Assembly (NCBI GenBank): GCA_013374015.1
Contig: BLLL01000002.1
Coordinates: 104,641 to 168,640 of the forward strand
Direction of reading: 5' to 3'
Length of the DNA stretch: 64,000 nt
Source: Candidatus Desulfovibrio kirbyi
Lineage (GTDB): Bacteria > Desulfobacterota > Desulfovibrionia > Desulfovibrionales > Desulfovibrionaceae
A program made the position numbers and the translations under genes. Of the stretch, positions 1-64,000 are shown one piece after another. The notes beneath the pieces were generated by a model, which saw only the letters and a program-made list of their open reading frames with translations, was not told where the DNA came from and did no database searches. Every line of letters starts with the position of its first letter. Positions within the stretch are counted from its first letter, which is position 1.

Positions 1-2
1 AG

Positions 3-1106
3 GCTGTGGAACATATTAACGGCGCCATTGCCGAGGCGGTTATCGGCCTTGACGCGCTTGCCCAGGTGCGCATTGACAACACCCTGCTTGATCTGGACGG
101 GACAGACAACAAATCCCGCCTTGGGGCAAACGCCATGCTCGGCGTGTCAATGGCGTGCGCGAGGGCGGCCTCTGTGTTCCTGGGGCAGCCTCTGTACAAG
201 TATCTGGGCGGTGTGAACGCCAAAGTTTTGCCCGCGCCCATGATGAATATTATCAACGGTGGCGCTCATGCCTCCAACAATCTGGATATTCAGGAATTCA
301 TGGTTATCCCCTTCGGCGCGCAAACCTTTGCGGACTCTCTGCGCATGGGGGCGGAAATTTTTCATACGCTTAAGTACATTCTTTCAAAAGACGGGTACGA
401 GACAAGTGTCGGCGACGAGGGAGGCTTTGCCCCCAACCTTAAAAACCATGACGCTGTCTTTGCTTATATCATCAAGGCTATTGAGGATGCCGGCTACAAT
501 CCGGGCAAGGAAGTCGCCCTCGCCATTGACGTGGCTGCTTCAGAATTCTTCAAGGACGGAAAATATGCGCTCAAAGGCGAAGGTTTGAGCTTCAGCAATG
601 CTGAAATGTCCGAGTGGCTGGCGGAATTTACCAAAAAATATCCTCTGGTTTCCATTGAAGACGGCATGTGCGAAAGCGATTGGGACGGTTGGGGCATTTT
701 GACGCAGACGCTGGGTGAAAAAATCCAGTTGGTGGGCGATGATCTTTTTGTGACAAATGCCGGTATCCTGGCCGAAGGCATTGCCCAGGGCGCCGCCAAT
801 TCCATTTTGATCAAGCTCAATCAGATAGGCACTGTCACCGAAACTCTGGATACCATACAAATGGCCAAAGAAGCGGCCTACACGACCGTTATTTCGCACC
901 GTTCCGGAGAAACGGAAGACAGCTTCATTGCGGATCTGGCCGTAGGCGTCAATTCCGGGCAGATCAAAACCGGCTCTTTGTGCCGTTCCGAACGCATGGC
1001 AAAGTACAATCAGTTGTTGCGTATTGAAGAAGAACTCGGTGAAGACGCGGAATTTTTTGGTCCCATGCTGGCGGAATACTATTCACTGGACAGCGGACAG
1101 GCCTAA
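3..1106 (+). CDS. eno: Enolase, 3' part (5' end outside window)
   Basis: Enolase converts 2-phosphoglycerate to phosphoenolpyruvate in glycolysis and gluconeogenesis. The reading frame is open from base 3, and about 367 residues are visible of the usual 420-430, so roughly the first 60 are missing. Seen in order: the [12 protein letters not shown] segment, the SIEDGM loop with a magnesium-ligand acidic residue, [10 protein letters not shown], the catalytic lysine in [10 protein letters not shown] and the mobile loop SHRSGETED. All active-site blocks are intact. The stop codon is followed two bases later by folD, so the two genes are almost certainly co-transcribed. The internal GTG at base 6 is not the start, since the homology continues upstream of it. 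Confidence 0.97.
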
Positions 1107-1108
1107 GC

Positions 1109-1954
1109 ATGATTCTGCTCAACGGCAAAGAAACCGCTCAGGGGATACTGCGGGAACTCTCCGCTTCTGTGGCTTCCGCCGGCTGCCGTCCGCCGGGTCT
1201 CGCCGTTATTCTGGCGGGTGAAGATCCGGCTTCGCAGATTTATGTGCGCGCCAAAGAGAGAGCCTGCGGTGAGGTGGGGATTGTGCCCGTGAGCTTTACA
1301 CTGCCTGCGGCCACGCCTCAAAGCGAACTTCTGGCGCTTATCCGCGACTGCAACACACGGCAGGATATTGACGGCATACTGCTGCAACTGCCGTTGCCGC
1401 TGGGCATTGAGCCTGAAACCTGCCTGCTGGCTATTGATCCCGGCAAGGATGTGGACGGTTTTCATCCGGAAAATGTCGGAAGGTGTTCACTGGGCCTGCC
1501 GGGCTTTATGCCCTGTACGCCCGCAGGAGTTCTGGAGCTTTTGCGTCGGTATCAGCTTTCGCCGAGCGGTAAAAAAGCCGTGGTTGTCGGCAGATCAAAT
1601 ATTGTTGGCAAGCCGCTGGCCTCCCTTTTGTACAGACAGGGAGTGGACGCCACAGTCACAATCTGTCATTCCAAAACACAGGGGCTTGCGCGGGAATGTT
1701 GTGAAGCGGACTTTCTTTTTGTGGCAATGGGGCGTCCCGAAATCATAACCGCGGACATGGTGAAGGAGGGCGTTGTCGTTGTGGACATAGGAATTAGCCG
1801 TACCGCAGACGGCTTGCGCGGCGATGTGGATTTTGCAAGCGTCAGTCTCAAGGCGCGCGCCATTACGCCCGTGCCGGGAGGCGCCGGCCCTATGACCATC
1901 GCCATGCTGATGCAAAATACCGTGCAGGCGTGGAAAAAGCGTATGAATATCTAG
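1109..1954 (+). CDS. folD: Bifunctional methylenetetrahydrofolate dehydrogenase / cyclohydrolase
   Basis: FolD interconverts 5,10-methylene-THF and 10-formyl-THF in cytoplasmic one-carbon metabolism. The protein has 281 residues, normal for the family. The YVRAKERA segment carries the catalytic lysine, the GILLQLPLP block lines the substrate pocket, VVVGRSNIVGKPLA forms the NADP-binding fold and PGGAGPMT is the C-terminal signature. It starts two bases after the enolase stop, which implies translational coupling. The eno-folD order is, as I recall, also found in Desulfovibrio vulgaris. Nothing looks damaged. Confidence 0.97.
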   Translation: MILLNGKETAQGILRELSASVASAGCRPPGLAVILAGEDPASQIYVRAKERACGEVGIVPVSFTLPAATPQSELLALIRDCNTRQDIDGILLQLPLPLGIEPETCLLAIDPGKDVDGFHPENVGRCSLGLPGFMPCTPAGVLELLRRYQLSPSGKKAVVVGRSNIVGKPLASLLYRQGVDATVTICHSKTQGLARECCEADFLFVAMGRPEIITADMVKEGVVVVDIGISRTADGLRGDVDFASVSLKARAITPVPGGAGPMTIAMLMQNTVQAWKKRMNI

Positions 1955-1958
1955 TGAT

Positions 1959-1976
1959 TGCTTGTAAAAGCAAGCA
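1959..1976 (+). other. Short intergenic hairpin between folD and kdnB
   Basis: A perfect 6-bp inverted repeat (TGCTTG / CAAGCA) with a 6-base loop lies in the 37-base gap after folD. No T-run follows, so it is more likely an mRNA processing or attenuation hairpin than a strong terminator. Confidence 0.35.
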
Positions 1977-1991
1977 CTACAGGGGGCGCAT

Positions 1992-3065
1992 ATGTATCGC
2001 AACGCGAAAAATGTCGGCTACTGCATGATAGGGCAGGGCGCTTTAGCTCAGCTGGGGGATATTCTGTCGCCTTTGCGCGTTGGGCGCAAAAGCCCGGCAG
2101 TGTTTTTTCTGGATCATTATTTTATCGGCAGCCCCCTGCAGTTGCCTGTGGAAACAGGGGATTTGACGCTGCATATCGACACAGCCCGGGAACCCACAAC
2201 GCAGAGCGTGGACATGTACGCCGCGCAGGTGAAGGAGTTTCTGGACGGCGCCTGTCCGTGCGCGCTGCTGGCCTTCGGCGGCGGCTCCACGCTGGATACG
2301 TGCAAATGTGTCGGCAATTTGCTCACAAATTCCGGAAAAGCTGAGGAATATCAAGGATGGGAACTGGTCAGGCACAAAGCGCCCTATAAAATTGCCGTGC
2401 CAACGCTTGCCGGCACCGGTTCTGAAAGCTCGCGCACCGGCATTATCTGCAACGAGGCAAAAAATTTGAAACTCGGTATGAACAGTGATTTTACCATGTT
2501 CGACCAAGTGATTCTGGACGCTGATTTGACGGCGTCAGTGCCGCGCAATCAGTATTTCTACACGGGTATTGACACATATATGCACTGTTTTGAAAATATT
2601 TCAGGGTCATATCGTAACGCTGTCGTGGACGCCTTGGCGGAAAAGGCCATGAGCATGTGCAAGCGTATTTTTCTTTCTGATGATATGATGAGTGACGAAA
2701 ACCGCGAGCGGATGCTGATAGCCTCCTATCTGGGCGGCATGGCCGCAGGTTTTGTGGGCACGGTGCACCCGGTTTCCGCAGGGTTGAGTATGGTTTTGCA
2801 TATGCGTCACGGCATTGCCAACTGTTATGCCCTTATTGTCCAGGAAGACATTTATCCTGAAGAATATAAAGATGTTATGGCTATGCTTTCGCGCCAGAAC
2901 ATTGATCTGCCCAAAGGCATTTGTAAAAATCTGACTGAGGAGCAGTACGCCAGCCTGTACGAAGCGACAATCGTGCACGAAAAGCCGCTTGTCAACCGTC
3001 TTGGCCCGGATTTTAAAAAAATATTTACAAAAGAGAGTGTTATTGAGCGCTTCAGGCGCATGTGA
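1992..3065 (+). CDS. kdnB: Iron-containing alcohol dehydrogenase family, KdnB-like (Kdo 8-oxidase)
   Basis: KdnB oxidises C8 of Kdo so that KdnA can transaminate it to 8-amino-3,8-dideoxy-D-manno-octulosonate (Kdo8N), an inner-core lipopolysaccharide sugar known from Shewanella. The 357-residue protein has the family GGGSTLDTCK nucleotide-binding loop, a YQGWELV segment, TLAGTGSESSRTG, the NSDFTMFDQVILD block and histidines in VHPVSAGLS and RHGIANC that fit the metal site. A GGGGG ribosome-binding run precedes the ATG. The next gene, 9 bases away, is the matching aminotransferase, which strongly supports the assignment. It could alternatively act on another acidic sugar. Confidence 0.8.
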   Translation: MYRNAKNVGYCMIGQGALAQLGDILSPLRVGRKSPAVFFLDHYFIGSPLQLPVETGDLTLHIDTAREPTTQSVDMYAAQVKEFLDGACPCALLAFGGGSTLDTCKCVGNLLTNSGKAEEYQGWELVRHKAPYKIAVPTLAGTGSESSRTGIICNEAKNLKLGMNSDFTMFDQVILDADLTASVPRNQYFYTGIDTYMHCFENISGSYRNAVVDALAEKAMSMCKRIFLSDDMMSDENRERMLIASYLGGMAAGFVGTVHPVSAGLSMVLHMRHGIANCYALIVQEDIYPEEYKDVMAMLSRQNIDLPKGICKNLTEEQYASLYEATIVHEKPLVNRLGPDFKKIFTKESVIERFRRM

Positions 3066-3074
3066 CGGTGTGCT

Positions 3075-4268
3075 ATGGACATAAAAATCAATTTCAGCGG
3101 TCGTTCCGTCCGCTATACAGAAGAAGAAATTGCCGTTGTTGTGGAGGCCATGCGCAACGCGGATCCTTTGACTCAGGGCCGCTATCTGCGCGAATTTGAA
3201 CGCGGATTCGCGCGCTATCAGCGGGTGGCTGAAGGCTCGTGTTTTGCCGTTATGAACGGGAGCGCTGCCTTGGAACTCTCCGCCCAGCTTTGCCGTTTTG
3301 TTTCCGGGGATGAGTTTGTCATTCCGGCGCACACTTTTACGGCTTCCGCTTATCCCTATCTCAAAAAGGGCGCGGCGCCCGTCTGGGCGGATGTGGACCC
3401 GCGCACCCGTGTTGTGACGACAAAAACCATTGAGCGGGCGCTTACCCCAAAGACAAAGGCCGTTGTCGTTGTGCACCTGTACGGCTACATGGCGGATATG
3501 CCAGAGATTGCGGCGCTGTGCCGTGAGCGTGGCCTGTTGCTCATTGAAGACACCGCCCAGGCTATCGGCACGGAAACAGACGGGAAAAAAGCCGGCAGTT
3601 TTGGCAATATGGCCATTTTTTCTTTTCATTCACATAAAAATCTGACCACGCTGGGTGAAGGCGGCATGCTGTACGTGCGCGATCCGGCCGGCGCCGCAGT
3701 TGTGCCGGCATTGCGTCACAACGGGCATTGCGCCTATGATTTTGAGCGTCCCGACTACTGGAAACCCGCTATGGGCAATGTGGACATTCCCGTGCTGGGT
3801 GATTTACCGCTTATGCCGAACAACTACTGCCTGGGTGAAGTGGAATGCGCGCTCGGCTCCAAGCTGCTTGAGCGTATCGACTTGATCAATGACGAAAAAC
3901 GTGAAAGAGCGCTCAGATTTATAGACGCGCTGGCGGACTGTCCCGAACTGGAATTTCACCGTGTCGCCTCCCGTCGCCACAACTATCACCTGCTGGCCGC
4001 CAGGATGACCACAGGCCGGGAGATGCGCGACAGATTTTTGCGCGCCATGTTTGAAAAAGGCGTAAAGTGCGTTGTGCAGTATCTGCCGCTCAATCGCTAT
4101 GATTTCTACAAACGTCTGGGATATGGGCATGCAAACTGCCCTGACGGCGACGCATTTTTTGACTGCATGGTGTCTTTTCCTTTCCAACACTGGCTTTCAG
4201 AAGACGATATGGCGTATATGCTGGGCGCTACGCGTGAAGTCCTCCAAGTCCTCCGCAGCCTACGGTAA
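3075..4268 (+). CDS. kdnA: DegT/DnrJ/EryC1-family aminotransferase, KdnA-like
   Basis: This PLP-dependent sugar aminotransferase is expected to convert the 8-oxo-Kdo made by KdnB into Kdo8N in the cytoplasm. The 397-residue protein shows the ADPLTQGRYLREFE opening, the VIPAHTFTASAYPYL substrate loop, the IEDTAQAIGT cofactor site and the FSFHSHKNLTTLGEGGM block, whose lysine should form the Schiff base with PLP. The C-terminal VSFPFQHWLS segment is also typical. It is co-directional with kdnB and followed within 6-21 bases by the next sugar gene. The kdnB-kdnA pairing is the main reason for choosing KdnA over other DegT enzymes. Confidence 0.82.
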   Translation: MDIKINFSGRSVRYTEEEIAVVVEAMRNADPLTQGRYLREFERGFARYQRVAEGSCFAVMNGSAALELSAQLCRFVSGDEFVIPAHTFTASAYPYLKKGAAPVWADVDPRTRVVTTKTIERALTPKTKAVVVVHLYGYMADMPEIAALCRERGLLLIEDTAQAIGTETDGKKAGSFGNMAIFSFHSHKNLTTLGEGGMLYVRDPAGAAVVPALRHNGHCAYDFERPDYWKPAMGNVDIPVLGDLPLMPNNYCLGEVECALGSKLLERIDLINDEKRERALRFIDALADCPELEFHRVASRRHNYHLLAARMTTGREMRDRFLRAMFEKGVKCVVQYLPLNRYDFYKRLGYGHANCPDGDAFFDCMVSFPFQHWLSEDDMAYMLGATREVLQVLRSLR

Positions 4269-4274
4269 AAGGCG

Positions 4275-5927
4275 TTGTGCGGCACGGCTGTGAAAGAACG
4301 CTGCATCATTATTCCCGCAGTCAAAAAGAACGCCGTCATACCGGACCAGTTGGTCAAAAAGCTGGCCGGCGTTACGCTTATGGAGCGCGCCATTCAAACG
4401 GCGCGTTGTGTGGCGTCTGAAGAGGATATTGTGGTCGTTACGGACAGCGAGGAAATATCGCTGATTTGCGAACGGGCCGGCGTGTGCTTTCGCTACAACA
4501 ATGCCCTGCATTTTACAAGCCTTGATATTGTGGCGGAATTGCGCGAAACGCTGTGCGAGCTTGTCCCCCTGTATGCGCATCTGCTCATACTGCGCGCGTC
4601 CTGTCCGTTGTTGACCGGGCCGGATGTGGAAGACGCCTGGAGAAAATACCGCGGCGCCGAAGCTGACGGACTTGTGACCGTAAAGAGTGTGCGGCAGCGA
4701 ATCTGGAATGTGCGCAACGGTGCGCTGGGGAGTCTGCTTGGCAGTGAGAACAGCGGTGAAGAGCGGTTTCTGGTGGAAAGCCGCGCCCTGATTATTCTGC
4801 GCTCCGCCTTGCTGCTCAACGCCGTATCCGGCAAAATTATTCCCTATTTTCTGAACGAGCGTTCCATTGAAATCCAGAGCTATCAGGACTGGTGGATTTG
4901 TGAACATCTGCTTATGCGCCGCCATATCGTCTTTGTTGTGGCGGGATACCCGGCCATCGGCATGGGGCATGTGTACCGTGCGCTTATGCTGGCGCACGAA
5001 ATCACCAACCACAAGATAACCTTTGTCTGCACCCGTCAGAGCGAGCTGGCTGTGAAAAGCATTGCTGAAAAAGATTACCGCAGTGTGCGCCAAGGGCAGG
5101 ACACTCTGACCGATACCGTGCTGCGTCTGCGTCCTGACCTTGTTGTGAACGATATCCTGAATACGGACATGCTCTATATGACGCGCCTGCGTGCCGCAGG
5201 CGTATGCTGCGTCAATTTTGAAGACGAAGGCCCGGGCGCGGGCATGGCGGATCTTGTGGTCAATGCGTTGTACGAAGGCGCGCAAAGCACACAGCGTTTG
5301 TGTTGCGGGCCGGAATATTTTTGTCTGCGTGACGAGTTTGTGAGCGCCGAGCAAAACCAGCTGCGCGACGCGGTCAAGGTTGTGCTGATCACCTTTGGCG
5401 GAACGGATTCGCGCAACTTTTCGCGGCGTGTGCTGGATGTTGTCGAGCCGGTGTGCCGGGGCATGGGCATTGCCGTTCGCCTGGTGGCAGGCCCCGGCTA
5501 TGCGCATAAAAAAGCTATGGAAGATCATCTGCGGGCATTGAAAAACGATCTTGTTGAATTTACCTGGGCAACAAACGCCATGAGCCGTATGATGGAGGGC
5601 GCTGACCTGGCCGTCTGTTCCGCCGGACGCACACTGTATGAGCTTGCCCATATGCGTGTGCCCGCCATGGTGGTGGCGCATCATGAGCGCGAGGTCAGCC
5701 ATTCTTTTGCGCGTCCGCGCAACGGTTTTGCTTTTTTGGGCATTATGGACCGTATTGATGATGTAAAACTGCGCAATGTGTTTTTGGCCATGCTGCGGCA
5801 ATCACGGCGCGCGCGGTTTTTTGAGCGGCAGGCGCGTCTTGATTTCAGAAACAACAAGGCGAAGGTTGTGGGGATGATGCTGGACTTGCTGAAGGAAAAG
5901 GAGGCTGTGGCGTGCCGAACAGCATGA
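4275..5927 (+). CDS. Fusion of a divergent sugar cytidylyltransferase domain and a PseG/SpsG-like domain
   Basis: Residues 1 to about 210 resemble NeuA/KdsB-type CMP-sugar synthetases (CIIIPAVKKNAVIPDQL, then ERAIQTARCV and EDIVVVTDSEEI), but the usual arginine-glycine-rich nucleotide loop is degenerate. Residues about 215-550 resemble PseG/SpsG, UDP-sugar hydrolase or glycosyltransferase-B proteins: the GMGHVYRALMLAHE motif carries the GxGHxxR signature, with LITFGGTDSRN and CSAGRTLYELAHM further on. A TTG at 4275 and a GTG at 4290 are both possible starts; the homology begins after the GTG. The last 16 bases overlap the next gene. The context suggests activation or transfer of the sugar made by KdnB/KdnA, or a second nonulosonate-like sugar; the true substrate is unknown. 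Confidence 0.75.
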   Translation: MCGTAVKERCIIIPAVKKNAVIPDQLVKKLAGVTLMERAIQTARCVASEEDIVVVTDSEEISLICERAGVCFRYNNALHFTSLDIVAELRETLCELVPLYAHLLILRASCPLLTGPDVEDAWRKYRGAEADGLVTVKSVRQRIWNVRNGALGSLLGSENSGEERFLVESRALIILRSALLLNAVSGKIIPYFLNERSIEIQSYQDWWICEHLLMRRHIVFVVAGYPAIGMGHVYRALMLAHEITNHKITFVCTRQSELAVKSIAEKDYRSVRQGQDTLTDTVLRLRPDLVVNDILNTDMLYMTRLRAAGVCCVNFEDEGPGAGMADLVVNALYEGAQSTQRLCCGPEYFCLRDEFVSAEQNQLRDAVKVVLITFGGTDSRNFSRRVLDVVEPVCRGMGIAVRLVAGPGYAHKKAMEDHLRALKNDLVEFTWATNAMSRMMEGADLAVCSAGRTLYELAHMRVPAMVVAHHEREVSHSFARPRNGFAFLGIMDRIDDVKLRNVFLAMLRQSRRARFFERQARLDFRNNKAKVVGMMLDLLKEKEAVACRTA

Positions 5928-6616
5928 AGGGCAAAACAGCGGCGGTGGTGCAGGCCCGGCTCGGCTCAAGCCGTCTGCGGATGAAATCCCTGTTTTGTCT
6001 GCGTGATACACCTGTCATCAACTGGGTTGTCCAGAGGCTTGCGCGGGCGGCCTGTCTTGACAGCATTGTGGTGGCCATTCCGGACACAGCCCTTGATCAG
6101 GTATTGTACACGCACCTGCGGCGTCACAACATCCCCTGTTTTGTCGGGCCGGAAGAGGACGTGCTCGCGCGCATGCTGATGGCCGCAAAATTCTGTGATG
6201 CGGGCCTTGTGGTGCGCGTGTGCGCGGATAACCCTCTGGTGTGGGGTGAGGCTGTTGATCGGCTGCTTGCCCATTACAAGGGCACTGTCTGCGATTATGC
6301 CTATAACCATATACCCAGAAACAACCGCTGGCCGGACGGCCTGGGCGCTGAGGTCGTTTCCCGCGATCTGCTGGAAGAACTGGACGCAAAGGCCAAACAA
6401 ATTTCACAGCGCGAGCACTGTTTGAACTATATCTGGGACAATGCCGGGCTTTTTCGTATTTCCACCTTTGACCCTGTGGAAGCCTGGCTTTGCCGCCCTG
6501 ATCTCAAACTGGACATGGACACGCCGGAGGATTTCAGACGCCTTGCCCTGCTGCCCCTGTCTTCTGATTCTGATGCGCGCGCCATTGTACGTGCCTTTGA
6601 TGAGGCCGCAACATAG
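5912..6616 (+). CDS. SpsF-like cytidylyltransferase-family protein
   Basis: A 234-residue nucleotidyltransferase of the SpsF/CMP-sugar synthetase group. The opening KTAAVVQARLGSSRLRMKSL is the nucleotide-binding loop (xQARxGSxRLPxK pattern), followed by VVAIPDTALDQVL, GPEEDVLARMLMAA and VVRVCADNPLV, whose aspartate is the metal ligand. The GTG start at 5912 is preferred over the ATG at 5924 because GGAGG lies at a good distance upstream. It overlaps the fusion gene by 16 bases and ends the operon. Together with the degenerate N-terminal domain of the preceding gene it may supply the functional nucleotide-activating activity. The substrate cannot be read from the sequence. Confidence 0.8.
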   Translation: MPNSMKGKTAAVVQARLGSSRLRMKSLFCLRDTPVINWVVQRLARAACLDSIVVAIPDTALDQVLYTHLRRHNIPCFVGPEEDVLARMLMAAKFCDAGLVVRVCADNPLVWGEAVDRLLAHYKGTVCDYAYNHIPRNNRWPDGLGAEVVSRDLLEELDAKAKQISQREHCLNYIWDNAGLFRISTFDPVEAWLCRPDLKLDMDTPEDFRRLALLPLSSDSDARAIVRAFDEAAT

Positions 6617-6632
6617 GGAAAATACGCTGAAT

Positions 6633-6767
6633 TTACAGCATGATCAGTTCATACCGGTCAGTACCCATGCCCAGAATCTTCATGTATTCGAGCTGGCGTA
6701 AACCGCTACGGCTTTCAATATGCTCCACGAGAGCATGTGGCTGCTCTTCAGGCAGAGCATAATCCAT
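6633..6767 (-). pseudogene. 44-codon ORF, probably a C-terminal gene remnant
   Basis: The frame reads MDYALPEEQPHALVEHIE and ends GMGTDRYELIML. The composition and the ending look like the C-terminus of a real protein, but I do not recognise the family. It lies directly downstream of the AraC-family relic on the same strand, in a stretch that otherwise consists of broken genes, so a leftover fragment is the best explanation. A genuine small protein cannot be excluded. Confidence 0.35.
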
Positions 6768-6776
6768 TATCGATCA

Positions 6777-6926
6777 TCAAGAAATCACCGTACGTAGCCT
6801 GCTCACATCCCTGCGGTGCGGCTCGCCGAATTGCCGTTTGTATTCTCTGATAAATTGCGTAGGGCTTTCATAGCCGACATAATGGGCGGCTGTGTTGACA
6901 TCATACCTGTCAACAAGCATCAACCG
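6777..6926 (-). pseudogene. C-terminal remnant of an AraC-family regulator
   Basis: The minus strand encodes RLMLVDRYDVNTAAHYVGYE followed by SPTQFIREYKRQFGEPHRRD and a stop. This is the second helix-turn-helix of AraC/XylS regulators, with the usual VGYESPSQFxREYKRxFG pattern. Only about 49 residues remain; the frame is closed just upstream, where the DUF4391 relic begins on the other strand. The two relics therefore meet at a deletion or insertion junction near 6927-6940. Confidence 0.75.
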
Positions 6927-6940
6927 TCAAAGGGGAGGCA

Positions 6941-7391
6941 TTGAAAACTGATGTTTTGTGGTGTATTGATCAGGCTATTCCTTTCCCGCTGTTGTTTGAA
7001 CTGCGCAAACAAGGACAGGCTCGGATGATAGCAGCATACAAGCGCCCCAGCAAAGCTGACGGGAACAAATGGGTTGTGGGTAGCTATTTTGCAAGCGATT
7101 GGCTAACAACTGATGCTGAAACACCGCGTGTTTCGCTGCCGGTAGCGCTGAATATGGAAGCTTTATACGCAGCCTTGCTTGCTTCCCCTATTGCCGTATC
7201 CTGCGCGACAGGGTGAGAGCCTTGCGGAGCATGTGACTCGCATGGAAAATATACAGGCGTTGGAGCGGGATATCGAACGGTGCAATGCCCGAATAAACAA
7301 AGAAAAACAGTTTAACCGCAGAATTAAACTCAACTAGAAGAAACGCGAATTGCATAACAAAATTGCTGAATTATGTTTATATGACCTATAA
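6941..7391 (+). pseudogene. DUF4391-family gene relic (truncated, frameshifted, internal stop)
   Basis: The frame from 6941 gives DVLWCIDQAIPFPLLFEL, then MIAAYKRPSKADGNKWVVGS and ALNMEALYAALL, which match the middle of DUF4391 proteins. Near 7196-7201 the frame shifts; the following frame continues as QGESLAEHVTRMENIQALE and ends in the lysine-rich coil KEKQFNRRIKLN, followed by an in-frame TAG at 7335 and a short tail to 7391. About 80 N-terminal residues are absent. DUF4391 genes commonly sit beside type III-like Mod/Res genes, exactly the neighbours here, so this is a lost component of the same defence operon. Confidence 0.75.
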
Positions 7392-7392
7392 A
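7363..7392 (+). promoter_or_regulatory. Candidate sigma70-type promoter for the defence operon
   Basis: TTGCTG at 7363-7368 and TATAAA at 7387-7392 are separated by 18 bases and lie 45 bases upstream of the OLD-family ATPase gene, inside the degraded end of the DUF4391 relic. If real, it may have arisen or been exposed after decay of the upstream gene. Prediction by eye only. Confidence 0.4.
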
Positions 7393-7437
7393 GGGATGAT
7401 TCATAATTTTTGTCATACAGCCATAAAAGGATAGGCA

Positions 7438-9829
7438 ATGAAGGTAGCTTTTCTTGACATTCAAAATTTTAGAAAACTTCAGTCTGTTCAGATAGAACTT
7501 GCAGAAAAGCAGACTGTTTTTGTTGGCGCAAATAATAGCGGCAAAACATCAGCAATACACGCTCTTGATAAATTTCTTAATCAAGCAAAGGAACACAAAG
7601 AAACAGATGATGAAGACAGTATAAATAGCAGTCTCTGGTTTGTTGTGGAAGATTTTACCCTTTCTCTATGGGACAAAATAAATAATATTGGCTCGACATG
7701 GGAATCACTTAGCGATGATGAGCCATTTCCCGCTCCAGTGCTTGATGAATGGACTGGACTTTTGCCATTTCTTGATGTCTGGCTCAAAGCTGAGGCGAAT
7801 GAATACCACTATATCTACAAGCTAATCCCCACTCTTGATTGGGGTGGTGGATTGTTGGGCATACGTCTCCGGCTTGAACCAAAAGAAAAACAGTTGGAGC
7901 AGTTGCTTGCCGACTATCGACAGACTAGGCAGCGGGCTAAAAAGAATTTGCAACGTTCTCAATCAGAGGCTGGACAAATATCGCAAAAATATCTAGAGCG
8001 AGCCTTTTGGCCTAAGGATATGAAAGATTTTTTAAGCAGGAAACTGCGAACATATTTTGCGGTTCGCTATTATATTCTTGATCCAACAAAATTCAGTTGT
8101 GGTAGTGGTGTTGTCCCTCAAGCTGTGCCAGAGTTTTCTTTTGCCCAAGATGGCGACCCTTTTGCGGGGATCATACGTGTTGATGCCATCAACGCCCAAC
8201 GTGGTTTTGAGGATGCTGATGCCGCTATCAAAAATCAGCGTCTAGCCAGCCAATTTTATGAATATTTCAAAGTCCACCTGAATCCAGAAAACGCCCCTGA
8301 TTCTCAAGACACTGACTTGCAAGCTATTTTAGCTGTATCACATTCCGAGCAATTATTTGATAAAAGTCTGGCAGCATCATTTCAGAAACCAATAAAAGAA
8401 CTTGAACATCTTGGTTATCCTGGTGTTTACAGCCCAAGCATCAAAGTTAGAACAAAGGTACAGAGAAAGGATGTTCTCAGCCATTCAGCAGCAGTGCAAT
8501 ATAGTCTTGATGAAAATGGCAGCCTTGAAACTGATTGGTATCTACCTGAAACGTATACATGGTTTAGGGTATCAAAATCTCATTTCTATGGTTTTCAGAT
8601 TGATGCGTTTTCGAGATGGGTGGATGCGCGTAAACAAAGAAATTATGGAAGAGCGAAAAAATGTAAATTCTCCTGAGCCGATACATCTTGTATTTGTTGA
8701 AGAGCCTGAAGCTCATCTCCATGCCCAGGTACAGCAAGTATTCATCCGTAAGGCTTACGATGTATTGCGTAATAACACGAATTTGGGAGATAAACCACAA
8801 TTTTCAACGCAACTGATAGTATCTACACATTCAAGTCACATTGCCCATGAATGTGATTTTGCCGAACTGCGCTATTTTCAGAGGATTCCAGCAACACCAG
8901 AGGTCAATATTCCCCATGCACATGTAGTTAACCTGTCCACAGTTTTTGCTGCTGCAAATGAGCCACAAAGGAGAGGGCAACAACCAAGCACGGAACAAGA
9001 GGCAGAGGAAGCAAAACGCCTTGCTACACAAAAATTTGTTACGCGCTATTTACAGACAACCCATTGCGATCTCTTTTTTGCGGATGCCGCAATTTTATTT
9101 GAGGGAGCAGGGGAACGTATGCTGTTGCCTCACTTTCTTAAATCTTACAAATATGGTGCATTATCCTCGTGTTATATTTCACTACTGGAAATTGGTGGTA
9201 GTCACGCTTTTCGCCTGAGAAATCTGATTGAACATCTTGGCCTGACAACGCTCATCATAACAGATATTGATTCTGTTGAGGCCAATCGTTCCGCCTGTAT
9301 GGTAGCAAAAGGCGCAAGTCAAAAGACTGCCAATAGTACGTTAAAATCATGGATACCAAACAAAGAAAGTATTGATGAGCTACTTGCACTTGATGATAAT
9401 AGTAAAGAAAAAGTTGAGAGTAATTTTGGCGCGGCTATCCGCGTTACCTATCAAACGGCAGTTAATACTTGTATTGCTTGTAATCCAGAAGAAATATTTC
9501 CTCGCACATTTGAAGACGCACTGATTGCTGAAAATATAGCATTATTTGATAATGAAAGTATTGATGACAATTTTACACAATTAATAAAAATAAAATCTAA
9601 GCTGTCAGACACACAAAATTCTTCTCTACAAAAAAAACTATTTGAATTGATTGCTAAAGATAATTCATTTAATAAGGCTGCATTCGCCCTTGAGTTGTTA
9701 TTTCATATAGACACTAATGAAATACAGATTCCAAATTATATAAAAGAAGGGCTTGCATGGCTTTGCAAGAAACTTGTCATTCCTAATACCATACAACAAG
9801 CTGTGGCAGCGGATGAGGAAGCGCAATGA
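7438..9829 (+). pseudogene. OLD-family ATPase/TOPRIM nuclease (GajA-like), split by a +1 frameshift at about 8557
   Basis: Without the frameshift this would be a protein of about 796 residues. The first frame (7438-8556) has a Walker A loop GANNSGKT at residues 30-37. One extra base at about 8557 moves the reading to the next frame, which continues as GLGYQNLISMVFRLMRF, then the Walker B/signature block FVEEPEAHLHAQ and the switch STHSSH. The C-terminal third is a TOPRIM domain with ILFEGAGE and the DxD of IITDIDS. OLD nucleases of this kind pair with UvrD-like helicases in Gabija antiphage defence. The first frame alone runs on to a stop at 8676 and would lack Walker B and TOPRIM. The site has no slippery run, so programmed frameshifting is unlikely. 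The gene is AT-rich compared with its surroundings. Confidence 0.85.
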
Positions 9830-11766
9830 GCCTCCCTGAGTCATCGCAGCTTACGCAAAAAGTCAGATGGCAAGAGGAAGCTGATACAACTATTCAACAC
9901 TGTCTTTCCCTTGACCATCCCCAAAGTTTTTTTCTGTTCGCTGGAGCCGGTTCAGGCAAAACAGGTTCTTTGGTTGCCGCATTAGACTTTGCCCGTGACA
10001 GTCTTGGCAAAAAACTTTTTCGTGATAAACGTCAGATTGGCGTGATTACATATACCAATGCTGCGGCAGATGAAATCATTCGTCGTAGCAAGCAATTCCC
10101 CTGTTTTTCCATCAGCACAATTCATAGTTTCGCGTGGCAGTTAATAAATCCATTTCAAGGGGATATCAAGACGTGGCTGACAAACAAACTGCAAAGCGAC
10201 ATCAAAGAATTGGAGCAAGGAAAAAGCCGTTCCAACGCATTTGAAATATCGCAAAAATGTGAGCGGTTGCGAAAGATTTCTATTAGTCATAGATTTACAT
10301 ATAGCCCCACTGGAGCCAACAGTGGGCGCGATTCATTAAACCATGGAGAAGTGATCAGTATTTGTGCAGATTTTTTGACACGCCCCCTGATGCAGGAAAT
10401 CTTTATCAGCCACTATCCAATACTGCTCATTGATGAAAGTCAGGATACTCGAAAAGAACTGATGGAAGTGTTTTTGGGCATACAGCATCGGTATCCTACG
10501 CAATTTATGCTCGGCCTTTTCGGTGACATGATGCAGCGTATTTATATGGACGGCAAGGAGCATCTGGCAGATTCAATCGGTGATGGTTGGGCTACTCCGG
10601 CCAAAGCAATCAATCATCGGTCGCCCAAGCGTATCATTCAGCTTATTAACGCAATTCGTAGTGAATCTGATGACCACCGGCAAAGCCCACGAGAAGACGC
10701 AGAAGAAGGAGCTGTGCGTGTATTTATCACCAATTCGACTTTTGCTGATAAGGAGGCGTTTGAGCAAAATGTCTGCCGTAAAATGGTGGATATGACGGGT
10801 GATGCTGCATGGAGTGCCCCTGATGCCAATGTGAAAATATTGACGCTGGAACACAAAATGGCATCTGTGAGACTTGGTTTTGCAGATATATATGATGCTT
10901 TTGATATTTCCAAAAAATTAAGATCACGTGCTTTTGAAAAGCTGACCTCTCTCAATCCAAAACCGCAAATTCGTGACCTTGCTTTTATTACCGAAATACT
11001 CCTGCCTCTTGTCCATGCTCACCGCATGGGAGATCGTTTCGGCGTGGCGAGTATTTTAAAGACACACTCCCCTCTTTTGCAGCCAGTTTCCGAGAATGTC
11101 CACGTTGATTCTGAACTCACACGTCAAGTCAAAGGAGCCAAACTTGCAAGCGAAGCATTGTTTAGGCTGTGGACAGATAATGCTGACCCCACGCTCAAAA
11201 GTATTGTTTCCTCTCTGTTAGACACCAACTTGCTGGATGTGCCTGACCGTCTAAAGCATGGGGCCGTTACAGCTAATGAAAGGGAAATGACAGGCACTTC
11301 GCCTGAGATTCATTTGGTTGAGGAAGAGGGGACTGATGGTATCGACTCAGAGGAGCGCAACAAACGCCAAATGGCATGGGCTGCGTTCGTTAATGTGCCT
11401 TTTTCTCAACTTATATTGTTTCACCAGTATATCAAAGGAGAAAGCCTGTTTGATACTCACCAAGGGGTTAAGGGCTTGGAATTCCCCCGTGTGATGGTCA
11501 TTCTGGACGACGAGGCTGCTGGAGGGCATTTATTCAGCTATGACAAACTATTTGGTGCAAAAAGCCTGACTAAAATTGACAAAGACAATATCAGAAGCAA
11601 TAAAGACAACTCACTGACACGCACAAGGCGACTTTTTTATGTGATTTGCAGCCGCGCACAGGAAAGCCTTGCGATTGTCATTTATTCCGTAAACCCAAGC
11701 CAAATACGCAGCACTTTGCTTGAAAAACATATTTTCGCTGAAGATGAGATCATTCTCAGCCAATAA
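9826..11766 (+). CDS. UvrD/Rep-like superfamily 1 helicase (GajB-like partner)
   Basis: A 646-residue SF1 helicase whose ATG overlaps the stop of the OLD-family gene (ATGA). Visible motifs in order: I, FAGAGSGKTGSL; Ia, GVITYTNAAADEI; ISTIHSFAWQL; II, LLIDESQDT; III, FGDMMQRIYMDG; IV, INHRSPKRI; V, THQGVKGLEFPRVMVILDDE; VI, RTRRLFYVICSRAQ. All are intact. The overlap implies translational coupling, so the frameshift upstream may lower its expression. It is longer than the roughly 500-residue GajB of the described Gabija systems; the family relation is clear, the exact system assignment is inference. Confidence 0.85.
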   Translation: MSLPESSQLTQKVRWQEEADTTIQHCLSLDHPQSFFLFAGAGSGKTGSLVAALDFARDSLGKKLFRDKRQIGVITYTNAAADEIIRRSKQFPCFSISTIHSFAWQLINPFQGDIKTWLTNKLQSDIKELEQGKSRSNAFEISQKCERLRKISISHRFTYSPTGANSGRDSLNHGEVISICADFLTRPLMQEIFISHYPILLIDESQDTRKELMEVFLGIQHRYPTQFMLGLFGDMMQRIYMDGKEHLADSIGDGWATPAKAINHRSPKRIIQLINAIRSESDDHRQSPREDAEEGAVRVFITNSTFADKEAFEQNVCRKMVDMTGDAAWSAPDANVKILTLEHKMASVRLGFADIYDAFDISKKLRSRAFEKLTSLNPKPQIRDLAFITEILLPLVHAHRMGDRFGVASILKTHSPLLQPVSENVHVDSELTRQVKGAKLASEALFRLWTDNADPTLKSIVSSLLDTNLLDVPDRLKHGAVTANEREMTGTSPEIHLVEEEGTDGIDSEERNKRQMAWAAFVNVPFSQLILFHQYIKGESLFDTHQGVKGLEFPRVMVILDDEAAGGHLFSYDKLFGAKSLTKIDKDNIRSNKDNSLTRTRRLFYVICSRAQESLAIVIYSVNPSQIRSTLLEKHIFAEDEIILSQ

Positions 11767-11797
11767 AGTATTTGACATTAAGAAAGGCACAAGCATC

Positions 11798-13768
11798 ATG
11801 GACAAACTCAAAATGCACTCCCCGGACATGACACAGGAAAATATCACCCGTATCCGCGAACTTTTCCCCAACTGTGTCACCGAGGCCCATGATGAAAAGG
11901 GCGAAGTCAGGTTTGCGGTGGATTTTGATCTGCTGCGGCAGGAACTTTCCGATTCTCTGGTGGAAGGCCAGCAGGAACGCTATCGCCTTGATTGGCCCGG
12001 TAAGCGTCAGGCTTTACTCACTGCCAATGCTCCCATAGCCAAGACCTTGCGCCCCTGCAGGGAAGAAAGCGTTGATTTTGATACAACGAAAAATTTGTAT
12101 ATTGAGGGCGACAATCTGGATGCTCTGAAGCTCTTGCAGGAAAGCTATCTTGGCAGGGTCAAGATGATTTATATTGATCCGCCGTACAATACCGGCAATG
12201 ATTTTATCTATAAAGATGATTTTTCGGAAAATACGGATGAATATTTTGTGCGGTCAAATCAAAAGGATGAAGAAGGCAACAGACTTTTTGCAAATACAGA
12301 AAGCAACGGGCGTTTTCATTCTGATTGGTTGAGTATGATGTATGGTCGTTTGAAACTTGCAAGGACATTATTGCGTGACGATGGGGTTATTTTTATCAGT
12401 ATTGATGATAATGAAGTTGCGCAGTTGAGGAAGATTTGCGAAGAGGTGTTTGGGAGTGGAAATTTTGTTAATCAAATTGCTTGGGTAAATAACATTACGG
12501 GTAGGCAAATATCAGGATTGGGTGCGGCAAAGACTTACGAATATATTTTGATATATGCTAAAAATATTTCAAATCTATCAGTCTTTACTATATCCATAAA
12601 TTTTGCAAAATCTGCAATGCCGGATGCTTATAAGGGGTTTAATAAGGATATACGGACGGATGAACGCGGTGAATATGCCGTTGGGGATACTTTGTACAAC
12701 CACAATCGTATATTTAATGAGGAAACACGACCGAACCTTGTTTTTTCCATATATTACAATCCAGATACCGGAGCCATTGAACCTGACAATATTGGTGTTA
12801 CCAAACAGGATTTTGTAGAATTGCTGCCACATAAAAATGGCGATGGCACTCATAAATACCATGCGTGGAGATGGTCGCGGCAAAAAGTGGTCAATGAAAA
12901 TTACGACCTAATCGTATTGCCAACAAATTCTGGTGGCTATGAAATCTATACCAAGATCCGTGAATTCAATAAGACAATCCTAAAAGACATTATTACTAAC
13001 ATATCGAATGGCGATACTGAATTCAAACAACTGTTTGAAGGCAAAAAGTGTTTTGACTATCCCAAGTCATCTGACTTGTTAAAAACACTCTTTGGTGCTG
13101 TTTCAATTTCAGCCGACAGTACCATACTCGACTTCTTCTCCGGTTCCGCCACCACAGCCCACGCCGTCATGCAGCTTAACGCCGAAGACGGCGGCAATCG
13201 TCAGTTCATCATGGTGCAGTTGCCTGAAGTTTGCGCTGCTGGCAGCGAAGCAGCTAAAGCCGGATATGAAAACATCTGCGAAATCGGCAAGGAACGCATC
13301 CGCCGTGCCGGCAAAAAAATCAAGGCAGCACGTCCCCTCACCACACAAAACTTGGACATCGGCTTTCGCGTCCTGAAAGTTGATTCCTCCTGCATGGAAG
13401 ACGTGTACTACACACCGGACGCCACCAGCCAAAAACAATTGAGCCTGTTTACGGACAACATCAAGAAGGATCGCCGCGACAAGCCGGAAGACCTGCTCTT
13501 TCAGGTACTCATTAACTGGGGCGTGGAACTGCACCTGCCCATCACACCCAAAACCATTCAGGGCAAAAAAGTCTTTTTCGTGGATGAAAACAGCCTTGTC
13601 GCCTGCTTCGACTCCGGCATAAATGATGCTTTCATCAAGGAACTTGTCAAGTTCCAGCCCTTGCGTGTTGTCTTTCGTGATGGCGGTTTTGCTTCAGATG
13701 ATGCCCGCATCAACGCCGAACAGATATTTAAGCAACTATCGCCGGAAACCGAGGTAAAGGTGCTGTGA
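11798..13768 (+). CDS. Type III-like site-specific DNA methyltransferase (Mod)
   Basis: A 656-residue beta-class amino-methyltransferase. The catalytic motif IV is DPPYNTG at residues 127-133, preceded by [15 protein letters not shown], and the AdoMet motif [15 protein letters not shown], lies near residues 445-460; this order is normal for Mod proteins. The region between them (about residues 225-430) is the target-recognition domain and is visibly AT-richer than the rest, which suggests exchange of specificity. The start at 11798 is preferred because an upstream AAAGG run fits and the longer frame reaches back into the helicase gene. The next gene's GTG overlaps its stop. It should methylate the site cut by the downstream Res and protect the host. 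Confidence 0.88.
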
Positions 13769-13875
13769 AGCGCGGCAAACTTTGCAAAAATGCGGACAAG
13801 TTGTCGTCCGTCGAGCAGGCTTTTCTGGAAAGCATCAAACAGGCGCAAAAAAAGCTGGAAGGGAAAAATTCATGA
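13765..13875 (+). CDS. 36-codon gene overlapping both mod and res
   Basis: A GTG at 13765 overlaps the mod stop (GTGA), and the stop at 13873-13875 overlaps the ATG of res (ATGA). The predicted peptide begins [17 protein letters not shown] and continues with a basic, helix-prone tail [17 protein letters not shown]. Overlaps on both sides strongly suggest a translated, coupled cistron rather than chance. No family is recognised. It may be a small accessory subunit linking Mod and Res or a coupling leader; function is unknown. Confidence 0.6.
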
Positions 13876-16800
13876 AGCTCAAATTCAAAATACAGCCTTT
13901 TCAGGCGGAAGCTGTATCTTCTGTGGTTGATTGTTTTGCCGGGCAGCAATTTTCTTCCGGTCTGTCCTACCGTATTGACCCCGGCAAGGAGCGCAAGCCG
14001 GCTCGTCCTGTGCAGGTAAATTTATCCCTTCAGGAGCCGGAAGAATCTCCCGGCTGGAAAAATGCCGATTTGACTATCCCTGAAGAAGCCCTGCTGGACA
14101 ATATTCACGCAGTACAGCGCAGGCAAAACCTCTTTTTATCGGATACATTATCCGAAAGCGCAGGTTGCCGATGCAATTTGGACGTGGAGATGGAAACCGG
14201 CACGGGCAAAACTTATTGTTATATTAAAACTATTTTTGAATTACATGAACGCTACGGCTGGGGAAAATACATCGTTGTTGTGCCGAGTATTGCCATCCGC
14301 GAAGGCGTCTATAAATCCCTGCAAATTACAGCCGACCATTTTGCTGAAACCTACCACAAAAAAGCCCGCTTTTTCATCTACAACTCCAAAAGCCTGCACC
14401 AGTTGGAGAGTTTTTCTTCCGACAGCGGCGTCAATGTCATGGTTATCAATATTCAGGCGTTCAACGCCACAGGTGCTGACAACCGCCGTATTTATGAAGA
14501 ACTGGACGATTTTCAGTCGCGCAAGCCCATTGACGTTATCAGCGCCAATAGCCCCATACTCATTCTGGATGAGCCGCAGAAAATGGAAGGCGCGAAAACC
14601 CTTGAGGCATTGAAAAAATTCAAACCGCTGATGATATTGCGCTACTCTGCCACACACAGAACACAGCACAACAAAATCCATCGTCTGGACGCTGTTGACG
14701 CCTACAATCAAAAGCTGGTTAAAAAAATCGCCGTGCGTGGCATCAGCGTCAAAGGCATAGCGGGAACCGCTCCCTATCTGTTTCTGGATTCCATAAAAAT
14801 TTCCAGCCAGGCTCCAGTAGCCCGTATGGAAATAGAAATGCGGCAGAAAAGCGGTGCCATAGTGCATAAACTCAAACGCCTTTGTAAGGGCGATGACCTG
14901 TTTGAACATTCCGAGAAACTGAACCAGTACAAAGGCTATGTCATTACAGAAATTGACTCGCGTTCCAATACCGTGGAATTTGCCAATGGCGTAACCATCA
15001 GCAACGTGGAAGCTATGGATGACGGCGCAGAAGACGCGCTGCGGCGCATACAAATTCGTGAAACCATACAATCCCATCTGGAGAAAGAACAAACACTCCA
15101 TGCAAGGGGCATCAAAACGCTTTCTCTGTTTTTTATTGATGAAGTCAAAAAATATCGGGACTATGACCAGAGCGACGAAAAAGGCGAATATGCCCATATC
15201 TTTGAAGAAGAATACACCCAGCTTGTCCAGAAATATACGGCCAACCTTGGGTCAGATAAAGAAGCACTCAAGGCATACTGGCAGGGCATTGATGTCAGCC
15301 GTACCCACAATGGCTATTTTTCCGTAGACAAGCACAAACGACTTGTTGATCCTTTAGTGAAGAAGACAGGCGAAGAAAAAGGGCTTTCTGATGACGTGTC
15401 AGCCTATAAACTTATTCTCAAAGACAAGGAACGCCTGCTTTCCTTTGAGGAGCCGGTACGTTTTATTTTTTCACATTCCGCCTTGCGTGAAGGCTGGGAT
15501 AACCCAAATGTCTTTGGCATGTGCATGTTGAAGCACAGTGACAGCAATATTTCACGCCGTCAGGAAGTGGGGCGCGGTTTGCGCCTGTGCGTCAATCAAA
15601 ACGGCGAGCGTATTGACACTCCGGCCATAGTGCATGACGTGAATGTGCTGACCGTTGTTACCGGCGAGAGCTACACGGATTTTGTCTCGAACCTGCAAAA
15701 AGAAATCAGCGAGGCACTGTCTGCGCGTCCACGCAAGGCTGATGCGACCTACTTTACGGGTAAGACTTTGCGGACGGAAACGGGTGATGTCCAGGTTACT
15801 CCCATCATGGCAAACCAGATTTATCGCTACCTTGTCAAAAATGACTACACAGATAACTTCGATGCCATTACAGCGGACTACACCACAGCCAGAGAGCAGG
15901 GAACGCTTGCAGCTCTACCACCGGAACTTGCTCCATATGCGGATCAAATTCTTACTCTGATTGACAATGTGTACAGCGAATCGCAGCTTCCGTTGCCGGA
16001 AAATGAGCGTGAGCAACAAATCAATCATTTGAACAAAAATTTTGATAAAAAGGAATTTCAGAACCTTTGGGACAAAATCAACCACAAGGCCGTGTACAGC
16101 GTTCATTTTGATTCGGCGGAACTGGTTAAAAACTGCATTACGGCTATTGATAAAGAACTTAAAGTTGCTCCGTTGCTCTACACGGTTGACTCCGGCACTC
16201 AAAATCAAAGCGTGACCGTTGAGGAATTGCGGAAAGGCGCGACATTCCGGCTGGAAAACACGACTACAGACACTCTTGAAGGCTCTGCACACTCACAGGT
16301 GAGCTATGATCTCGTCGGCAAACTTGCGGAGAACACACAGTTGACGCGAGCGACCGTAGGCAAAATTCTTTGCAGCATTACGCCGGATGTCTTTGACAAA
16401 TTTAAACAAAACCCTGAACAGTTCATCACCGAGGCTACACGCCTGATTCGGGAGCAAAAGGCGACAATTATCATTGAACGCCTGAGTTATGATACCACTG
16501 CCGAAAAATACGATTCCGGCATCTTCACCTCTCCGCCGCAAAAAATTGCCAAGAGCGCCGTCAAAGAAAAGCTGAAAAGGCATATCTACGACTACGCCGT
16601 GACGCAATCCGGCGTGGAGCGTGAATTTGTGGAAAAGCTGGATGTCAGCGATGAGGTGGTTGTGTACGCCAAACTGCCCGGCGGATTCTTTATCCCCACG
16701 CCCGTGGGCGACTATAACCCGGACTGGGCAATCGCCTTCAAGGAGGGTAAGGTTAAACACGTCTACTTTGTGGCTGAAACCAAGGGTTCCATGTCTACAA

Positions 16801-16940
16801 TGCAACTAAAGGCTATTGAAAAGAACAAAATCGAATGCGCCAGAAGGTTTTTTGAAAAACTGAATACTGCGGCGCGGGATAAAGTTAAATACGATGTTGT
16901 GACCACCTACGGGAAGCTGATGGAAATTGTAACGCTCTGA
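13872..16940 (+). CDS. Type III-like restriction enzyme subunit (Res), DEAD/DEAH helicase plus nuclease
   Basis: A 1022-residue SF2 translocase with a C-terminal nuclease. Visible motifs: [12 protein letters not shown] near residue 105; [10 protein letters not shown] near 231; [44 protein letters not shown] near 560. The C-terminal PD-(D/E)xK site is NPDWAI near residue 948 and VAETKGS near 968. The ATG at 13872 is chosen because it overlaps the small gene's stop and fits the usual N-terminus of the family; an earlier in-frame start would extend into that gene. No break is seen, so Mod/Res may still be an active restriction system. Confidence 0.88.
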
Positions 16941-16951
16941 GGAGAAAGAAC

Positions 16952-17527
16952 ATGAAAATAACTGTGCTTGAAATAATTGCGGGAATTGTGGGACTGCTTT
17001 CAGGCTTTCAATCCTTGGCTCACGCTGCTGACGCCAATGCGGGAGGGAAAAAAGTGTTAATCCTTTATTATTCATGGAGCGGCAACACCCGTGAACTTGC
17101 AAAGCAGATACAGGCGCAGACCGGCGGCGATCTTGTTGAACTGGAAACAGTGACTCCCTATCCCACTGCTTACAACCAAACAGTGGAACAGGCCAAAAAA
17201 GAACTGGAAGCCAACCACTTGCCGCCATTGAAAACGCGCGTGGATAATCTTGCTTCCTATGACGTTATTTTCCTCGGTTCGCCAAACTGGTGGTACACGC
17301 TGGCCGGACCTGTCAGAACCTTTTTGTCACAAAACAATCTGGCCGGAAAAACGGTTATCCCGTTTATGACGCACGGCGGCGGGGGGTTTGCCAACAGCCT
17401 TAAGGATATTAAGGCATTTTGCCCCAACGCGACTATTTTGGAAGGATTGGCCATACTTGGAACCAGAGCCAAAAATGCGCAAGGCGATGTGGCGCGCTGG
17501 CTGCATACATTGGGAATGGCAAAGTAA
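16952..17527 (+). CDS. Flavodoxin-like protein with signal peptide
   Basis: The 191-residue protein starts with a hydrophobic leader of about 25 residues ending in SLAHA, consistent with Sec export and cleavage. The mature part is a flavodoxin: ILYYSWSGNTRELAKQI is the FMN phosphate loop, VIFLGSPNWWYTLAGPVRTF contains the aromatic flavin-stacking segment, and PFMTHGGGGFANSL is the third flavin loop. A periplasmic flavodoxin could serve in electron transfer or quinone protection. It starts 11 bases after res with a GAGGAG ribosome-binding site, so it may be read with the defence operon, although a shared job is not evident. Confidence 0.82.
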   Translation: MKITVLEIIAGIVGLLSGFQSLAHAADANAGGKKVLILYYSWSGNTRELAKQIQAQTGGDLVELETVTPYPTAYNQTVEQAKKELEANHLPPLKTRVDNLASYDVIFLGSPNWWYTLAGPVRTFLSQNNLAGKTVIPFMTHGGGGFANSLKDIKAFCPNATILEGLAILGTRAKNAQGDVARWLHTLGMAK

Positions 17528-17667
17528 ACATAAACATGCTGCCCGCATTTGACTCCGGCTAAATTATCGGTGATCGCTACCCCGCAGAACAGCAAAGACA
17601 GATTCAACAAAACTGACGAAGCCGGATATGCCGTGAATCGTGTGTGACAGTCTTTCTTACAGTACCG

Positions 17668-17685
17668 GAGAGACGATGGTCTCTC
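17668..17685 (+). other. Hairpin downstream of the flavodoxin gene
   Basis: A perfect 7-bp stem (GAGAGAC / GTCTCTC) with a 4-base loop. A short CTTTTCT stretch follows a few bases later, so it may act as a weak terminator of the preceding operon. Confidence 0.35.
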
Positions 17686-17730
17686 TAGAGCTTTTCTAAA
17701 AATTCATTCGATTGCCTTGGCGATACGGCT

Positions 17731-17754
17731 TGCCCCGCTTGCCATAACGGGGCA
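17731..17754 (+). other. Hairpin in the uvrA leader
   Basis: A 7-bp GC-rich stem (TGCCCCG / CGGGGCA) with a 10-base loop ends 19 bases before the uvrA start and is followed by a T-run (TATTTTTT). It could be a terminator for upstream transcription or a leader structure; the rest of the 246-base gap shows no gene. Confidence 0.4.
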
Positions 17755-17773
17755 TGACTGCTATTTTTTCCTG

Positions 17774-20689
17774 ATGAATACGCCGAAAAAAACCATACAT
17801 ATTGAAGGGGCGCGTCAGCACAACCTCAAAAATGTCAGTCTGGACATTCCGCGCGACGAGCTGGTTGTGGTGTGCGGTCCTTCCGGCTCCGGCAAGTCCA
17901 CACTTGCCTTTGACATCGTGTACGCCGAAGGCCAGCGCCGCTATGTGGAATCGCTTTCCGCGTACGCGCGGCAGTTTCTGCCGAAGATGGACAAGCCGGA
18001 CGTGGAAAAAATCGAGGGACTTTCGCCGGCCATCTCCCTGGAGCAGCAGTCCGCCTCGCGCAACCCGCGCTCCACCGTGGGCACGGTCACGGAACTGCAC
18101 GACTTTTTGCGCGTGTTCTTCGCGCGACTAGGGCGCATGCACTGCCCGAAATGCGGCGACCCCATAGAGGCATGCGCTGCGGACGAAATCATCGCCGACA
18201 TCCTTTCTTTGCCCAACGACGCGAAATTCATGACGCTTGCCCCGCTCATCGAACTGCAAAAAGGCACGCACGCGGACAGGCTGAAGAAACTCAAAGCCGA
18301 AGGCTTTGCCCGCGTGCGCGTCAACGGGGAGTTTTACACACTGGAAGACGCGCCAACGCTTGACAAAAACAAAAAACACACAATTGACCTTGTAGTGGAC
18401 CGTCTCGTCAACAAGGAGGGCATACGCGGCAGGCTGGCGGATTCCGTGGAACTTGCCCTGCGCTACGGACAGGGACGCCTCATCGTGCACCTGCCGGACG
18501 CAAGAAAGGACGTCGTCCACTCCACAACGTCGGTCTGCGCGCGCTGCCGTATCTCCCTGCCCGCCCTGACTCCGCAGCTTTTTTCCTTCAACGGGCCGAA
18601 GGGGGCGTGCCCGCGTTGCGTGGGTCTCGGCAGCGTGGACTATTTTGAGCCGCGTCTCGTCGCGCCGAATCGCGGGCTTGCGCTCGACAGGGGGGCGCTG
18701 CTGCCTTGGGCGGACAAAAAAGTTTTTGAGCGCTATGCCGTAGCCCTCGCCGCCTTGGGCAAACGCTTTGCCTTTGATCTGTCCTCGCCGCTGGATTCGT
18801 TTTCGGACAATGCCCTGCGCGCCCTGTTTTACGGAGAGGACGAACACGGCGCTCCGGCTGCCGGCTCCCAAGGTCTGCGCCGTAACTGGATGGGCGGTAA
18901 CGTGGCCCTTGGCGCTGTGGGGGACTATCAGAGCGCGCATTTTGTCGAGACGCAGAAAATCGAAAACAACATGACAAAGATTGCCAGGCGCTGGCCGGGC
19001 GTGGTGCCCCTGCTGGAAGAAGGCATGCGCTACGGCTCCTCCTGGCGCGAAGAACTAGCGCGCTTTCGCCAGTCCACAAACTGCCCGGACTGCAAGAGCG
19101 CGCGCCTGAAGCCGGAGGCGCTCTGCGTGCGCGTGGACGACAAGAACATTGCGGAATTCTGCGCGCTTTCCGCGGAACGTGCGCTCGCTTGGTTGAAGGG
19201 ATGCACCTTTGCCGGACGGCATAGCCTGATCGCCGAACCTCTGACCAAGGAACTGATCCACAAACTCTCTTTCATATGCGGCGTTGGGCTGGAATATATA
19301 TCTCTCGACCGCTCCATGATTACTCTTTCCGGCGGCGAGGCCCAGCGCATACGCCTTGCCTCCCAACTCGGCTCCGGCCTTGTGGGGGTGACATACGTGC
19401 TGGACGAGCCGTCCGTCGGCCTGCACCCGCGCGACAACGCGCGCCTGCTGGGTACCCTGCGCTCCCTTCAGGCGCGTGGCAACACCGTGCTTGTCGTGGA
19501 GCATGACGAGGCCACCATCCGCGCCGCGGACACGGTCATTGAGCTTGGGCCAGGCTCAGGATCCCAGGGCGGCGAAATCATGTTTGCCGGCTCCGTGCCC
19601 GATCTGCTGGGCAAAGCCGACACCCTCACCGCCCGCTATTTGCGCGGGGATGAGACAATCCCCCTGCCGGAGGCGCGGCGCAATCCTACGGGCAGCCTTG
19701 TCCTGCACGATGTCGCCACCCACAACCTGCGCGGAATTACCTGCGCAATCCCGCTGGGCGCGCTTGTGTGCGTGACGGGCGTTTCCGGATCGGGCAAAAG
19801 TTCGCTTGTGGTGGACACGCTTTACAAACATCTGGCGCTTGCCTTGGGAATGCGTGTTGATCAGCCGGGGAGCATAGGCAATCTCACCTATACGGGCGCG
19901 GCATTGCCCATAGAGCGCGTCATCGCCATAGACCAGACCCCCATCGGGCGCACGCCCCGCTCAAACCCGGCCACCTACACAAAAGTTTTTGATGAAATAC
20001 GCGCCATCTACGCCATGACGCCGGACGCGAAGCGGCGCGGCTACACGGCCTCAAGATTCAGCTTCAACGTGCGCGGTGGACGGTGCGAAGCCTGCGCCGG
20101 CGACGGGCAGATTCGCGTGGAAATGCACTTTCTGCCGGATGTGCACGTCACATGCGACGTGTGCAAGGGCATGCGCTACAACTACGAAACCCTGGAGGTG
20201 CGCTACAAGGGACTGAACATCGCCGAAACCCTTGATCTCACCGTCCGGCAGGCGTGCGGCCTTTTTGAAAACTACCCTCCCCTCGCGCGGCGGCTTGCCG
20301 TGCTTGAAGATGTCGGGCTGGAATACCTGCGCCTCGGACAGCCGGCTACAATGCTTTCCGGCGGAGAGGCCCAGCGCATCAAAATATCGCGCGAACTCGG
20401 TAAAAAATCGCTGCCGAACAGCCTGTACGTGCTGGACGAACCCACAACAGGGCTGCACATGCACGAAACAGGCAAACTCATCAAGGTGCTGCATTCCCTA
20501 GTGGACAAGGGCGCCACAGTGGTTGTCATTGAGCACAATACCGACATGATACTGGCGGCGGATTACGTGCTGGACATGGGCCCGGGTGGCGGAGAAAACG
20601 GGGGGCTTGTCATTGCCGAAGGCACGCCGGAGGCCATCGCGGCGAATCCGGACTCCGCGACGGGGCGCTTTCTGGCACAGGGAAAGTGA
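17774..20689 (+). CDS. uvrA: Excinuclease ABC subunit A
   Basis: UvrA recognises bulky DNA lesions in nucleotide excision repair and loads UvrB. The 971-residue protein has two ABC ATPase modules: Walker A loops CGPSGSGKST and TGVSGSGKSS, and signatures LSGGEAQRIRLAS and LSGGEAQRIKISR. Cysteine pairs in CARCRISL...CPRC and CEACAGDG...CDVC are the zinc-binding sites. The ATG at 17774 opens MNTPKKTIHIEGARQHNLKN, the normal start; a longer in-frame extension has no homology. It is intact and of usual length. Confidence 0.97.
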   Translation: MNTPKKTIHIEGARQHNLKNVSLDIPRDELVVVCGPSGSGKSTLAFDIVYAEGQRRYVESLSAYARQFLPKMDKPDVEKIEGLSPAISLEQQSASRNPRSTVGTVTELHDFLRVFFARLGRMHCPKCGDPIEACAADEIIADILSLPNDAKFMTLAPLIELQKGTHADRLKKLKAEGFARVRVNGEFYTLEDAPTLDKNKKHTIDLVVDRLVNKEGIRGRLADSVELALRYGQGRLIVHLPDARKDVVHSTTSVCARCRISLPALTPQLFSFNGPKGACPRCVGLGSVDYFEPRLVAPNRGLALDRGALLPWADKKVFERYAVALAALGKRFAFDLSSPLDSFSDNALRALFYGEDEHGAPAAGSQGLRRNWMGGNVALGAVGDYQSAHFVETQKIENNMTKIARRWPGVVPLLEEGMRYGSSWREELARFRQSTNCPDCKSARLKPEALCVRVDDKNIAEFCALSAERALAWLKGCTFAGRHSLIAEPLTKELIHKLSFICGVGLEYISLDRSMITLSGGEAQRIRLASQLGSGLVGVTYVLDEPSVGLHPRDNARLLGTLRSLQARGNTVLVVEHDEATIRAADTVIELGPGSGSQGGEIMFAGSVPDLLGKADTLTARYLRGDETIPLPEARRNPTGSLVLHDVATHNLRGITCAIPLGALVCVTGVSGSGKSSLVVDTLYKHLALALGMRVDQPGSIGNLTYTGAALPIERVIAIDQTPIGRTPRSNPATYTKVFDEIRAIYAMTPDAKRRGYTASRFSFNVRGGRCEACAGDGQIRVEMHFLPDVHVTCDVCKGMRYNYETLEVRYKGLNIAETLDLTVRQACGLFENYPPLARRLAVLEDVGLEYLRLGQPATMLSGGEAQRIKISRELGKKSLPNSLYVLDEPTTGLHMHETGKLIKVLHSLVDKGATVVVIEHNTDMILAADYVLDMGPGGGENGGLVIAEGTPEAIAANPDSATGRFLAQGK

Positions 20690-20729
20690 GCAAACACTGA
20701 CATCCTCCCCACTCTAGAGCGTGTTAATA

Positions 20730-22424
20730 TTAGTGGAACATACGGGAGTTCCCCTGCCGGATGTGCGCGGCAAAAGCGTCTATTTCCTGCACAGGCACTA
20801 GATACTGCGTCAGTGCCCTTGTGAGCACCTCAATGGATGTTTCAAATTCCTCGGCAATGACCTCATCCGCGCCAAGCTCCTGTAAGGGCGCAACTTCGCT
20901 CAAAAAGCGCGTGCGCGCGATAATGAATACATTGGGATTCATGTGGCGGGCTTCAACGGTGATCGCACGCACCGCCGAGGGGTCTGAAATAATAATGGCC
21001 AGAACGCGGGCTTTTTCAATGCCCAGATGTTCCAGCACAACATGCTGTGTGGCATCGCCGTGGGAAATGGGTTCCCTGTTTTTATAACGCGCCACGGTTT
21101 CCGGATTCATTTCCAGAATGGTGTAGGGGATGCCCGATTCCTTGGCCGTGTGCGCCAGATGCTTGCCGCTGACGCCGAAACCGACAATGATCAGATGGTC
21201 TGTCAGGGAGCGGACATGCTCTTGCGCGGTATCCTCTGGGTCCGCCTGGTGTTTGGCGCGTAAGTGTTTCGCCGCGCTGTCGGCAATTTTGGGGGCAGCG
21301 GCAAACATGGCTGGCGCAAGCATCATACTGAGCACGCTCACGTTCAGAAAGGCCTGATAGTTGTTTATGTCAAGTAGGCCATTTTCCAAGCCGGCTGCGG
21401 CCAGCACAAAGGCGAATTCCCCGGCCTGGGCAAGGATGAACGAGGTGACGATGCCGGTGCGCAGGGGATATTTTTGAATCAGGACGGCAGGCAGGGTCAG
21501 CAGGGTTTTCAGCGCAATAAACAGGACGGTGATGCAGAGGATAAAGACGAAATGGTCAAGAAAATAATTTACATTGAGCATCATGCCCACGGAAATGAAA
21601 AACAGACTCATAAAAACGTCGCGGTAGGGCAGGATACCGGAAATGACGCTCATGCTGTATTGGGAACGCGCCAGCAAAAGCCCGGCCAGAAAAGCACCCA
21701 GAGAGAGGGAAAGCCCCAGCACGTTGCTGAGCATGGCCATGCCCATGCTCAGGCCGAGCGTGGTCAGCAGCAGGATTTCACGCGTGCGCGTGCGCATGAC
21801 GGCTTCCATAAGGCGGTTGAGGCCGAATCGCGCGAACAGCAGCACTCCGCCCATCACCAGCGTTATGCGGCCTATGGACAGAAGCGAGTTTGTGAGGGAA
21901 AGCTCCAGAGTGCCGGCCAGCAGGGGCACGCACAACAGCATGGGCGCCACCATGATGTCCTGAAATACCAGAATCGCTAGTGTGAGCCTGCCCGCAGGCG
22001 AGTTTGTCATGGCGCGCTCCTGCATGATGCGCAGGACTATGGCCGATGAGGAAAGCGCCGCCAGGCAACCCCAGAAAATGCCTTTCTGGTAGGTGCTACC
22101 GCCGGCAATGGCAATACCCATGACGGCCAGAACAGTCAGGGCAAGTTGCAGGCTTCCACCCAGAAAGACAGGCTTTTTGAGTCTGTTCAGGGCCTCTCCG
22201 GAAAGCTCCATGCCTATGGTGAACAGCAGCATGGCAACGCCGATTTCGGCCACGTGGTTGATGTCGTTCAGATTGGTGACCACGCCGAGCATGGACGGCC
22301 CGCACAGGACGCCCGTGAGCAGAAAACCCACTGTGGCGGGCAGTTTCAGCCTGTTGCAGACAATCGTGACAAAAATGGAAAGCAAAAAAATGATGACAAT
22401 CTGATCAAGCAGTGTGGCGTGCAT
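20730..22424 (-). CDS. Monovalent cation:proton antiporter, CPA2 family (KefB/YbaL-like)
   Basis: A 564-residue inner-membrane transporter. The first 390 or so residues form about a dozen hydrophobic helices beginning LLDQIVIIFLLSIFVTIVC, and a cytoplasmic TrkA-N/RCK domain follows with the Rossmann loop IVGFGVSGKHLA and a conserved GDAT segment. Such proteins exchange K+ or Na+ for H+ under nucleotide or redox control. The ATG at 22424 opens the membrane domain; the longer frame upstream overlaps a neighbouring frame and is not homologous. The final part, LTRALTQYLVPVQEID, is intact. Confidence 0.9.
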   Translation of the reverse strand: MHATLLDQIVIIFLLSIFVTIVCNRLKLPATVGFLLTGVLCGPSMLGVVTNLNDINHVAEIGVAMLLFTIGMELSGEALNRLKKPVFLGGSLQLALTVLAVMGIAIAGGSTYQKGIFWGCLAALSSSAIVLRIMQERAMTNSPAGRLTLAILVFQDIMVAPMLLCVPLLAGTLELSLTNSLLSIGRITLVMGGVLLFARFGLNRLMEAVMRTRTREILLLTTLGLSMGMAMLSNVLGLSLSLGAFLAGLLLARSQYSMSVISGILPYRDVFMSLFFISVGMMLNVNYFLDHFVFILCITVLFIALKTLLTLPAVLIQKYPLRTGIVTSFILAQAGEFAFVLAAAGLENGLLDINNYQAFLNVSVLSMMLAPAMFAAAPKIADSAAKHLRAKHQADPEDTAQEHVRSLTDHLIIVGFGVSGKHLAHTAKESGIPYTILEMNPETVARYKNREPISHGDATQHVVLEHLGIEKARVLAIIISDPSAVRAITVEARHMNPNVFIIARTRFLSEVAPLQELGADEVIAEEFETSIEVLTRALTQYLVPVQEIDAFAAHIRQGNSRMFH

Positions 22425-22614
22425 GTGCGCTCCGGAAAAATCGAAGGTCGTGTGCAGATTCGCATAGGCGCACAGGGAACCGTACTGTTTTTTTGATGTG
22501 CGCCAGTTCCTCGGCAAAGGCTTTGCCCCTGCTCAAAAAAAAGCCGCGGTAGGGTTCCAGCGCTGGGTCTTCCAGCGGATTTTGAGGTATGTGCACCGGC
22601 ACGGCACGCCACAT
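22405..22614 (-). CDS. Small hypothetical protein (69 aa)
   Basis: The frame starts three bases after the stop of the dehydrogenase gene and ends 20 bases inside the antiporter gene, so its position fits a real cistron between the two. The peptide opens MWRAVPVHIPQNPLEDPALE and has the segment YRGFFLSRGKAFAEELAHIK. No family is recognised. It may be the N-terminal remnant of a longer gene fused by deletion to the antiporter leader. Confidence 0.4.
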   Translation of the reverse strand: MWRAVPVHIPQNPLEDPALEPYRGFFLSRGKAFAEELAHIKKTVRFPVRLCESAHDLRFFRSAHARHTA

Positions 22615-22617
22615 AGG

Positions 22618-23514
22618 TCAGTTGTGCTCGCGCCACTGTTTGCCGGAAAACGCGGCCAAACAATGAATCAGCGCCTGGGTGCCCTTGCGTCCGTCCCCTC
22701 TGACCTGCATCATGCGGTAAAACTGCTCGGCCAGGGCAATGCCGGGCAAAACAAGGCCCATTGCGCGGCATTCTTCCAGGCAAAGCCCCAAATCCTTGAC
22801 AAAGTGTTCGACAAAGAAGCCCGGATCGTAGTCGCATTTCAGAAGCCGGCGGCCAAGGGTGTTCATGGCGGCGCTACCGGCTGCTCCGCCGGTCACAAGC
22901 TCCAGCCATTGGGCTACGTCAAGGCCGGCTTCTTGGGCGAACAGCAGGGATTCGCAAACGCTGAACATCACCCCGGCAACGGCGGCCTGATTGGCAAGCT
23001 TGGCGTACTGGCCGGAGCCGGCCGCTCCGCAGTGCATGAGTTTTTGTCCCATTTTTTCAAAGCAGGGTTTTGCCCGTTCAAAGGCCGCATGATCGCCGCC
23101 TGCAAAGATGGAGAGCCTGGCCTCCCGCGCCCCCATGTCGCCGCCTGTTACGGGCGCATCCAGAGCAAAGCAGCCTTGGGCGGCGGCCGCCTCGGCAATG
23201 CGCTCGGCAAGCCGCGGGCTGGAGGTCGTCATGTCGCAAAGGATGCCGCCTTTTGTAAGGCCGTACAGGACGCCATTTTCGCCAAGCGTGATTTTCTCGA
23301 CATCGTGCGGGAATCCAACAATGGAAAACACTATGTCCGAGGCAACGGCCACATTGCGCGGGGACGATGCCCAGCGCGCGCCCCTGTCCAGCAAGGGTTG
23401 GGCCTTTGATTTTGTGCGGCTGTAAACGGTGAGCGGGTAGCCCGCTGAAAGCAGGTGCCCAGCCATGGACACTCCCATGACGCCTGTGCCGATCCATCCC
23501 AGCGTTGTTGACAT
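22618..23514 (-). CDS. NAD(P)-dependent beta-hydroxyacid dehydrogenase (HIBADH / GLYR1 family)
   Basis: A 298-residue cytoplasmic oxidoreductase. The N-terminal Rossmann loop is GWIGTGVMGVSMAGHL, the substrate loop is DAPVTGGDMGAREARLSI, and the catalytic lysine lies in YAKLANQ. The all-helical C-terminal domain is complete. Family members reduce tartronate semialdehyde, 3-hydroxyisobutyrate, succinic semialdehyde or glyoxylate, and the actual substrate cannot be told. The ATG at 23514 is preferred over the GTG at 23520 because AAGGGG then lies at proper spacing. Confidence 0.9.
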   Translation of the reverse strand: MSTTLGWIGTGVMGVSMAGHLLSAGYPLTVYSRTKSKAQPLLDRGARWASSPRNVAVASDIVFSIVGFPHDVEKITLGENGVLYGLTKGGILCDMTTSSPRLAERIAEAAAAQGCFALDAPVTGGDMGAREARLSIFAGGDHAAFERAKPCFEKMGQKLMHCGAAGSGQYAKLANQAAVAGVMFSVCESLLFAQEAGLDVAQWLELVTGGAAGSAAMNTLGRRLLKCDYDPGFFVEHFVKDLGLCLEECRAMGLVLPGIALAEQFYRMMQVRGDGRKGTQALIHCLAAFSGKQWREHN

Positions 23515-23622
23515 ACGCACCCCTTTTTCATTGGAAGATGTCCGGAATAGAACATGATAATATGTTATTCGGGAAAAAGAAAATTTTATTGTCGCATAAG
23601 AGATGCCCCAGAGCGTTCTACG

Positions 23623-24861
23623 TCAGTCAAAATCCGCCAGCAGCGCCTCAAGCTGCAGGCATTCAAGCTCGCTCTCACACAGCTTTGCCCTGATTCTGGC
23701 CTGGGCTTCCTGCAAGTGCGGCGAAGAAACACCGTTGCGGATGGAACTGTGCGCTTCCAGAAAAGCGGCCAACAGATCGCAGACTTTGAGCATCTGCCCG
23801 TCCTTGGGGTCAAGCGCATCCGCATTGCAGCTTTTTTGCAACGACTCAAAGCCGTTTATTTTGGTGATGACGCCGCCTTCGCGCACGGTTTCCTGAAATT
23901 CAGAGCCGACCGCAATGCCAAGATAGTAAGAAATACGCTCCACAAGTAGCGCCATGCCCTCTTCACGCAGAGGGCGAAAAATGCGGCGTTCCAGTTCTTC
24001 TGCTTCATATTCGCGCAGTATGCCAGGCAGGCAGGGTACGGACTGCTTGACAGGCGAAATAATATCGCGGGTCAGCAGTTCCGGAAGGTCGTGGAACAGG
24101 CCGCAGAAGAAATTGTTGTTGGCTCTGGCCATGCAGGCGTCTACGGAAAGGCTGAAAAAATAGGCGAACGCGGCCACAACAAACATATGTCCGAGCACAG
24201 ATGTAGCGGGTATGCGCGGCACCTGGGTCCAGCGAATCTGAAAGCGCAGTTGTCCGCACAGATTTGCCAGTCGCGAAAGAGCGGTGTTCGGCGTCAGCAT
24301 GGCGTTCATGCCCTTAAGGAAGCGCAGGTCGTCAAGGCGTTTGGCAAAGGATTGGCCGATGTCGTCCATTTCATCGTCAAAAGTATTTAATGGTTTGATA
24401 AGACAGAATTCCCAGTGTGAGGCAAAAAGGTGCGCCGCCGTGAGAATACTCCTGGCCAGAGTGCTCTGGTCAAGCTCTGAATGCCAAGTTTGCATCCGCT
24501 GCCAAAATGGCCCCAGCTGAGAAATCTGCGGTTCAAGCCGAGCGAGCACATGTTCTGTGAGCGCGCGAAAATGTTCGGGATTTTTTTTAATGCGATAAAA
24601 GACAGGAGGTTTGATGTCGGTTATGATCAGTCGATAAAAATAGTCAAAAAGTCCGCCTTCAATAATGTCGCGGGCAAGGGCAAGGCGTTCTGTTTCCGGC
24701 ATGGTTTGTGAATTTTCATGCCACAGCACACAGGCCAGAAGCATCTTGTGCGCCTGTTTGTCAATTTCAAGCAGTTCCACAGGGCGCAGTTTGTCGTTCC
24801 AGCGCAGCAGGTAGGCGCCTGAAAACAGGGCTTGCAGTAAGTTTTTACGAATAATGGGCAC
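23623..24861 (-). CDS. HD-domain protein (phosphohydrolase-like)
   Basis: A 412-residue protein with an HD metal site in its second half: a histidine in SVLGHMFVVAAFAYFF and the HD pair in CGLFHDLPELLTRDII, resembling the YfbR/5'-nucleotidase branch of HD hydrolases. The first 200 residues have no recognised domain. Its start overlaps the end of the upstream 1005-residue membrane protein by 17 bases, so the two are co-translated and probably work together. The substrate may be a nucleotide; this is inference. Confidence 0.75.
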   Translation of the reverse strand: MPIIRKNLLQALFSGAYLLRWNDKLRPVELLEIDKQAHKMLLACVLWHENSQTMPETERLALARDIIEGGLFDYFYRLIITDIKPPVFYRIKKNPEHFRALTEHVLARLEPQISQLGPFWQRMQTWHSELDQSTLARSILTAAHLFASHWEFCLIKPLNTFDDEMDDIGQSFAKRLDDLRFLKGMNAMLTPNTALSRLANLCGQLRFQIRWTQVPRIPATSVLGHMFVVAAFAYFFSLSVDACMARANNNFFCGLFHDLPELLTRDIISPVKQSVPCLPGILREYEAEELERRIFRPLREEGMALLVERISYYLGIAVGSEFQETVREGGVITKINGFESLQKSCNADALDPKDGQMLKVCDLLAAFLEAHSSIRNGVSSPHLQEAQARIRAKLCESELECLQLEALLADFD

Positions 24862-27800
24862 GGAGCAACCTCAGGGCGCGCGCGGAGCGTTTGCGCGCTC
24901 CGCCAAGTTGGCAGCACCGTATAAAGCGGCGCAGATAGGTCTTGTGTTTGCTCAGAAAAAAGGCCAGCGGGAAGGCGAAATCCCGTCCCAAAAGGCCGTC
25001 TACCAGCATCTGGCTGATTTCGTGTTCGCGCATGAGCACAAGCTGTGAACGCACCAGCACAATGCGGTCGGCCTTGGGCATGGTGCGGATAATCTGACGA
25101 AAGGCGTCCTGGGCGCGCGGCTGATAAAACCAGAAATACATGAGATCAAGCGCGTTGATGATGAAGGCTTTTTCCAGCGCTCTGCCTTCTGCACCGCCGT
25201 CTTCAAGACCTTTTGTTCTGGTCAGCTTTATGAGGGCGTTATCCTGTGGAAAGAGCAGCTCAAGTTTGGTGTACTGATCAAAAATATTGGCGATTTTACT
25301 GCGGAAATCCAAGCATCGCATACGCAGGTTCACTTGGCTGTCCGCATAGCCTTCAATAATTGCCGCCACAGTGTCGGACGCGCTTTTGGACGCCACAGTA
25401 GCGCTGGGTATCAGATATATTTCAGGATTGCTCACACCCAGCGCAATCATGCCGTTCAGCAGCATAAAATAGTACAGTGACGAAACAGGGATGGCCAGGA
25501 CGCTGCGGAACAGATTGCCGACGGCCGCTGTTTTTGGGAAACCGCGAAACGTATTGTGGGAAAAAATATAAAGCCCGTTGATAATACTCAATGTTGCGAA
25601 TACAGTCACAGGGTTTTTGTCTACGCTAATCCCGAGGTAGTCTTTGAGGAGCACAACGCGCACAATAACCTCCAGCAGCAGTACGGAGATGCCGGTATAC
25701 ATCAGCGAATCGCACAGGCGGCTGACATTGATCTGGGCTTTCCAGTGGATGAGCGTGCCGCGCGTCGCGCCTTTCGCGGCCATAACCATTTGCAGCACGT
25801 TGCGCACGCCGGTTATGCCGAACCAGATAACAGAGCCGAACCACGCAAGAAACCACACCTGCTGTGTGTATTGAAAAGAGAAAAACGCCGGGATGAATCC
25901 AATCAGAACTTTAAGGCAGTTGGTTATGGAACTGTTCAGGTAGGTGATCGGCGGAGATGTGTCCTCAGCAGGGCGCGTGTTTCCGGAAAGATTATTTTTG
26001 ACGCTGGTGTTCAGGCCGCCCAAGTTGACGATATTGCCGCGCGGGCTGTACACGCACGTTTCGCTGGCCGCAATCCATTCGCGCTGCGAGTCCATGCCCA
26101 GGTGACGGCAGCCCGGCAGCTGACGCAGCTTTGCCTTGAGGCGTTGCCAGAATGTCGGGTTGACAGGATGGAGAAAGGTGACGGATTCCCTGATCGGGGC
26201 AAAAATGGGAATGGGTTTCGCGTGTTCCTGTTTTTTGCAGAGCACTTTTAGCGCGCGCTTCGGCAGTGTTTCAGCATAGATAAGCCCCATGCCGAAGGAA
26301 AGCCTGCCTGCAGAGCTTGTGCCCAAACGCGATTTGAGTGGGTTCTGGCTGTAGTGCTTCCATAATTTCGGAATATTTCGCAAAATTTTTTGAAATTTTT
26401 CAGTGCGTTCAACATTGCCAGAGCTTTCCATGCGCCGTATCATCTGGCGCACCATTTGTTTGACGCGCGGCCCCAGCCCATGATTGAGCGAGCGTTGCAA
26501 TTCGCTGATAGCCGCAATATTGGACAGTTTGTTCTCCATCCAGGCTTTCATGTTAAAAATTTCCAGATGGGTGATGGCACCCTGACAATCCCAGAGCAGT
26601 TCCGTCACATCGTCAACGCTTAAGCCCGCTGAACCGAGAGCCAGTCGGTAGCCCGGCGTAAGCGCCACGAGTTCCTTGGTGAGTTGATACGGCGTGAGGC
26701 GCAGCAGTTCCGGAAGGGTGTCGTCATGTGTCTGTGGTTCGCTGGACGGCATTTCGGGGTGCAGGGCAGAGGAAAGCCAGTCATCCAGGATGATTTCCGG
26801 TCTCAGATTTTCCAGGGCCGCAAGTTCCGCCAGAGATGCCTCATCATGGTTCGCAACCAGTTTTTCCGCGCGTTTTTTTGCCGCCGGCATGAGGTGTTTG
26901 TGCAGACATTCCGCCAGATGGATGTTTGAAGGCTGTCCGCGGCCTACAAAGGACAAAAAGGTGTCGTCCGTAAGTTCCGGCAGTTCCGTTTCCCAGGCTG
27001 CCGCCAGTTGCGGACGCTGAAAGGCGTTCCAGGCGGCCAGGCGTTGCAGCACCCTTTCTTTTTTCCAGCGCAGGACTTTTTTCCCTCTTTCCTGCATGGC
27101 CGCCACATGAGGGTTGTGCAAAAATTCGATAAAATCGTCGTCAGAGGTGAAGCCGCGCGGAATCCAGAGCAGCCGTATGCTCTGGTCGTAAAAGGGAAGC
27201 TGAAATTCCAGGCCGATGCGTACGGTAATGCCGGTTATTTTCGCAGCGCTCAACATTTCTCCGGCAACACGCGGATCAATACAGTATTCGTAGGCCACCG
27301 TCAGTGAGCGTATGCCCTTGATCCAGGCGTCCATGAGCAGGTGTGTCGGGGATTTGCGTCCCTTACTGTTGGCGTCGTAGACGTGGTCGTCAAAGGCAAG
27401 CTGATTCCATTCCTCCGGCATTTCAGGGAGATGGTGCTGCGCCAGCAGACGTCGGACAATGCGCGGGGTGCCGTGAATTGCTATGCGGAAATCATGCGCG
27501 AGCTTGAGCTGTTTGAGATTTTGTCCGTGCGCGTGAACAATGCGTTTCATTATCTGCATGAGCACGCGGGCGGTATTGCGGCGCAGGACGGAATGCGTGC
27601 TGCTCAAAACTTCATCGTAGAGTGTCTGCAAGGCCAGAAGGCGGTCTTTGGCGTGTAGTTCATTCGATTCCATGCGCAGCAGGTTGATGACGGCGTGGGC
27701 AATGCGTGAAACAGGCGAGGCAATCATCTCCTTGATGCCGTGCGGGTGCAGCTTGGGATCAAAGCGCCCGTCGTCAGGAGGACTGGACTCCAGCATACGA

Positions 27801-27862
27801 TTGACCAGAACAAGAATATCCCTGTCCTGCCGGTCAAAATATAGGCTTCGCCGTGTCACCAC
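24845..27862 (-). CDS. Large conserved protein with C-terminal membrane segments, function unknown
   Basis: A 1005-residue protein. Residues 1 to about 640 are soluble and charged, with segments such as KSPTHLLMDAWIKGIRSL and an ITVRIGLEFQLPFYDQ stretch that faintly recalls a TIM-barrel/PHP-like core. Residues about 660-850 contain several hydrophobic helices (VLIGFIPAFFSF, VWFLAWFGSVIWFGI, VSSLYYFMLLNGMIAL), so it should be an inner-membrane protein. I do not recognise the family. It overlaps the HD-domain gene downstream by 17 bases, which points to a shared function. Confidence 0.7.
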   Translation of the reverse strand: MVTRRSLYFDRQDRDILVLVNRMLESSPPDDGRFDPKLHPHGIKEMIASPVSRIAHAVINLLRMESNELHAKDRLLALQTLYDEVLSSTHSVLRRNTARVLMQIMKRIVHAHGQNLKQLKLAHDFRIAIHGTPRIVRRLLAQHHLPEMPEEWNQLAFDDHVYDANSKGRKSPTHLLMDAWIKGIRSLTVAYEYCIDPRVAGEMLSAAKITGITVRIGLEFQLPFYDQSIRLLWIPRGFTSDDDFIEFLHNPHVAAMQERGKKVLRWKKERVLQRLAAWNAFQRPQLAAAWETELPELTDDTFLSFVGRGQPSNIHLAECLHKHLMPAAKKRAEKLVANHDEASLAELAALENLRPEIILDDWLSSALHPEMPSSEPQTHDDTLPELLRLTPYQLTKELVALTPGYRLALGSAGLSVDDVTELLWDCQGAITHLEIFNMKAWMENKLSNIAAISELQRSLNHGLGPRVKQMVRQMIRRMESSGNVERTEKFQKILRNIPKLWKHYSQNPLKSRLGTSSAGRLSFGMGLIYAETLPKRALKVLCKKQEHAKPIPIFAPIRESVTFLHPVNPTFWQRLKAKLRQLPGCRHLGMDSQREWIAASETCVYSPRGNIVNLGGLNTSVKNNLSGNTRPAEDTSPPITYLNSSITNCLKVLIGFIPAFFSFQYTQQVWFLAWFGSVIWFGITGVRNVLQMVMAAKGATRGTLIHWKAQINVSRLCDSLMYTGISVLLLEVIVRVVLLKDYLGISVDKNPVTVFATLSIINGLYIFSHNTFRGFPKTAAVGNLFRSVLAIPVSSLYYFMLLNGMIALGVSNPEIYLIPSATVASKSASDTVAAIIEGYADSQVNLRMRCLDFRSKIANIFDQYTKLELLFPQDNALIKLTRTKGLEDGGAEGRALEKAFIINALDLMYFWFYQPRAQDAFRQIIRTMPKADRIVLVRSQLVLMREHEISQMLVDGLLGRDFAFPLAFFLSKHKTYLRRFIRCCQLGGARKRSARALRLLRAHYS

Positions 27863-27933
27863 AGTATGCTCCGAAATATTTTCAGATTTTTCTTTCGGTA
27901 TGCGTCAAAGTAAGCATGTCGCTCCCTGCGTGG

Positions 27934-28740
27934 TTACGGACAAGTCCCGATTCCGGCCGTATGATTGACAGGGCCAAAGCCGGCACCGGGATTGTAACTT
28001 TTTCGCAAGCCAAGATTGATGAATTCCTGGGCTTTTTTCACCGCAATCTGCAGGGGCAGTTTTTTGCCGAGACCCGTTGCGATAGCCGCTGAAAGAGTGC
28101 AGCCTGTGCCGTGCGTGTTGCTGGTGTCCACCTTGGGCTGCGCGAGATGTTTCGGCGCTTGCCCGCGTTCACAGAGAATATCTGTCACCATAATGGCGTT
28201 TTCCATGTGGCCGCCTTTGATCAGCACGGCTTTTGCGCCCATTTGGAGGAGTTTTTCAGCAGCGGCGCAGGCATCGTCAGGGGAGGCGACGGCAAGCCCG
28301 GTGAGCAGTTCCGCTTCCGGCCGGTTTGGGGTGATCAAATCACAGTCGGGCAGAATCTCTTCCTTGAGCGCCGTCACGGCGTCTTCCTGCAAAAGGCGGC
28401 TGCCGCTCTGGCTTATCAGCACGGGGTCCACGACGAGCGGAAAGGCTCGTTCACGCAAGCTAGGGCTTATGGCGCGGATGATTCCCCGGGAAAAAAGCAT
28501 CCCTGTTTTTGCGGCGGCCACGGGAAAGCCCCTCAGTACCGCTTTGAGTTGCAGCGCCACAAAGTCCGGCTCCGGCGCGTGAATGCCCATAACTTCCCTG
28601 CCGTTTTGCGCTGTGAGCGCGGTGATGACGCTCATGCCGAATCCGCCCATTGCCATAACAGTCTTGAGGTCTGCCTGTATGCCCGCGCCGCCGCCGGAAT
28701 CGGAACCGGCAATGGTCAGAATGTTCGGCGGTTTTTTCAT
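27934..28740 (-). CDS. thiD: Hydroxymethylpyrimidine / phosphomethylpyrimidine kinase
   Basis: ThiD phosphorylates HMP and HMP-P in thiamine biosynthesis or salvage. The 268-residue protein opens [20 protein letters not shown], the ribokinase-family substrate loop, and carries the C-terminal anion hole and catalytic aspartate region [15 protein letters not shown]. The ATG at 28740 is used; a longer frame runs back through the terminator hairpin and is not plausible. No other thiamine gene is visible nearby. Confidence 0.95.
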
Positions 28741-28755
28741 AGTGTGTCTCGTTTT

Positions 28756-28795
28756 AACAAGCAGGGCAGAGCCTTTCGACTCTGCCCTGCTTGTT
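28756..28795 (-). terminator. Strong hairpin between cstA and thiD
   Basis: A perfect 16-bp stem (AACAAGCAGGGCAGAG and its complement) encloses an 8-base loop. It lies 24 bases beyond the cstA stop and just before thiD. On the minus strand the 3' arm ends CTTGTT and is followed by AAAA rather than a long T-run, so it is structurally strong but lacks the classic tail. It could work in both directions. Confidence 0.75.
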
Positions 28796-28819
28796 TGAGG
28801 CTTGTGAGTCGTTTCGGGG

Positions 28820-30256
28820 TCAGGCGTTTTCCGGCGCGCCTGCAATAGTGCATTTTCCAAACAGCATCAGGGCAACCAGACAAACAAGGGCAACGGCAAT
28901 GCCGATGTAGTTTGCCGTATCAATGCTCATGCCGAAGCCCATCTTCGGTTCGTAGCAGATATAGGAAACAGCTACCGAAGTTATGAATGTGGCGGGCACA
29001 GTGCAAATCCAGTGGAAGCAGGGCTTGCGGTACAGGTAGGCCGCGCATGCCCAGAGCACGATGGCAGCCAGGGACTGGTTGGCCCAGCCGAAATAACGCC
29101 AGATAATGTTGAAGTCCACATTGGCCAGGACAACGCCGATAGCAAATATGGGAAGGGCGATGGACAGTCTGTTTTTATGGCTTGCCTGGGAGAACTTGAA
29201 GGCTTCGGCAATGGTCAGGCGCGCGGCGCGGAACGCCGTGTCGCCGGATGTGATGGGCAGCACGACAACGCCCAGGATGGCAAGTACGCCGCCGTAGGTA
29301 CCCATCAGGGCCAAGGAAGACTCGGCCACAATGTTGCCCGGGCCGCCGGCTGCCAGAGCGCTTGTCAGCGCTTCAGGCGTTTTGTAAAAACTCATGGCCA
29401 CGGTGGCCCAGATAAGAGCGATCAGGCCCTCGGCGATCATGCCGCCGTAGAAGATCGGTTTGCCCAGGCGTTCGTTGGCAAGGCAACGCGCCATAAGCGG
29501 AGACTGTGTGGCGTGAAAGCCGGAAAGGGCGCCGCATGCAATGGTAATGAACACCAGCGGGTAAATGGGCAGCTGCTTGGGGTGTTGATTCGCCCAGTGC
29601 ATGGCCGGGTAAAATTCCGTGCCGCTGACGAAGAGCATCGTCACGATGCCGACAGCCATGAAAATCAGCACCGCGCCGAAAATCGGATAGAATCGACCGA
29701 TGATCTGGTCAATTGGCAGGATGGTTGCCAAGAAATAGTAGGCAAAAATGATGCATATCCAGAAGGTCAGGTTCATCCAGTCAGGCGTCAGCTTTGCGAG
29801 CAGGCCGGCGGGCGCGGCCACAAAAACGACGCCGACAAGCACCAGCAGTACAACGGAAAAAACCTGCATCACCAATTTTGCCGCGCTGCCGAGGTTGTGC
29901 CCGACTATTGTGGGCACGTTTGCGCCGTGGTAGCGGATGGAAAGCATTCCGGCGAAATAGTCATGGACAGCGCCCGCGAAGATGCAGCCGATGACTATCC
30001 ACAGGAGCGCCGATGGTCCCCAGAGCGCGCCCAGAATGGGGCCGAAGACCGGACCGACGCCCGCAATGTTCAGAAGTTGAATAAGCCAGACTTTCCATGC
30101 CGGCATTTCCACAAAGTCCACGCCATCGGCGTGCGTGTGCGCCGGCACCGGCCTTGACGGCTGCGCGCCGAAGATTTTTTCCACAATAGTGCCGTAAATG
30201 ACGTAGCCGCCGATCAGCGCAACCACTGACAAGAGAAAATAGACGTAATTCGGCAT
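28820..30256 (-). CDS. cstA: CstA-family peptide / pyruvate transporter
   Basis: An inner-membrane carbon-starvation protein of 478 residues, a length typical of the short CstA clade. Signature blocks: GPVFGPILGALWGPSAL, GAVHDYFAGMLSIRYHG and ALSGFHATQSPLMARCL. About a dozen hydrophobic helices are evident. Relatives import pyruvate or peptides in response to carbon limitation. The ATG at 30256 follows a GGAGAAGGAG ribosome-binding site, so it is preferred over the longer frame. A candidate promoter lies about 80 bases upstream and a strong hairpin follows the gene, suggesting a single-gene transcript. Confidence 0.93.
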   Translation of the reverse strand: MPNYVYFLLSVVALIGGYVIYGTIVEKIFGAQPSRPVPAHTHADGVDFVEMPAWKVWLIQLLNIAGVGPVFGPILGALWGPSALLWIVIGCIFAGAVHDYFAGMLSIRYHGANVPTIVGHNLGSAAKLVMQVFSVVLLVLVGVVFVAAPAGLLAKLTPDWMNLTFWICIIFAYYFLATILPIDQIIGRFYPIFGAVLIFMAVGIVTMLFVSGTEFYPAMHWANQHPKQLPIYPLVFITIACGALSGFHATQSPLMARCLANERLGKPIFYGGMIAEGLIALIWATVAMSFYKTPEALTSALAAGGPGNIVAESSLALMGTYGGVLAILGVVVLPITSGDTAFRAARLTIAEAFKFSQASHKNRLSIALPIFAIGVVLANVDFNIIWRYFGWANQSLAAIVLWACAAYLYRKPCFHWICTVPATFITSVAVSYICYEPKMGFGMSIDTANYIGIAVALVCLVALMLFGKCTIAGAPENA

Positions 30257-30335
30257 ACTCCTTCTCCATGTTTTATGGACACAGAAGGCCACGCTCAGTG
30301 CGGGCAGCAGTCTTTGTGATGCTTCTGGAAACTAT

Positions 30336-30364
30336 TTATTACTGCTATCCCATTTCATCGTCAA
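30336..30364 (-). promoter_or_regulatory. Candidate promoter for cstA
   Basis: On the minus strand, TTGACG (30359-30364) and TAATAA (30336-30341) are separated by 17 bases, about 80 bases upstream of the cstA start. The -35 box is close to consensus and the -10 box is moderate. Confidence 0.4.
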
Positions 30365-30417
30365 GTAATTTTGGCATTTTTATATCTTCTGAACATTGCG
30401 CCAACAGCATGGAAATT

Positions 30418-33033
30418 TTACGGAGTCAGCACAGCTTCATACATGGTTGCATTGTCCAGGTATTTTCGCGCCGCAGCCTGCACGTCGGCGGGCGACAGGG
30501 TTGCCGCCCTGTCCAGCAGAAGTTTCTTGAAGTCCCGCGGCTGATCAAGCACGGCGTTCGTGGCGGATTCGTTTGCCCTGCTTGCCAAACTCTGCCGGCT
30601 TCTGTGGTATTCACCCTGAAGGCGGTTGTTGGCGGCCTCCAGAATCGCTTTGGGCAGGGGTTTTTTGACAAGAGCGGCGATATTTTCGGCAAAGCCTTTT
30701 TGAGCTCGCGCTATTTTGTCAGGCGTTGTGCCTATATAAAACGCCATAAATCCGGCTTTTGGCATAGTGCGGTAAAAGGCTGTCACTGTATAGCCAAGCC
30801 CCTGCGCGTCGCGCATGGAGCTGAACAGCAGTCCGCTTTGTCCGGAAAGCACAGATTGCAGCAACATGAGGGCCGGCGCGTCAGGGTGCGTCGGGGGCAC
30901 TGCTTTGAACAGTTGCAGAAAATGCGCCTGATTGCGTCCGGGCAGGCGTAAGGCAAGTTGCCGTTCTTCTCCCCATGTCGGTTCCGGCACGGCGGGCATG
31001 GGAGGTTCAGGGATCGGCAGGCTTTTGGCAAAGGCCAGAGCCGCTTCACGGTCAATCGTACCGGCTATGGAAAGCGCCCAGGGCTGCGCTGACTGGCGTT
31101 GCCAGAAAGAGCGCACGTCGGCGCGCGTAAAACGGTCAAGCGTTTCCGGTGTTCCCAGTCTGTCAAAGCCGTAGGGGTGATTGTCCGAATACAGAAACTG
31201 TGGAAGTTTTGCGAAAAGCCAGGCAGGCGGCCTGTCCTTGCGCTGCTGAAGAGCGGCCTTCATGGTGGTTGCTTCACGGTGCACTTCCCCGGTTTCAAAG
31301 CGTGGTTTTGACACAATATCGCCGAGCGCGGCAAAATAGTCCGCCGTGAAGCGCGCCGGTCCGGTGAGCGAGATGCGGAAGGTCTGCAGGCCCGCTTCGG
31401 CTGAAACGGAGCTTGTGCGGTCTGAAAAAAACTGTTCCATTTCTTGGGCATTGCGTTTTCCGCTACCGTCCGTGAGGGTTTTTGCGGTCAGTTCGGCAAG
31501 CCCCTGCTGATGTTGCGACAGCAGAGCGTTGCCTCCGGGCATCGCCAGTTCCAGCGAGATGTACGGCACAGAAGTGTCGGGAAGCAAAATGAGGGTGCGA
31601 TCCCTGCCAAGGGCAATGGTTTCGGGTTGTTGGACGCCGATTTTCGGTGCGCCGGCGGGTTGGTCTGTGTCCGGCCAGTTTTTTTTGAGAACGGCTTCCA
31701 TATCCGGCAACACGGCATCCTGCGGCGCGAGCACGCGCACTGCTGCGCGTTGCGGCGCAAGCCAGTCGGTTACGGCGTTTTGCAGACGGGCTGTATCGAT
31801 TGTGCGCAGGGCAAAGCGCAGATTGCGTTCCGCCGGCGCACCGCCGAGATCAAATTGCACAGTACCCTTCCAGGCTGTCAGTCCGTTCAGGGTTTCGCCG
31901 GCCCTGTCCATCTCGTCTTTCAGGTTGTCCTTTGCCCGTGTCAGGGCATTCGGCGTGAATTTTTTTGCCTGAAGTCCGGCAATATCTTTTGTTATCTCCT
32001 GCCAGAAGGGCAAGACGTTGTTTGTGTCCATCTGGGCGGTGATGACAAACATTCCCGCGTCGGTAAAGTTCATATTGCTCACGCTGATGGAGTCCACCAG
32101 TTGTTTTTCGTATTTGTATTTGCGGTAAAAGAGTGACGTGTCGTCCCCGCCCAGCAGCCAGGCAAGAACGTCCAAATCCGCGCTGCGCAAGTCGCGCAAC
32201 CCCGGCACGGGAAAGGACATGCCCAGATAGACTTTGTTCCAGTGCCCTCTAGTTACGGCAACGCGCTCCGGTGCGTTTGCAGAAGGCTGCGGCTGTTTTG
32301 CTTCCGGCAGCGCGGCGGTGTTTTTCAGGCTACCGAAAAGTTTTTCAGCGTGCGCCAGCGCCGCATCCGGGTCAATGTCTCCGGCAACCAGCAAAAGCAT
32401 ATTCTGCGGCTGATACCACTGCCGTATATAGGCGCGCAGATCCTCAACTGTGATGTTCCGGACGGTTTCCCTGTAGCCGATGATCGGATGAGCGTAGGCG
32501 GTATCGTGCAGGGTCGCCGTCTGGAGGTCTTCAAACAGTTTGCGCGTGGGAGAATCTTCGTTTCCCTCAAGCTCTGAAATAACAACATTTTTTTCAGATT
32601 CCAGATCGTTGGGATCCAGTTTTGCCTGAAAGGCCATGTCCTTTACCACATCCATGCCGGTGCGCCAGTGCGCCGACGGCATATCCGTAAGGTAGGTCGT
32701 CTTGTCAAAGCTTGTGGCGGCGTTGAGGTAGCCGCCAAGATTCTCCACGTCGCGGGCGATCTGTCCTTTGGGGCGGTGGTCAGTGCCTTTAAAGACCATG
32801 TGCTCCAGCAGATGGCTGATCCCTGCCAAGCGCGGCGGTTCGTTCGCCGATCCGGCGCGAACATGAAGCCTTGTGCAGACAAGGGGAAAGCGCGTATCCT
32901 TGATGACATACACGCTAAGGCCGTTTGAGAGTCGTCTCAGATATTCAGTGCCTGACGCCGTGGGCGTATTTTGCGCGCACAGGATGGTTGGATTTGCGCA
33001 CAACAGCGCCAAAATCAGAAAAATTCGACGCAT
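30418..33033 (-). CDS. Secreted M16-family zinc metallopeptidase (full-length, two-half)
   Basis: An 871-residue inverzincin peptidase. A signal peptide (MRRIFLILALLCANPTILCA) is followed by the active half with the inverted zinc motif HLLEH (His74, Glu77, His78) and the distal glutamate region VISELEGNED. The second half repeats the fold without a metal site, as in PqqL-type pitrilysin enzymes. It should degrade peptides in the periplasm or at the surface. The ATG at 33033 has AGGAGA upstream; the longer frame has no leader character. It is intact. Confidence 0.9.
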   Translation of the reverse strand: MRRIFLILALLCANPTILCAQNTPTASGTEYLRRLSNGLSVYVIKDTRFPLVCTRLHVRAGSANEPPRLAGISHLLEHMVFKGTDHRPKGQIARDVENLGGYLNAATSFDKTTYLTDMPSAHWRTGMDVVKDMAFQAKLDPNDLESEKNVVISELEGNEDSPTRKLFEDLQTATLHDTAYAHPIIGYRETVRNITVEDLRAYIRQWYQPQNMLLLVAGDIDPDAALAHAEKLFGSLKNTAALPEAKQPQPSANAPERVAVTRGHWNKVYLGMSFPVPGLRDLRSADLDVLAWLLGGDDTSLFYRKYKYEKQLVDSISVSNMNFTDAGMFVITAQMDTNNVLPFWQEITKDIAGLQAKKFTPNALTRAKDNLKDEMDRAGETLNGLTAWKGTVQFDLGGAPAERNLRFALRTIDTARLQNAVTDWLAPQRAAVRVLAPQDAVLPDMEAVLKKNWPDTDQPAGAPKIGVQQPETIALGRDRTLILLPDTSVPYISLELAMPGGNALLSQHQQGLAELTAKTLTDGSGKRNAQEMEQFFSDRTSSVSAEAGLQTFRISLTGPARFTADYFAALGDIVSKPRFETGEVHREATTMKAALQQRKDRPPAWLFAKLPQFLYSDNHPYGFDRLGTPETLDRFTRADVRSFWQRQSAQPWALSIAGTIDREAALAFAKSLPIPEPPMPAVPEPTWGEERQLALRLPGRNQAHFLQLFKAVPPTHPDAPALMLLQSVLSGQSGLLFSSMRDAQGLGYTVTAFYRTMPKAGFMAFYIGTTPDKIARAQKGFAENIAALVKKPLPKAILEAANNRLQGEYHRSRQSLASRANESATNAVLDQPRDFKKLLLDRAATLSPADVQAAARKYLDNATMYEAVLTP

Positions 33034-33228
33034 GAAATCTCCTGCGATGTTTCCACGAAACGCATGGTTATTTGTCAAGTTCGGCAATAGGGGCGGCTAG
33101 TCGTAGCGCATCCACTAATTGTTAAGAGTTTGGATTGAGGGCTATTCCTCCCCCAATGTTTCTCCCGGGTGGTTGCAAAGGCAGGTATGGTCTGTCTCGT
33201 CATGCCCCGGCTGCAAAATAACATCGGC

Positions 33229-33621
33229 TTAACGCTTGGAATACTGGTAACGGGCGCGGGCGGCTCGCAGACCGTATTTTTTGCGCTCTTTTTTTCTGGC
33301 GTCACGGGTTAAAAAGCCGGCTTTTTTGAGCACAGGGCGCAGTTCCGGATCCAGCAGCAACAGGACGCGGGAAATGCCGTGGCGTACGGCTTCGGCCTGG
33401 CCGGTCACTCCACCGCCGACAACATTGATTTTGATGTCCAGCTTTTCAGCCATTTTTGAGAGAGCCAAGGGCTGGCGTATGATCATTTGCAGGGTTTTAC
33501 GCGGAAAGTATTCGTCAACAGCGCGTCCGTTTACGGTAATCGTGCCGAAACCGGCATAAATGCGGGTACGGGCTATGGCGGTTTTGCGTCGGCCTGTGCC
33601 GTATTCAAATTTGTCGCTCAT
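33229..33621 (-). CDS. rpsI: 30S ribosomal protein S9
   Basis: The 130-residue protein begins [18 protein letters not shown] and ends in the basic tail YQYSKR that reaches the ribosomal P site. It follows rplM by 19 bases, the usual L13-S9 operon. The 195 bases downstream hold no gene that I can see. Confidence 0.98.
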
Positions 33622-33640
33622 TGTATGCGCTCCTTGGGGA

Positions 33641-34075
33641 TCAGTAGGGCAAAGTAAGAATTTGAGGATTTTGGGCAGCGTGAGGATGCTCTGATTCAGG
33701 ATAAAGTTTGAGCTTTTTCAGGACGGCACGCCCGATCCGGTTTTTCGGCAACATGCCGCGCACGGCGTGCATCAGCACACGGTCAGGCTTGTCGGCCAGC
33801 ATGTCGCCAAGGACTGTTGTTTTAAGACCGCCAACCCAACCGGAGTGACGGTAGTATTTTTTGTCATTCAGTTTTGTGCCGGTCACTTTAATGTGTTTGC
33901 AGTTGACAACCACGATAAAATCCCCATTGTCCATGTGCGGGGCAAATTCCGGCTTGTGCTTGCCGCGCAGACGGTGCGCGATCCGGCTTGCCAAGCGGCC
34001 AAGCACTTGGTCTTTGGCGTCTACCACAAACCATTGGCGGTTGATGTCCTTCGGGGTTGGACTAAACGTCTTCAT
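33641..34075 (-). CDS. rplM: 50S ribosomal protein L13
   Basis: A 144-residue protein with [18 protein letters not shown], the [12 protein letters not shown] block and the MLPKNRIGR signature. It is the first gene of the L13-S9 operon, with a good promoter about 90 bases upstream. Confidence 0.98.
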
Positions 34076-34164
34076 GGGCGCTCCTGTTCATCTGAATACG
34101 TGTGCGTCAGAATGCCTGCGCGTCTGTAGCGTTGTCAAAGCTGTTGTACAGCGCTTGAAATAGC

Positions 34165-34193
34165 TATATATGCCAAGCTACACACCATGTCAA
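34165..34193 (-). promoter_or_regulatory. Sigma70-type promoter for rplM-rpsI
   Basis: On the minus strand a perfect TTGACA (34188-34193) and TATATA (34165-34170) are separated by exactly 17 bases, about 90 bases upstream of rplM. It is among the strongest promoter matches in the window. Confidence 0.65.
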
Positions 34194-34253
34194 GGCATTC
34201 CGGCGTCTGTTTTTGAAATTGCGTCAACAGGTCAAGTGGCGTAGAAAAAATTT

Positions 34254-35015
34254 ATGAAAAAGGTGATTTTGCTTGTGGCCTTTGGCGCGGGCAATGTGCA
34301 GGGGCAAAGGATGCTGCGCTGTTTTGACGAGCGTGTGCGGAAGCATTTTCCCGGCATTCCGGTGCGGTGGGCATTTACCTCGCTTATGCTACGTGAGCGT
34401 TTGGCAAACGCGAAGCTGAAAAGCGATTCTGTGCGTAAGGCGCTTCATAAATGTTGTTTTGAAAAATTTGACGAGGTGGCGGTGCAGCCCTTGCAGACTA
34501 TTGCCGGTGAAGAATATGCCGACGTCCGCGATGCTGTTGGCGAGGTGGCCGGGCAGACGGGAATCAGAGGGCGCGTGGGCCGCCCGTTGCTGGCGACAGA
34601 TGAGGATGTTCGCCGCGCGGCGGAGGCTGTCATGCGGCATCTGCCGGAAACGCGCGGCCCTGATGAAGATGTGGTGCTTATGGGACACGGCGCGCGGCAC
34701 GCCGCCGTCTCCCGGTACGGAGATCTGGACGCGGCGGCGAGTCTGCTGGATGCCCGTGTGCATGTGGGTGCCATGAACGGCGCCGTATCGCTGGATAATA
34801 TCGTCTTGCGGCTGACGTCGCGCAGGGTTTGGCTCATGCCGCTGCTTTCCGTTGTGGGACGGCATGCGCTTCGGGATATGGCCGGCGAACATGCGGGATC
34901 GTGGCGTTCGCGCATTGAGGCTGTCGGGCACGAATGCGCGCCTGTTTTGAGAGGGACTGTGGAATATGAAGAATTTATAGCGATCTGGCTAGAACATCTT
35001 GAAGCGTGTTTTTAG
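34254..35015 (+). CDS. cbiK: CbiK-type sirohydrochlorin cobaltochelatase, one metal ligand position altered
   Basis: CbiK inserts Co2+ (or Fe2+) into sirohydrochlorin on the way to B12 or siroheme. The 253-residue protein lacks a signal peptide, so it corresponds to the cytoplasmic form of Desulfovibrio. His145 in LMGHGARHAA and His204 in SVVGRHALRDMAGE match the two family histidines. The glutamate normally found between them in a VGTVEG loop is replaced: here the loop reads VGAMNG, with Asn175. The opening AFGAGN also departs from the usual AFGSS. The enzyme may be weakened or repurposed. tlyA starts 3 bases downstream. Confidence 0.85.
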   Translation: MKKVILLVAFGAGNVQGQRMLRCFDERVRKHFPGIPVRWAFTSLMLRERLANAKLKSDSVRKALHKCCFEKFDEVAVQPLQTIAGEEYADVRDAVGEVAGQTGIRGRVGRPLLATDEDVRRAAEAVMRHLPETRGPDEDVVLMGHGARHAAVSRYGDLDAAASLLDARVHVGAMNGAVSLDNIVLRLTSRRVWLMPLLSVVGRHALRDMAGEHAGSWRSRIEAVGHECAPVLRGTVEYEEFIAIWLEHLEACF

Positions 35016-35018
35016 CGC

Positions 35019-35771
35019 ATGGCACCCATAAAGCCTGCGCGCCGCCGCGCTGACCAGCTTGTTTTTGAGCAGGGTTTGGCCCAAAGCCGCGAACAGGCGG
35101 CGCGTTTGATTATGGCGGGCAAAATTGCCGTGCGCGCTACAGCGCGGTTGCCTAGCCTGAAGCCTGGGCACGCTTGGCCTGACAACACGGTTTTTGTGTT
35201 GCTGGAAAAAGAGCGGTATGTGAGTCGCGGGGCGTATAAGCTTTTGACTCTTTTGGATAATTTTTCCATTGACGTGAGCGGGCTTGTGTGTCTGGACGCC
35301 GGCGCGTCAACCGGTGGTTTTTCTGACTGTCTTTTGCAGCGCGGCGCGGCGCGAGTATATGCTGTGGATGTGGGGCATAATCAACTGCACGAAAAGCTGC
35401 GGCGGGATCCAAGAGTCGTCAGCCTTGAAGGGGTGAATCTTCGTTGCGCGCAGGCCACGCTTATTCCGGAATATGTGGATATGGTGACGGCGGACGTGTC
35501 GTTTATTTCCTTGAAGCTGGTCCTGCCGTCCTGTATGCGGTGGCTCAAGGCCGGCGGTTTGGCGGCTGTGCTGATAAAGCCGCAGTTTGAACTGGGCCCG
35601 GGCGCTGCTGTCAAGGGAGTAGTGCGGGATGAGGCGGATCGGCAACGTGCCGTTGACGGCATCAAGTCGTTTTGTAGGATGGAGCTTGGCTTGCGGTATG
35701 AAGGCATGTTGCCGGCGGCTGTCAGGGGGCCGAAAGGCAATCAGGAATACATATCGCTTTTTGTGAAGTGA
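35019..35771 (+). CDS. tlyA: TlyA-family rRNA 2'-O-methyltransferase
   Basis: A 250-residue protein with an N-terminal S4 RNA-binding domain (RADQLVFEQGLAQSREQAAR) followed by a FtsJ-like methyltransferase fold: the AdoMet loop CLDAGASTGGFSDCLL, VDVGHNQLHEKLR and a KPQFELG segment. TlyA proteins methylate ribosomal RNA. It follows cbiK with a 3-base gap, implying co-transcription without an obvious functional link. Confidence 0.93.
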   Translation: MAPIKPARRRADQLVFEQGLAQSREQAARLIMAGKIAVRATARLPSLKPGHAWPDNTVFVLLEKERYVSRGAYKLLTLLDNFSIDVSGLVCLDAGASTGGFSDCLLQRGAARVYAVDVGHNQLHEKLRRDPRVVSLEGVNLRCAQATLIPEYVDMVTADVSFISLKLVLPSCMRWLKAGGLAAVLIKPQFELGPGAAVKGVVRDEADRQRAVDGIKSFCRMELGLRYEGMLPAAVRGPKGNQEYISLFVK

Positions 35772-35795
35772 GCGCGCTGCCGTGCTTCTCGGATT

Positions 35796-36089
35796 TCAGG
35801 CTGTGCCAAAATACGGCGGACGCTGTGACTGCGCGCCGGCGCCGATACGGAAAATTTGTACAGTATACTGCTGTTTGCTGCTGCACGCGGGACAGGCGTC
35901 CGTAATCAGCAGGCAGGAAGGATCCAGTTCCAGCGGATCGATTCCCGCCTGATGCAGCAGGTGTGTCGCCCGTCCCTCGCCCCACATGATAGGCGCCCCG
36001 CAACGCCCGCATTCCACATACAGCAGCTCCGGGTCATACCCTGTCTGCAAAAGGGGCGTGGCTGCCGGAACTCTTTTTGTGCGTCGCAT
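35796..36089 (-). CDS. Small zinc-ribbon protein, function unknown
   Basis: The ATG at 36089 with GGAGA upstream opens a 97-residue protein carrying CGRCGAPIMW and CPACSSK, two CxxC pairs that should bind one zinc. A LYVECGRCG context and a middle part rich in hydrophobics suggest a folded rubredoxin- or zinc-ribbon-like domain. It converges on tlyA with a 24-base gap and is divergent from mutL. The family is not recognised. Confidence 0.7.
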   Translation of the reverse strand: MRRTKRVPAATPLLQTGYDPELLYVECGRCGAPIMWGEGRATHLLHQAGIDPLELDPSCLLITDACPACSSKQQYTVQIFRIGAGAQSQRPPYFGTA

Positions 36090-36160
36090 ATGATTCTCCG
36101 TGTAAACTGAATCCCGTGTAACAGGCTTGCCTTGGCAGGACAAGGTGACTATACTCTCTC

Positions 36161-38110
36161 ATGTGCGCAAAAAAATCACCATCACCTATTCGCCTTTTGC
36201 CGCCGGAGTTGCGTAACCAGATCGCCGCAGGCGAAGTTGTGGAACGTCCGGCCAGCGTGCTCAAAGAGCTTGTGGAAAACAGCTTGGACGCCGGCGCCAC
36301 GCATATTGAAGCCACGCTGGAAAACGGCGGACAGAGCCTCATACGCGTACAGGACAACGGTTGCGGCATCCCTGCGGCAGAGCTTGAACTTGCCGTCACC
36401 CGTCACGCCACGAGTAAAATTGTTTCCTTTAGCGATCTGGAACACATACTGTCCTTCGGTTTTCGGGGTGAAGCCCTGCCGAGCATCGCCTCTGTAGCGC
36501 ATTTCAAAATCACTTCCATCGCGGGCGATGCTGTCGGCGGTGCGGACTGTTCCGCCCACTGCGTGGAGATGGAACACGGTCGCCTTGCATCCTCGGCACC
36601 CGCGGCCCTGCACAGGGGAACAATTGTGGAAGTGCGCGATCTTTTTGCCGCCGTCCCCGCGCGACTCAAATTTTTAAAATCCCCTGCCGCGGAACTCAAA
36701 CGTGCCCAAGAGTGCCTTGCGCGTCTTGCCCTGTCCCGCACGGACGTCGGGTTTATTTTATATGTCGGCAACCGTGAAGCCTTGCGTTTTTTGCCGAATC
36801 AGCAGTTGCGCGACCGCCTTGCCCTGCTCTGGCCGCGTCCGATTGTGGACTGCCTGCTTCCGGTTGACGCCACACGCCACGGCATACGCGTGCACGGGTT
36901 GACCTCCCTCCCCGCTGTAAGTCAGGTGCGAGGCGACCGCATACTGCTGTACGTCAATGGACGCGCCGTTACGGACAAGGGCTTGCTTTCCGCCGTGCGC
37001 GCAGCCTACAAGGGGCGGCTGACAAGCAGGGACTACCCGCAGGCCGCGCTCTTCGTAGAGATAAGTCCGACAGAAGTGGACGTCAATGTGCATCCGGCGA
37101 AATCTGAAGTGCGCTTCAGGGAAGCGTCCGCTGTTTTTTCCGCAACGCTGCACGCGCTGCAAAGCGCGCTTGCCGACGCCCAGCTGACAGATCTGCCGCA
37201 ACACCTTACTACGGACACTGTCCAAACTGTCGCGTCAATTCCAGCCTTAACCTCCCGCGATTTTCTATATGACGCTCCAGTCGCTGCCCCGTCCTCAACG
37301 CCAGCCTCAACACCTTCGCGTCCGTCGGGTTTCTGGGGCAGAATCGACAGCGAACGTCTGCTGCCGGCGTCCGCCCCACCGGTGTTTGCGTATGCGAACG
37401 ATGAGTCGCCGAACTGTGACGTCGCTTCTGCAGAATCAGGCAACAACGCCGGTACGGGACGCGCCTTTGTTTTGGAAGAACAGTTCCTGCCTTGGGCGGA
37501 TATCCCCGTTGACAGCGACACGGCGTATTTGCCTCCCGAATCATACCGTCAACCCTTGCGTGTCGGGCAGTTTCACTATCTCGGGCAGATTGCCGGCACC
37601 TATCTTGCGTTGCGGGATTCCGCAGCCGCGCTCCTGCTTGTGGACCAGCACGCAGTACACGAACGCATACTGTACGCCCGTTTTCAGCGTGAAGGAGTTT
37701 CCGGTCAGGGGCAGTGTCTTGCCCTGCCTCTGGAACTGCCGTTGCACACGTCGGAAAGCGACACGTACCACGCGCTACGGGACAGCTTGGAATCGTTGGG
37801 CTTTGCGCTGGAACACGCCGGTGGCGCGCTTGTTGTGCGCGCCGTACCGTCGCTGCTTTCACGCAACGACGCTCGTGATTTCCTGCGTGAAATGCTGGGC
37901 GACCGCAAGGAAGACGCATCCCGGTTGTTTGTGTCCCTCTCGTGCAAGAGCGCGATAAAGGCCGGACAGCGGCTTACAGACGATGAGGTTGCGGAGCTGC
38001 TGCGGCAATGGCTTGACCTTCCCGAGCGTGAATACTGCCCGCACGGACGCCCCTGCGTATTGCGCTGGGACGCCGACCATCTGGCAAAATTTTTCAAGCG
38101 CAGACAGTGA
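36161..38110 (+). CDS. mutL: DNA mismatch repair protein MutL
   Basis: The 649-residue protein has the N-terminal GHKL ATPase (NQIAAGEVVERPASVLKELV, DNGCGI, FGFRGEALPSIASVA), a variable linker of about 330-450 and a C-terminal dimerisation domain. The endonuclease-type motif is present in part: DQHAVHERILYAR carries the metal aspartate and first glutamate, but the second glutamate of the textbook DQHAx2Ex4E motif is alanine. CPHGRP is present near the C-terminus. It is otherwise complete and of normal length. Confidence 0.95.
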   Translation: MCAKKSPSPIRLLPPELRNQIAAGEVVERPASVLKELVENSLDAGATHIEATLENGGQSLIRVQDNGCGIPAAELELAVTRHATSKIVSFSDLEHILSFGFRGEALPSIASVAHFKITSIAGDAVGGADCSAHCVEMEHGRLASSAPAALHRGTIVEVRDLFAAVPARLKFLKSPAAELKRAQECLARLALSRTDVGFILYVGNREALRFLPNQQLRDRLALLWPRPIVDCLLPVDATRHGIRVHGLTSLPAVSQVRGDRILLYVNGRAVTDKGLLSAVRAAYKGRLTSRDYPQAALFVEISPTEVDVNVHPAKSEVRFREASAVFSATLHALQSALADAQLTDLPQHLTTDTVQTVASIPALTSRDFLYDAPVAAPSSTPASTPSRPSGFWGRIDSERLLPASAPPVFAYANDESPNCDVASAESGNNAGTGRAFVLEEQFLPWADIPVDSDTAYLPPESYRQPLRVGQFHYLGQIAGTYLALRDSAAALLLVDQHAVHERILYARFQREGVSGQGQCLALPLELPLHTSESDTYHALRDSLESLGFALEHAGGALVVRAVPSLLSRNDARDFLREMLGDRKEDASRLFVSLSCKSAIKAGQRLTDDEVAELLRQWLDLPEREYCPHGRPCVLRWDADHLAKFFKRRQ

Positions 38111-38111
38111 G

Positions 38112-38525
38112 ATGCCGAAATCCCTTAGTTTGAGCGCGCGTTGCGGGCGGATACGCCTGACCCTTAAGCTGTTTCGCATGGGCGATGACGTGCAGATTCA
38201 CCTCAGCGGCGGACAGGCGCATATAGGCGCTGTTGCTCTGGCCGGCTGGAATGCCGCGCCCGCGCATATCACCGTGCCCCCGCACAGGGAAGGTGAGTTG
38301 GCCCTGCGTATGGCGCAGAGTCTTTCAGACGCGCTGCGCTGCACGGTGTGCGTGAGCGCCGGCATTCATTTTGACTCAATACGCCGGGAGGAAATCAGGA
38401 GTGTGGAAGAACTGGCCGATGCGCTGACGCAGCGCTGTCTGACAATGTGTCTGGCCTGTTTTGACAGAACAGCCCCCTCCACAGCCGCGCACAGGAGCGC
38501 CACATCTTCCGCCGTCGTGCTATAG
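38112..38525 (+). CDS. LpdD-like (prenylated-flavin chaperone family) small protein
   Basis: A 137-residue protein beginning one base after the mutL stop. Its core GDDVQIHLSGGQAHIGAVAL, the HREGELALRMAQSL segment and CVSAGIHFDSI fit small LpdD-type proteins associated with UbiD-like decarboxylases, though I place it with moderate confidence. The last 20-30 residues run over the antisense of the bioA relic and look non-native, so the natural C-terminus was probably earlier. No UbiD gene is seen in this window. Confidence 0.55.
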   Translation: MPKSLSLSARCGRIRLTLKLFRMGDDVQIHLSGGQAHIGAVALAGWNAAPAHITVPPHREGELALRMAQSLSDALRCTVCVSAGIHFDSIRREEIRSVEELADALTQRCLTMCLACFDRTAPSTAAHRSATSSAVVL

Positions 38526-38766
38526 GGCGGCATCAGGTAAAGGTTGTTAAAAGGGCGTACTCAGACGCCGCGCTTCACAAAATACGCGTGCAACGTGGCT
38601 GTGTAGAGCATTGCGGCGTCAATGCTTGTCTGCACAGGCTTTATTGCCTGGGCGGCAAACACGGCAAGTCGCAATGCCTGCAACAGCGCCGCTGTGCACA
38701 CTGTTTTGCCGACACCGTACCCGTACCGGCAATAAAGAGGCCGCGCAGCGGACGCCTTTTTAGCAC
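38430..38766 (-). pseudogene. Fused remnant of biotin-synthesis genes bioD and bioA
   Basis: On the minus strand from 38766 the frame reads LKRRPLRGLFIAGTGT, the start of dethiobiotin synthetase. Loss of one G near 38716 shifts the frame; the next frame continues GVGKTVCTAALLQAL and AIKPVQTS, clear BioD motifs. Then, after an internal deletion, the reading becomes LHAYFVKRGV, a TGA at 38561-38563 and VRPFNNLYLMPPYSTTAEDV, which is the C-terminus of BioA (adenosylmethionine-8-amino-7-oxononanoate aminotransferase). Only about 100 of the expected 650 residues of the two enzymes survive. The relic overlaps the 3' end of the LpdD-like gene on the opposite strand. Confidence 0.85.
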
Positions 38767-38769
38767 AAT

Positions 38770-39504
38770 CTACCGTGCGAAACTGTCATATTTTGACACA
38801 GTGCCGAGAAAGCGTTCGTCCATGTAGCGCCACCGGACAGTGGCCGCGTATTCGCGCCGCACGGAACCGGCAGGAGGCTGGCCCACGCTGAAGGCCGCTC
38901 TTGCTCGCTGTTCAAAGGCGGCAACAGCATCGCCCAGCCCCATCGGCAGGGCGGAAAGCGACACAATGCCCTCCGGTAGCGGTTCCCTGTATTCCAGAAC
39001 AATTTTATCGTCATAAAAGTTGTAACGGGCGGCAAAGGCGCGCGCCATCCATTGTTTTGGGTCAGATTCTGATTTTGTTTCCGATTCCATGAACACGCTG
39101 AAGGGATCGCGCTTCGGATCCACAATATAGGTATATGCCTGGTAGGCGACATCGCCGAATACTTCCATGCCGTCGTTCACACTGAACGGGCGGCGCATGA
39201 TGCCGTCCCAGTACCAGCCGCGGGGAACCTCGGCATGAGCTGTTATGGCTATGGCAGGATTCGCGGTCTTCGCATCGCCGTAAACAGCAAGCCATACCCG
39301 CACCGGCAGTCCGCCCAGCATGCCGCTTGCCGTCAGATTGGCCGTCCCCTCTCCGGCTGTCGCAAGAGGCATGTTGTTCGCCTCAATCGCAAGGGATGGT
39401 CTGGATGTTGACACATAGGCGGAGCCGACCATGCCGCGTTGCTGTCCGCCGGCACAGGCGGCCAGCAGCAGCGCGGCGCACGCTACATAAAAAATCCGTT
39501 TCAT
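38770..39504 (-). CDS. Lipoprotein of unknown function
   Basis: The 244-residue protein has a lipoprotein signal: MKRIFYVACAALLLAAC, with Cys17 as the acylated residue. The mature part is soluble and contains SLAIEANNMPLATAG and WYWDGIMRRPFSVNDGMEVF; it faintly recalls the DUF4851 lipoproteins of Desulfovibrio, which I cannot verify. It follows the carbamoyltransferase-like gene by 18 bases on the same strand. Confidence 0.7.
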   Translation of the reverse strand: MKRIFYVACAALLLAACAGGQQRGMVGSAYVSTSRPSLAIEANNMPLATAGEGTANLTASGMLGGLPVRVWLAVYGDAKTANPAIAITAHAEVPRGWYWDGIMRRPFSVNDGMEVFGDVAYQAYTYIVDPKRDPFSVFMESETKSESDPKQWMARAFAARYNFYDDKIVLEYREPLPEGIVSLSALPMGLGDAVAAFEQRARAAFSVGQPPAGSVRREYAATVRWRYMDERFLGTVSKYDSFAR

Positions 39505-39522
39505 AAAATTTCCCCAAAAAAG

Positions 39523-40407
39523 CTACAGTGCGGGTTCGTTCTCGGCAAAAACCCAGTGCAGGATACGCTTGTGCAGGCGCAAGCGGGCTTCCGCCTGCCG
39601 CACAAGCCAGGCCGCCGGGCTTGCCAGAACATGCCTGTCCACGCGAATGCTTTCCATGGGCATGCCGCTGAACAGCAAACGCGCATCATGCGCGGCGCCT
39701 GCCATAAGCTCCTGGTCAATGCACCACACCTCGCGCTCCTCAATCGTCATGTCGGCGCGGGACCCGGCAAAAATATAATTGGCATCCGCGGCAGCTTCAC
39801 GCGCGGATGCCACAACCGTCACGCGGGCGTTTTGTTCGGCAAGCGCTCTGACAGAGGAGTCGTCCCTGGGCAGGCATATGCGCAAGGAGAAGGGGAAATG
39901 CGCCATCACTTCAATCAGGGAATACAGCGTGCCGTTGGCGCAACCGATCCAGGCTGCGGCAACGCCGTCAAGCTCTTTTGTTTTACGCAGCATACAGACA
40001 ACATCCGCCAGCGCCGCGGCAGGCTGCGACTCCGGACTGCCCGCGTTGATCACGGGAAACGGCATGTCGGCAATTTCCGAGTCCCAGGCGTGTATCGGCA
40101 GATCATAGGTGTACAGACAGTCCGCATAGTAATCAAAAAGCGGCAGCACTTGCCGGCGGTAGCGCTCAATGTCTTCACGCCAGCCGCCGTCCGGTCCTTC
40201 ATAGAGTATGTAGCCGCCCATCTGCCGCACAGCGCCTGTCAGACAGAGCCGTATGGCAAGCGAAGGGCGCGCGAACAGCATCACCGCCGTGCGCCCGACC
40301 ATAAAATCCGTCCGCGTCTTGGCGTCGGGTATGCCGGCGGCCTGCCGCACGAGCAGCCGGCAGGTGTCCTTGTCAAGATCCCTGATTCTCAAAAAATGTC
40401 GTTTCAT
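39523..40407 (-). CDS. Aspartate/ornithine carbamoyltransferase-family protein with altered catalytic motifs
   Basis: The fold is that of ornithine carbamoyltransferase: MKRHFLRIRDL at the start, VINAGSPESQPAAALADVV in the middle and MRLHK-like helices at the end; 294 residues, near family length. The three catalytic signatures are changed, however. The carbamoyl-phosphate loop STRTR reads SLAIR, the HPxQ motif reads QPAA, and the HCLP motif reads SGMP. The protein is therefore unlikely to be a normal carbamoyltransferase and may be a binding or regulatory paralogue, or a decaying gene that still has an open frame. The ATG at 40407 with AAAGGA upstream is preferred over a longer frame. Confidence 0.75.
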   Translation of the reverse strand: MKRHFLRIRDLDKDTCRLLVRQAAGIPDAKTRTDFMVGRTAVMLFARPSLAIRLCLTGAVRQMGGYILYEGPDGGWREDIERYRRQVLPLFDYYADCLYTYDLPIHAWDSEIADMPFPVINAGSPESQPAAALADVVCMLRKTKELDGVAAAWIGCANGTLYSLIEVMAHFPFSLRICLPRDDSSVRALAEQNARVTVVASAREAAADANYIFAGSRADMTIEEREVWCIDQELMAGAAHDARLLFSGMPMESIRVDRHVLASPAAWLVRQAEARLRLHKRILHWVFAENEPAL

Positions 40408-40427
40408 AAACGTCCTTTGCGGACAAC

Positions 40428-40513
40428 GCGTCCTGTCCAGAAAGATCTTTTGATACGTTGACTGGTTATCTTTATTGACACCATAGCAGGACGGGCGCAT
40501 CCTGTCCAGAAAG
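40428..40513. repeat. Pair of 17-bp direct repeats
   Basis: The sequence GCGTCCTGTCCAGAAAG at 40428-40444 recurs at 40497-40513 with one change (GCATCC...). The copies are 69 bases apart in the leader of the carbamoyltransferase-like gene. They could be regulator sites or a small tandem duplication; the rest of this 316-base gap holds only the hrgA promoter. Confidence 0.5.
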
Positions 40514-40651
40514 GGAATCGGGGAGACTCTCATCTAAGCAATGCCATCAGTTCCGGTATGCTAGGTTTTCCCGTTGCAAAAGGCCACTGATTGTCTCCAT
40601 TGAAGAAAAGCATACATCAAAACAAAGGTGATACGCTCGTCAAAAAAAGGA

Positions 40652-40680
40652 TTGACGCCCCCTCGCGTTTGGAGTAAAAG
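40652..40680 (+). promoter_or_regulatory. Candidate promoter for the hrgA-like gene
   Basis: TTGACG at 40652-40657 and TAAAAG at 40675-40680 are 17 bases apart, about 45 bases upstream of the start codon, followed by a good GGAGG ribosome-binding site. Confidence 0.5.
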
Positions 40681-40723
40681 TCAAAAATTGTGTCATTGGA
40701 TAGTTTAGATATGGAGGACTGAG

Positions 40724-41653
40724 ATGGCTTTGAAACTTGCAAATACAGTTTTTGATTACCTGAAAGGACATTCCGGCGAAAAATTCACTGCGCGGCAAAT
40801 CGCTGAGTGGATTTTCGCGACTTACCCCGAGGAATGCCAGGCCAAGAAACAAAACAGCCAATCCGTCAGTACTGACGCCGAACTTATCACTCAGCTTGTC
40901 TCGGAAATCGGCGCGCATCAGACTCGGACTCAAAAAAGATACCCGGAATTGAAAATCACCGAAGGGCGTCCCCGCAAGTACTATTACTCGGAGAAAAGCG
41001 ACAGTGAGGAGGTGGAGGCGGCTGAAGGCACACCTTCCAAACCCGCCGAAGGGTACGGTGAATACTTCCTGTATCCGCTTCTCTCACAATTTTTGCGGAA
41101 TGAGTACGGCATTTACTCAAAGCGCATCGACGAGAAGTGTTCATCAAACAAGCAAGGGCCGAAAGGCAACCATTGGCTGCATCCGGACGTGGTCGGCATG
41201 GAGGTTTTGGGAGAGGACTGGCTCCAGGAAGTGCGGGACTGCGTAAACAAATATTCCGATAAACGCATGAAATTGTGGTCGTTTGAGGTCAAGAAGCTGA
41301 TCAACCGTTCAAATGTGCGGGACTGCTATCTTCAGGCTGTTTCCAATTCTTCATGGGCCAATTTCGGTTATCTGGTCGCGGCAGAAATCAAGGTCGATCA
41401 GTACACGGACAAGGAATTGCAAATGCTCTCCGCGGCGCATGGAATCGGAGTAATCAGGCTGGATGTGAATAATCCCGCAGACAGCCAGGTTTTGATTCCC
41501 GCTCGTGACCGCGATGATATTGATTGGGATATGATCAACCGGCTTGCCAAGGAAAACAAAGATTTTCTGGAATATGTGAAGCTGGTGAAGCAATTTTATC
41601 AGACCGGCGAGGCGCGAGTGAAAGACTGGGATGTACCAGATGTGGCAGACTGA
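40724..41653 (+). CDS. HrgA-like protein (wHTH plus restriction-endonuclease-like fold)
   Basis: A 309-residue protein similar to HrgA, which occupies restriction-modification loci in Helicobacter and many other bacteria. The N-terminal 85 residues look like a winged helix (KFTARQIAEWIFATYPE). Further on are YSKRIDEKCSSNKQGPKGN, HPDVVGMEVL, LWSFEVKKLINRSNVRD and SNSSWANFGYLVAAEI; the D...E-x-K spacing of PDVVGME and FEVKK fits a PD-(D/E)xK core. It stands alone with its own promoter, with no methyltransferase beside it. The biochemical role is not established. Confidence 0.75.
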   Translation: MALKLANTVFDYLKGHSGEKFTARQIAEWIFATYPEECQAKKQNSQSVSTDAELITQLVSEIGAHQTRTQKRYPELKITEGRPRKYYYSEKSDSEEVEAAEGTPSKPAEGYGEYFLYPLLSQFLRNEYGIYSKRIDEKCSSNKQGPKGNHWLHPDVVGMEVLGEDWLQEVRDCVNKYSDKRMKLWSFEVKKLINRSNVRDCYLQAVSNSSWANFGYLVAAEIKVDQYTDKELQMLSAAHGIGVIRLDVNNPADSQVLIPARDRDDIDWDMINRLAKENKDFLEYVKLVKQFYQTGEARVKDWDVPDVAD

Positions 41654-42037
41654 GAGTCCTATTCCAAGTGCCCCATCACCTCCAGCTGTTCGTCCCCGCG
41701 CTGGCATGTCCGGCCCATGCGTTTCTGGCGGCGTTGAGCCGCTTCATGCGCAGTTCAAAACCCTCGCACCCGCGCCCCTTTGGCGGTGGCGAAAGTCGGT
41801 GGTGTCAAAAGCGACCTCGCTGATGAGCGTCACGGCTACCGACTCTATGAATCGCAAGCGGGAGTTTTGAAACCGCCTTACTTGGGACTTCATCCGCCAC
41901 AGTGTGTTTAATAGCCTCAAACTGGTATGCTTTTCCCTCATTCCCCGCAAAACTAATACATTCAGAATAGCCCTCATCCGTAGTTTGGTAAGGGTACTTT
42001 TTCCGAACAAAGGCGACCATACGGTTAGGGGGGACAC
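41654..42037. other. Decayed stretch without an intact gene
   Basis: No complete frame of convincing composition is present. The minus strand carries a short protein-like fragment (VAFVRKKYPYQTTDEGY, then FAGNEGKAYQFEAIKHTVAD, 41805-42020) that reads like the core of a real small protein but is cut on both sides. I cannot name the family. Confidence 0.5.
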
Positions 42038-42039
42038 TA

Positions 42040-42160
42040 TTATTGTGCGGATTCCCTACCCGCGTAAGCGTCTCGCGCTTTTTTGACGCTTGTGCCGAAG
42101 GCGGCTATCAAGACAGCGTCTTTCGCGGGGGCGGCGGCGCGCGCGGGCGGGTAAATTTGT
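42040..42160 (-). pseudogene. N-terminal remnant of a second CbiK-type cobaltochelatase
   Basis: The minus strand reads PAKDAVLIAAFGTSVKKARD followed by AYAG and two stops. AFGTSV-x-A-R is the characteristic opening of CbiK proteins, and the preceding alanine-rich segment would suit the leader of the periplasmic form known in Desulfovibrio. Only about 30 recognisable residues remain. Confidence 0.65.
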
Positions 42161-42232
42161 GGACAGCGCGGATAAAATTGGCTAGTGATGATGTGGTACG
42201 ACATCATCTTGTGGGGGCTATTGTAACTGCTT

Positions 42233-44668
42233 ATGATCACGCAGATAAAAACAGACCGGCCAACTAACGTCATACGGCTGTTCAAAATGTTGAAAGCTCA
42301 CCATCAGTGCGGCTGGGGTCTTTGGGCGCTTATCGGCACGCTGTTGCTGCTTTCTCTTTTGGCAGGCGCCAATTTTATCGATAACAAACGGATTTATGTC
42401 GCGGGTCAGGTGGCGGAAAACGATATAGTGGCTGACCACAATATTTCGGTAGAAGACACTCAGGCTACCAATGCGCGCCGTAAACAGGCCTTGTCTTTTC
42501 AGCCGCTTGTTTACGATTTGAGCCTTGAGTCGTATTTGCTGTTTCACGGAAGAATGACTGATTTGTTTCGCGCGCTCAACAATCAGGGCAGCGGCAATCC
42601 GGAAGATGACGAGCAGGTTGCCCGTCTGTCTGAAGATCTGTCACCCGCTGTTGCCGAAGATATTTTGCCGGATCTGATTTTGCCCCATGTCCAGGCCTAT
42701 TTGTTCAAGGTACTCCTGCCCATAATCCGTGAGCAGCTTGCCAACGGGCTGGCGGGAGACATACGGGCAGCCCAGGTGGGGCGTGCCGGCGTGATCATCC
42801 ATAATCTTGATACAAATCGGGATGTTTTGCGGCCTGACCTTACCGTTTTACCGGATGTGCAGTCTTTTCTTGCTGAAATTTCTTCCCGTATGCGGCAAGA
42901 ACCAACGCTCAGCCCGCAATCGCGCCGCGCCATCAATATTTTGTTGTCCGCAACGATGCCGTCGTCCTTGACCCTGAACCGGGAAGCCACGCAAAAACGT
43001 GGCGCGGATGTGATCGCAACGCTGGAACCGGTGTATTATCACATTCAAAAGGGAGAGATGATTGTCCGCAAGGGTGAACGTGTCAGCAGGGAACAGCAGA
43101 TCAAATTGCAGACCTTGCACCAGTCGTCAGCCGATCCCATGCATTGGCGTACCGTGGCCGGCGCGTTTTTTTGCGCTTTGCTGCTTTCAGTAGGATTTTT
43201 TCTGTCTCCCAGCGGTAAACTCGGAACGCCCCTCAAGTGCAAAGACGCCCTGCTTATTTCCCTTATGCTGTTGTTGTGCGGCGCGGGAGCAAAAGGTTTG
43301 TACATCTTCATGCACATGCAAAATATGCAGATGCTCAATGCTGTCGCGTTGGCCTTTCCGCTGTCCGGCGCTGTCGGTCTTATGGCGATGATTTTCGCCA
43401 CCCGCCGTTATTGTACAACAAGCCTGCTATTTTCCCTTTTTTGTATGCTCATGTTGCAGGAAACAGCGCATTTTTTCCTGTTTCATTTTCTTGGCGCCAT
43501 GCTGATAACTTGGCTTGTGATCAGCGCCCAGACACGTCAGGACGTTGTGTGGAGTGTTGTTCCTCTGACTGTCGGGCAGATTTTGATCTGGTTCGCTATG
43601 GCATTGCTGGACCAGACTCCTGCGGCGGAGTTTCCTTCCCAACTGCTCGCCGTATTCTTGAACAGTGTGGTTTCACTGATTTTACTTTTTGCCGTAAGTC
43701 CGGTTCTGGAGATGGTTTTTGGCTACAGCACGCGATTTCGTCTTATGGAATTGATGAGTCTTGAACAGCCCTTGATGCAAAATTTGATGGTCACCATCCC
43801 GGGTACCTATCACCATTCCCTGCTGGTGGCCAATCTGGTGGAAGCCGGCGCCAAGGCTATCGGCGCTAACAGCCTGCTTTGTAAAGTGGCAGCTCTGTAT
43901 CACGATGTGGGCAAACTTGCCTATCCGGAGTATTTTATAGAAAACCAGTTCGGCGGGGCAAACAAGCACGACAAGCTGTCCCCATCCATGAGTTCTCTCA
44001 TTCTGCTTTCTCATGTGAAAAAAGGCACTGAACTGGCGGAGCGTTATGATCTGGGGCAGGAAATCACGGATATTATTCGCCAGCATCACGGCACACGCCT
44101 TATGCGCTTTTTTTATCAAAAAGCCCTTAATCTGGGTGAAAATCCGCATGAATCGGATTACAACTACTTGGGGCCGCGCCCACAGAGCAGAGAGGCGGCA
44201 GTGCTTATGCTGGCCGATGTTGTTGAGGCATCCACCCGTACGTTGACTGAACCAACGCCGTCACGCATTAAAAATTTTATTGACGCGACCATAAAAGGTA
44301 TTTTTTCTGAAGGGCAACTGGACGAATCAGAATTAACATTCAAGGATCTTCATTTGCTGGGTGAAAGTTTTCAGCGGATCATAACGGGTATTTTCCATCA
44401 GCGCATTGTTTATCCGGACGCCAAGATGACAAATAAAAGTTGGGCGACAAAAACGGAAGAATCCTCTTCAACAGTTGCCAACCACTCCATATCTTCTGAC
44501 AATGAAGACATGCAACCGCCGGGGAGCGTTCTTCCGGATTCGCACATGCTTCAGAGCGATTTTTTGAACATGGGCCGCTCCGCCGACACGCACTCGTCCT
44601 CAGCGCTTCAACGTCAGCCGGAAAACAGGGAAGCTCAGACTTTTTATACCGGAAACTGGCGACAGTAA
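42233..44668 (+). CDS. Membrane HD phosphohydrolase, PgpH/YqfF (7TMR-HD) family
   Basis: An 811-residue inner-membrane protein. After a first membrane helix (WALIGTLLLLSLLAGANF) comes a large extracytoplasmic domain (about 50-300), then seven hydrophobic helices (about 300-510) and a cytoplasmic HD domain with HHSLLVANLVEAG and YHDVGKL. PgpH relatives hydrolyse cyclic di-AMP. The start at 42233 has no clear ribosome-binding site; an ATG at 42287 is an alternative. It heads a run with ybeY, the common neighbour of this family; the usual phoH gene is not upstream here, where gene relics lie instead. Confidence 0.9.
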   Translation: MITQIKTDRPTNVIRLFKMLKAHHQCGWGLWALIGTLLLLSLLAGANFIDNKRIYVAGQVAENDIVADHNISVEDTQATNARRKQALSFQPLVYDLSLESYLLFHGRMTDLFRALNNQGSGNPEDDEQVARLSEDLSPAVAEDILPDLILPHVQAYLFKVLLPIIREQLANGLAGDIRAAQVGRAGVIIHNLDTNRDVLRPDLTVLPDVQSFLAEISSRMRQEPTLSPQSRRAINILLSATMPSSLTLNREATQKRGADVIATLEPVYYHIQKGEMIVRKGERVSREQQIKLQTLHQSSADPMHWRTVAGAFFCALLLSVGFFLSPSGKLGTPLKCKDALLISLMLLLCGAGAKGLYIFMHMQNMQMLNAVALAFPLSGAVGLMAMIFATRRYCTTSLLFSLFCMLMLQETAHFFLFHFLGAMLITWLVISAQTRQDVVWSVVPLTVGQILIWFAMALLDQTPAAEFPSQLLAVFLNSVVSLILLFAVSPVLEMVFGYSTRFRLMELMSLEQPLMQNLMVTIPGTYHHSLLVANLVEAGAKAIGANSLLCKVAALYHDVGKLAYPEYFIENQFGGANKHDKLSPSMSSLILLSHVKKGTELAERYDLGQEITDIIRQHHGTRLMRFFYQKALNLGENPHESDYNYLGPRPQSREAAVLMLADVVEASTRTLTEPTPSRIKNFIDATIKGIFSEGQLDESELTFKDLHLLGESFQRIITGIFHQRIVYPDAKMTNKSWATKTEESSSTVANHSISSDNEDMQPPGSVLPDSHMLQSDFLNMGRSADTHSSSALQRQPENREAQTFYTGNWRQ

Positions 44669-44682
44669 CAGCATTGCACCGG

Positions 44683-45135
44683 ATGAAGGCTATCCGTTTT
44701 GCGCTGGATGAGTGCGTTGTTGTTGTGGAGTACCCCGCGCACGCATGGCTGTCGCCTTTTGCTCCCCGTGAACTTGCGGTCGCCGTGCGGGCTATGGCGC
44801 ATACGGCGGCAAATCTCACTTGTTCCACGTCGTTGAGTGTTGATCTGCATCTTGTGGATGACGCTGCCATACAGTTTGCAAACAGGAAATATATGGCATG
44901 CGCCGGTCCGACGAATGTGCTTTCTTTTCCCGGAGGAGAGGGGATGCGGGGCATTCTGCTGTTTTCGCTGGACACGTTTGGGCGAGAATGCCTGTTGTAC
45001 GGACAGGAACCGGCAACACATATACTCAGGTTGCTGGCGCACGGCATGGGGCACCTTGCCGGTCTTGGGCACGGTGCTGTGATGGACACAGTGTGCGCGG
45101 CCTGTTTTGAGGCTGCGCGTGTTGCTGTGGACTGA
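44683..45135 (+). CDS. ybeY: Endoribonuclease YbeY (rRNA maturation)
   Basis: YbeY is a zinc metalloprotein for 16S rRNA 3'-end maturation and ribosome quality control. The 150-residue protein has the DLHLVDDAAIQFANRKYM and PTNVLSFPG segments and the zinc motif AHGMGHLAGLGHG, in which H-x3-H-x5-H is kept although the usual aspartate before the last histidine is glycine. The ATG at 44683 is chosen over the TTG at 44674. It lies between pgpH and birA in one transcription unit. Confidence 0.88.
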   Translation: MKAIRFALDECVVVVEYPAHAWLSPFAPRELAVAVRAMAHTAANLTCSTSLSVDLHLVDDAAIQFANRKYMACAGPTNVLSFPGGEGMRGILLFSLDTFGRECLLYGQEPATHILRLLAHGMGHLAGLGHGAVMDTVCAACFEAARVAVD

Positions 45136-45143
45136 CGGTTGAC

Positions 45144-45950
45144 ATGATGATTCGGGAGCATACCGGTTCCGACCCTTCATCGCCGGCAGTCTGGCGGGTG
45201 GAGAGTGTCCCGTCAAGTCTGGACGTGGGCTTTATGTTGGCTCAGCGTGGTGATATGTCTGTATGGGACAGTGTGCTTGCGAAAACCCAAAGCGCCGGCC
45301 GCGGACAGTTGCGGCGGCAGTGGAATTCACCGCCGGGCAACATATACGCGGCAGTGCGCTTGCCTTTGTTTGCCCCCTTTATCACTGCCGGCGCCTCCGT
45401 GGCAATCGGTCTTTTAACGGCCTTGGCCTTGCGGAAATTCGGATGGCCTGTGGCGCTCAAATGGCCAAACGACCTTATTGTTCAGGGCGATGGCGCTTTG
45501 TGCCGTAAAGTTGGCGGCATATTGCTGGAAGAGCGGGGCGGGGTTTTGCTGGCCGGAATCGGCATTAACGTGGCCGTTACGCCCGCATTGGCGAATGCGG
45601 AGATGCGAAAAAACACGACGCTAGATGCAACAAGTCTGGCCCAAACGGGACATGTGCCGCCTGCGCCTGAAATTCTTTGGCAACAGCTTGTAAACTATCT
45701 CTATTTAACATATACTGCCGACAGTGACTTTGCAAGCCGTTGGAAAATTCAGGCCGAGCAGATGCTGCTTTGGCGTGGCGAAACGGTTGCCCTGTGCGAA
45801 GGTGAAACTATTGAGCGGGGCATACTGGTCGGATTGTCGACCGATGGCGGACTGTGTTTGCGCACTGGCGGACAAGTGAAAGAATTTTTTAGCGGTACGC
45901 TTCGGCATGTTGAAGATGTTTCACTGAAAAGGGCCGGCTATGGGCAATAA
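45144..45950 (+). CDS. birA: Biotin--protein ligase (no DNA-binding domain)
   Basis: BirA attaches biotin to carrier domains through biotinyl-AMP. The 268-residue protein has the biotin/ATP loop GRGQLRRQWNSPPGNIY, the KWPNDLIV strand and KVGGILLEERGGVLLAGIG. The N-terminal helix-turn-helix of the E. coli enzyme is absent, so it should not act as a repressor. Its last 11 bases overlap the gene of its evident substrate, pyruvate carboxylase. Confidence 0.94.
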   Translation: MMIREHTGSDPSSPAVWRVESVPSSLDVGFMLAQRGDMSVWDSVLAKTQSAGRGQLRRQWNSPPGNIYAAVRLPLFAPFITAGASVAIGLLTALALRKFGWPVALKWPNDLIVQGDGALCRKVGGILLEERGGVLLAGIGINVAVTPALANAEMRKNTTLDATSLAQTGHVPPAPEILWQQLVNYLYLTYTADSDFASRWKIQAEQMLLWRGETVALCEGETIERGILVGLSTDGGLCLRTGGQVKEFFSGTLRHVEDVSLKRAGYGQ

Positions 45951-48900
45951 GACGTTTAGGGATGTGCAGGAATTTTTAAAAGGCAAGATTATTCTTGTGG
46001 CCAATCGGGGTATTCCAGCGCGGCGCATCTGTCGTTCCATTCGTGAGCGCTTTGACGCTGTGGCCGCCATGACGGCTACAGACATAGACAAAACAGCGCC
46101 CGCAGCCTCCAGCGCCCAGGAGCTTATCTTGCTTGGGGCGGAACCGCGCGCCTATCTGGATATAGATCAAATTATCAACAAGGCAAAACAGCGCGGCGTT
46201 GTGGGCATACATCCGGGATGGGGATTTGCTTCAGAAGACACGGCTTTTCCGCAGCGTTGTAAAGACGCGGACATTGTTTTTATCGGTGCCACAGCCGAAG
46301 CAATGAATTTGCTCGGCAACAAGGTGCACGCGCGTAATGTGGCGCGTTGCCTGGGCATCCCTGTTGTTCCCGGTTCTGACGGTTCTGTGGATATTGCCGG
46401 CGCGCGTAAACTGGCAGCCGAGATCGGCCTGCCGATCATGCTGAAGGCCGAGGGCGGCGGCGGCGGTCGCGGGATTGTTGCCGTCAACACCGAATCGGAG
46501 ATGGAGGACGCATTTTTTAAGGCCTCCACATTGGCGCAGGCCTCATTCGGCAATCCGCGGCTGTTTGTTGAAAAATTTCTTGATACTGTACGGCATATTG
46601 AAATACAGGTTATTGCGGACAGGTACGGCAATGTGTTTGCCTTTGATGAACGCGACTGCACAGTGCAGCGCAATCATCAAAAACTGATTGAGACCACTCC
46701 CTCTCCCTGGCCCGGCCTGACATGCGCTTTGCGTGACAGGCTGAAAGATTATGCGCGACGGCTTGTCAAAGCTGTCGGGTATTACTCGCTGGCGACTGTG
46801 GAATTTCTCATAACTCCTGACGGCTCTCCCTATCTTATTGAAGTGAATACACGGCTTCAGGTGGAGCACGGCATTACCGAATGCCGTTACGGCATTGATC
46901 TTGTGGAAGAGCAGATTGCCGTGGCCTTCGGCGCCGAGTTGCGTTACAGCGAGGAAAAACTTCGTCCATCCTACTGCTCCATGCAGGTGCGCATCAATTG
47001 TGAAAACCCGCAAAATAATTTTGAGCCGAATTCAGGCATGATCACCCGCTATGTTTCTCCGGGCGGCCCCGGTGTACGCCTGGATTCAAATATCAGCGCG
47101 GGCTACGAGTTCCCGGGCAACTATGATTCCGTCGGGGCGCTGTTGATCACCTATGCGCACGACTGGGAAAAGACACTTGCCATTATGGAGCGCGGGCTTG
47201 ATGAGTATATTATTGGCGGCATCAGGACAACGATCCCTTTTTTTCAGCAGGTTATAAAACACGTTCTTTTTAGAAAAGGGGAAATCAACACCAATTTTAT
47301 CGCAGAGCATCCCGAGCTGATGCAATATACCGATGTCGCTCCGGAAGGTGAGAGGCTGGCACGTCTTGTGGCGGAAATTTCCGCCAAGGGCTATAATCCG
47401 TATGTGCGGCTTGGTGAATACAGGTCAACAACAACGCCGCGTCTTGGCCCTTTTGAGCCGGTGTTGCCGCCGATCAAATCATCAGCGCATCGGCGGGCAT
47501 CTCCCTATCCTCAGGGAGATCGTTTGGCGACTCTGGATTTTATCCGTGATTCAGGCGGGGTGCATTTTTCCGACACCACAACACGTGATGTTACCCAGTC
47601 AAATTCCGGCAACCGTTTCCGGCTTGCTGAAGATCGGCTGATTGGACCGTATCTTGACAATGTGGGGTATTTTTCCATTGAAAACGGCGGCGGCGCGCAT
47701 TTTCATGTGGCCATGATGGCCAATATGACCTACCCTTTTACCGAAGCCAGAGAGTGGAACAATTTTGCCCCAAAAACTCTCAAGCAACTGCTTGTGCGCT
47801 CCACCAACGTGCTGGGGTATTCGCCGCAACCTCGCAATGTGATGCGCAAAACAGGTGAAATGATTTGCGAACACTATCAGGTTGTGCGTTGTTTTGACTT
47901 TTTGAACCATATTGAAAATATGGGGCCGATTGCCGAAGTGGTGCTGGCGTGTGCCGATGTGATTTTTCAGCCGGCGCTTTCCCTGTCGTATGCAAAAGGC
48001 TTTGATGTCCAGCATTATCTGAATGTCACAGAAGATATTTTGCGTATGACCGGCGCTATGCTGGGTATTGATCCAAAAAAGGCCTCACGCCATGTCATTC
48101 TGGGACTTAAAGATATGGGCGGGGTGTGCCCCCCGCGCTTTATGACGGAACTTGTCAGGGCATTGCGTAAACGCTGGCCTGAGCTTGTATTGCACTATCA
48201 CCGTCACTATACGGACGGTCTTTTTTTGCCTGCTTGCGGAGCCGCTGCCAAAGCGGGTGCGCATATTATTGATGTTGGTCTGGGGTCAGCCGTGCGTTCC
48301 TACGGTCAGGGCGACGTGCTTTCCGCTGTGGCGTATTTTGAAGACGAGCTTGGCCTTGCGTGTCGCCTGAACAAAAACGCCATTCGTGATGCAAATTTTG
48401 TGTGCAAACAGATCATGCCATACTATGACCGTTATTGCGCCCCATATTTTCAGGGCATTGACTATGACGTTACCCTGTATGGAATGCCCGGCGGGGCAAC
48501 CTCGTCTTCACAGGAAGGGGCCATGAAACAGGGTTACATACATCTTTTGCCCTATATGCTCAAATTTCTTGAGGGTACACGACAAATCATCCGGTATCAC
48601 GATGTGACGCCAGGATCTCAACTTACCTGGAATACGGCGTTTTTGGCTGTGGCAGGGGCGTGGAAGCGCGGTGGGGAAGATGAGGTGCGCTACCTGCTGG
48701 AGGTGCTCAATGAGGTAACGCGGTTGCCCGAAGCGGATCTTTCACAGGAAATGCGCAAGGCGCGTCTTTCTCTTTACCGTGACTGCAACGACGCCCTGCG
48801 CAATCTTTTGCTCGGCAAGTTCGGGAAACTTCCTTTGGGATTTCCCGCAACCTGGGTTTATGAAAGCGCTTTTGGGACTGACTGGAAAAACGCGTTGACC

Positions 48901-49659
48901 AGGCGTTCGGAGGCTTCTCCATTGGAGACCTTGCCGGACATGAATCTTGACGCTGAAGAAAAGGCTTGCGCCGACATTATCAAGCGCCGACCGAGTGCTG
49001 AAGAGTTTGTCCTGTATCTGAACCATCCCTCGGACATGCTGAGGACTGTCAAATTCAGGGCGGAATTCGCCGATCCGAACAATCTGCCGCTGCATGTGTG
49101 GTTTGAGGGTCTGAAAGTAGGGCAGGATTTCTATTTTAACGAAACTAACGGGAAGCCTCACCATCTTGTGCTGCTGAGCATTTCCAGGCCAAGCGAGATG
49201 GGCGTTTCAGTGTGCCGGTATGTGCTTGATTCAGAAATTATGAGCTGTGAGGTTCAGGTAAGCCAACCTGTCGTGACAGGCTATAAGGACACGTTGCTGG
49301 CTGATCCTGCCGACCTTTATCAGGTGGCTGCGCCCAGCAATGGAGATTTGTGGGTTATGTATGTGCACCCCGGCGACATTGTGAAAGCGGGAGAAGAACT
49401 GTTCAACGTGTCGATCATGAAACAGGAAAAGGCGGTGTTTGCGCCGGTCAACGGCATTGTCAAGCGTGTACTCAAGACAGCTGACTTCAAGGAATACAAA
49501 CAAATGGTGCCGGTGCGTGAGGGCGAGCTTGTTGTTGAACTGGCCCCTGTGCCCCGCATATGCGCCAATGAGGCATGCGGGCAGATCATCCCGCTGGATG
49601 ACTGTGTGTTTTGTCCATACTGCGCTTCACGTGTGGAGCAGTTTGTTTTGAGTATATAG
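45940..49659 (+). CDS. pyc: Pyruvate carboxylase (single chain) with C-terminal zinc-ribbon-like tail
   Basis: This biotin enzyme carboxylates pyruvate to oxaloacetate. The 1239 residues comprise biotin carboxylase (KAEGGGGGRGIVAV ATP loop, VNTRLQVEHGITE), the carboxyltransferase barrel (GGVCPPRFM, YGMPGGATSSSQ) and the biotinyl domain with Lys1161 in SIMKQEKAV (usual motif AMKxE). The tail adds CANEACGQIIPLDDCVFCPY with further cysteines, which resembles a zinc ribbon and is not part of ordinary pyruvate carboxylases. The birA gene overlaps its start. The order birA - pyc - PEP synthase matches D. vulgaris as I recall it. Confidence 0.93.
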   Translation: MGNKTFRDVQEFLKGKIILVANRGIPARRICRSIRERFDAVAAMTATDIDKTAPAASSAQELILLGAEPRAYLDIDQIINKAKQRGVVGIHPGWGFASEDTAFPQRCKDADIVFIGATAEAMNLLGNKVHARNVARCLGIPVVPGSDGSVDIAGARKLAAEIGLPIMLKAEGGGGGRGIVAVNTESEMEDAFFKASTLAQASFGNPRLFVEKFLDTVRHIEIQVIADRYGNVFAFDERDCTVQRNHQKLIETTPSPWPGLTCALRDRLKDYARRLVKAVGYYSLATVEFLITPDGSPYLIEVNTRLQVEHGITECRYGIDLVEEQIAVAFGAELRYSEEKLRPSYCSMQVRINCENPQNNFEPNSGMITRYVSPGGPGVRLDSNISAGYEFPGNYDSVGALLITYAHDWEKTLAIMERGLDEYIIGGIRTTIPFFQQVIKHVLFRKGEINTNFIAEHPELMQYTDVAPEGERLARLVAEISAKGYNPYVRLGEYRSTTTPRLGPFEPVLPPIKSSAHRRASPYPQGDRLATLDFIRDSGGVHFSDTTTRDVTQSNSGNRFRLAEDRLIGPYLDNVGYFSIENGGGAHFHVAMMANMTYPFTEAREWNNFAPKTLKQLLVRSTNVLGYSPQPRNVMRKTGEMICEHYQVVRCFDFLNHIENMGPIAEVVLACADVIFQPALSLSYAKGFDVQHYLNVTEDILRMTGAMLGIDPKKASRHVILGLKDMGGVCPPRFMTELVRALRKRWPELVLHYHRHYTDGLFLPACGAAAKAGAHIIDVGLGSAVRSYGQGDVLSAVAYFEDELGLACRLNKNAIRDANFVCKQIMPYYDRYCAPYFQGIDYDVTLYGMPGGATSSSQEGAMKQGYIHLLPYMLKFLEGTRQIIRYHDVTPGSQLTWNTAFLAVAGAWKRGGEDEVRYLLEVLNEVTRLPEADLSQEMRKARLSLYRDCNDALRNLLLGKFGKLPLGFPATWVYESAFGTDWKNALTRRSEASPLETLPDMNLDAEEKACADIIKRRPSAEEFVLYLNHPSDMLRTVKFRAEFADPNNLPLHVWFEGLKVGQDFYFNETNGKPHHLVLLSISRPSEMGVSVCRYVLDSEIMSCEVQVSQPVVTGYKDTLLADPADLYQVAAPSNGDLWVMYVHPGDIVKAGEELFNVSIMKQEKAVFAPVNGIVKRVLKTADFKEYKQMVPVREGELVVELAPVPRICANEACGQIIPLDDCVFCPYCASRVEQFVLSI

Positions 49660-49729
49660 ACAGTGACGCGTTCGCAGTATACACTTCATAACAGTAATGT
49701 GTTTTTTCCCCCTAAATTTGGAGGAAGTC

Positions 49730-52700
49730 ATGCCAAAGAATCCGGCCGCAAAATCTGTTCAAGTAAAAACCGGGCAGACCGACACGGATTCCGTGCGGAA
49801 AAAATTTGTTTTAACCGGCGCGGATATCGTACAGTTGGGCATTGAGGCAGAATTGCTTGTTGGAGGAAAGAACTATAATATGGCTCTCATCAGCCAGATA
49901 CAGGGAATTCGCGCACCGCATTTTCGCGCTGTTTCCTCAATAGCGTTTCATCGATTGCTGGACGAAACAAAGGTAAACAGCAGGCTTGTCCGCTCTATGG
50001 TGGACAAGGAATATGGCAGAATTGACTGGAACGACACTGAAATCAATAAAGATCCTGAATTTTTGCAAAAACTTGTGCGTCAATTGGGCAGGAAGATACG
50101 CGAAGCCGCAAAAGCTGACGGCGACCAGCCCAATGCGCGATTGCGCACGTTTATCAACAATGTCGTTGATGGTTTTGCCACGTCTCCCGAAGGCATTGAT
50201 CAGTTGCGCAAGCGCTCCGTGATGGTGCAGGCCGCTATTTTGTCCGTCAGTATTCCAGGCGAGGTGGATGAGGCCGTCCGAAGCGCTTACAGTGCTATCT
50301 GCAAAGAAAACGGAGATGCCGCAACGCCTGTTGCCGTGCGTTCGTCCGCCGCCGGCGAAGATTCGCGCAAAAAAGCCTTTGCCGGATTGCAGGATACATA
50401 TCTGAATATGATTGGCCATGACAAGGTTGTGGATGCCTATCATTGGGATTGCGCTTCGGCGTATAATCTGCGGTCAATGACATACCGCCGTGAAGCCATT
50501 CTGGATGCGCTGACCAAGGCGGAGGAAACAGAAGACGACGCGCTCGCTGAAACGGCAAAGGCAGAATGGGCCATAGAAAACACTTCTCTTTCGGTCTGCA
50601 TGATGCAGATGATCAATCCGTTAGTTTCAGGCACGGCGTTTTCCGCGGATACGGCAACAGGTTGTCGTGGAACGGACAGAAAAGATCTGGTGAGCATTGA
50701 CGCAAACTACGGGCTTGGAGAAGCCGTTGTGGGGGGCAAGATTACTCCTGACAAATTGTATGTTTTTCAGCGTGATGACGGTACCGAAGTGGTTATTCGT
50801 CAAATGGGCTGCAAAACCATGAAAATCGTCTATGACGAAAAAGGAGGAACAAAAGAGGTCGCTGTGCCTGAACTGGAAGCCTCGCGCTGGGCGGTTTCAT
50901 TGAGTCAGGCTGAAACTATCGCCAAGGGAGTGCGCGCTGTAAGCATTGCCTATGGTGGCATGATTATGGATACGGAATTTTGCATTGACGCCAACGGCAA
51001 GCTTTGGTTTGTGCAGGCCAGACCGGAAACCCGCTGGAATGAAGAATTTGATCTGCATCCCGCAACAATTTTTATGCGGCGTCTTGAAGTGGATGAAAGG
51101 GCTGCGGCGGAAGCGGAAGTGTTGCTGGCGGGCAATGGAGCCTCACGCGGAGCGGGGCAGGGCACAGTGCGTTTTTTACGTTCCGCCCTGGAACTCAACA
51201 AGATAGGTAAAGGCGATGTTCTGGCGGCAGAGCGCACTGATCCGGACATGGTTCCGGGCATGCGTGTCGCCTCCGCCATTATGGCGGATGTGGGCGGCGA
51301 TACCAGCCATGCGGCAATCACCTCCCGTGAGCTTGGCATAGCGGCTGTCATAGGCATACAGCGTGTGGAAGTGCTGCGCGCGCTTGACGGCGTCAATGTG
51401 ACGGTGGACGGGACAAGCGGGCGGATATATCGCGGGCTTCTGTCTTTGCATCAGGTAGGCGGCGAAATGGATCTGTCAAAGCTGCCGATGACAAAAACCA
51501 AGGTTGGACTGGTGCTGGCCGATGTGGGGCAAGCGCTTTTCCTCTCGCGTCTGCGCACTTGCCCTCAATTTGAAGTGGGGCTGTTGCGTGCGGAATTTAT
51601 GCTCGGCAATATCGGCATTCATCCGCAGGCATTGGAAGCCTTTGACAGCGGAGAACTGGATGCCGTCATCAAAATAAAACTCAGGGAGCTGGAGTCCAGG
51701 CTGTCCGAACTGATGCGCAAGCAACTGGCCGCCGGGCTGATTGTTTTTAACTTTAACCTGCGGGAGTATGTTGCCGATGTTACCGGGCTGTCAGAAGAAA
51801 TGACGGCTTTGTCCAGTGTTGACAAAGGACAGAATGCCGAAGAAGTGCTTTTGCAGCATCGCAGAATGCGTGAAATTGACCATGAGATAGACAAACATCT
51901 GGAAATGGCGTCCCGTCGCCTTGAGGTGCTCAAGACATCATCCGACCTGTCGGAGCATGTGCGTACTATTATGGGGTATGACGATGAAATGGCGCTGCTT
52001 TCTTATTCTGATCCGGAATCTGTAAAACGCGCTGCGGAAATTGAAACCCTTGTCAGGGAGCATGTTGAAAGCATTAAAGATTTGCCTTCAGTCGCCACAG
52101 TGCTGGAAAGTATCCGTCATTTGCGTGAGGAAGTAAGCCTGAGAGCCGGCCTGAAAAAAGAAATGGACGACGTGCGGGAACTGTCGGATAAAATTCGCGC
52201 TGCCATCAAAGCGCGTGGGTTCAGGACAGGCAAGGAACACTATGTGCAGACTCTGGCGCAGAATCTGGCGCTTTTTGCAATGGCCTTTTACGGCAGACCA
52301 GTCACCTACCGTACGACGGATTTCAAGAGCAACGAATACTGCAATCTGGTGGGCGGCAATCTTTTTGAACACCAGGAAGCGAACCCCATGTTGGGATATC
52401 GCGGTGTTTCGCGTAATATTCACGACTGGGAAATTGAGGCTTTCAAGCTGGCGCGCGGTATGTACGGCGGTTCCAATTTACGTATGATGCTGCCCTTTGT
52501 GCGCACTCTGGAAGAAGCCCGCGCCATGCGCTGTTATCTTGAGCAGGTGCACAAACTCAAGAGTGGTCAGGACGGATTGAAAATTATTCTTATGTCAGAA
52601 TTGCCCTCAAATGCGATTCTTGCCAAGCAGTTTATTACGGAGTTTGACGGATTCTCCATCGGCTCCAACGACATGACGCAGATGGTGCTTGCCACTGACC

Positions 52701-53305
52701 GCGACAACGCCCGTCTTGGATATATCTATGATGAGGAAGACCCGGCCGTTGTCTGGGCAATGCTTGTGAGTATCTTCACTGGTTTGAAATACGGCAAAAA
52801 AGTGGGTTTTTGCGGGCAGGGTGTTTCAAATAGTCTTATCCTGCGCGGCCTTGTGGCTATTGCCGGCATAACGTCTGCTTCTGTTGTGCCGGATACCTAT
52901 TATCAGACGGTGTTCGACATCGCCTCTGTGGAGGCGGAAGATATTTCCACGTCAGAATTGGGGAAATGGCTCGTGCGTCAACATCATGTACGCCTTGCAG
53001 ACTTGATGGAAAAGTCCGGGTACGGACATATTCTTAAAAAGTATACCGAACCGCAGGATATTCAAGAATGGTATGAGGGTGAGCTTCTGCGGCGGCACGA
53101 ACAGTTGCGCGAACATCTGGACACGCCCAAGGAGGCGTTTTATCGGGCGGAATTGCACACCTTCCGCACAACTTTCCACAAACCGGTGATTTATTCAACA
53201 TGGAATTGGGCTGATACAGTGCTTGACGCCTTGCGCCAGTCGGGATTCGAGTCCTTTGAGGAGCAGGCAAAGGCATTGAAGGCCTGCCGTGCACTGGTCG
53301 ATTGA
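49730..53305 (+). CDS. Long PEP synthase / pyruvate phosphate dikinase-like enzyme
   Basis: The 1191-residue protein has an N-terminal PEP/pyruvate-binding ATP-grasp domain (PVAVRSSAAGEDS, then NYGLGEAVVGGKITP), the phosphohistidine domain with His527 in GGDTSHAAITSRELG and a C-terminal PEP-binding barrel (IGSNDMTQMVLATDRDN, FCGQGVS). It is about 400 residues longer than classical PpsA: a helical, charged insertion occupies roughly residues 680-860 and a 100-residue extension follows the barrel. It should interconvert pyruvate and PEP beside pyruvate carboxylase. The ATG at 49730 follows GGAGG. An unconventional phosphate donor or regulation by the insertion is possible. Confidence 0.85.
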   Translation: MPKNPAAKSVQVKTGQTDTDSVRKKFVLTGADIVQLGIEAELLVGGKNYNMALISQIQGIRAPHFRAVSSIAFHRLLDETKVNSRLVRSMVDKEYGRIDWNDTEINKDPEFLQKLVRQLGRKIREAAKADGDQPNARLRTFINNVVDGFATSPEGIDQLRKRSVMVQAAILSVSIPGEVDEAVRSAYSAICKENGDAATPVAVRSSAAGEDSRKKAFAGLQDTYLNMIGHDKVVDAYHWDCASAYNLRSMTYRREAILDALTKAEETEDDALAETAKAEWAIENTSLSVCMMQMINPLVSGTAFSADTATGCRGTDRKDLVSIDANYGLGEAVVGGKITPDKLYVFQRDDGTEVVIRQMGCKTMKIVYDEKGGTKEVAVPELEASRWAVSLSQAETIAKGVRAVSIAYGGMIMDTEFCIDANGKLWFVQARPETRWNEEFDLHPATIFMRRLEVDERAAAEAEVLLAGNGASRGAGQGTVRFLRSALELNKIGKGDVLAAERTDPDMVPGMRVASAIMADVGGDTSHAAITSRELGIAAVIGIQRVEVLRALDGVNVTVDGTSGRIYRGLLSLHQVGGEMDLSKLPMTKTKVGLVLADVGQALFLSRLRTCPQFEVGLLRAEFMLGNIGIHPQALEAFDSGELDAVIKIKLRELESRLSELMRKQLAAGLIVFNFNLREYVADVTGLSEEMTALSSVDKGQNAEEVLLQHRRMREIDHEIDKHLEMASRRLEVLKTSSDLSEHVRTIMGYDDEMALLSYSDPESVKRAAEIETLVREHVESIKDLPSVATVLESIRHLREEVSLRAGLKKEMDDVRELSDKIRAAIKARGFRTGKEHYVQTLAQNLALFAMAFYGRPVTYRTTDFKSNEYCNLVGGNLFEHQEANPMLGYRGVSRNIHDWEIEAFKLARGMYGGSNLRMMLPFVRTLEEARAMRCYLEQVHKLKSGQDGLKIILMSELPSNAILAKQFITEFDGFSIGSNDMTQMVLATDRDNARLGYIYDEEDPAVVWAMLVSIFTGLKYGKKVGFCGQGVSNSLILRGLVAIAGITSASVVPDTYYQTVFDIASVEAEDISTSELGKWLVRQHHVRLADLMEKSGYGHILKKYTEPQDIQEWYEGELLRRHEQLREHLDTPKEAFYRAELHTFRTTFHKPVIYSTWNWADTVLDALRQSGFESFEEQAKALKACRALVD

Positions 53306-53340
53306 ATCTGCCGGTTGTTGATTTTGAGCGCGGTATTATT

Positions 53341-53363
53341 GGTTGGCGACAATGCCGCCAGCC
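53341..53363. terminator. Hairpin between convergent ppsA-like and carA genes
   Basis: An 8-bp stem (GGTTGGCG with CGCCAGCC, one G-U pair) with a 7-base loop sits in the middle of the 97-base convergent gap. No T-run is attached, so it may be a weak bidirectional terminator. Confidence 0.4.
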
Positions 53364-53402
53364 AGTCCGCAACCCCCATGAAATCGCGGTTATGGAGATG
53401 CT

Positions 53403-54533
53403 CTAAGCGCTTATCGCCGCGCTGATCATCTCGTGAAATCTGGCGAAAAGGTACCGTCCGTCGTGCGGTCCGGCCGCGGCTTCGGGGTGGTACTGGACGC
53501 TCATGACGGGCAGTGTTGTATGTCGCAGACCTTCAATGGTCTGGTCATTGAGGTTGACATGGGTCGCCTCCACATCGGGCGCATCACGCAATACCACATG
53601 AAAACCGTGGTTTTGCGAAGAAATTTCAATACGTCCTGTCGCCAGATCCTGTACCGGATGATTGCAGCCGTGGTGCCCAAATCTGAGTTTGTCCGTATCG
53701 CCCCCAAGCGCATGGCCTATAAGCTGATGCCCAAGGCATATGCCTGTAACGGGGAAAATTTTTATCAGCATACGGATTGCGACAATTCCCTCAGTCAATG
53801 TGGCGGGATCTCCGGGGCCGTTTGACAAAAAAACCGCCTGTGCGCCACTTGCTTTTGCCGCGTCCACACTGAAGCCCGGCGGCACGATGAGCGGCTCAAA
53901 GCCTGCGACAACAAGCTGCCGCAGGATATTCCACTTGAGGCCAAAATCATACACGATCAGACGCAGCCCTGCACCTTGCCAGAGGTATTTACCGTTTGCC
54001 GAAAATTGCGTTTTTGCGGGTTTGCCGTTGCGCCAGGCGTAGGGGTGTTGGGGCGCGACAAAAGGCACAAGATTTTGTCCCTGCATGGGGGGCAGTGCAA
54101 GCGCGCGCTCCCGCAAGACATGCGGGTTCAGCTCCTTTGTGGAAATACAGCCGCACATGGCGCCGTGCATGCGCAAATGCCTGGTCAGGGCGCGGGTATC
54201 AATACCTTCCATCCCCGGAGTGTCAAAGCGTTGCAAAAATTCGGGCAAAGAGGATTCGGACCGCCAGTTTGAGGGCTGTTTGCAGCACTCTTTGACAAGC
54301 AATGCGCGCAGGTGCACGCGATCGGATTCCATATCCTCGGCGCTGACGCCGTAATTGCCGATCAGCGGCCATGTCATGCACACCATCTGGCCGCAATAGG
54401 AAGGATCAGTCAAGACTTCCTGATAGCCTGTCATGGCAGTGGTAAAGATAACTTCACCGCCGGTTTCAAAAGCGCCGGTAAAGGATTTGCCGTACAGGCT
54501 GAAGCCGTCTTCGAGAGTGAGCAGCGCCTTCAT
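53403..54533 (-). CDS. carA: Carbamoyl-phosphate synthase small subunit
   Basis: CarA hydrolyses glutamine and passes ammonia to CarB for carbamoyl phosphate, the precursor of pyrimidines and arginine. The 376-residue protein has the N-terminal [17 protein letters not shown] block and the class I amidotransferase site with the nucleophile in [17 protein letters not shown] and the histidine in [13 protein letters not shown]. It is complete. It starts 3 bases after carB, which is broken, so its product may have no full partner. Confidence 0.95.
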
Positions 54534-54536
54534 AGT

Positions 54537-57500
54537 CTACCCTTGCGTTTCCCGCGCGTAATATTCTTGCAGGCTTTCCACATGCACAGTGTCGCGGCGC
54601 GCTCCAATGGCTGTGGCTGTGGCTTTTGCGCCGGCGATTGTAGTGCAGTAGGGCACATTGTATGTCAGCGCTGTGCGGCGGATTGCCCTTGAGTCCCGCG
54701 CCGTGTGCTTGCCGGACGCCGTATTTACCACCAGCGCGACCTCATGATTGATCAACATGTCCACGATATTAGGACATCCCTCATATACCTTGCGCGCCGT
54801 CTTTACCTTGAGAGCGTGTTCGGTGAGCACGGCAGCTGTGCCCTTTGTCGCCAGCAGTTCAAAACCAAGTTCGGAAAACATGGTGCCGACTTCAGGCAAA
54901 AAAGGTTTGTCGCGGTCGTTGACGGACAGGAAAATTTTGCCGCATTGCGGCAAAATCTGCCCAGCTCCCAACTGGCTTTTGAGAAAGGCTTCAGCAAAGT
55001 TTGAGCCCATGCCCATAACTTCACCAGTGGAGTGCATTTCAGGCCCCAGTAAAATATCCACGCCGGGAAAACGGTGAAAAGGCAGCACAACCTCCTTGAC
55101 GCAGGTAAATCCGCCGCGCCGCATGCTCCAAGGGTCCAGTTCGTCCAGTGTTTTTCCCAGCATGATCTGGGTGGCAAGGTAGGGCAGGGGGACTCCTGTG
55201 GCCTTGGAAACAAAGGGGACAGTGCGGGAAGCGCGCGGATTAACTTCCAGAATATACAGTTCATCGTCCTTTATGGCAAACTGGATGTTCATCAACCCAC
55301 GCACCTTGAGTTCGCGTGCCAGCACTTTAGCCTGGAAGGCAATGCGTTCCACATGATCAGCGGAAACAGACTGTAAGGGCAGCACACAGGCGGAGTCGCC
55401 CGAATGGATGCCGGCCTCCTCAATGTGTTCCATAATGCCGGCGAGATAGACGTCTTTGCCATCCGAAAGCGTGTCAACGTCAATTTCAATGGCGTGCTCA
55501 AGAAATTTGTCTATAAGAATGGGATAATCGGGTTTGTTCGGCACATGCTCCGCAAAATAGACGTTCAGTTCTTCCTCATCGTACACGACCGACATGGCGC
55601 GACCGCCCAGCACATAACTTGGGCGCGCCACCACAGGGTATGAAATGTGCTGCGCCACTTCCAGAGCCTGGTCAATATCTGTCGCCATGCCGTTTGGCGG
55701 TTGCAGGAGATTGAGTTTGTGGATAACCGCCTGAAAACGTTCTCTGTCTTCAGCGCGATCTATGGCGTCAGGTGAAGTGCCGAGTATGTTGACCCCGGCC
55801 CGCATCAAAGGGACAGACAGGTTAAGAGGGGTTTGTCCTCCAAACTGCACGATAACGCCTTCAGGCCGTTCCTGTTCCACGATGTTCATGACGTCTTCAA
55901 AGGTGAGCGGTTCAAAATAGAGCCTGTCGGAAGTGTCATAATCAGTGGAAACTGTTTCCGGGTTCGAGTTGACCATAATGGCCGTAATGCCGGAATCTCG
56001 CAGGGCAAAAGAGGCGTGGCAGCAGCAATAGTCAAATTCGATCCCTTGCCCGATTCTGTTGGGGCCGCCGCCTAAAATCAGCACCTTGCGTGTTGTGTCC
56101 GGCACAAGCTCCTTTCCGGATTCGTAGGTGGAATAGTAGTAGGGGGTATAGGCTTCAAATTCGGCGGCGCAGGTGTCCACTAGGTAATAGGTTGGCGCGA
56201 TGTCCATTGCTTTGCGCAAACGCCGTATGTCGCTGTCGGGGCGTTTCCACATCTGCGCAAGCTGCCGGTCCGAAAAACCGTATTCCTTGGCCTCCCGTAA
56301 AATTATGCCCAGCTCGGCATTGGATGAGGTCATGTCGTTTGCCATGCCGAAATTCAGTATACGGGCTTCCATCTCCACGATCTCCTTGATTTGCCGGATA
56401 AACCACAGGTCAATGCCGGAGGCTTCATAAATCTCGTCTTCACCGATTCCGGCAAGCAGGGCCTGCCGCAGGGCAAAGATTCGCCGGAGTTCGGTCGGTG
56501 CAGGGATTCAAGCAGGGATGGCCTTGAGGGATGTTCCTTACGGAAGTCGCAGCCAAGCCCCGGCGCTCCGATTTCCATTGACCGCAAGCCTTTTTGCAGA
56601 GCTTCCTTGAAGGTGCGCCCAATGCTCATGGCCTCGCCGACGCTTTTCATGGAGGTTGTGAGTTCGTCAACAGCGCCGGGAAATTTTTCAAACGTGAAAC
56701 GGGGAATTTTTACCACACAGTAATCAATGGCCGGTTCAAAGCTGGCAACAGTTTCACGAGTTATGTCGTTGCACAGCTCATCCAGCGTGTATCCCACAGC
56801 CAGTTTTGCGGCAATTTTTGCAATGGGAAAGCCTGTCGCCTTGGAGGCCAGAGCCGAAGAACGCGAAACCCGCGGGTTCATCTCAATAACCACCATCTCG
56901 CCGTTTTTCGGATTGACGCCGAACTGCACGTTGCTGCCGCCGGTTTCAACGCCGATTTCACGCATGATGGCCAGGGATGCGTTGCGCATTTTTTGGTATT
57001 CCACGTCAGAGAGCGTCTGGGCAGGCGCAACGGTAATGGAATCACCTGTATGTATGCCCATTGGATCAAGATTTTCAATTGAGCAGACGATCACGCAGTT
57101 GTCTTTTTTGTCGCGCATTACTTCCATTTCAAATTCTTTCCAGCCAAGCACGCTCTGTTCAATCATCACTTCGGATATGGGGCTTACCGCAAGGCCTCGC
57201 GCTGCGACTTCAAGCAATTCTTCAAGATTATAGGCCATGCCTCCGCCGGAACCGCCCAGAGTAAATGCCGGGCGGACAATCAGGGGAAAGACAGAATGTC
57301 GGCAAAATGCCGCGTCTCCTCCATGTTGTGAGCAATGCCGCTGGCGGGCACAGTTAGCCCGATACGCTCCATTGATTTTTTGAAGAGTTCCCTGCTTTCC
57401 GCTTTTTCAATCACTTCGGCGCGCGCGCCGATCATTTCAACCCCGCATTCTTCCAAAATACCGCTCTGTGCGAGCGCAAGAGCGACGTTCAGGGCGGTTT

Positions 57501-57777
57501 GCCCTCCCAAGGTGGGCAAAAGGGCGTCCGGGTGTTCTTTGCGGATAACGGCCGCCAGCGTGTCGTGTTCAATGGGTTCAATGTAAGTCGCGTTTGTCAG
57601 TTGCGGGTCCGTCATAATTGTGGCCGGATTGGAATTGACAAGAACCACCTGAAAGTCCTCTTCCCTGGGGGCTTTGACAGCCTGGGAACCGGAGTAGTCG
57701 AATTCGCACCCTTGCCCGATAACAATCGGTCCTGCGCCTATGACAAGAATTTTATGTAGGTCGGTGCGTTTAGGCAT
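54537..57777 (-). pseudogene. carB: Carbamoyl-phosphate synthase large subunit, broken by two 1-base deletions
   Basis: Three consecutive minus-strand frames together give a complete CarB of about 1080 residues. The first (57777 down to about 57290) reads [20 protein letters not shown] and stops at LSFP; restoring one T in a T3 tract near 57288 continues it as [17 protein letters not shown]. The second runs to about 56487, where restoring one G joins LHRPNSG to [12 protein letters not shown]. The third (to 54537) carries the second synthetase half with GGGPNRIGQGIEFDYCC and the C-terminal allosteric domain. Every conserved block is present once the two bases are restored, so this is either a very young pseudogene or an assembly artefact in short homopolymers. 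Confidence 0.9.
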
Positions 57778-57788
57778 TGCGGATTCCT

Positions 57789-58385
57789 TTAACAGATATT
57801 TTGCAGGATATATAAAACCTGTGCGGGCGCGTCCATCGCGTCAGGTTGCGAGGGCCGGTTTTGCCAGATTCGGCCGGCGGTAAGCGCCACCATGCACCCC
57901 CCGGCGCCACATTTGCAAAGGGTGCCCAAAAAACGTCCCATCATGGCGCCGAGGGCGGAATCCAGCGCGTTTTTGAAGGGCATTCCACGGATAAGAAATT
58001 CTGTGACAAAGCAGCCGATCCAGGCGCCGACAAGCGCGCCTATCAGAGCGCCAAGACCAAAGAAAAGCGGCGCCAGTAAAATTGCGCCGGCAATCGCGCC
58101 GAGTATCGCTGCGAAGGTGCCGGAAGAACTGGAACCATGCCGTCGCGCGTTGAGTACCTGCACGCCAAGCTCCAGAGCTTCGCCAAGCAGGACAAGACCG
58201 ATCAGCATGACCCAGAACCAGGTGTCAAGGGCGGCTGAAACGTGCGCCATTTTCCAGAGGACGGTCAGGCCAAGAAGTATCCAGTTGGCAGGCAGGCCGA
58301 AAATGTTCAACAACACGACAAAACTGAGCAGCGTGACAAATGCGCCTGTTATGAGCCAGGAAAGCTGAAAAGGGAGATATTCCAT
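57789..58385 (-). CDS. DUF456-family membrane protein
   Basis: A 198-residue inner-membrane protein with several hydrophobic helices and the glycine-rich tandem [20 protein letters not shown] and [16 protein letters not shown], typical of DUF456. The function is unknown. It lies 6 bases after paaK and 11 bases before carB, in one operon. Confidence 0.85.
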
Positions 58386-58391
58386 AATATT

Positions 58392-59690
58392 TTATTTTTT
58401 ATTTCGCATGTCCAGTACTCTGGCGGCCTTGCCTTCAGTGCGCGGCAAACTGTTGTTTTCAACAAGTTCAATGCGTGGCGTCAGGAGAATTTCATCGTGC
58501 AGGCGCTGGGCGATAACTTTTTGCAGATTTTGCAGGGCGCGCATGTCTTCCACAAAAAACTCGTCACGGATTTCAACCTTGACCCGCAACACGTCGGTGA
58601 TCCCATCATTTTCAAGCAAAATCAGATAATTCTGCCCAACTTCCTGAAAGGTCATGATGGCCTGTTCGATCTGTAAAGGATACACATTAACGCCTTTGAT
58701 CACAAACATGTCGTCAGAGCGGCCAAGAATCCGGTCGATGCGCCGGTGAACGCGGCCGCAGGGGCACATGCCCTTGATAAAACGGGTCAGGTCGCGTGTG
58801 CGGTAGCGCAGGATCGGCATGCCCCGGCGGCAGAGGGTTGTCATCACAAGCTCGCCCACCTCACCGTCCGGCAGGGGGGTGCCGGTATCGAGATCAATAA
58901 TTTCCGCAAGATAGGCATCTTCCCAGATGTGCAGTCCGTTTTGTTCAAGACATTCAAAGGCCACGCCTGGTCCGTTCATTTCTGACAATCCGTAGGAATT
59001 GTACACTTTCATGGCAAAAAGTTCTTCAATACGCGCCCGGAATTCCGCGCTGTAAGGTTCCGCGCCGACAAGGGCGATACGCAGGGGTAGATCGCGCGGG
59101 TTTTCGCCCGCTTCACGTATGTGCTCTCCCAGGATCAGGGCATAGGAAGGCAAAATATGGAGTACAGTTGTGCGAAAATCCTTTATCAGTTTGATCTGTC
59201 GGCGTGAATTGCCAGCCCCTGCGGGAATTGTCATGCAACCCAGGCGTTCGGCCCCAAAATGGATGCCAAGCCCTCCGGTAAAAAGACCGTAGCCGGACAT
59301 GTTCTGGAAAACGTCTTCACGGCGCACCCCAGCCATGTGCATACAACGCGCCATCAGATCAGCCCAGGCATTGATGTCGTTTTGTGTATGGCAGACAGCC
59401 ACCGGAGTGCCGGTTGTGCCGCTGGAACAGTGCATGCGCACTATCTCTGATTGGGGGACGCACAACAGATTTGTGGGGTATTGTGCGCGCAGATCGTCCT
59501 TTGTGGTAAAGGGGATGTGGCGTATGTCGTCAAGATGCAGCAGCGTGTCCGGGGAGATCCCGACCGCGTCCAGCCGCTTACGGTAGAACGAACAGTTGCG
59601 CGCCCATCCCAGCGTTGTTTTGAGGCGCAGCAGTTGGGTTTGTTCAATGCGATCGCGATTCCACAGTTCAGCCGTGTCAAAAATTTCCAT
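58392..59690 (-). CDS. paaK: Phenylacetate--CoA ligase family enzyme
   Basis: The 432-residue adenylate-forming enzyme has the P-loop MHCSSGTTGTPVAV, the LVGAEPYSAEFRARIEE and YNSYGLSEMNGPGV segments and the adenosine-binding YRTRDLTRF block, followed by the mobile C-terminal domain with RSDDMFVIKGVNVYP. It activates an aryl acid, typically phenylacetate or an indole derivative, to its CoA ester. In Desulfovibrio such genes are common in amino acid fermentation or scavenging, but no partner oxidoreductase is adjacent here. It is the first gene of the paaK-DUF456-carB-carA operon. Confidence 0.92.
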   Translation of the reverse strand: MEIFDTAELWNRDRIEQTQLLRLKTTLGWARNCSFYRKRLDAVGISPDTLLHLDDIRHIPFTTKDDLRAQYPTNLLCVPQSEIVRMHCSSGTTGTPVAVCHTQNDINAWADLMARCMHMAGVRREDVFQNMSGYGLFTGGLGIHFGAERLGCMTIPAGAGNSRRQIKLIKDFRTTVLHILPSYALILGEHIREAGENPRDLPLRIALVGAEPYSAEFRARIEELFAMKVYNSYGLSEMNGPGVAFECLEQNGLHIWEDAYLAEIIDLDTGTPLPDGEVGELVMTTLCRRGMPILRYRTRDLTRFIKGMCPCGRVHRRIDRILGRSDDMFVIKGVNVYPLQIEQAIMTFQEVGQNYLILLENDGITDVLRVKVEIRDEFFVEDMRALQNLQKVIAQRLHDEILLTPRIELVENNSLPRTEGKAARVLDMRNKK

Positions 59691-59850
59691 TCCCGTCTCC
59701 AGCGCGCGGATGTGTCAAATCTGGTAGTTAACGTATAAAAATAGCCGCAAGATTGCGAGAATGCAAACCTTGCATTTTCAGATAAAATAGTAAAGTATGC
59801 AATGAAATAGGTAAAAAATTGAAGCTACCTGTAACATCATGGAGGAATAT

Positions 59851-60870
59851 ATGAAAAAAATTCGCGACAAGGCCAAAGAACGCATGAAAGGGGCATGCAG
59901 GCTGTGCGCTGTCTGTGACGGAAGGGTGTGCGCCGGTGAAGTGCCGGGCATGGGAGGTTTGGGAACAGGCGCTGCATTCAGAAACAACGTGGCCGCGTTG
60001 GCGGCTGTTACGTTGAATATGCGGCTTGTGCACGATGTCTGCGATCCTGTTGCCGCCGTAACCTGGCTTGGCCTTGACCTGTCCATGCCGGTTGTGGCCG
60101 CCCCCATAGGCGGAATGTTCAATTTTAATGAGGCGTTGACCGAAGATGCCTATGTCCGTGCCGTGATAGGGGGATGCCGCGCTGCCGGCAGTATCGGGTG
60201 TACTGGCGATGGGGTGCCGCCTGTCATTATCAGTTCCGGCATTACGGCGATCAAAAATGCTCAGGGGCACGGCATTCCCTTTATCAAGCCATGGGAAAGC
60301 AGGGAACTTGATGAAAAACTGGAACAGGCCATTGCCTCGGGCTGTAAAATTCTGGGCATGGATATTGATGCGGCCGGCTTGATCACACTGCGTAAAATGG
60401 GCCGCCCGGTCGGGCCAAAATCCTTGAAAGAACTTACAAGGATAATCAATACGGTCAAGAGCGCGGGCGTCAAATTCATCCTCAAGGGCGTCATGACAGT
60501 CCAGGACGCCCGTCTGGCTCTTGAAGCCGGCGCGGACTGCCTTGTTGTGAGCAACCACGGCGGGCGTGTCTTTGCCGCTTCTCCGGGCGTGGCGCAGGCG
60601 CTCCCCGCCATAGCGAAAGCTGTCAAAGGGCAAATTTCCATCATGGCGGACGGCGGCGTGAGAAACGGGGCTGACGTCTTCAAAATGCTCGCTCTTGGCG
60701 CCGATATTGTGGGTATCGGCCGGCCTGTGACCATTGCCGCCATCGGCGGCGGTTGCGAAGGAGTGAGCGCTCTGTTTGCAACGCTGAAGGCCGAACTTGA
60801 ACAGACGATGATTTTGACCGGATGCGGAAATATTGAGGCAGCAGATTCGACAACGCTTTTTAAAGCGTAA
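59851..60870 (+). CDS. FMN-dependent alpha-hydroxy-acid dehydrogenase with N-terminal cysteine cluster
   Basis: A 339-residue TIM-barrel flavoenzyme of the lactate oxidase/glycolate oxidase group: MPVVAAPIGGMFNF, a lysine in FILKGVMTVQDA, the catalytic histidine/arginine region VVSNHGGRVFAASPG and the FMN-phosphate loop MADGGVRNGADVFKML. The first 40 residues contain four cysteines in CRLCAVCDGRVC, a CxxC-like cluster that could bind a metal or iron-sulfur centre, which is not part of aerobic family members. The start at 59851 follows a perfect GGAGG. It is divergent from paaK. The substrate is unknown. Confidence 0.85.
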   Translation: MKKIRDKAKERMKGACRLCAVCDGRVCAGEVPGMGGLGTGAAFRNNVAALAAVTLNMRLVHDVCDPVAAVTWLGLDLSMPVVAAPIGGMFNFNEALTEDAYVRAVIGGCRAAGSIGCTGDGVPPVIISSGITAIKNAQGHGIPFIKPWESRELDEKLEQAIASGCKILGMDIDAAGLITLRKMGRPVGPKSLKELTRIINTVKSAGVKFILKGVMTVQDARLALEAGADCLVVSNHGGRVFAASPGVAQALPAIAKAVKGQISIMADGGVRNGADVFKMLALGADIVGIGRPVTIAAIGGGCEGVSALFATLKAELEQTMILTGCGNIEAADSTTLFKA

Positions 60871-60893
60871 CCCGCTGCCGCCGCAAAAAGAGC

Positions 60894-60910
60894 GTGGGCA
60901 ATGCGCCCAC
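60894..60910 (+). terminator. Hairpin after the FMN enzyme gene
   Basis: A 6-bp GC-rich stem (GTGGGC / GCCCAC) with a 5-base loop begins 24 bases after the stop and is followed by TGTTTCC. It is a plausible weak terminator before ychF. Confidence 0.4.
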
Positions 60911-61017
60911 TGTTTCCACACACACTCAAATAAGGACGTATCCTCTTTTTTACTTGTCTTTGCAGGGTGTTGTGAATATACAACATCTTTACACCCACAA
61001 GCCCACCCGGAGATTTC

Positions 61018-62118
61018 ATGGCGCTCAGCATCGGTATCGCAGGTTTGCCGAATGTCGGCAAATCAACGCTTTTTAACGCATTGACAAAGACGCAAAACGC
61101 CCAGGCCGCTAATTATCCTTTTTGCACTATTGAACCAAACAAGGCGACGGTACTGGTTCCCGATGCGCGTGTTACCATGCTTTCTGAAAAATGCAAGCCT
61201 AGGAAAACAGTGTATGCGAATGTTGACTTCATAGATATTGCCGGTCTTGTGCGCGGTGCGAGCAAAGGGGATGGCCTGGGCAACAGATTTCTTGCCACTG
61301 TTCGGGAATGTGCGGCCCTGGTGCATGTTGTGCGTTGTTTTGAAGACAGCAACATCACGCATGTGGACGGCAACGTGGACCCATTACGGGATGTGGAAAC
61401 GATAGAAACGGAACTGCTGCTGGCAGATCTGCAAAGCCTTGAGAATCGTTTGGAAAAATTGAAAAAAATGTCAAAAGGAAATAAGAATGCCCTGGCAACC
61501 ACGCACTGTATGCAAACTCTGCTTGAGCATTTGAATGCGGGAAAGCCTGCAAAAACCTTTGTCCCGCAGGACAAGGATCTGTTTTTGGATGTGTGGAACG
61601 AGTTGGGTTTGCTGACGGCAAAGCCGGTGATTTACTGCGCCAATGTTGATGAAGAAGCTGCCGCGGAGGAAAACGCTTTTGCCGGACAACTCAGAGCGCT
61701 GGCTCTGGAACGCGGAGCGGGTTTTACACGCATCTGCGCAAAGATTGAAGAAGAACTTCAAGGTTTGGGAGATGGTGAGCGTGATGAGCTTTTGCAGTCC
61801 TACGGCATTGGGGAAAGCGGGCTTGCAGTGACTATCCGGGCAGGATATTCTCTGCTTGGCTTGTGCAGTTATTTTACAGCCGGACCGGATGAGGTGCGCG
61901 CGTGGACAATCCGTAGCGGGTGGAAAGCGCCCAGATGCGCCGGAGTCATACATACGGATTTTGAGCGCGGTTTTATCCGGGCTGAGGTCATCTCTTTTGA
62001 GGATTATATGCGTTATCCGAATGAAGCCGCGTGCAGAGCGGCGGGGGTACTGCGCACTGAGGGCAGGGAGTATGTGGTGCAGGACGGCGATGTGCTGCAC
62101 TTTCTTTTTAATGTGTAA
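61018..62118 (+). CDS. ychF: YchF/OLA1-family ATPase
   Basis: A 366-residue Obg-related P-loop protein that binds ATP and associates with ribosomes. Seen: the G1 loop GLPNVGKSTLFNAL, G3 DIAGLVRGASKGDGLGN, the altered G4 position (YCANVDEE in place of NKxD) that gives ATP preference, a coiled-coil insertion (ENRLEKLKKMSKGNK) and the C-terminal TGS domain ending YVVQDGDVLHFLFNV. Complete and normal. Confidence 0.96.
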   Translation: MALSIGIAGLPNVGKSTLFNALTKTQNAQAANYPFCTIEPNKATVLVPDARVTMLSEKCKPRKTVYANVDFIDIAGLVRGASKGDGLGNRFLATVRECAALVHVVRCFEDSNITHVDGNVDPLRDVETIETELLLADLQSLENRLEKLKKMSKGNKNALATTHCMQTLLEHLNAGKPAKTFVPQDKDLFLDVWNELGLLTAKPVIYCANVDEEAAAEENAFAGQLRALALERGAGFTRICAKIEEELQGLGDGERDELLQSYGIGESGLAVTIRAGYSLLGLCSYFTAGPDEVRAWTIRSGWKAPRCAGVIHTDFERGFIRAEVISFEDYMRYPNEAACRAAGVLRTEGREYVVQDGDVLHFLFNV

Positions 62119-62283
62119 GCATGAATAGCTGTTTTCCAGTGTTCGTAGATGTTCAAAAATCTATTTAACTACTTTGAAAATAACAACTAATTGTTCTTTT
62201 GTGTTTTTGGATATTCATTCATAAATGCTAGCGATACTGGGGATAAAAATGTCCCCAATTCTCCGTCAAAACCTCTCCAAAAA

Positions 62284-62406
62284 CTGGGAGTCAGTGATGT
62301 AGCATTGCGTACCGCTAAACCCACAGACAAACCATACAAAATTGCCGCCGGAAATTCCCTGTACCTTGAAATAACACCACAATGCTCAAAATTTTGGCGA
62401 CGGTGA
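62284..62406 (+). pseudogene. N-terminal remnant of a tyrosine integrase
   Basis: The frame reads LGVSDVALRTAKPTDKPYKI followed by AAGNSLYLEITPQCSKFWRR and a stop. This is the arm-DNA-binding domain (DUF4102 type) of phage and island integrases. It is cut off after 40 residues, where the antisense MBL-fold relic begins. Confidence 0.7.
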
Positions 62407-62620
62407 TGGCAATACAGAATGGGAATGAATGATCCTGATGGGGATGTGAAATCACGACACCGAGAACACTATCCCAGTTGATTGGGTAGATTAAATTTAT
62501 TTCTGCTACTTCAGTCTCAAGCGGTAGTCCATAGTCCAGCAGTATTCGATTCCCCTGATAGGCAAGCTCAACGCAACTGCCGCCTATTTCTTTTGACCCT
62601 CTGTGGATACAGATTTTCAT
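62315..62620 (-). pseudogene. Truncated MBL-fold metallohydrolase
   Basis: From the ATG at 62620 the frame opens MKICIHRGSKEIGGSCVELA and reaches the zinc motif VVISHPHQDH, typical of RNase J/MBL-type hydrolases, then loses homology near 62385-62425 and runs on into the antisense of the integrase relic. Only the first of several metal-binding motifs remains, so it cannot be active. A join with the integrase relic at this point marks a deletion or recombination junction. Confidence 0.65.
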
Positions 62621-62689
62621 GCTATTTGCTCATATGGTGCAGGATGGCTTCATCTTCCATCCCGTCCACTCATTAGAATATCTCTTCAA

Positions 62690-62878
62690 CTAGAAAGTGG
62701 TGGCGGCTACGATTCCCTCGCGTACCATACCATCTTTGGCGTTAGCGACGACACTTCCTGTATCAACAGAAGAAGTCCCTCCCTTGCGTATAATCCCATT
62801 TTTAATATTGCCGAGAATAGTTCCAGAACCGACTCTCGCCCCCTCACGGATTACGCCATCCTTGAAATTTGCACCCAT
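62690..62878 (-). CDS. Small repeat protein, beta-flower-like
   Basis: The 62-residue protein opens MGANFKDGVIREGARVGSGT and repeats the pattern KDGVIREG-VGSG about every 20 residues (NIKNGIIRKGG, NAKDGMVREGI). This matches short 'five-fold beta-flower' proteins as I remember them. Only about three repeats are present, so it may be truncated. The ATG at 62878 is chosen because an AGGAA run precedes it. It lies upstream of the MBL relic on the same strand. Confidence 0.55.
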   Translation of the reverse strand: MGANFKDGVIREGARVGSGTILGNIKNGIIRKGGTSSVDTGSVVANAKDGMVREGIVAATTF

Positions 62879-63014
62879 TTCCTGTCTCTCCCTCAACAAT
62901 GAACATCCTTTTTGCTCAAAAACAAACAGTATATGCCTCATTAGGCGTTTTTATGACATTACGCTATCTGACTTCGTAAGTCAGCATAATTCGCTCTCGT
63001 ATTCAGGTATTTTC

Positions 63015-63044
63015 TTGACGTTAATGTTCTGATTGGGATAACAC
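63015..63044 (+). promoter_or_regulatory. Candidate promoter for tRNA-Leu
   Basis: TTGACG at 63015-63020 and TAACAC at 63039-63044 are 18 bases apart and about 30 bases upstream of the tRNA. The -35 is good and the -10 weak. Confidence 0.4.
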
Positions 63045-63073
63045 TTGCGCATTACAACTGTTTTGTTGGATAT

Positions 63074-63160
63074 GCCGGAATGGTGAAACTGGTAGACGCA
63101 GCGGACTCAAAATCCGCCGGGGGCAACCCCTTGGGAGTTCGATTCTCCCTTCCGGCACCA
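63074..63160 (+). tRNA. tRNA-Leu (anticodon CAA)
   Basis: The acceptor stem GCCGGAA pairs with TTCCGGC, the anticodon loop is CTCAAAA with anticodon CAA, the long variable arm marks a class II tRNA, the T-arm reads GGGAGTTCGATTCTCCC and CCA is encoded. It decodes UUG. Integrase fragments lie on both sides, so this gene is a likely integration site. Confidence 0.97.
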
Positions 63161-63236
63161 GGAAATAATTTCAACAAGCTCAAGGTTCAAAAAACGCTGA
63201 CAAAGCCGAAGCTATTACGGTTGCCCAAGAGATGGC

Positions 63237-63329
63237 ATGACCTTTGAAGTGGTGGCGCGGGAATGGTTTGAAACAGCGGAGATGCGGCAAGGGGCGAATG
63301 TCGGCATCGGCAAACGGAAATCCTGTTGA
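63237..63329 (+). pseudogene. Internal fragment of a tyrosine integrase next to tRNA-Leu
   Basis: The frame MTFEVVAREWFETAEMRQGA matches the start of the core-binding domain of integrases (TFEVVAREWF) and ends in a stop after 30 codons. It begins 76 bases beyond the tRNA 3' end, where integrase genes of tRNA-inserted islands normally lie. Confidence 0.6.
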
Positions 63330-63354
63330 CAGCCCGCCGGTTTTTTGCGATGCT
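63326..63354 (+). promoter_or_regulatory. Candidate promoter for infA
   Basis: A perfect TTGACA at 63326-63331 is followed after 17 bases by GATGCT (63349-63354), a weak -10. It lies about 35 bases before the infA start. Confidence 0.4.
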
Positions 63355-63389
63355 GAACAGTCCTGTACTGTTGTTTGCACGGAGGAAAC

Positions 63390-63608
63390 ATGGCCAAGGA
63401 AGGTTCCATTGAGATTGACGGCGTTGTTCAGGAAGCACTGCCCAATGCCATGTTCCGCGTGGATTTGGAAAACGGTCACACGGTATTGGCGCACATTTCC
63501 GGAAAAATGCGCAAGTTTTATATCCGCATTCTTCCCGGAGACCGCGTCAAGGTTGAGCTTTCTCCCTATGATCTCTCGCGTGGGCGCATTACCTACCGCA
63601 TGAAATAA
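63390..63608 (+). CDS. infA: Translation initiation factor IF-1
   Basis: A 72-residue OB-fold protein beginning [20 protein letters not shown] and ending [11 protein letters not shown], normal for IF-1. It binds the 30S A site during initiation. The ATG at 63390 follows GGAGG. Its last 16 bases overlap the convergent pgpA gene. Confidence 0.97.
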
Positions 63609-64000
63609 AACATTCCGCGCAGCGCGCTTACACATACAAGCGCCCAAGCCCCTGCCAGCATATCGTCAATCATGACCCCAAATCCGCCCGGCAGCCAGTT
63701 TTCCGAGACGCGTACAGGCCAGGGTTTCCAAATGTCAAAAAGGCGAAAAAAAATAAAGGCCGCAACGATGACAGACACGCTTGGTTGCGCAAAGGGCAGC
63801 AGAACAAACCAGACGCCGAGTAGCTCATCAATCACCACTTCACCGGGGTCTTTACGGCCAAGCAGTCTCTCTGCCCGCGTGGCTGCAAAAGCTCCTGTGA
63901 CAAACACAAACAGCAAAATACCCGCGCGCGCGCCTGTTGAAAAAGGCAGATAGAGAAACGGCGCAAGCAGGCAGGCCAGCGCGGATCCGCAGGTTCCGGG
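63593..64000 (-). CDS. pgpA: Phosphatidylglycerophosphatase A, C-terminal part (runs off the window)
   Basis: The frame is open to the end of the window and gives about 135 residues: [29 protein letters not shown] and [10 protein letters not shown], the membrane phosphatase PgpA that makes phosphatidylglycerol from its phosphate. The DPxxVVIDE block, the active-site signature of PgpA, is intact. The N-terminus lies beyond base 64000. Confidence 0.9.

Follow-up and report, generated by a model that had tools for sequence, protein, structure and literature searches.

A 2024 preprint by Payne, known to us via the papers that cite it, reportedly describes genes embedded in defence operons. Described cases are DarTG2 between hsdS and hsdR of a type I system, Septu within Hma and further candidates embedded in Hma (PMC12255303 and PMC12988326, available portions of both). 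PrrC is likewise embedded in the type IC system EcoprrI, where this tRNA nuclease is triggered by inhibition of EcoPrrI (PMC12707154, available portion). For Gabija, GajAB of B. cereus VD045 forms a 4:4 complex that cleaves phage DNA (PMC10781630, available portion). DNA end-binding proteins reportedly license Gabija (PMC12407980, available portion), and Ocr reportedly activates it, the latter being stated with reference to others in the available portion of PMC12255303. In the literature at hand, part of it in excerpt, no description of Gabija as cargo in a type III operon was found.

The locus analysed here, in a 64,000-nucleotide stretch of the Candidatus Desulfovibrio kirbyi genome (the window), places this much-studied defence nuclease system within a restriction operon of type III that has two recurrent cargo slots. 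As in the DarTG2, Septu and Hma cases, one defence system lies between the genes of another; in contrast to them, Gabija is here the cargo and a type III operon hosts it. Embedding of defence cargo is already known, and the present locus is an instance of it. The arrangement also resembles PrrC in EcoprrI, as described in the excerpt, in that a second-line effector sits within a restriction operon. PrrC is a tRNA nuclease, however, while the genes here encode a DNA nuclease pair.

Gene order and domain content

The genes follow one another on the forward strand in the order DUF4391 relic, OLD-type ATPase/TOPRIM, UvrD-like helicase, Mod, a 36-codon ORF and Res (Table 1). Overlaps of 4 bp join gajA to gajB (9826–9829), mod to the small ORF (13765–13768) and the small ORF to res (13872–13875), and the gap between gajB and mod is 31 bp when counted to the in-frame ATG of mod at 11798. 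The mod and res ORFs open further upstream, at 11720 and 13782, respectively, and their lengths are counted from the in-frame ATG codons at 11798 and 13872. The relic upstream, the gene order on one strand and the overlaps or tiny gaps had all been proposed in a first-pass annotation and are confirmed by ORF coordinates, PADLOC and Pfam.

Table 1. Features of the Gabija–type III locus (positions in the window).
Feature	Position	Strand	Evidence
DUF4391 relic	6926..7373	+	Pfam PF14335 in two frames; tblastn with intact relative (L145)
gajA 5' piece, AAA_15/ABC ATPase	7438..8676	+	PADLOC GajA PDLC00093, E 5.6e-103; blastp; Walker A GANNSGKT
gajA 3' piece, other frame	8402..9829	+	PADLOC GajA, E 1.1e-151; PF20469, E 8.5e-17; blastp; motifs
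gajB, UvrD-like helicase, 646 aa	9826..11766	+	PADLOC GajB PDLC00111, E 2.9e-215; PF00580; motifs
mod, type III-like DNA methyltransferase, 656 aa	11798..13768	+	PADLOC MTase_III, E 3.3e-222; PF01555; DPPY
36-codon ORF, candidate gene only	13765..13875	+	4-bp overlap with mod and with res; tblastn, no relative among 262 fetched loci
res, type III restriction subunit, 1022 aa	13872..16940	+	PADLOC REase_III, E 0, 1092.6 bits; PF04851, PF19778; motifs

PADLOC labels the products GajA, GajB, MTase_III and REase_III, with E values from 5.6e-103 to 0. The likeness to Gabija extends to both subunits (PADLOC and Pfam), the gajA–gajB order and the catalytic motifs: an OLD-type ABC ATPase with TOPRIM, here in two pieces, stands next to a UvrD-like GajB. 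The locus differs from Gabija as described in lying within a type III operon, in the frameshift of gajA and in belonging to a long subfamily. Nuclease and helicase had been thought larger than described GajA and GajB; unusually large subunits are rejected because the matching PADLOC models are of like length (736 and 752 aa for GajA, 625 and 632 aa for GajB).

The type III part consists of Mod (N6_N4_Mtase, with DPPY) and Res (ResIII helicase and C-terminal RE_endonuc domains) encoded side by side; gajB, mod and res are all open with their motifs present. What sets it apart from a plain type III restriction–modification system is the four-gene variant of which it is a member, SNF2/HKD helicase–DUF4391–Mod–Res, which has two cargo slots. 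In relatives this variant has the helicase and an intact DUF4391, whereas here the helicase is absent, no SNF2/HKD helicase being found in the window by tblastn with that of L145, and DUF4391 is broken. Pfam PF14335 matches 6941–7213 (E 1.5e-16) and, in another frame, 7215–7334 (E 2.4e-6, just under the curated cut-off). The relic corresponds in two pieces to residues 73–219 of the intact 224-aa relative, with the frame broken and the N-terminus lost.

The 36-codon ORF had been listed as a gene of the operon; as a conserved operon gene it is rejected, and it is kept as an ORF only: a tblastn search of 262 fetched loci returned below E 1 only the window's own copy, and the mod–res junctions of ten relatives were compared. 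In eight of the ten, res lies within about 30 bp of mod; of the other two, L150 has DUF1016 cargo at the junction, and in L149 the two genes are separated by a longer spacer of different sequence.

The frame of gajA is broken

What had been described as an OLD gene does have OLD-type ATPase/TOPRIM content, but the reading frame switches at about 8549–8556 and the gene falls into two ORFs, which overlap at 8402–8676. The similarity of ORF 7438–8676 to GajA relatives stops at residue 360–373 (about 8556) in seven of the eight blastp matches listed, the remaining one extending to residue 399. For ORF 8402–9829 it starts at residue 50 or 53 (about 8549) in all eight matches listed. The domains PF13175 and PF20469 both score above cut-off, split between the pieces, and all ATPase and TOPRIM motifs that were searched for survive, distributed over both; the 3' piece carries Walker B, STHS and the OLD-like TOPRIM. 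GajA is thus not a single open reading frame here and, as the gene is split by a frameshift, the Gabija copy in the window is predicted to be inactive.

Cargo slots of the operon in relatives

In relatives, the full operon reads SNF2/HKD helicase–DUF4391–[slot 1]–Mod–[slot 2]–Res. The Gabija pair, between the DUF4391 relic and mod, occupies slot 1, and slot cargo differs among relatives. A first set comprised 81 loci, 44 of them, the window included, with DUF4391, Mod and Res; 15 of 17 viral loci also had all three. Among the resulting 58 other loci (43 plus 15 viral; L044, L244 and every locus without a detectable DUF4391, Mod and Res set being excluded), more than 300 bp of extra DNA is present in slot 1 in 15, in slot 2 in 22 and in either in 30. 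Collapsing at a Res identity of at least 97% leaves 52 loci (slot 1, 13; slot 2, 21; either, 27), and collapsing the 43 loci of the first set at 85% Mod identity leaves 41 (10, 15 and 19, respectively). The DUF4391|mod junction is a recurrent insertion slot. Plasmids were sampled as 22 of the 184 records with Mod, hand-picked for spread among the 60 matches listed.

The cargo that could be identified comprises IetAS, OLD with DUF2130, a GmrSD-like gene, Septu, SoFic, RhuM, DUF1016 and HEC-01. IetAS, Septu and SoFic are known defence systems, while HEC-01, HEC-05 and several PDC families are candidates. An OLD-family nuclease lies in the DUF4391|mod slot on Enterobacter and Citrobacter plasmids, the proteins being identical and hence one case, and an 80% identical OLD nuclease lies upstream of Mod on an Aeromonas plasmid. 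In a locus of the same genus with intact Mod–Res (L156; identity to the window 62–65% for Mod and 72% for Res), slot 1 holds a D12 methyltransferase and an AAA_15 ATPase. One cargo ORF (L173) has no Pfam match, and two slot families gave no Pfam match with two members of each tested, and no PADLOC match with one. If the slots are general, they would offer a direct route to new defence genes, as well as natural pairs for testing cooperation between restriction and a Gabija-like nuclease.

Gabija and Mod–Res are mostly found apart

Among Gabija relatives other than those with the closest GajB (P0007–P0017, 58–65% identity), 101 loci (97 distinct) were compared, and Mod–Res adjoins a single one; since many loci end at contig ends, the absences are soft. 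The exception, a gammaproteobacterial MAG (L044), has the other order, with Mod–Res directly upstream of GajA–GajB. No other DUF4391–Mod–Res locus examined has a GajA–GajB pair in a slot. Another genome of the same family (G276) contains both systems about 0.67 Mb apart.

The closest GajB relative (P0007, 65%) and a close Res relative (P0252, 73%) both lie on contigs of 20310 bases, which hints at a second Gabija and Res locus. Over the full lists 0.42 such matches are expected by chance; for the top 14 against the top 11 about 0.006 are expected, with the cut chosen post hoc. The same matching gave none between Mod and Res, which would in many cases be expected on one contig, and the Res list lacks the window's own copy, so that the control is valid for GajB–Mod only. 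A GajB–Mod match at 7833 was discarded (chance expectation 0.4–0.6), the only other match being the window's own 168640.

Viral contigs yielded no relative with P0003 or P0007 as query; with A2 they yielded 12 loci, 11 of them covering most of GajB and none with Mod–Res. Distant GajB occurs in 77 plasmid records (34–44% identity among the 20 matches listed) and in one phage record (43%). An order-level search with P0007 covered 348 genomes; apart from the window's own genome, none had a closer GajB.

The two blocks thus largely behave as independently mobile, with the gammaproteobacterial locus and the 20310-base match as exceptions. Given these two and the OLD nuclease in slot 1 of other hosts, some preference for, or cooperation in, this association is conceivable.

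Interpretation of the locus

As Gabija and Mod–Res mostly move separately, we consider it likely that the long-form Gabija pair in the DUF4391|mod slot is a swappable defence cargo, not a subunit of one machine; this copy is predicted to be inactive. As to the original function of the locus, we infer that Res would cleave phage DNA lacking the methylation that Mod would place on host sites. Intact GajA–GajB, co-expressed with Mod–Res, would be a nuclease in its own right and would cut phage DNA whose ends phage proteins shield from RecBCD, thereby serving as a backup when a phage blocks or outruns restriction. Through putative co-transcription with mod and res, the cargo would move along with the operon and share its regulation.

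The first-pass annotation suggested that the locus may be one composite restriction/abortive system, in place of two neighbours by chance. That chance alone does not account for the position is supported in one sense by the recurrence of the slot and by the OLD-family nuclease found in it on the Enterobacter and Citrobacter plasmids; the composite itself is not supported, with Mod–Res beside a single one of the Gabija loci, relatives of Mod–Res carrying other cargo or none, and both systems far apart in G276. A cooperating version would have Gabija switched on either by DNA ends that Res generates or by anti-restriction proteins blocking Res, with the pair maintained by selection. It is unlikely on the same counts and given the lack of the pair in the slots of the other DUF4391–Mod–Res loci examined. 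It would fit the reported licensing of Gabija by end-binding proteins and its activation by Ocr, the adjacency in the gammaproteobacterial MAG, the OLD nucleases on the three kinds of plasmid and the possible second contig.

It is distinctly unlikely that gajA is functional despite its two frames, through programmed frameshifting, reassembly of the two fragments or a sequencing error in the assembly. The retained motifs, the overlap of the ORFs and the open gajB, mod and res would agree with this; against it, 80 GajA relatives are open across the break point (selected at 650–850 aa and hence biased towards intact copies), and the frame-broken DUF4391 and absent helicase nearby fit decay. Decay in its plain form, with two defence relics fused by chance within a defence island and without functional significance, would explain these defects and the split gajA, yet it seems very improbable: Res and Mod are full length and open with motifs kept, a 3,027-base contig (which may be from the same species) carries part of a Res that matches at 97% identity over 769 aa, and the slots are occupied in about half of the other loci.

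Embedded cargo can also be placed in a wider and more doubtful picture. SNF2–DUF4391–Mod–Res might be a two-slot chassis, with whole systems in slot 1 (Gabija, IetAS, OLD with DUF2130, GmrSD-like) and sensors or effectors in slot 2 (RhuM, DUF1016, SoFic, Septu, HEC-01), alongside a lasting Gabija–type III lineage in or around Desulfovibrio, where DNA ends made by restriction or guarded by the phage would be passed on to Gabija. A phage evading restriction would then license a second nuclease.

The flanks of the insert have short scattered repeats only; no transposon ends or long flanking repeats are present to show how the cargo moves. Promoter-like and terminator-like sites occur no more often than in shuffled sequence. 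In keeping with a role as cargo, the GC content of the gajA pieces is low, at 0.413 and 0.389, compared with 0.475 for res and 0.529 for the whole window.

Cargo in the type III operon

In relatives, the full type III operon has the order SNF2/HKD helicase–DUF4391–Mod–Res, and the one SNF2/HKD helicase tested is PADLOC 'HKD+Snf2'. It is found in the family and phylum of the window, in E. coli, Acinetobacter, Mycolicibacterium, Leuconostoc and Enterococcus plasmids, and on viral contigs. In the window, a Gabija pair (gajA–gajB) fills the junction between a DUF4391 relic and mod (slot 1). This junction and that between Mod and Res (slot 2) were scored as occupied when more than 300 bp separates the flanking genes, in loci that contain DUF4391, Mod and Res and with the window excluded. 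Slot 1 is occupied in 11 of 43 loci, slot 2 in 16 and either in 21. The corresponding counts are 4, 6 and 9 among 15 viral loci and 15, 22 and 30 over all 58 loci; collapsing near-identical loci leaves 52, with counts of 13, 21 and 27. Judged from these gene orders, slot 1 of the window is one case of a general habit of cargo uptake.

The intact Mod–Res relative most like that of the window (L156; Mod 62–65%, Res 72%) has slot 1 filled by genes for a methyltransferase of the D12 type and for an AAA_15 ATPase. Mod fragments closer to the Mod of the window occur in L151 (79% over residues 25–213), which starts at a contig edge and is broken, and in L235 (83% over residues 26–212), where Mod is broken and slot 1 holds 428 bp with a 106-amino-acid ORF. 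Enterobacter and Citrobacter plasmids (L182 and L216) carry the same OLD ATPase/TOPRIM and DUF2130 proteins in slot 1, and an OLD gene 80% identical to theirs lies upstream of Mod in an Aeromonas plasmid (L175), with the PADLOC candidate defence family HEC-01 in slot 2. One viral contig (L281, operon at 3596–9928) has both slots filled, the first by IetA+IetS and the second by RhuM (PDC-S05). Further slot 1 cargo consists of GmrSD-like HEC-05 (L165), AAA_13/PDC-S06 (L169) and KilA-N/PDC-S22 (L233). Two near-identical viral contigs (L272/L273) have a lone UvrD-like ORF of up to 1005 amino acids there (4940–7957 in L273), with no GajA, that is weakly GajB-like (PADLOC E = 2e-8). A family of ∼300 amino acids, 34–78% identical, occupies slot 1 in L147 (10796–11695), L157 (11175–12068) and L164 (8274–9200); it is negative in Pfam for L157 and L164 and in PADLOC for L157, and is a candidate new defence gene.

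For slot 2, loci without a detected DUF4391 were also taken in. The cargo comprises RhuM or PDC-S05 (L147, L166, L169, L237, L241 and L281), DUF1016 (L150, L162, L228 and L235), AlbA_2 (L159, L230 and L231), Bro-N/PDC-S13 (L161), AAA + DUF4276, which is HEC-01 wherever PADLOC was applied (L158, L164, L170 and L175), Septu PtuA+PtuB (L171), Fic/SoFic (L225 and L154, the latter in the genome of the window itself) and a PLD-like protein (L276). On viral contigs, slot 2 also holds a family of ∼224 amino acids (L275 6422–7099, L278 9298–9969, L279 9290–9964 and L285 9298–9969), negative in Pfam for L275 and L279 and in PADLOC for L279. PADLOC PDC and HEC candidates reportedly originate from searches for embedded defence genes; since several of the cargo families are such candidates, the slots may be partly known already to their authors.

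L154 (3422–9519 of G000:C4:20001–38000) is a second, distant Mod–Res pair of this genome, whose two genes flank one for a SoFic-type Fic protein. In a third locus, L155 (2243–12523 of G000:C3:82001–100000), a 961-amino-acid UvrD-PDDEXK protein, a 663-amino-acid HATPase-domain protein, a Mod-like methyltransferase and an 884-amino-acid ORF that combines ResIII and TnsA-like domains lie in a row.

The Gabija pair and its surroundings

The PADLOC matches of GajA, GajB, MTase_III and REase_III have E values from 5.6e-103 to 0, and Pfam agrees with them (AAA_15, OLD-like_TOPRIM, UvrD-helicase, N6_N4_Mtase, ResIII and RE_endonuc). The NCBIfam matches are weak, apart from that of Res to PRK15483 (E = 1.3e-114), which is still below the cut-off of the model. 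The first-pass annotation took the nuclease and helicase to be larger than described GajA and GajB. This does not hold: the best PADLOC models are of 736 and 752 amino acids for GajA and 625 and 632 for GajB, and the pair therefore belongs to a long-form Gabija subfamily already in PADLOC. All measured genes of the locus have a lower GC content (0.389–0.475) than the whole window (0.529).

Genes of the type III–Gabija locus, in window positions
Feature	Position	Strand	GC	PADLOC
DUF4391 relic	6926–7373	+		
gajA, 5' piece	7438–8676	+	0.413	GajA
gajA, 3' piece (ORF), other frame	8402–9829	+	0.389	GajA
gajB	9826–11766	+	0.447	GajB
mod	ATG 11798–13768 (ORF opens at 11720)	+	0.446	MTase_III
36-codon ORF	13765–13875	+		
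res	ATG 13872–16940 (ORF opens at 13782)	+	0.475	REase_III

The GajA–GajB pair is absent from slot 1 of every other DUF4391–Mod–Res locus examined. Conversely, the neighbourhoods of 101 GajB relatives were inspected: 80 from GTDB (the best 80 of 392, 41–45% identity), seven from the family and three from the phylum of the window, and 11 viral contigs, or 97 distinct loci after collapse at 97% gajB identity. The closest GajB relatives (P0007–P0017, 58–65%, metagenomic) lie outside this set. Mod and Res adjoin Gabija in one of the 101 loci, many of which end at a contig edge, making absences soft; this locus is L044 from a gammaproteobacterial MAG, with the order helicase-domain ORF–Mod–Res–GajA–GajB. 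A Mod-like match without Res lies beside Gabija in L028 and L053. Within the family, this GajB occurs in 8 of 288 genomes (E 1e-50) and this Mod in 22 (E 1e-60), the genome of the window being counted in both; the sole other genome with both (G276) has them at 1.91 and 2.58 Mb of the same contig.

For each protein, the protein database gives the size of the longest source contig and not the genomic context. For P0007, the closest GajB relative (65%), and P0252, a close Res relative (73%), this size is 20,310 bases in both cases, and the source is the same. By chance, ∼0.006 such matches are expected for the top 14 GajB and top 11 Res relatives, a cut chosen post hoc, and 0.42 over the full lists. 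As a control, GajB and Mod of the window share 168,640, as they should; its Res is absent from the Res list, which leaves no Res control. The match is a lead towards a second contig with GajB and Res.

Relation to known systems

B. cereus Gabija is a 4:4 GajA–GajB complex that cuts phage DNA (PMC10781630), and P. aeruginosa Gabija acts on DNA with ends bound by phage proteins that exclude RecBCD (preprint PMC12407980). A type III enzyme makes DNA ends and can be an anti-restriction target, and we infer that it and Gabija would thus be complementary when expressed from a shared transcript. One defence system nested inside another is an established arrangement: DarTG2 lies between the hsdS and hsdR genes, Hma loci enclose Septu and further candidates (PMC12255303, PMC12988326), and PrrC lies in EcoprrI, with accessory genes beside restriction systems noted too (PMC12707154); a BREX survey describes nuclease effectors embedded in BREX loci (PMC12839542). 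No description of Gabija in a type III operon was found in the literature searched, which covers few subscription journals; one paper in it mentions DUF4391.

Probable decay of the locus

Aligned with intact GajA relatives, the 5' piece of gajA matches from residue 1 to 360–373 in seven of the eight listed and to 399 in the other, and the match of the 3' piece starts at its own residue 50 or 53 in all eight, so that the homology switches frame at ∼8549–8556. In this one assembly, the switch separates the Walker A half from the Walker B/TOPRIM half. The break may be real, or it may be an assembly error or phase variation. Eighty GajA relatives of 726–824 amino acids, a sample chosen by length, are continuous across the break point. 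With gajA split, the helicase missing and DUF4391 broken, what remains in the window is probably a working-looking Mod–Res with a silent Gabija.

Just upstream of the DUF4391 relic, a 48-amino-acid ORF on the minus strand (6777–6923) resembles the terminal part of an AraC-type regulator, with a match to Pfam HTH_18 that does not reach the cut-off (E = 8.8e-6), and is another sign of decay. At the other end (16952–20689), a flavodoxin-like gene begins 11 bp past res and precedes a uvrA-like gene with a GC content of 0.611, and it is near these genes that the foreign segment seems to end.
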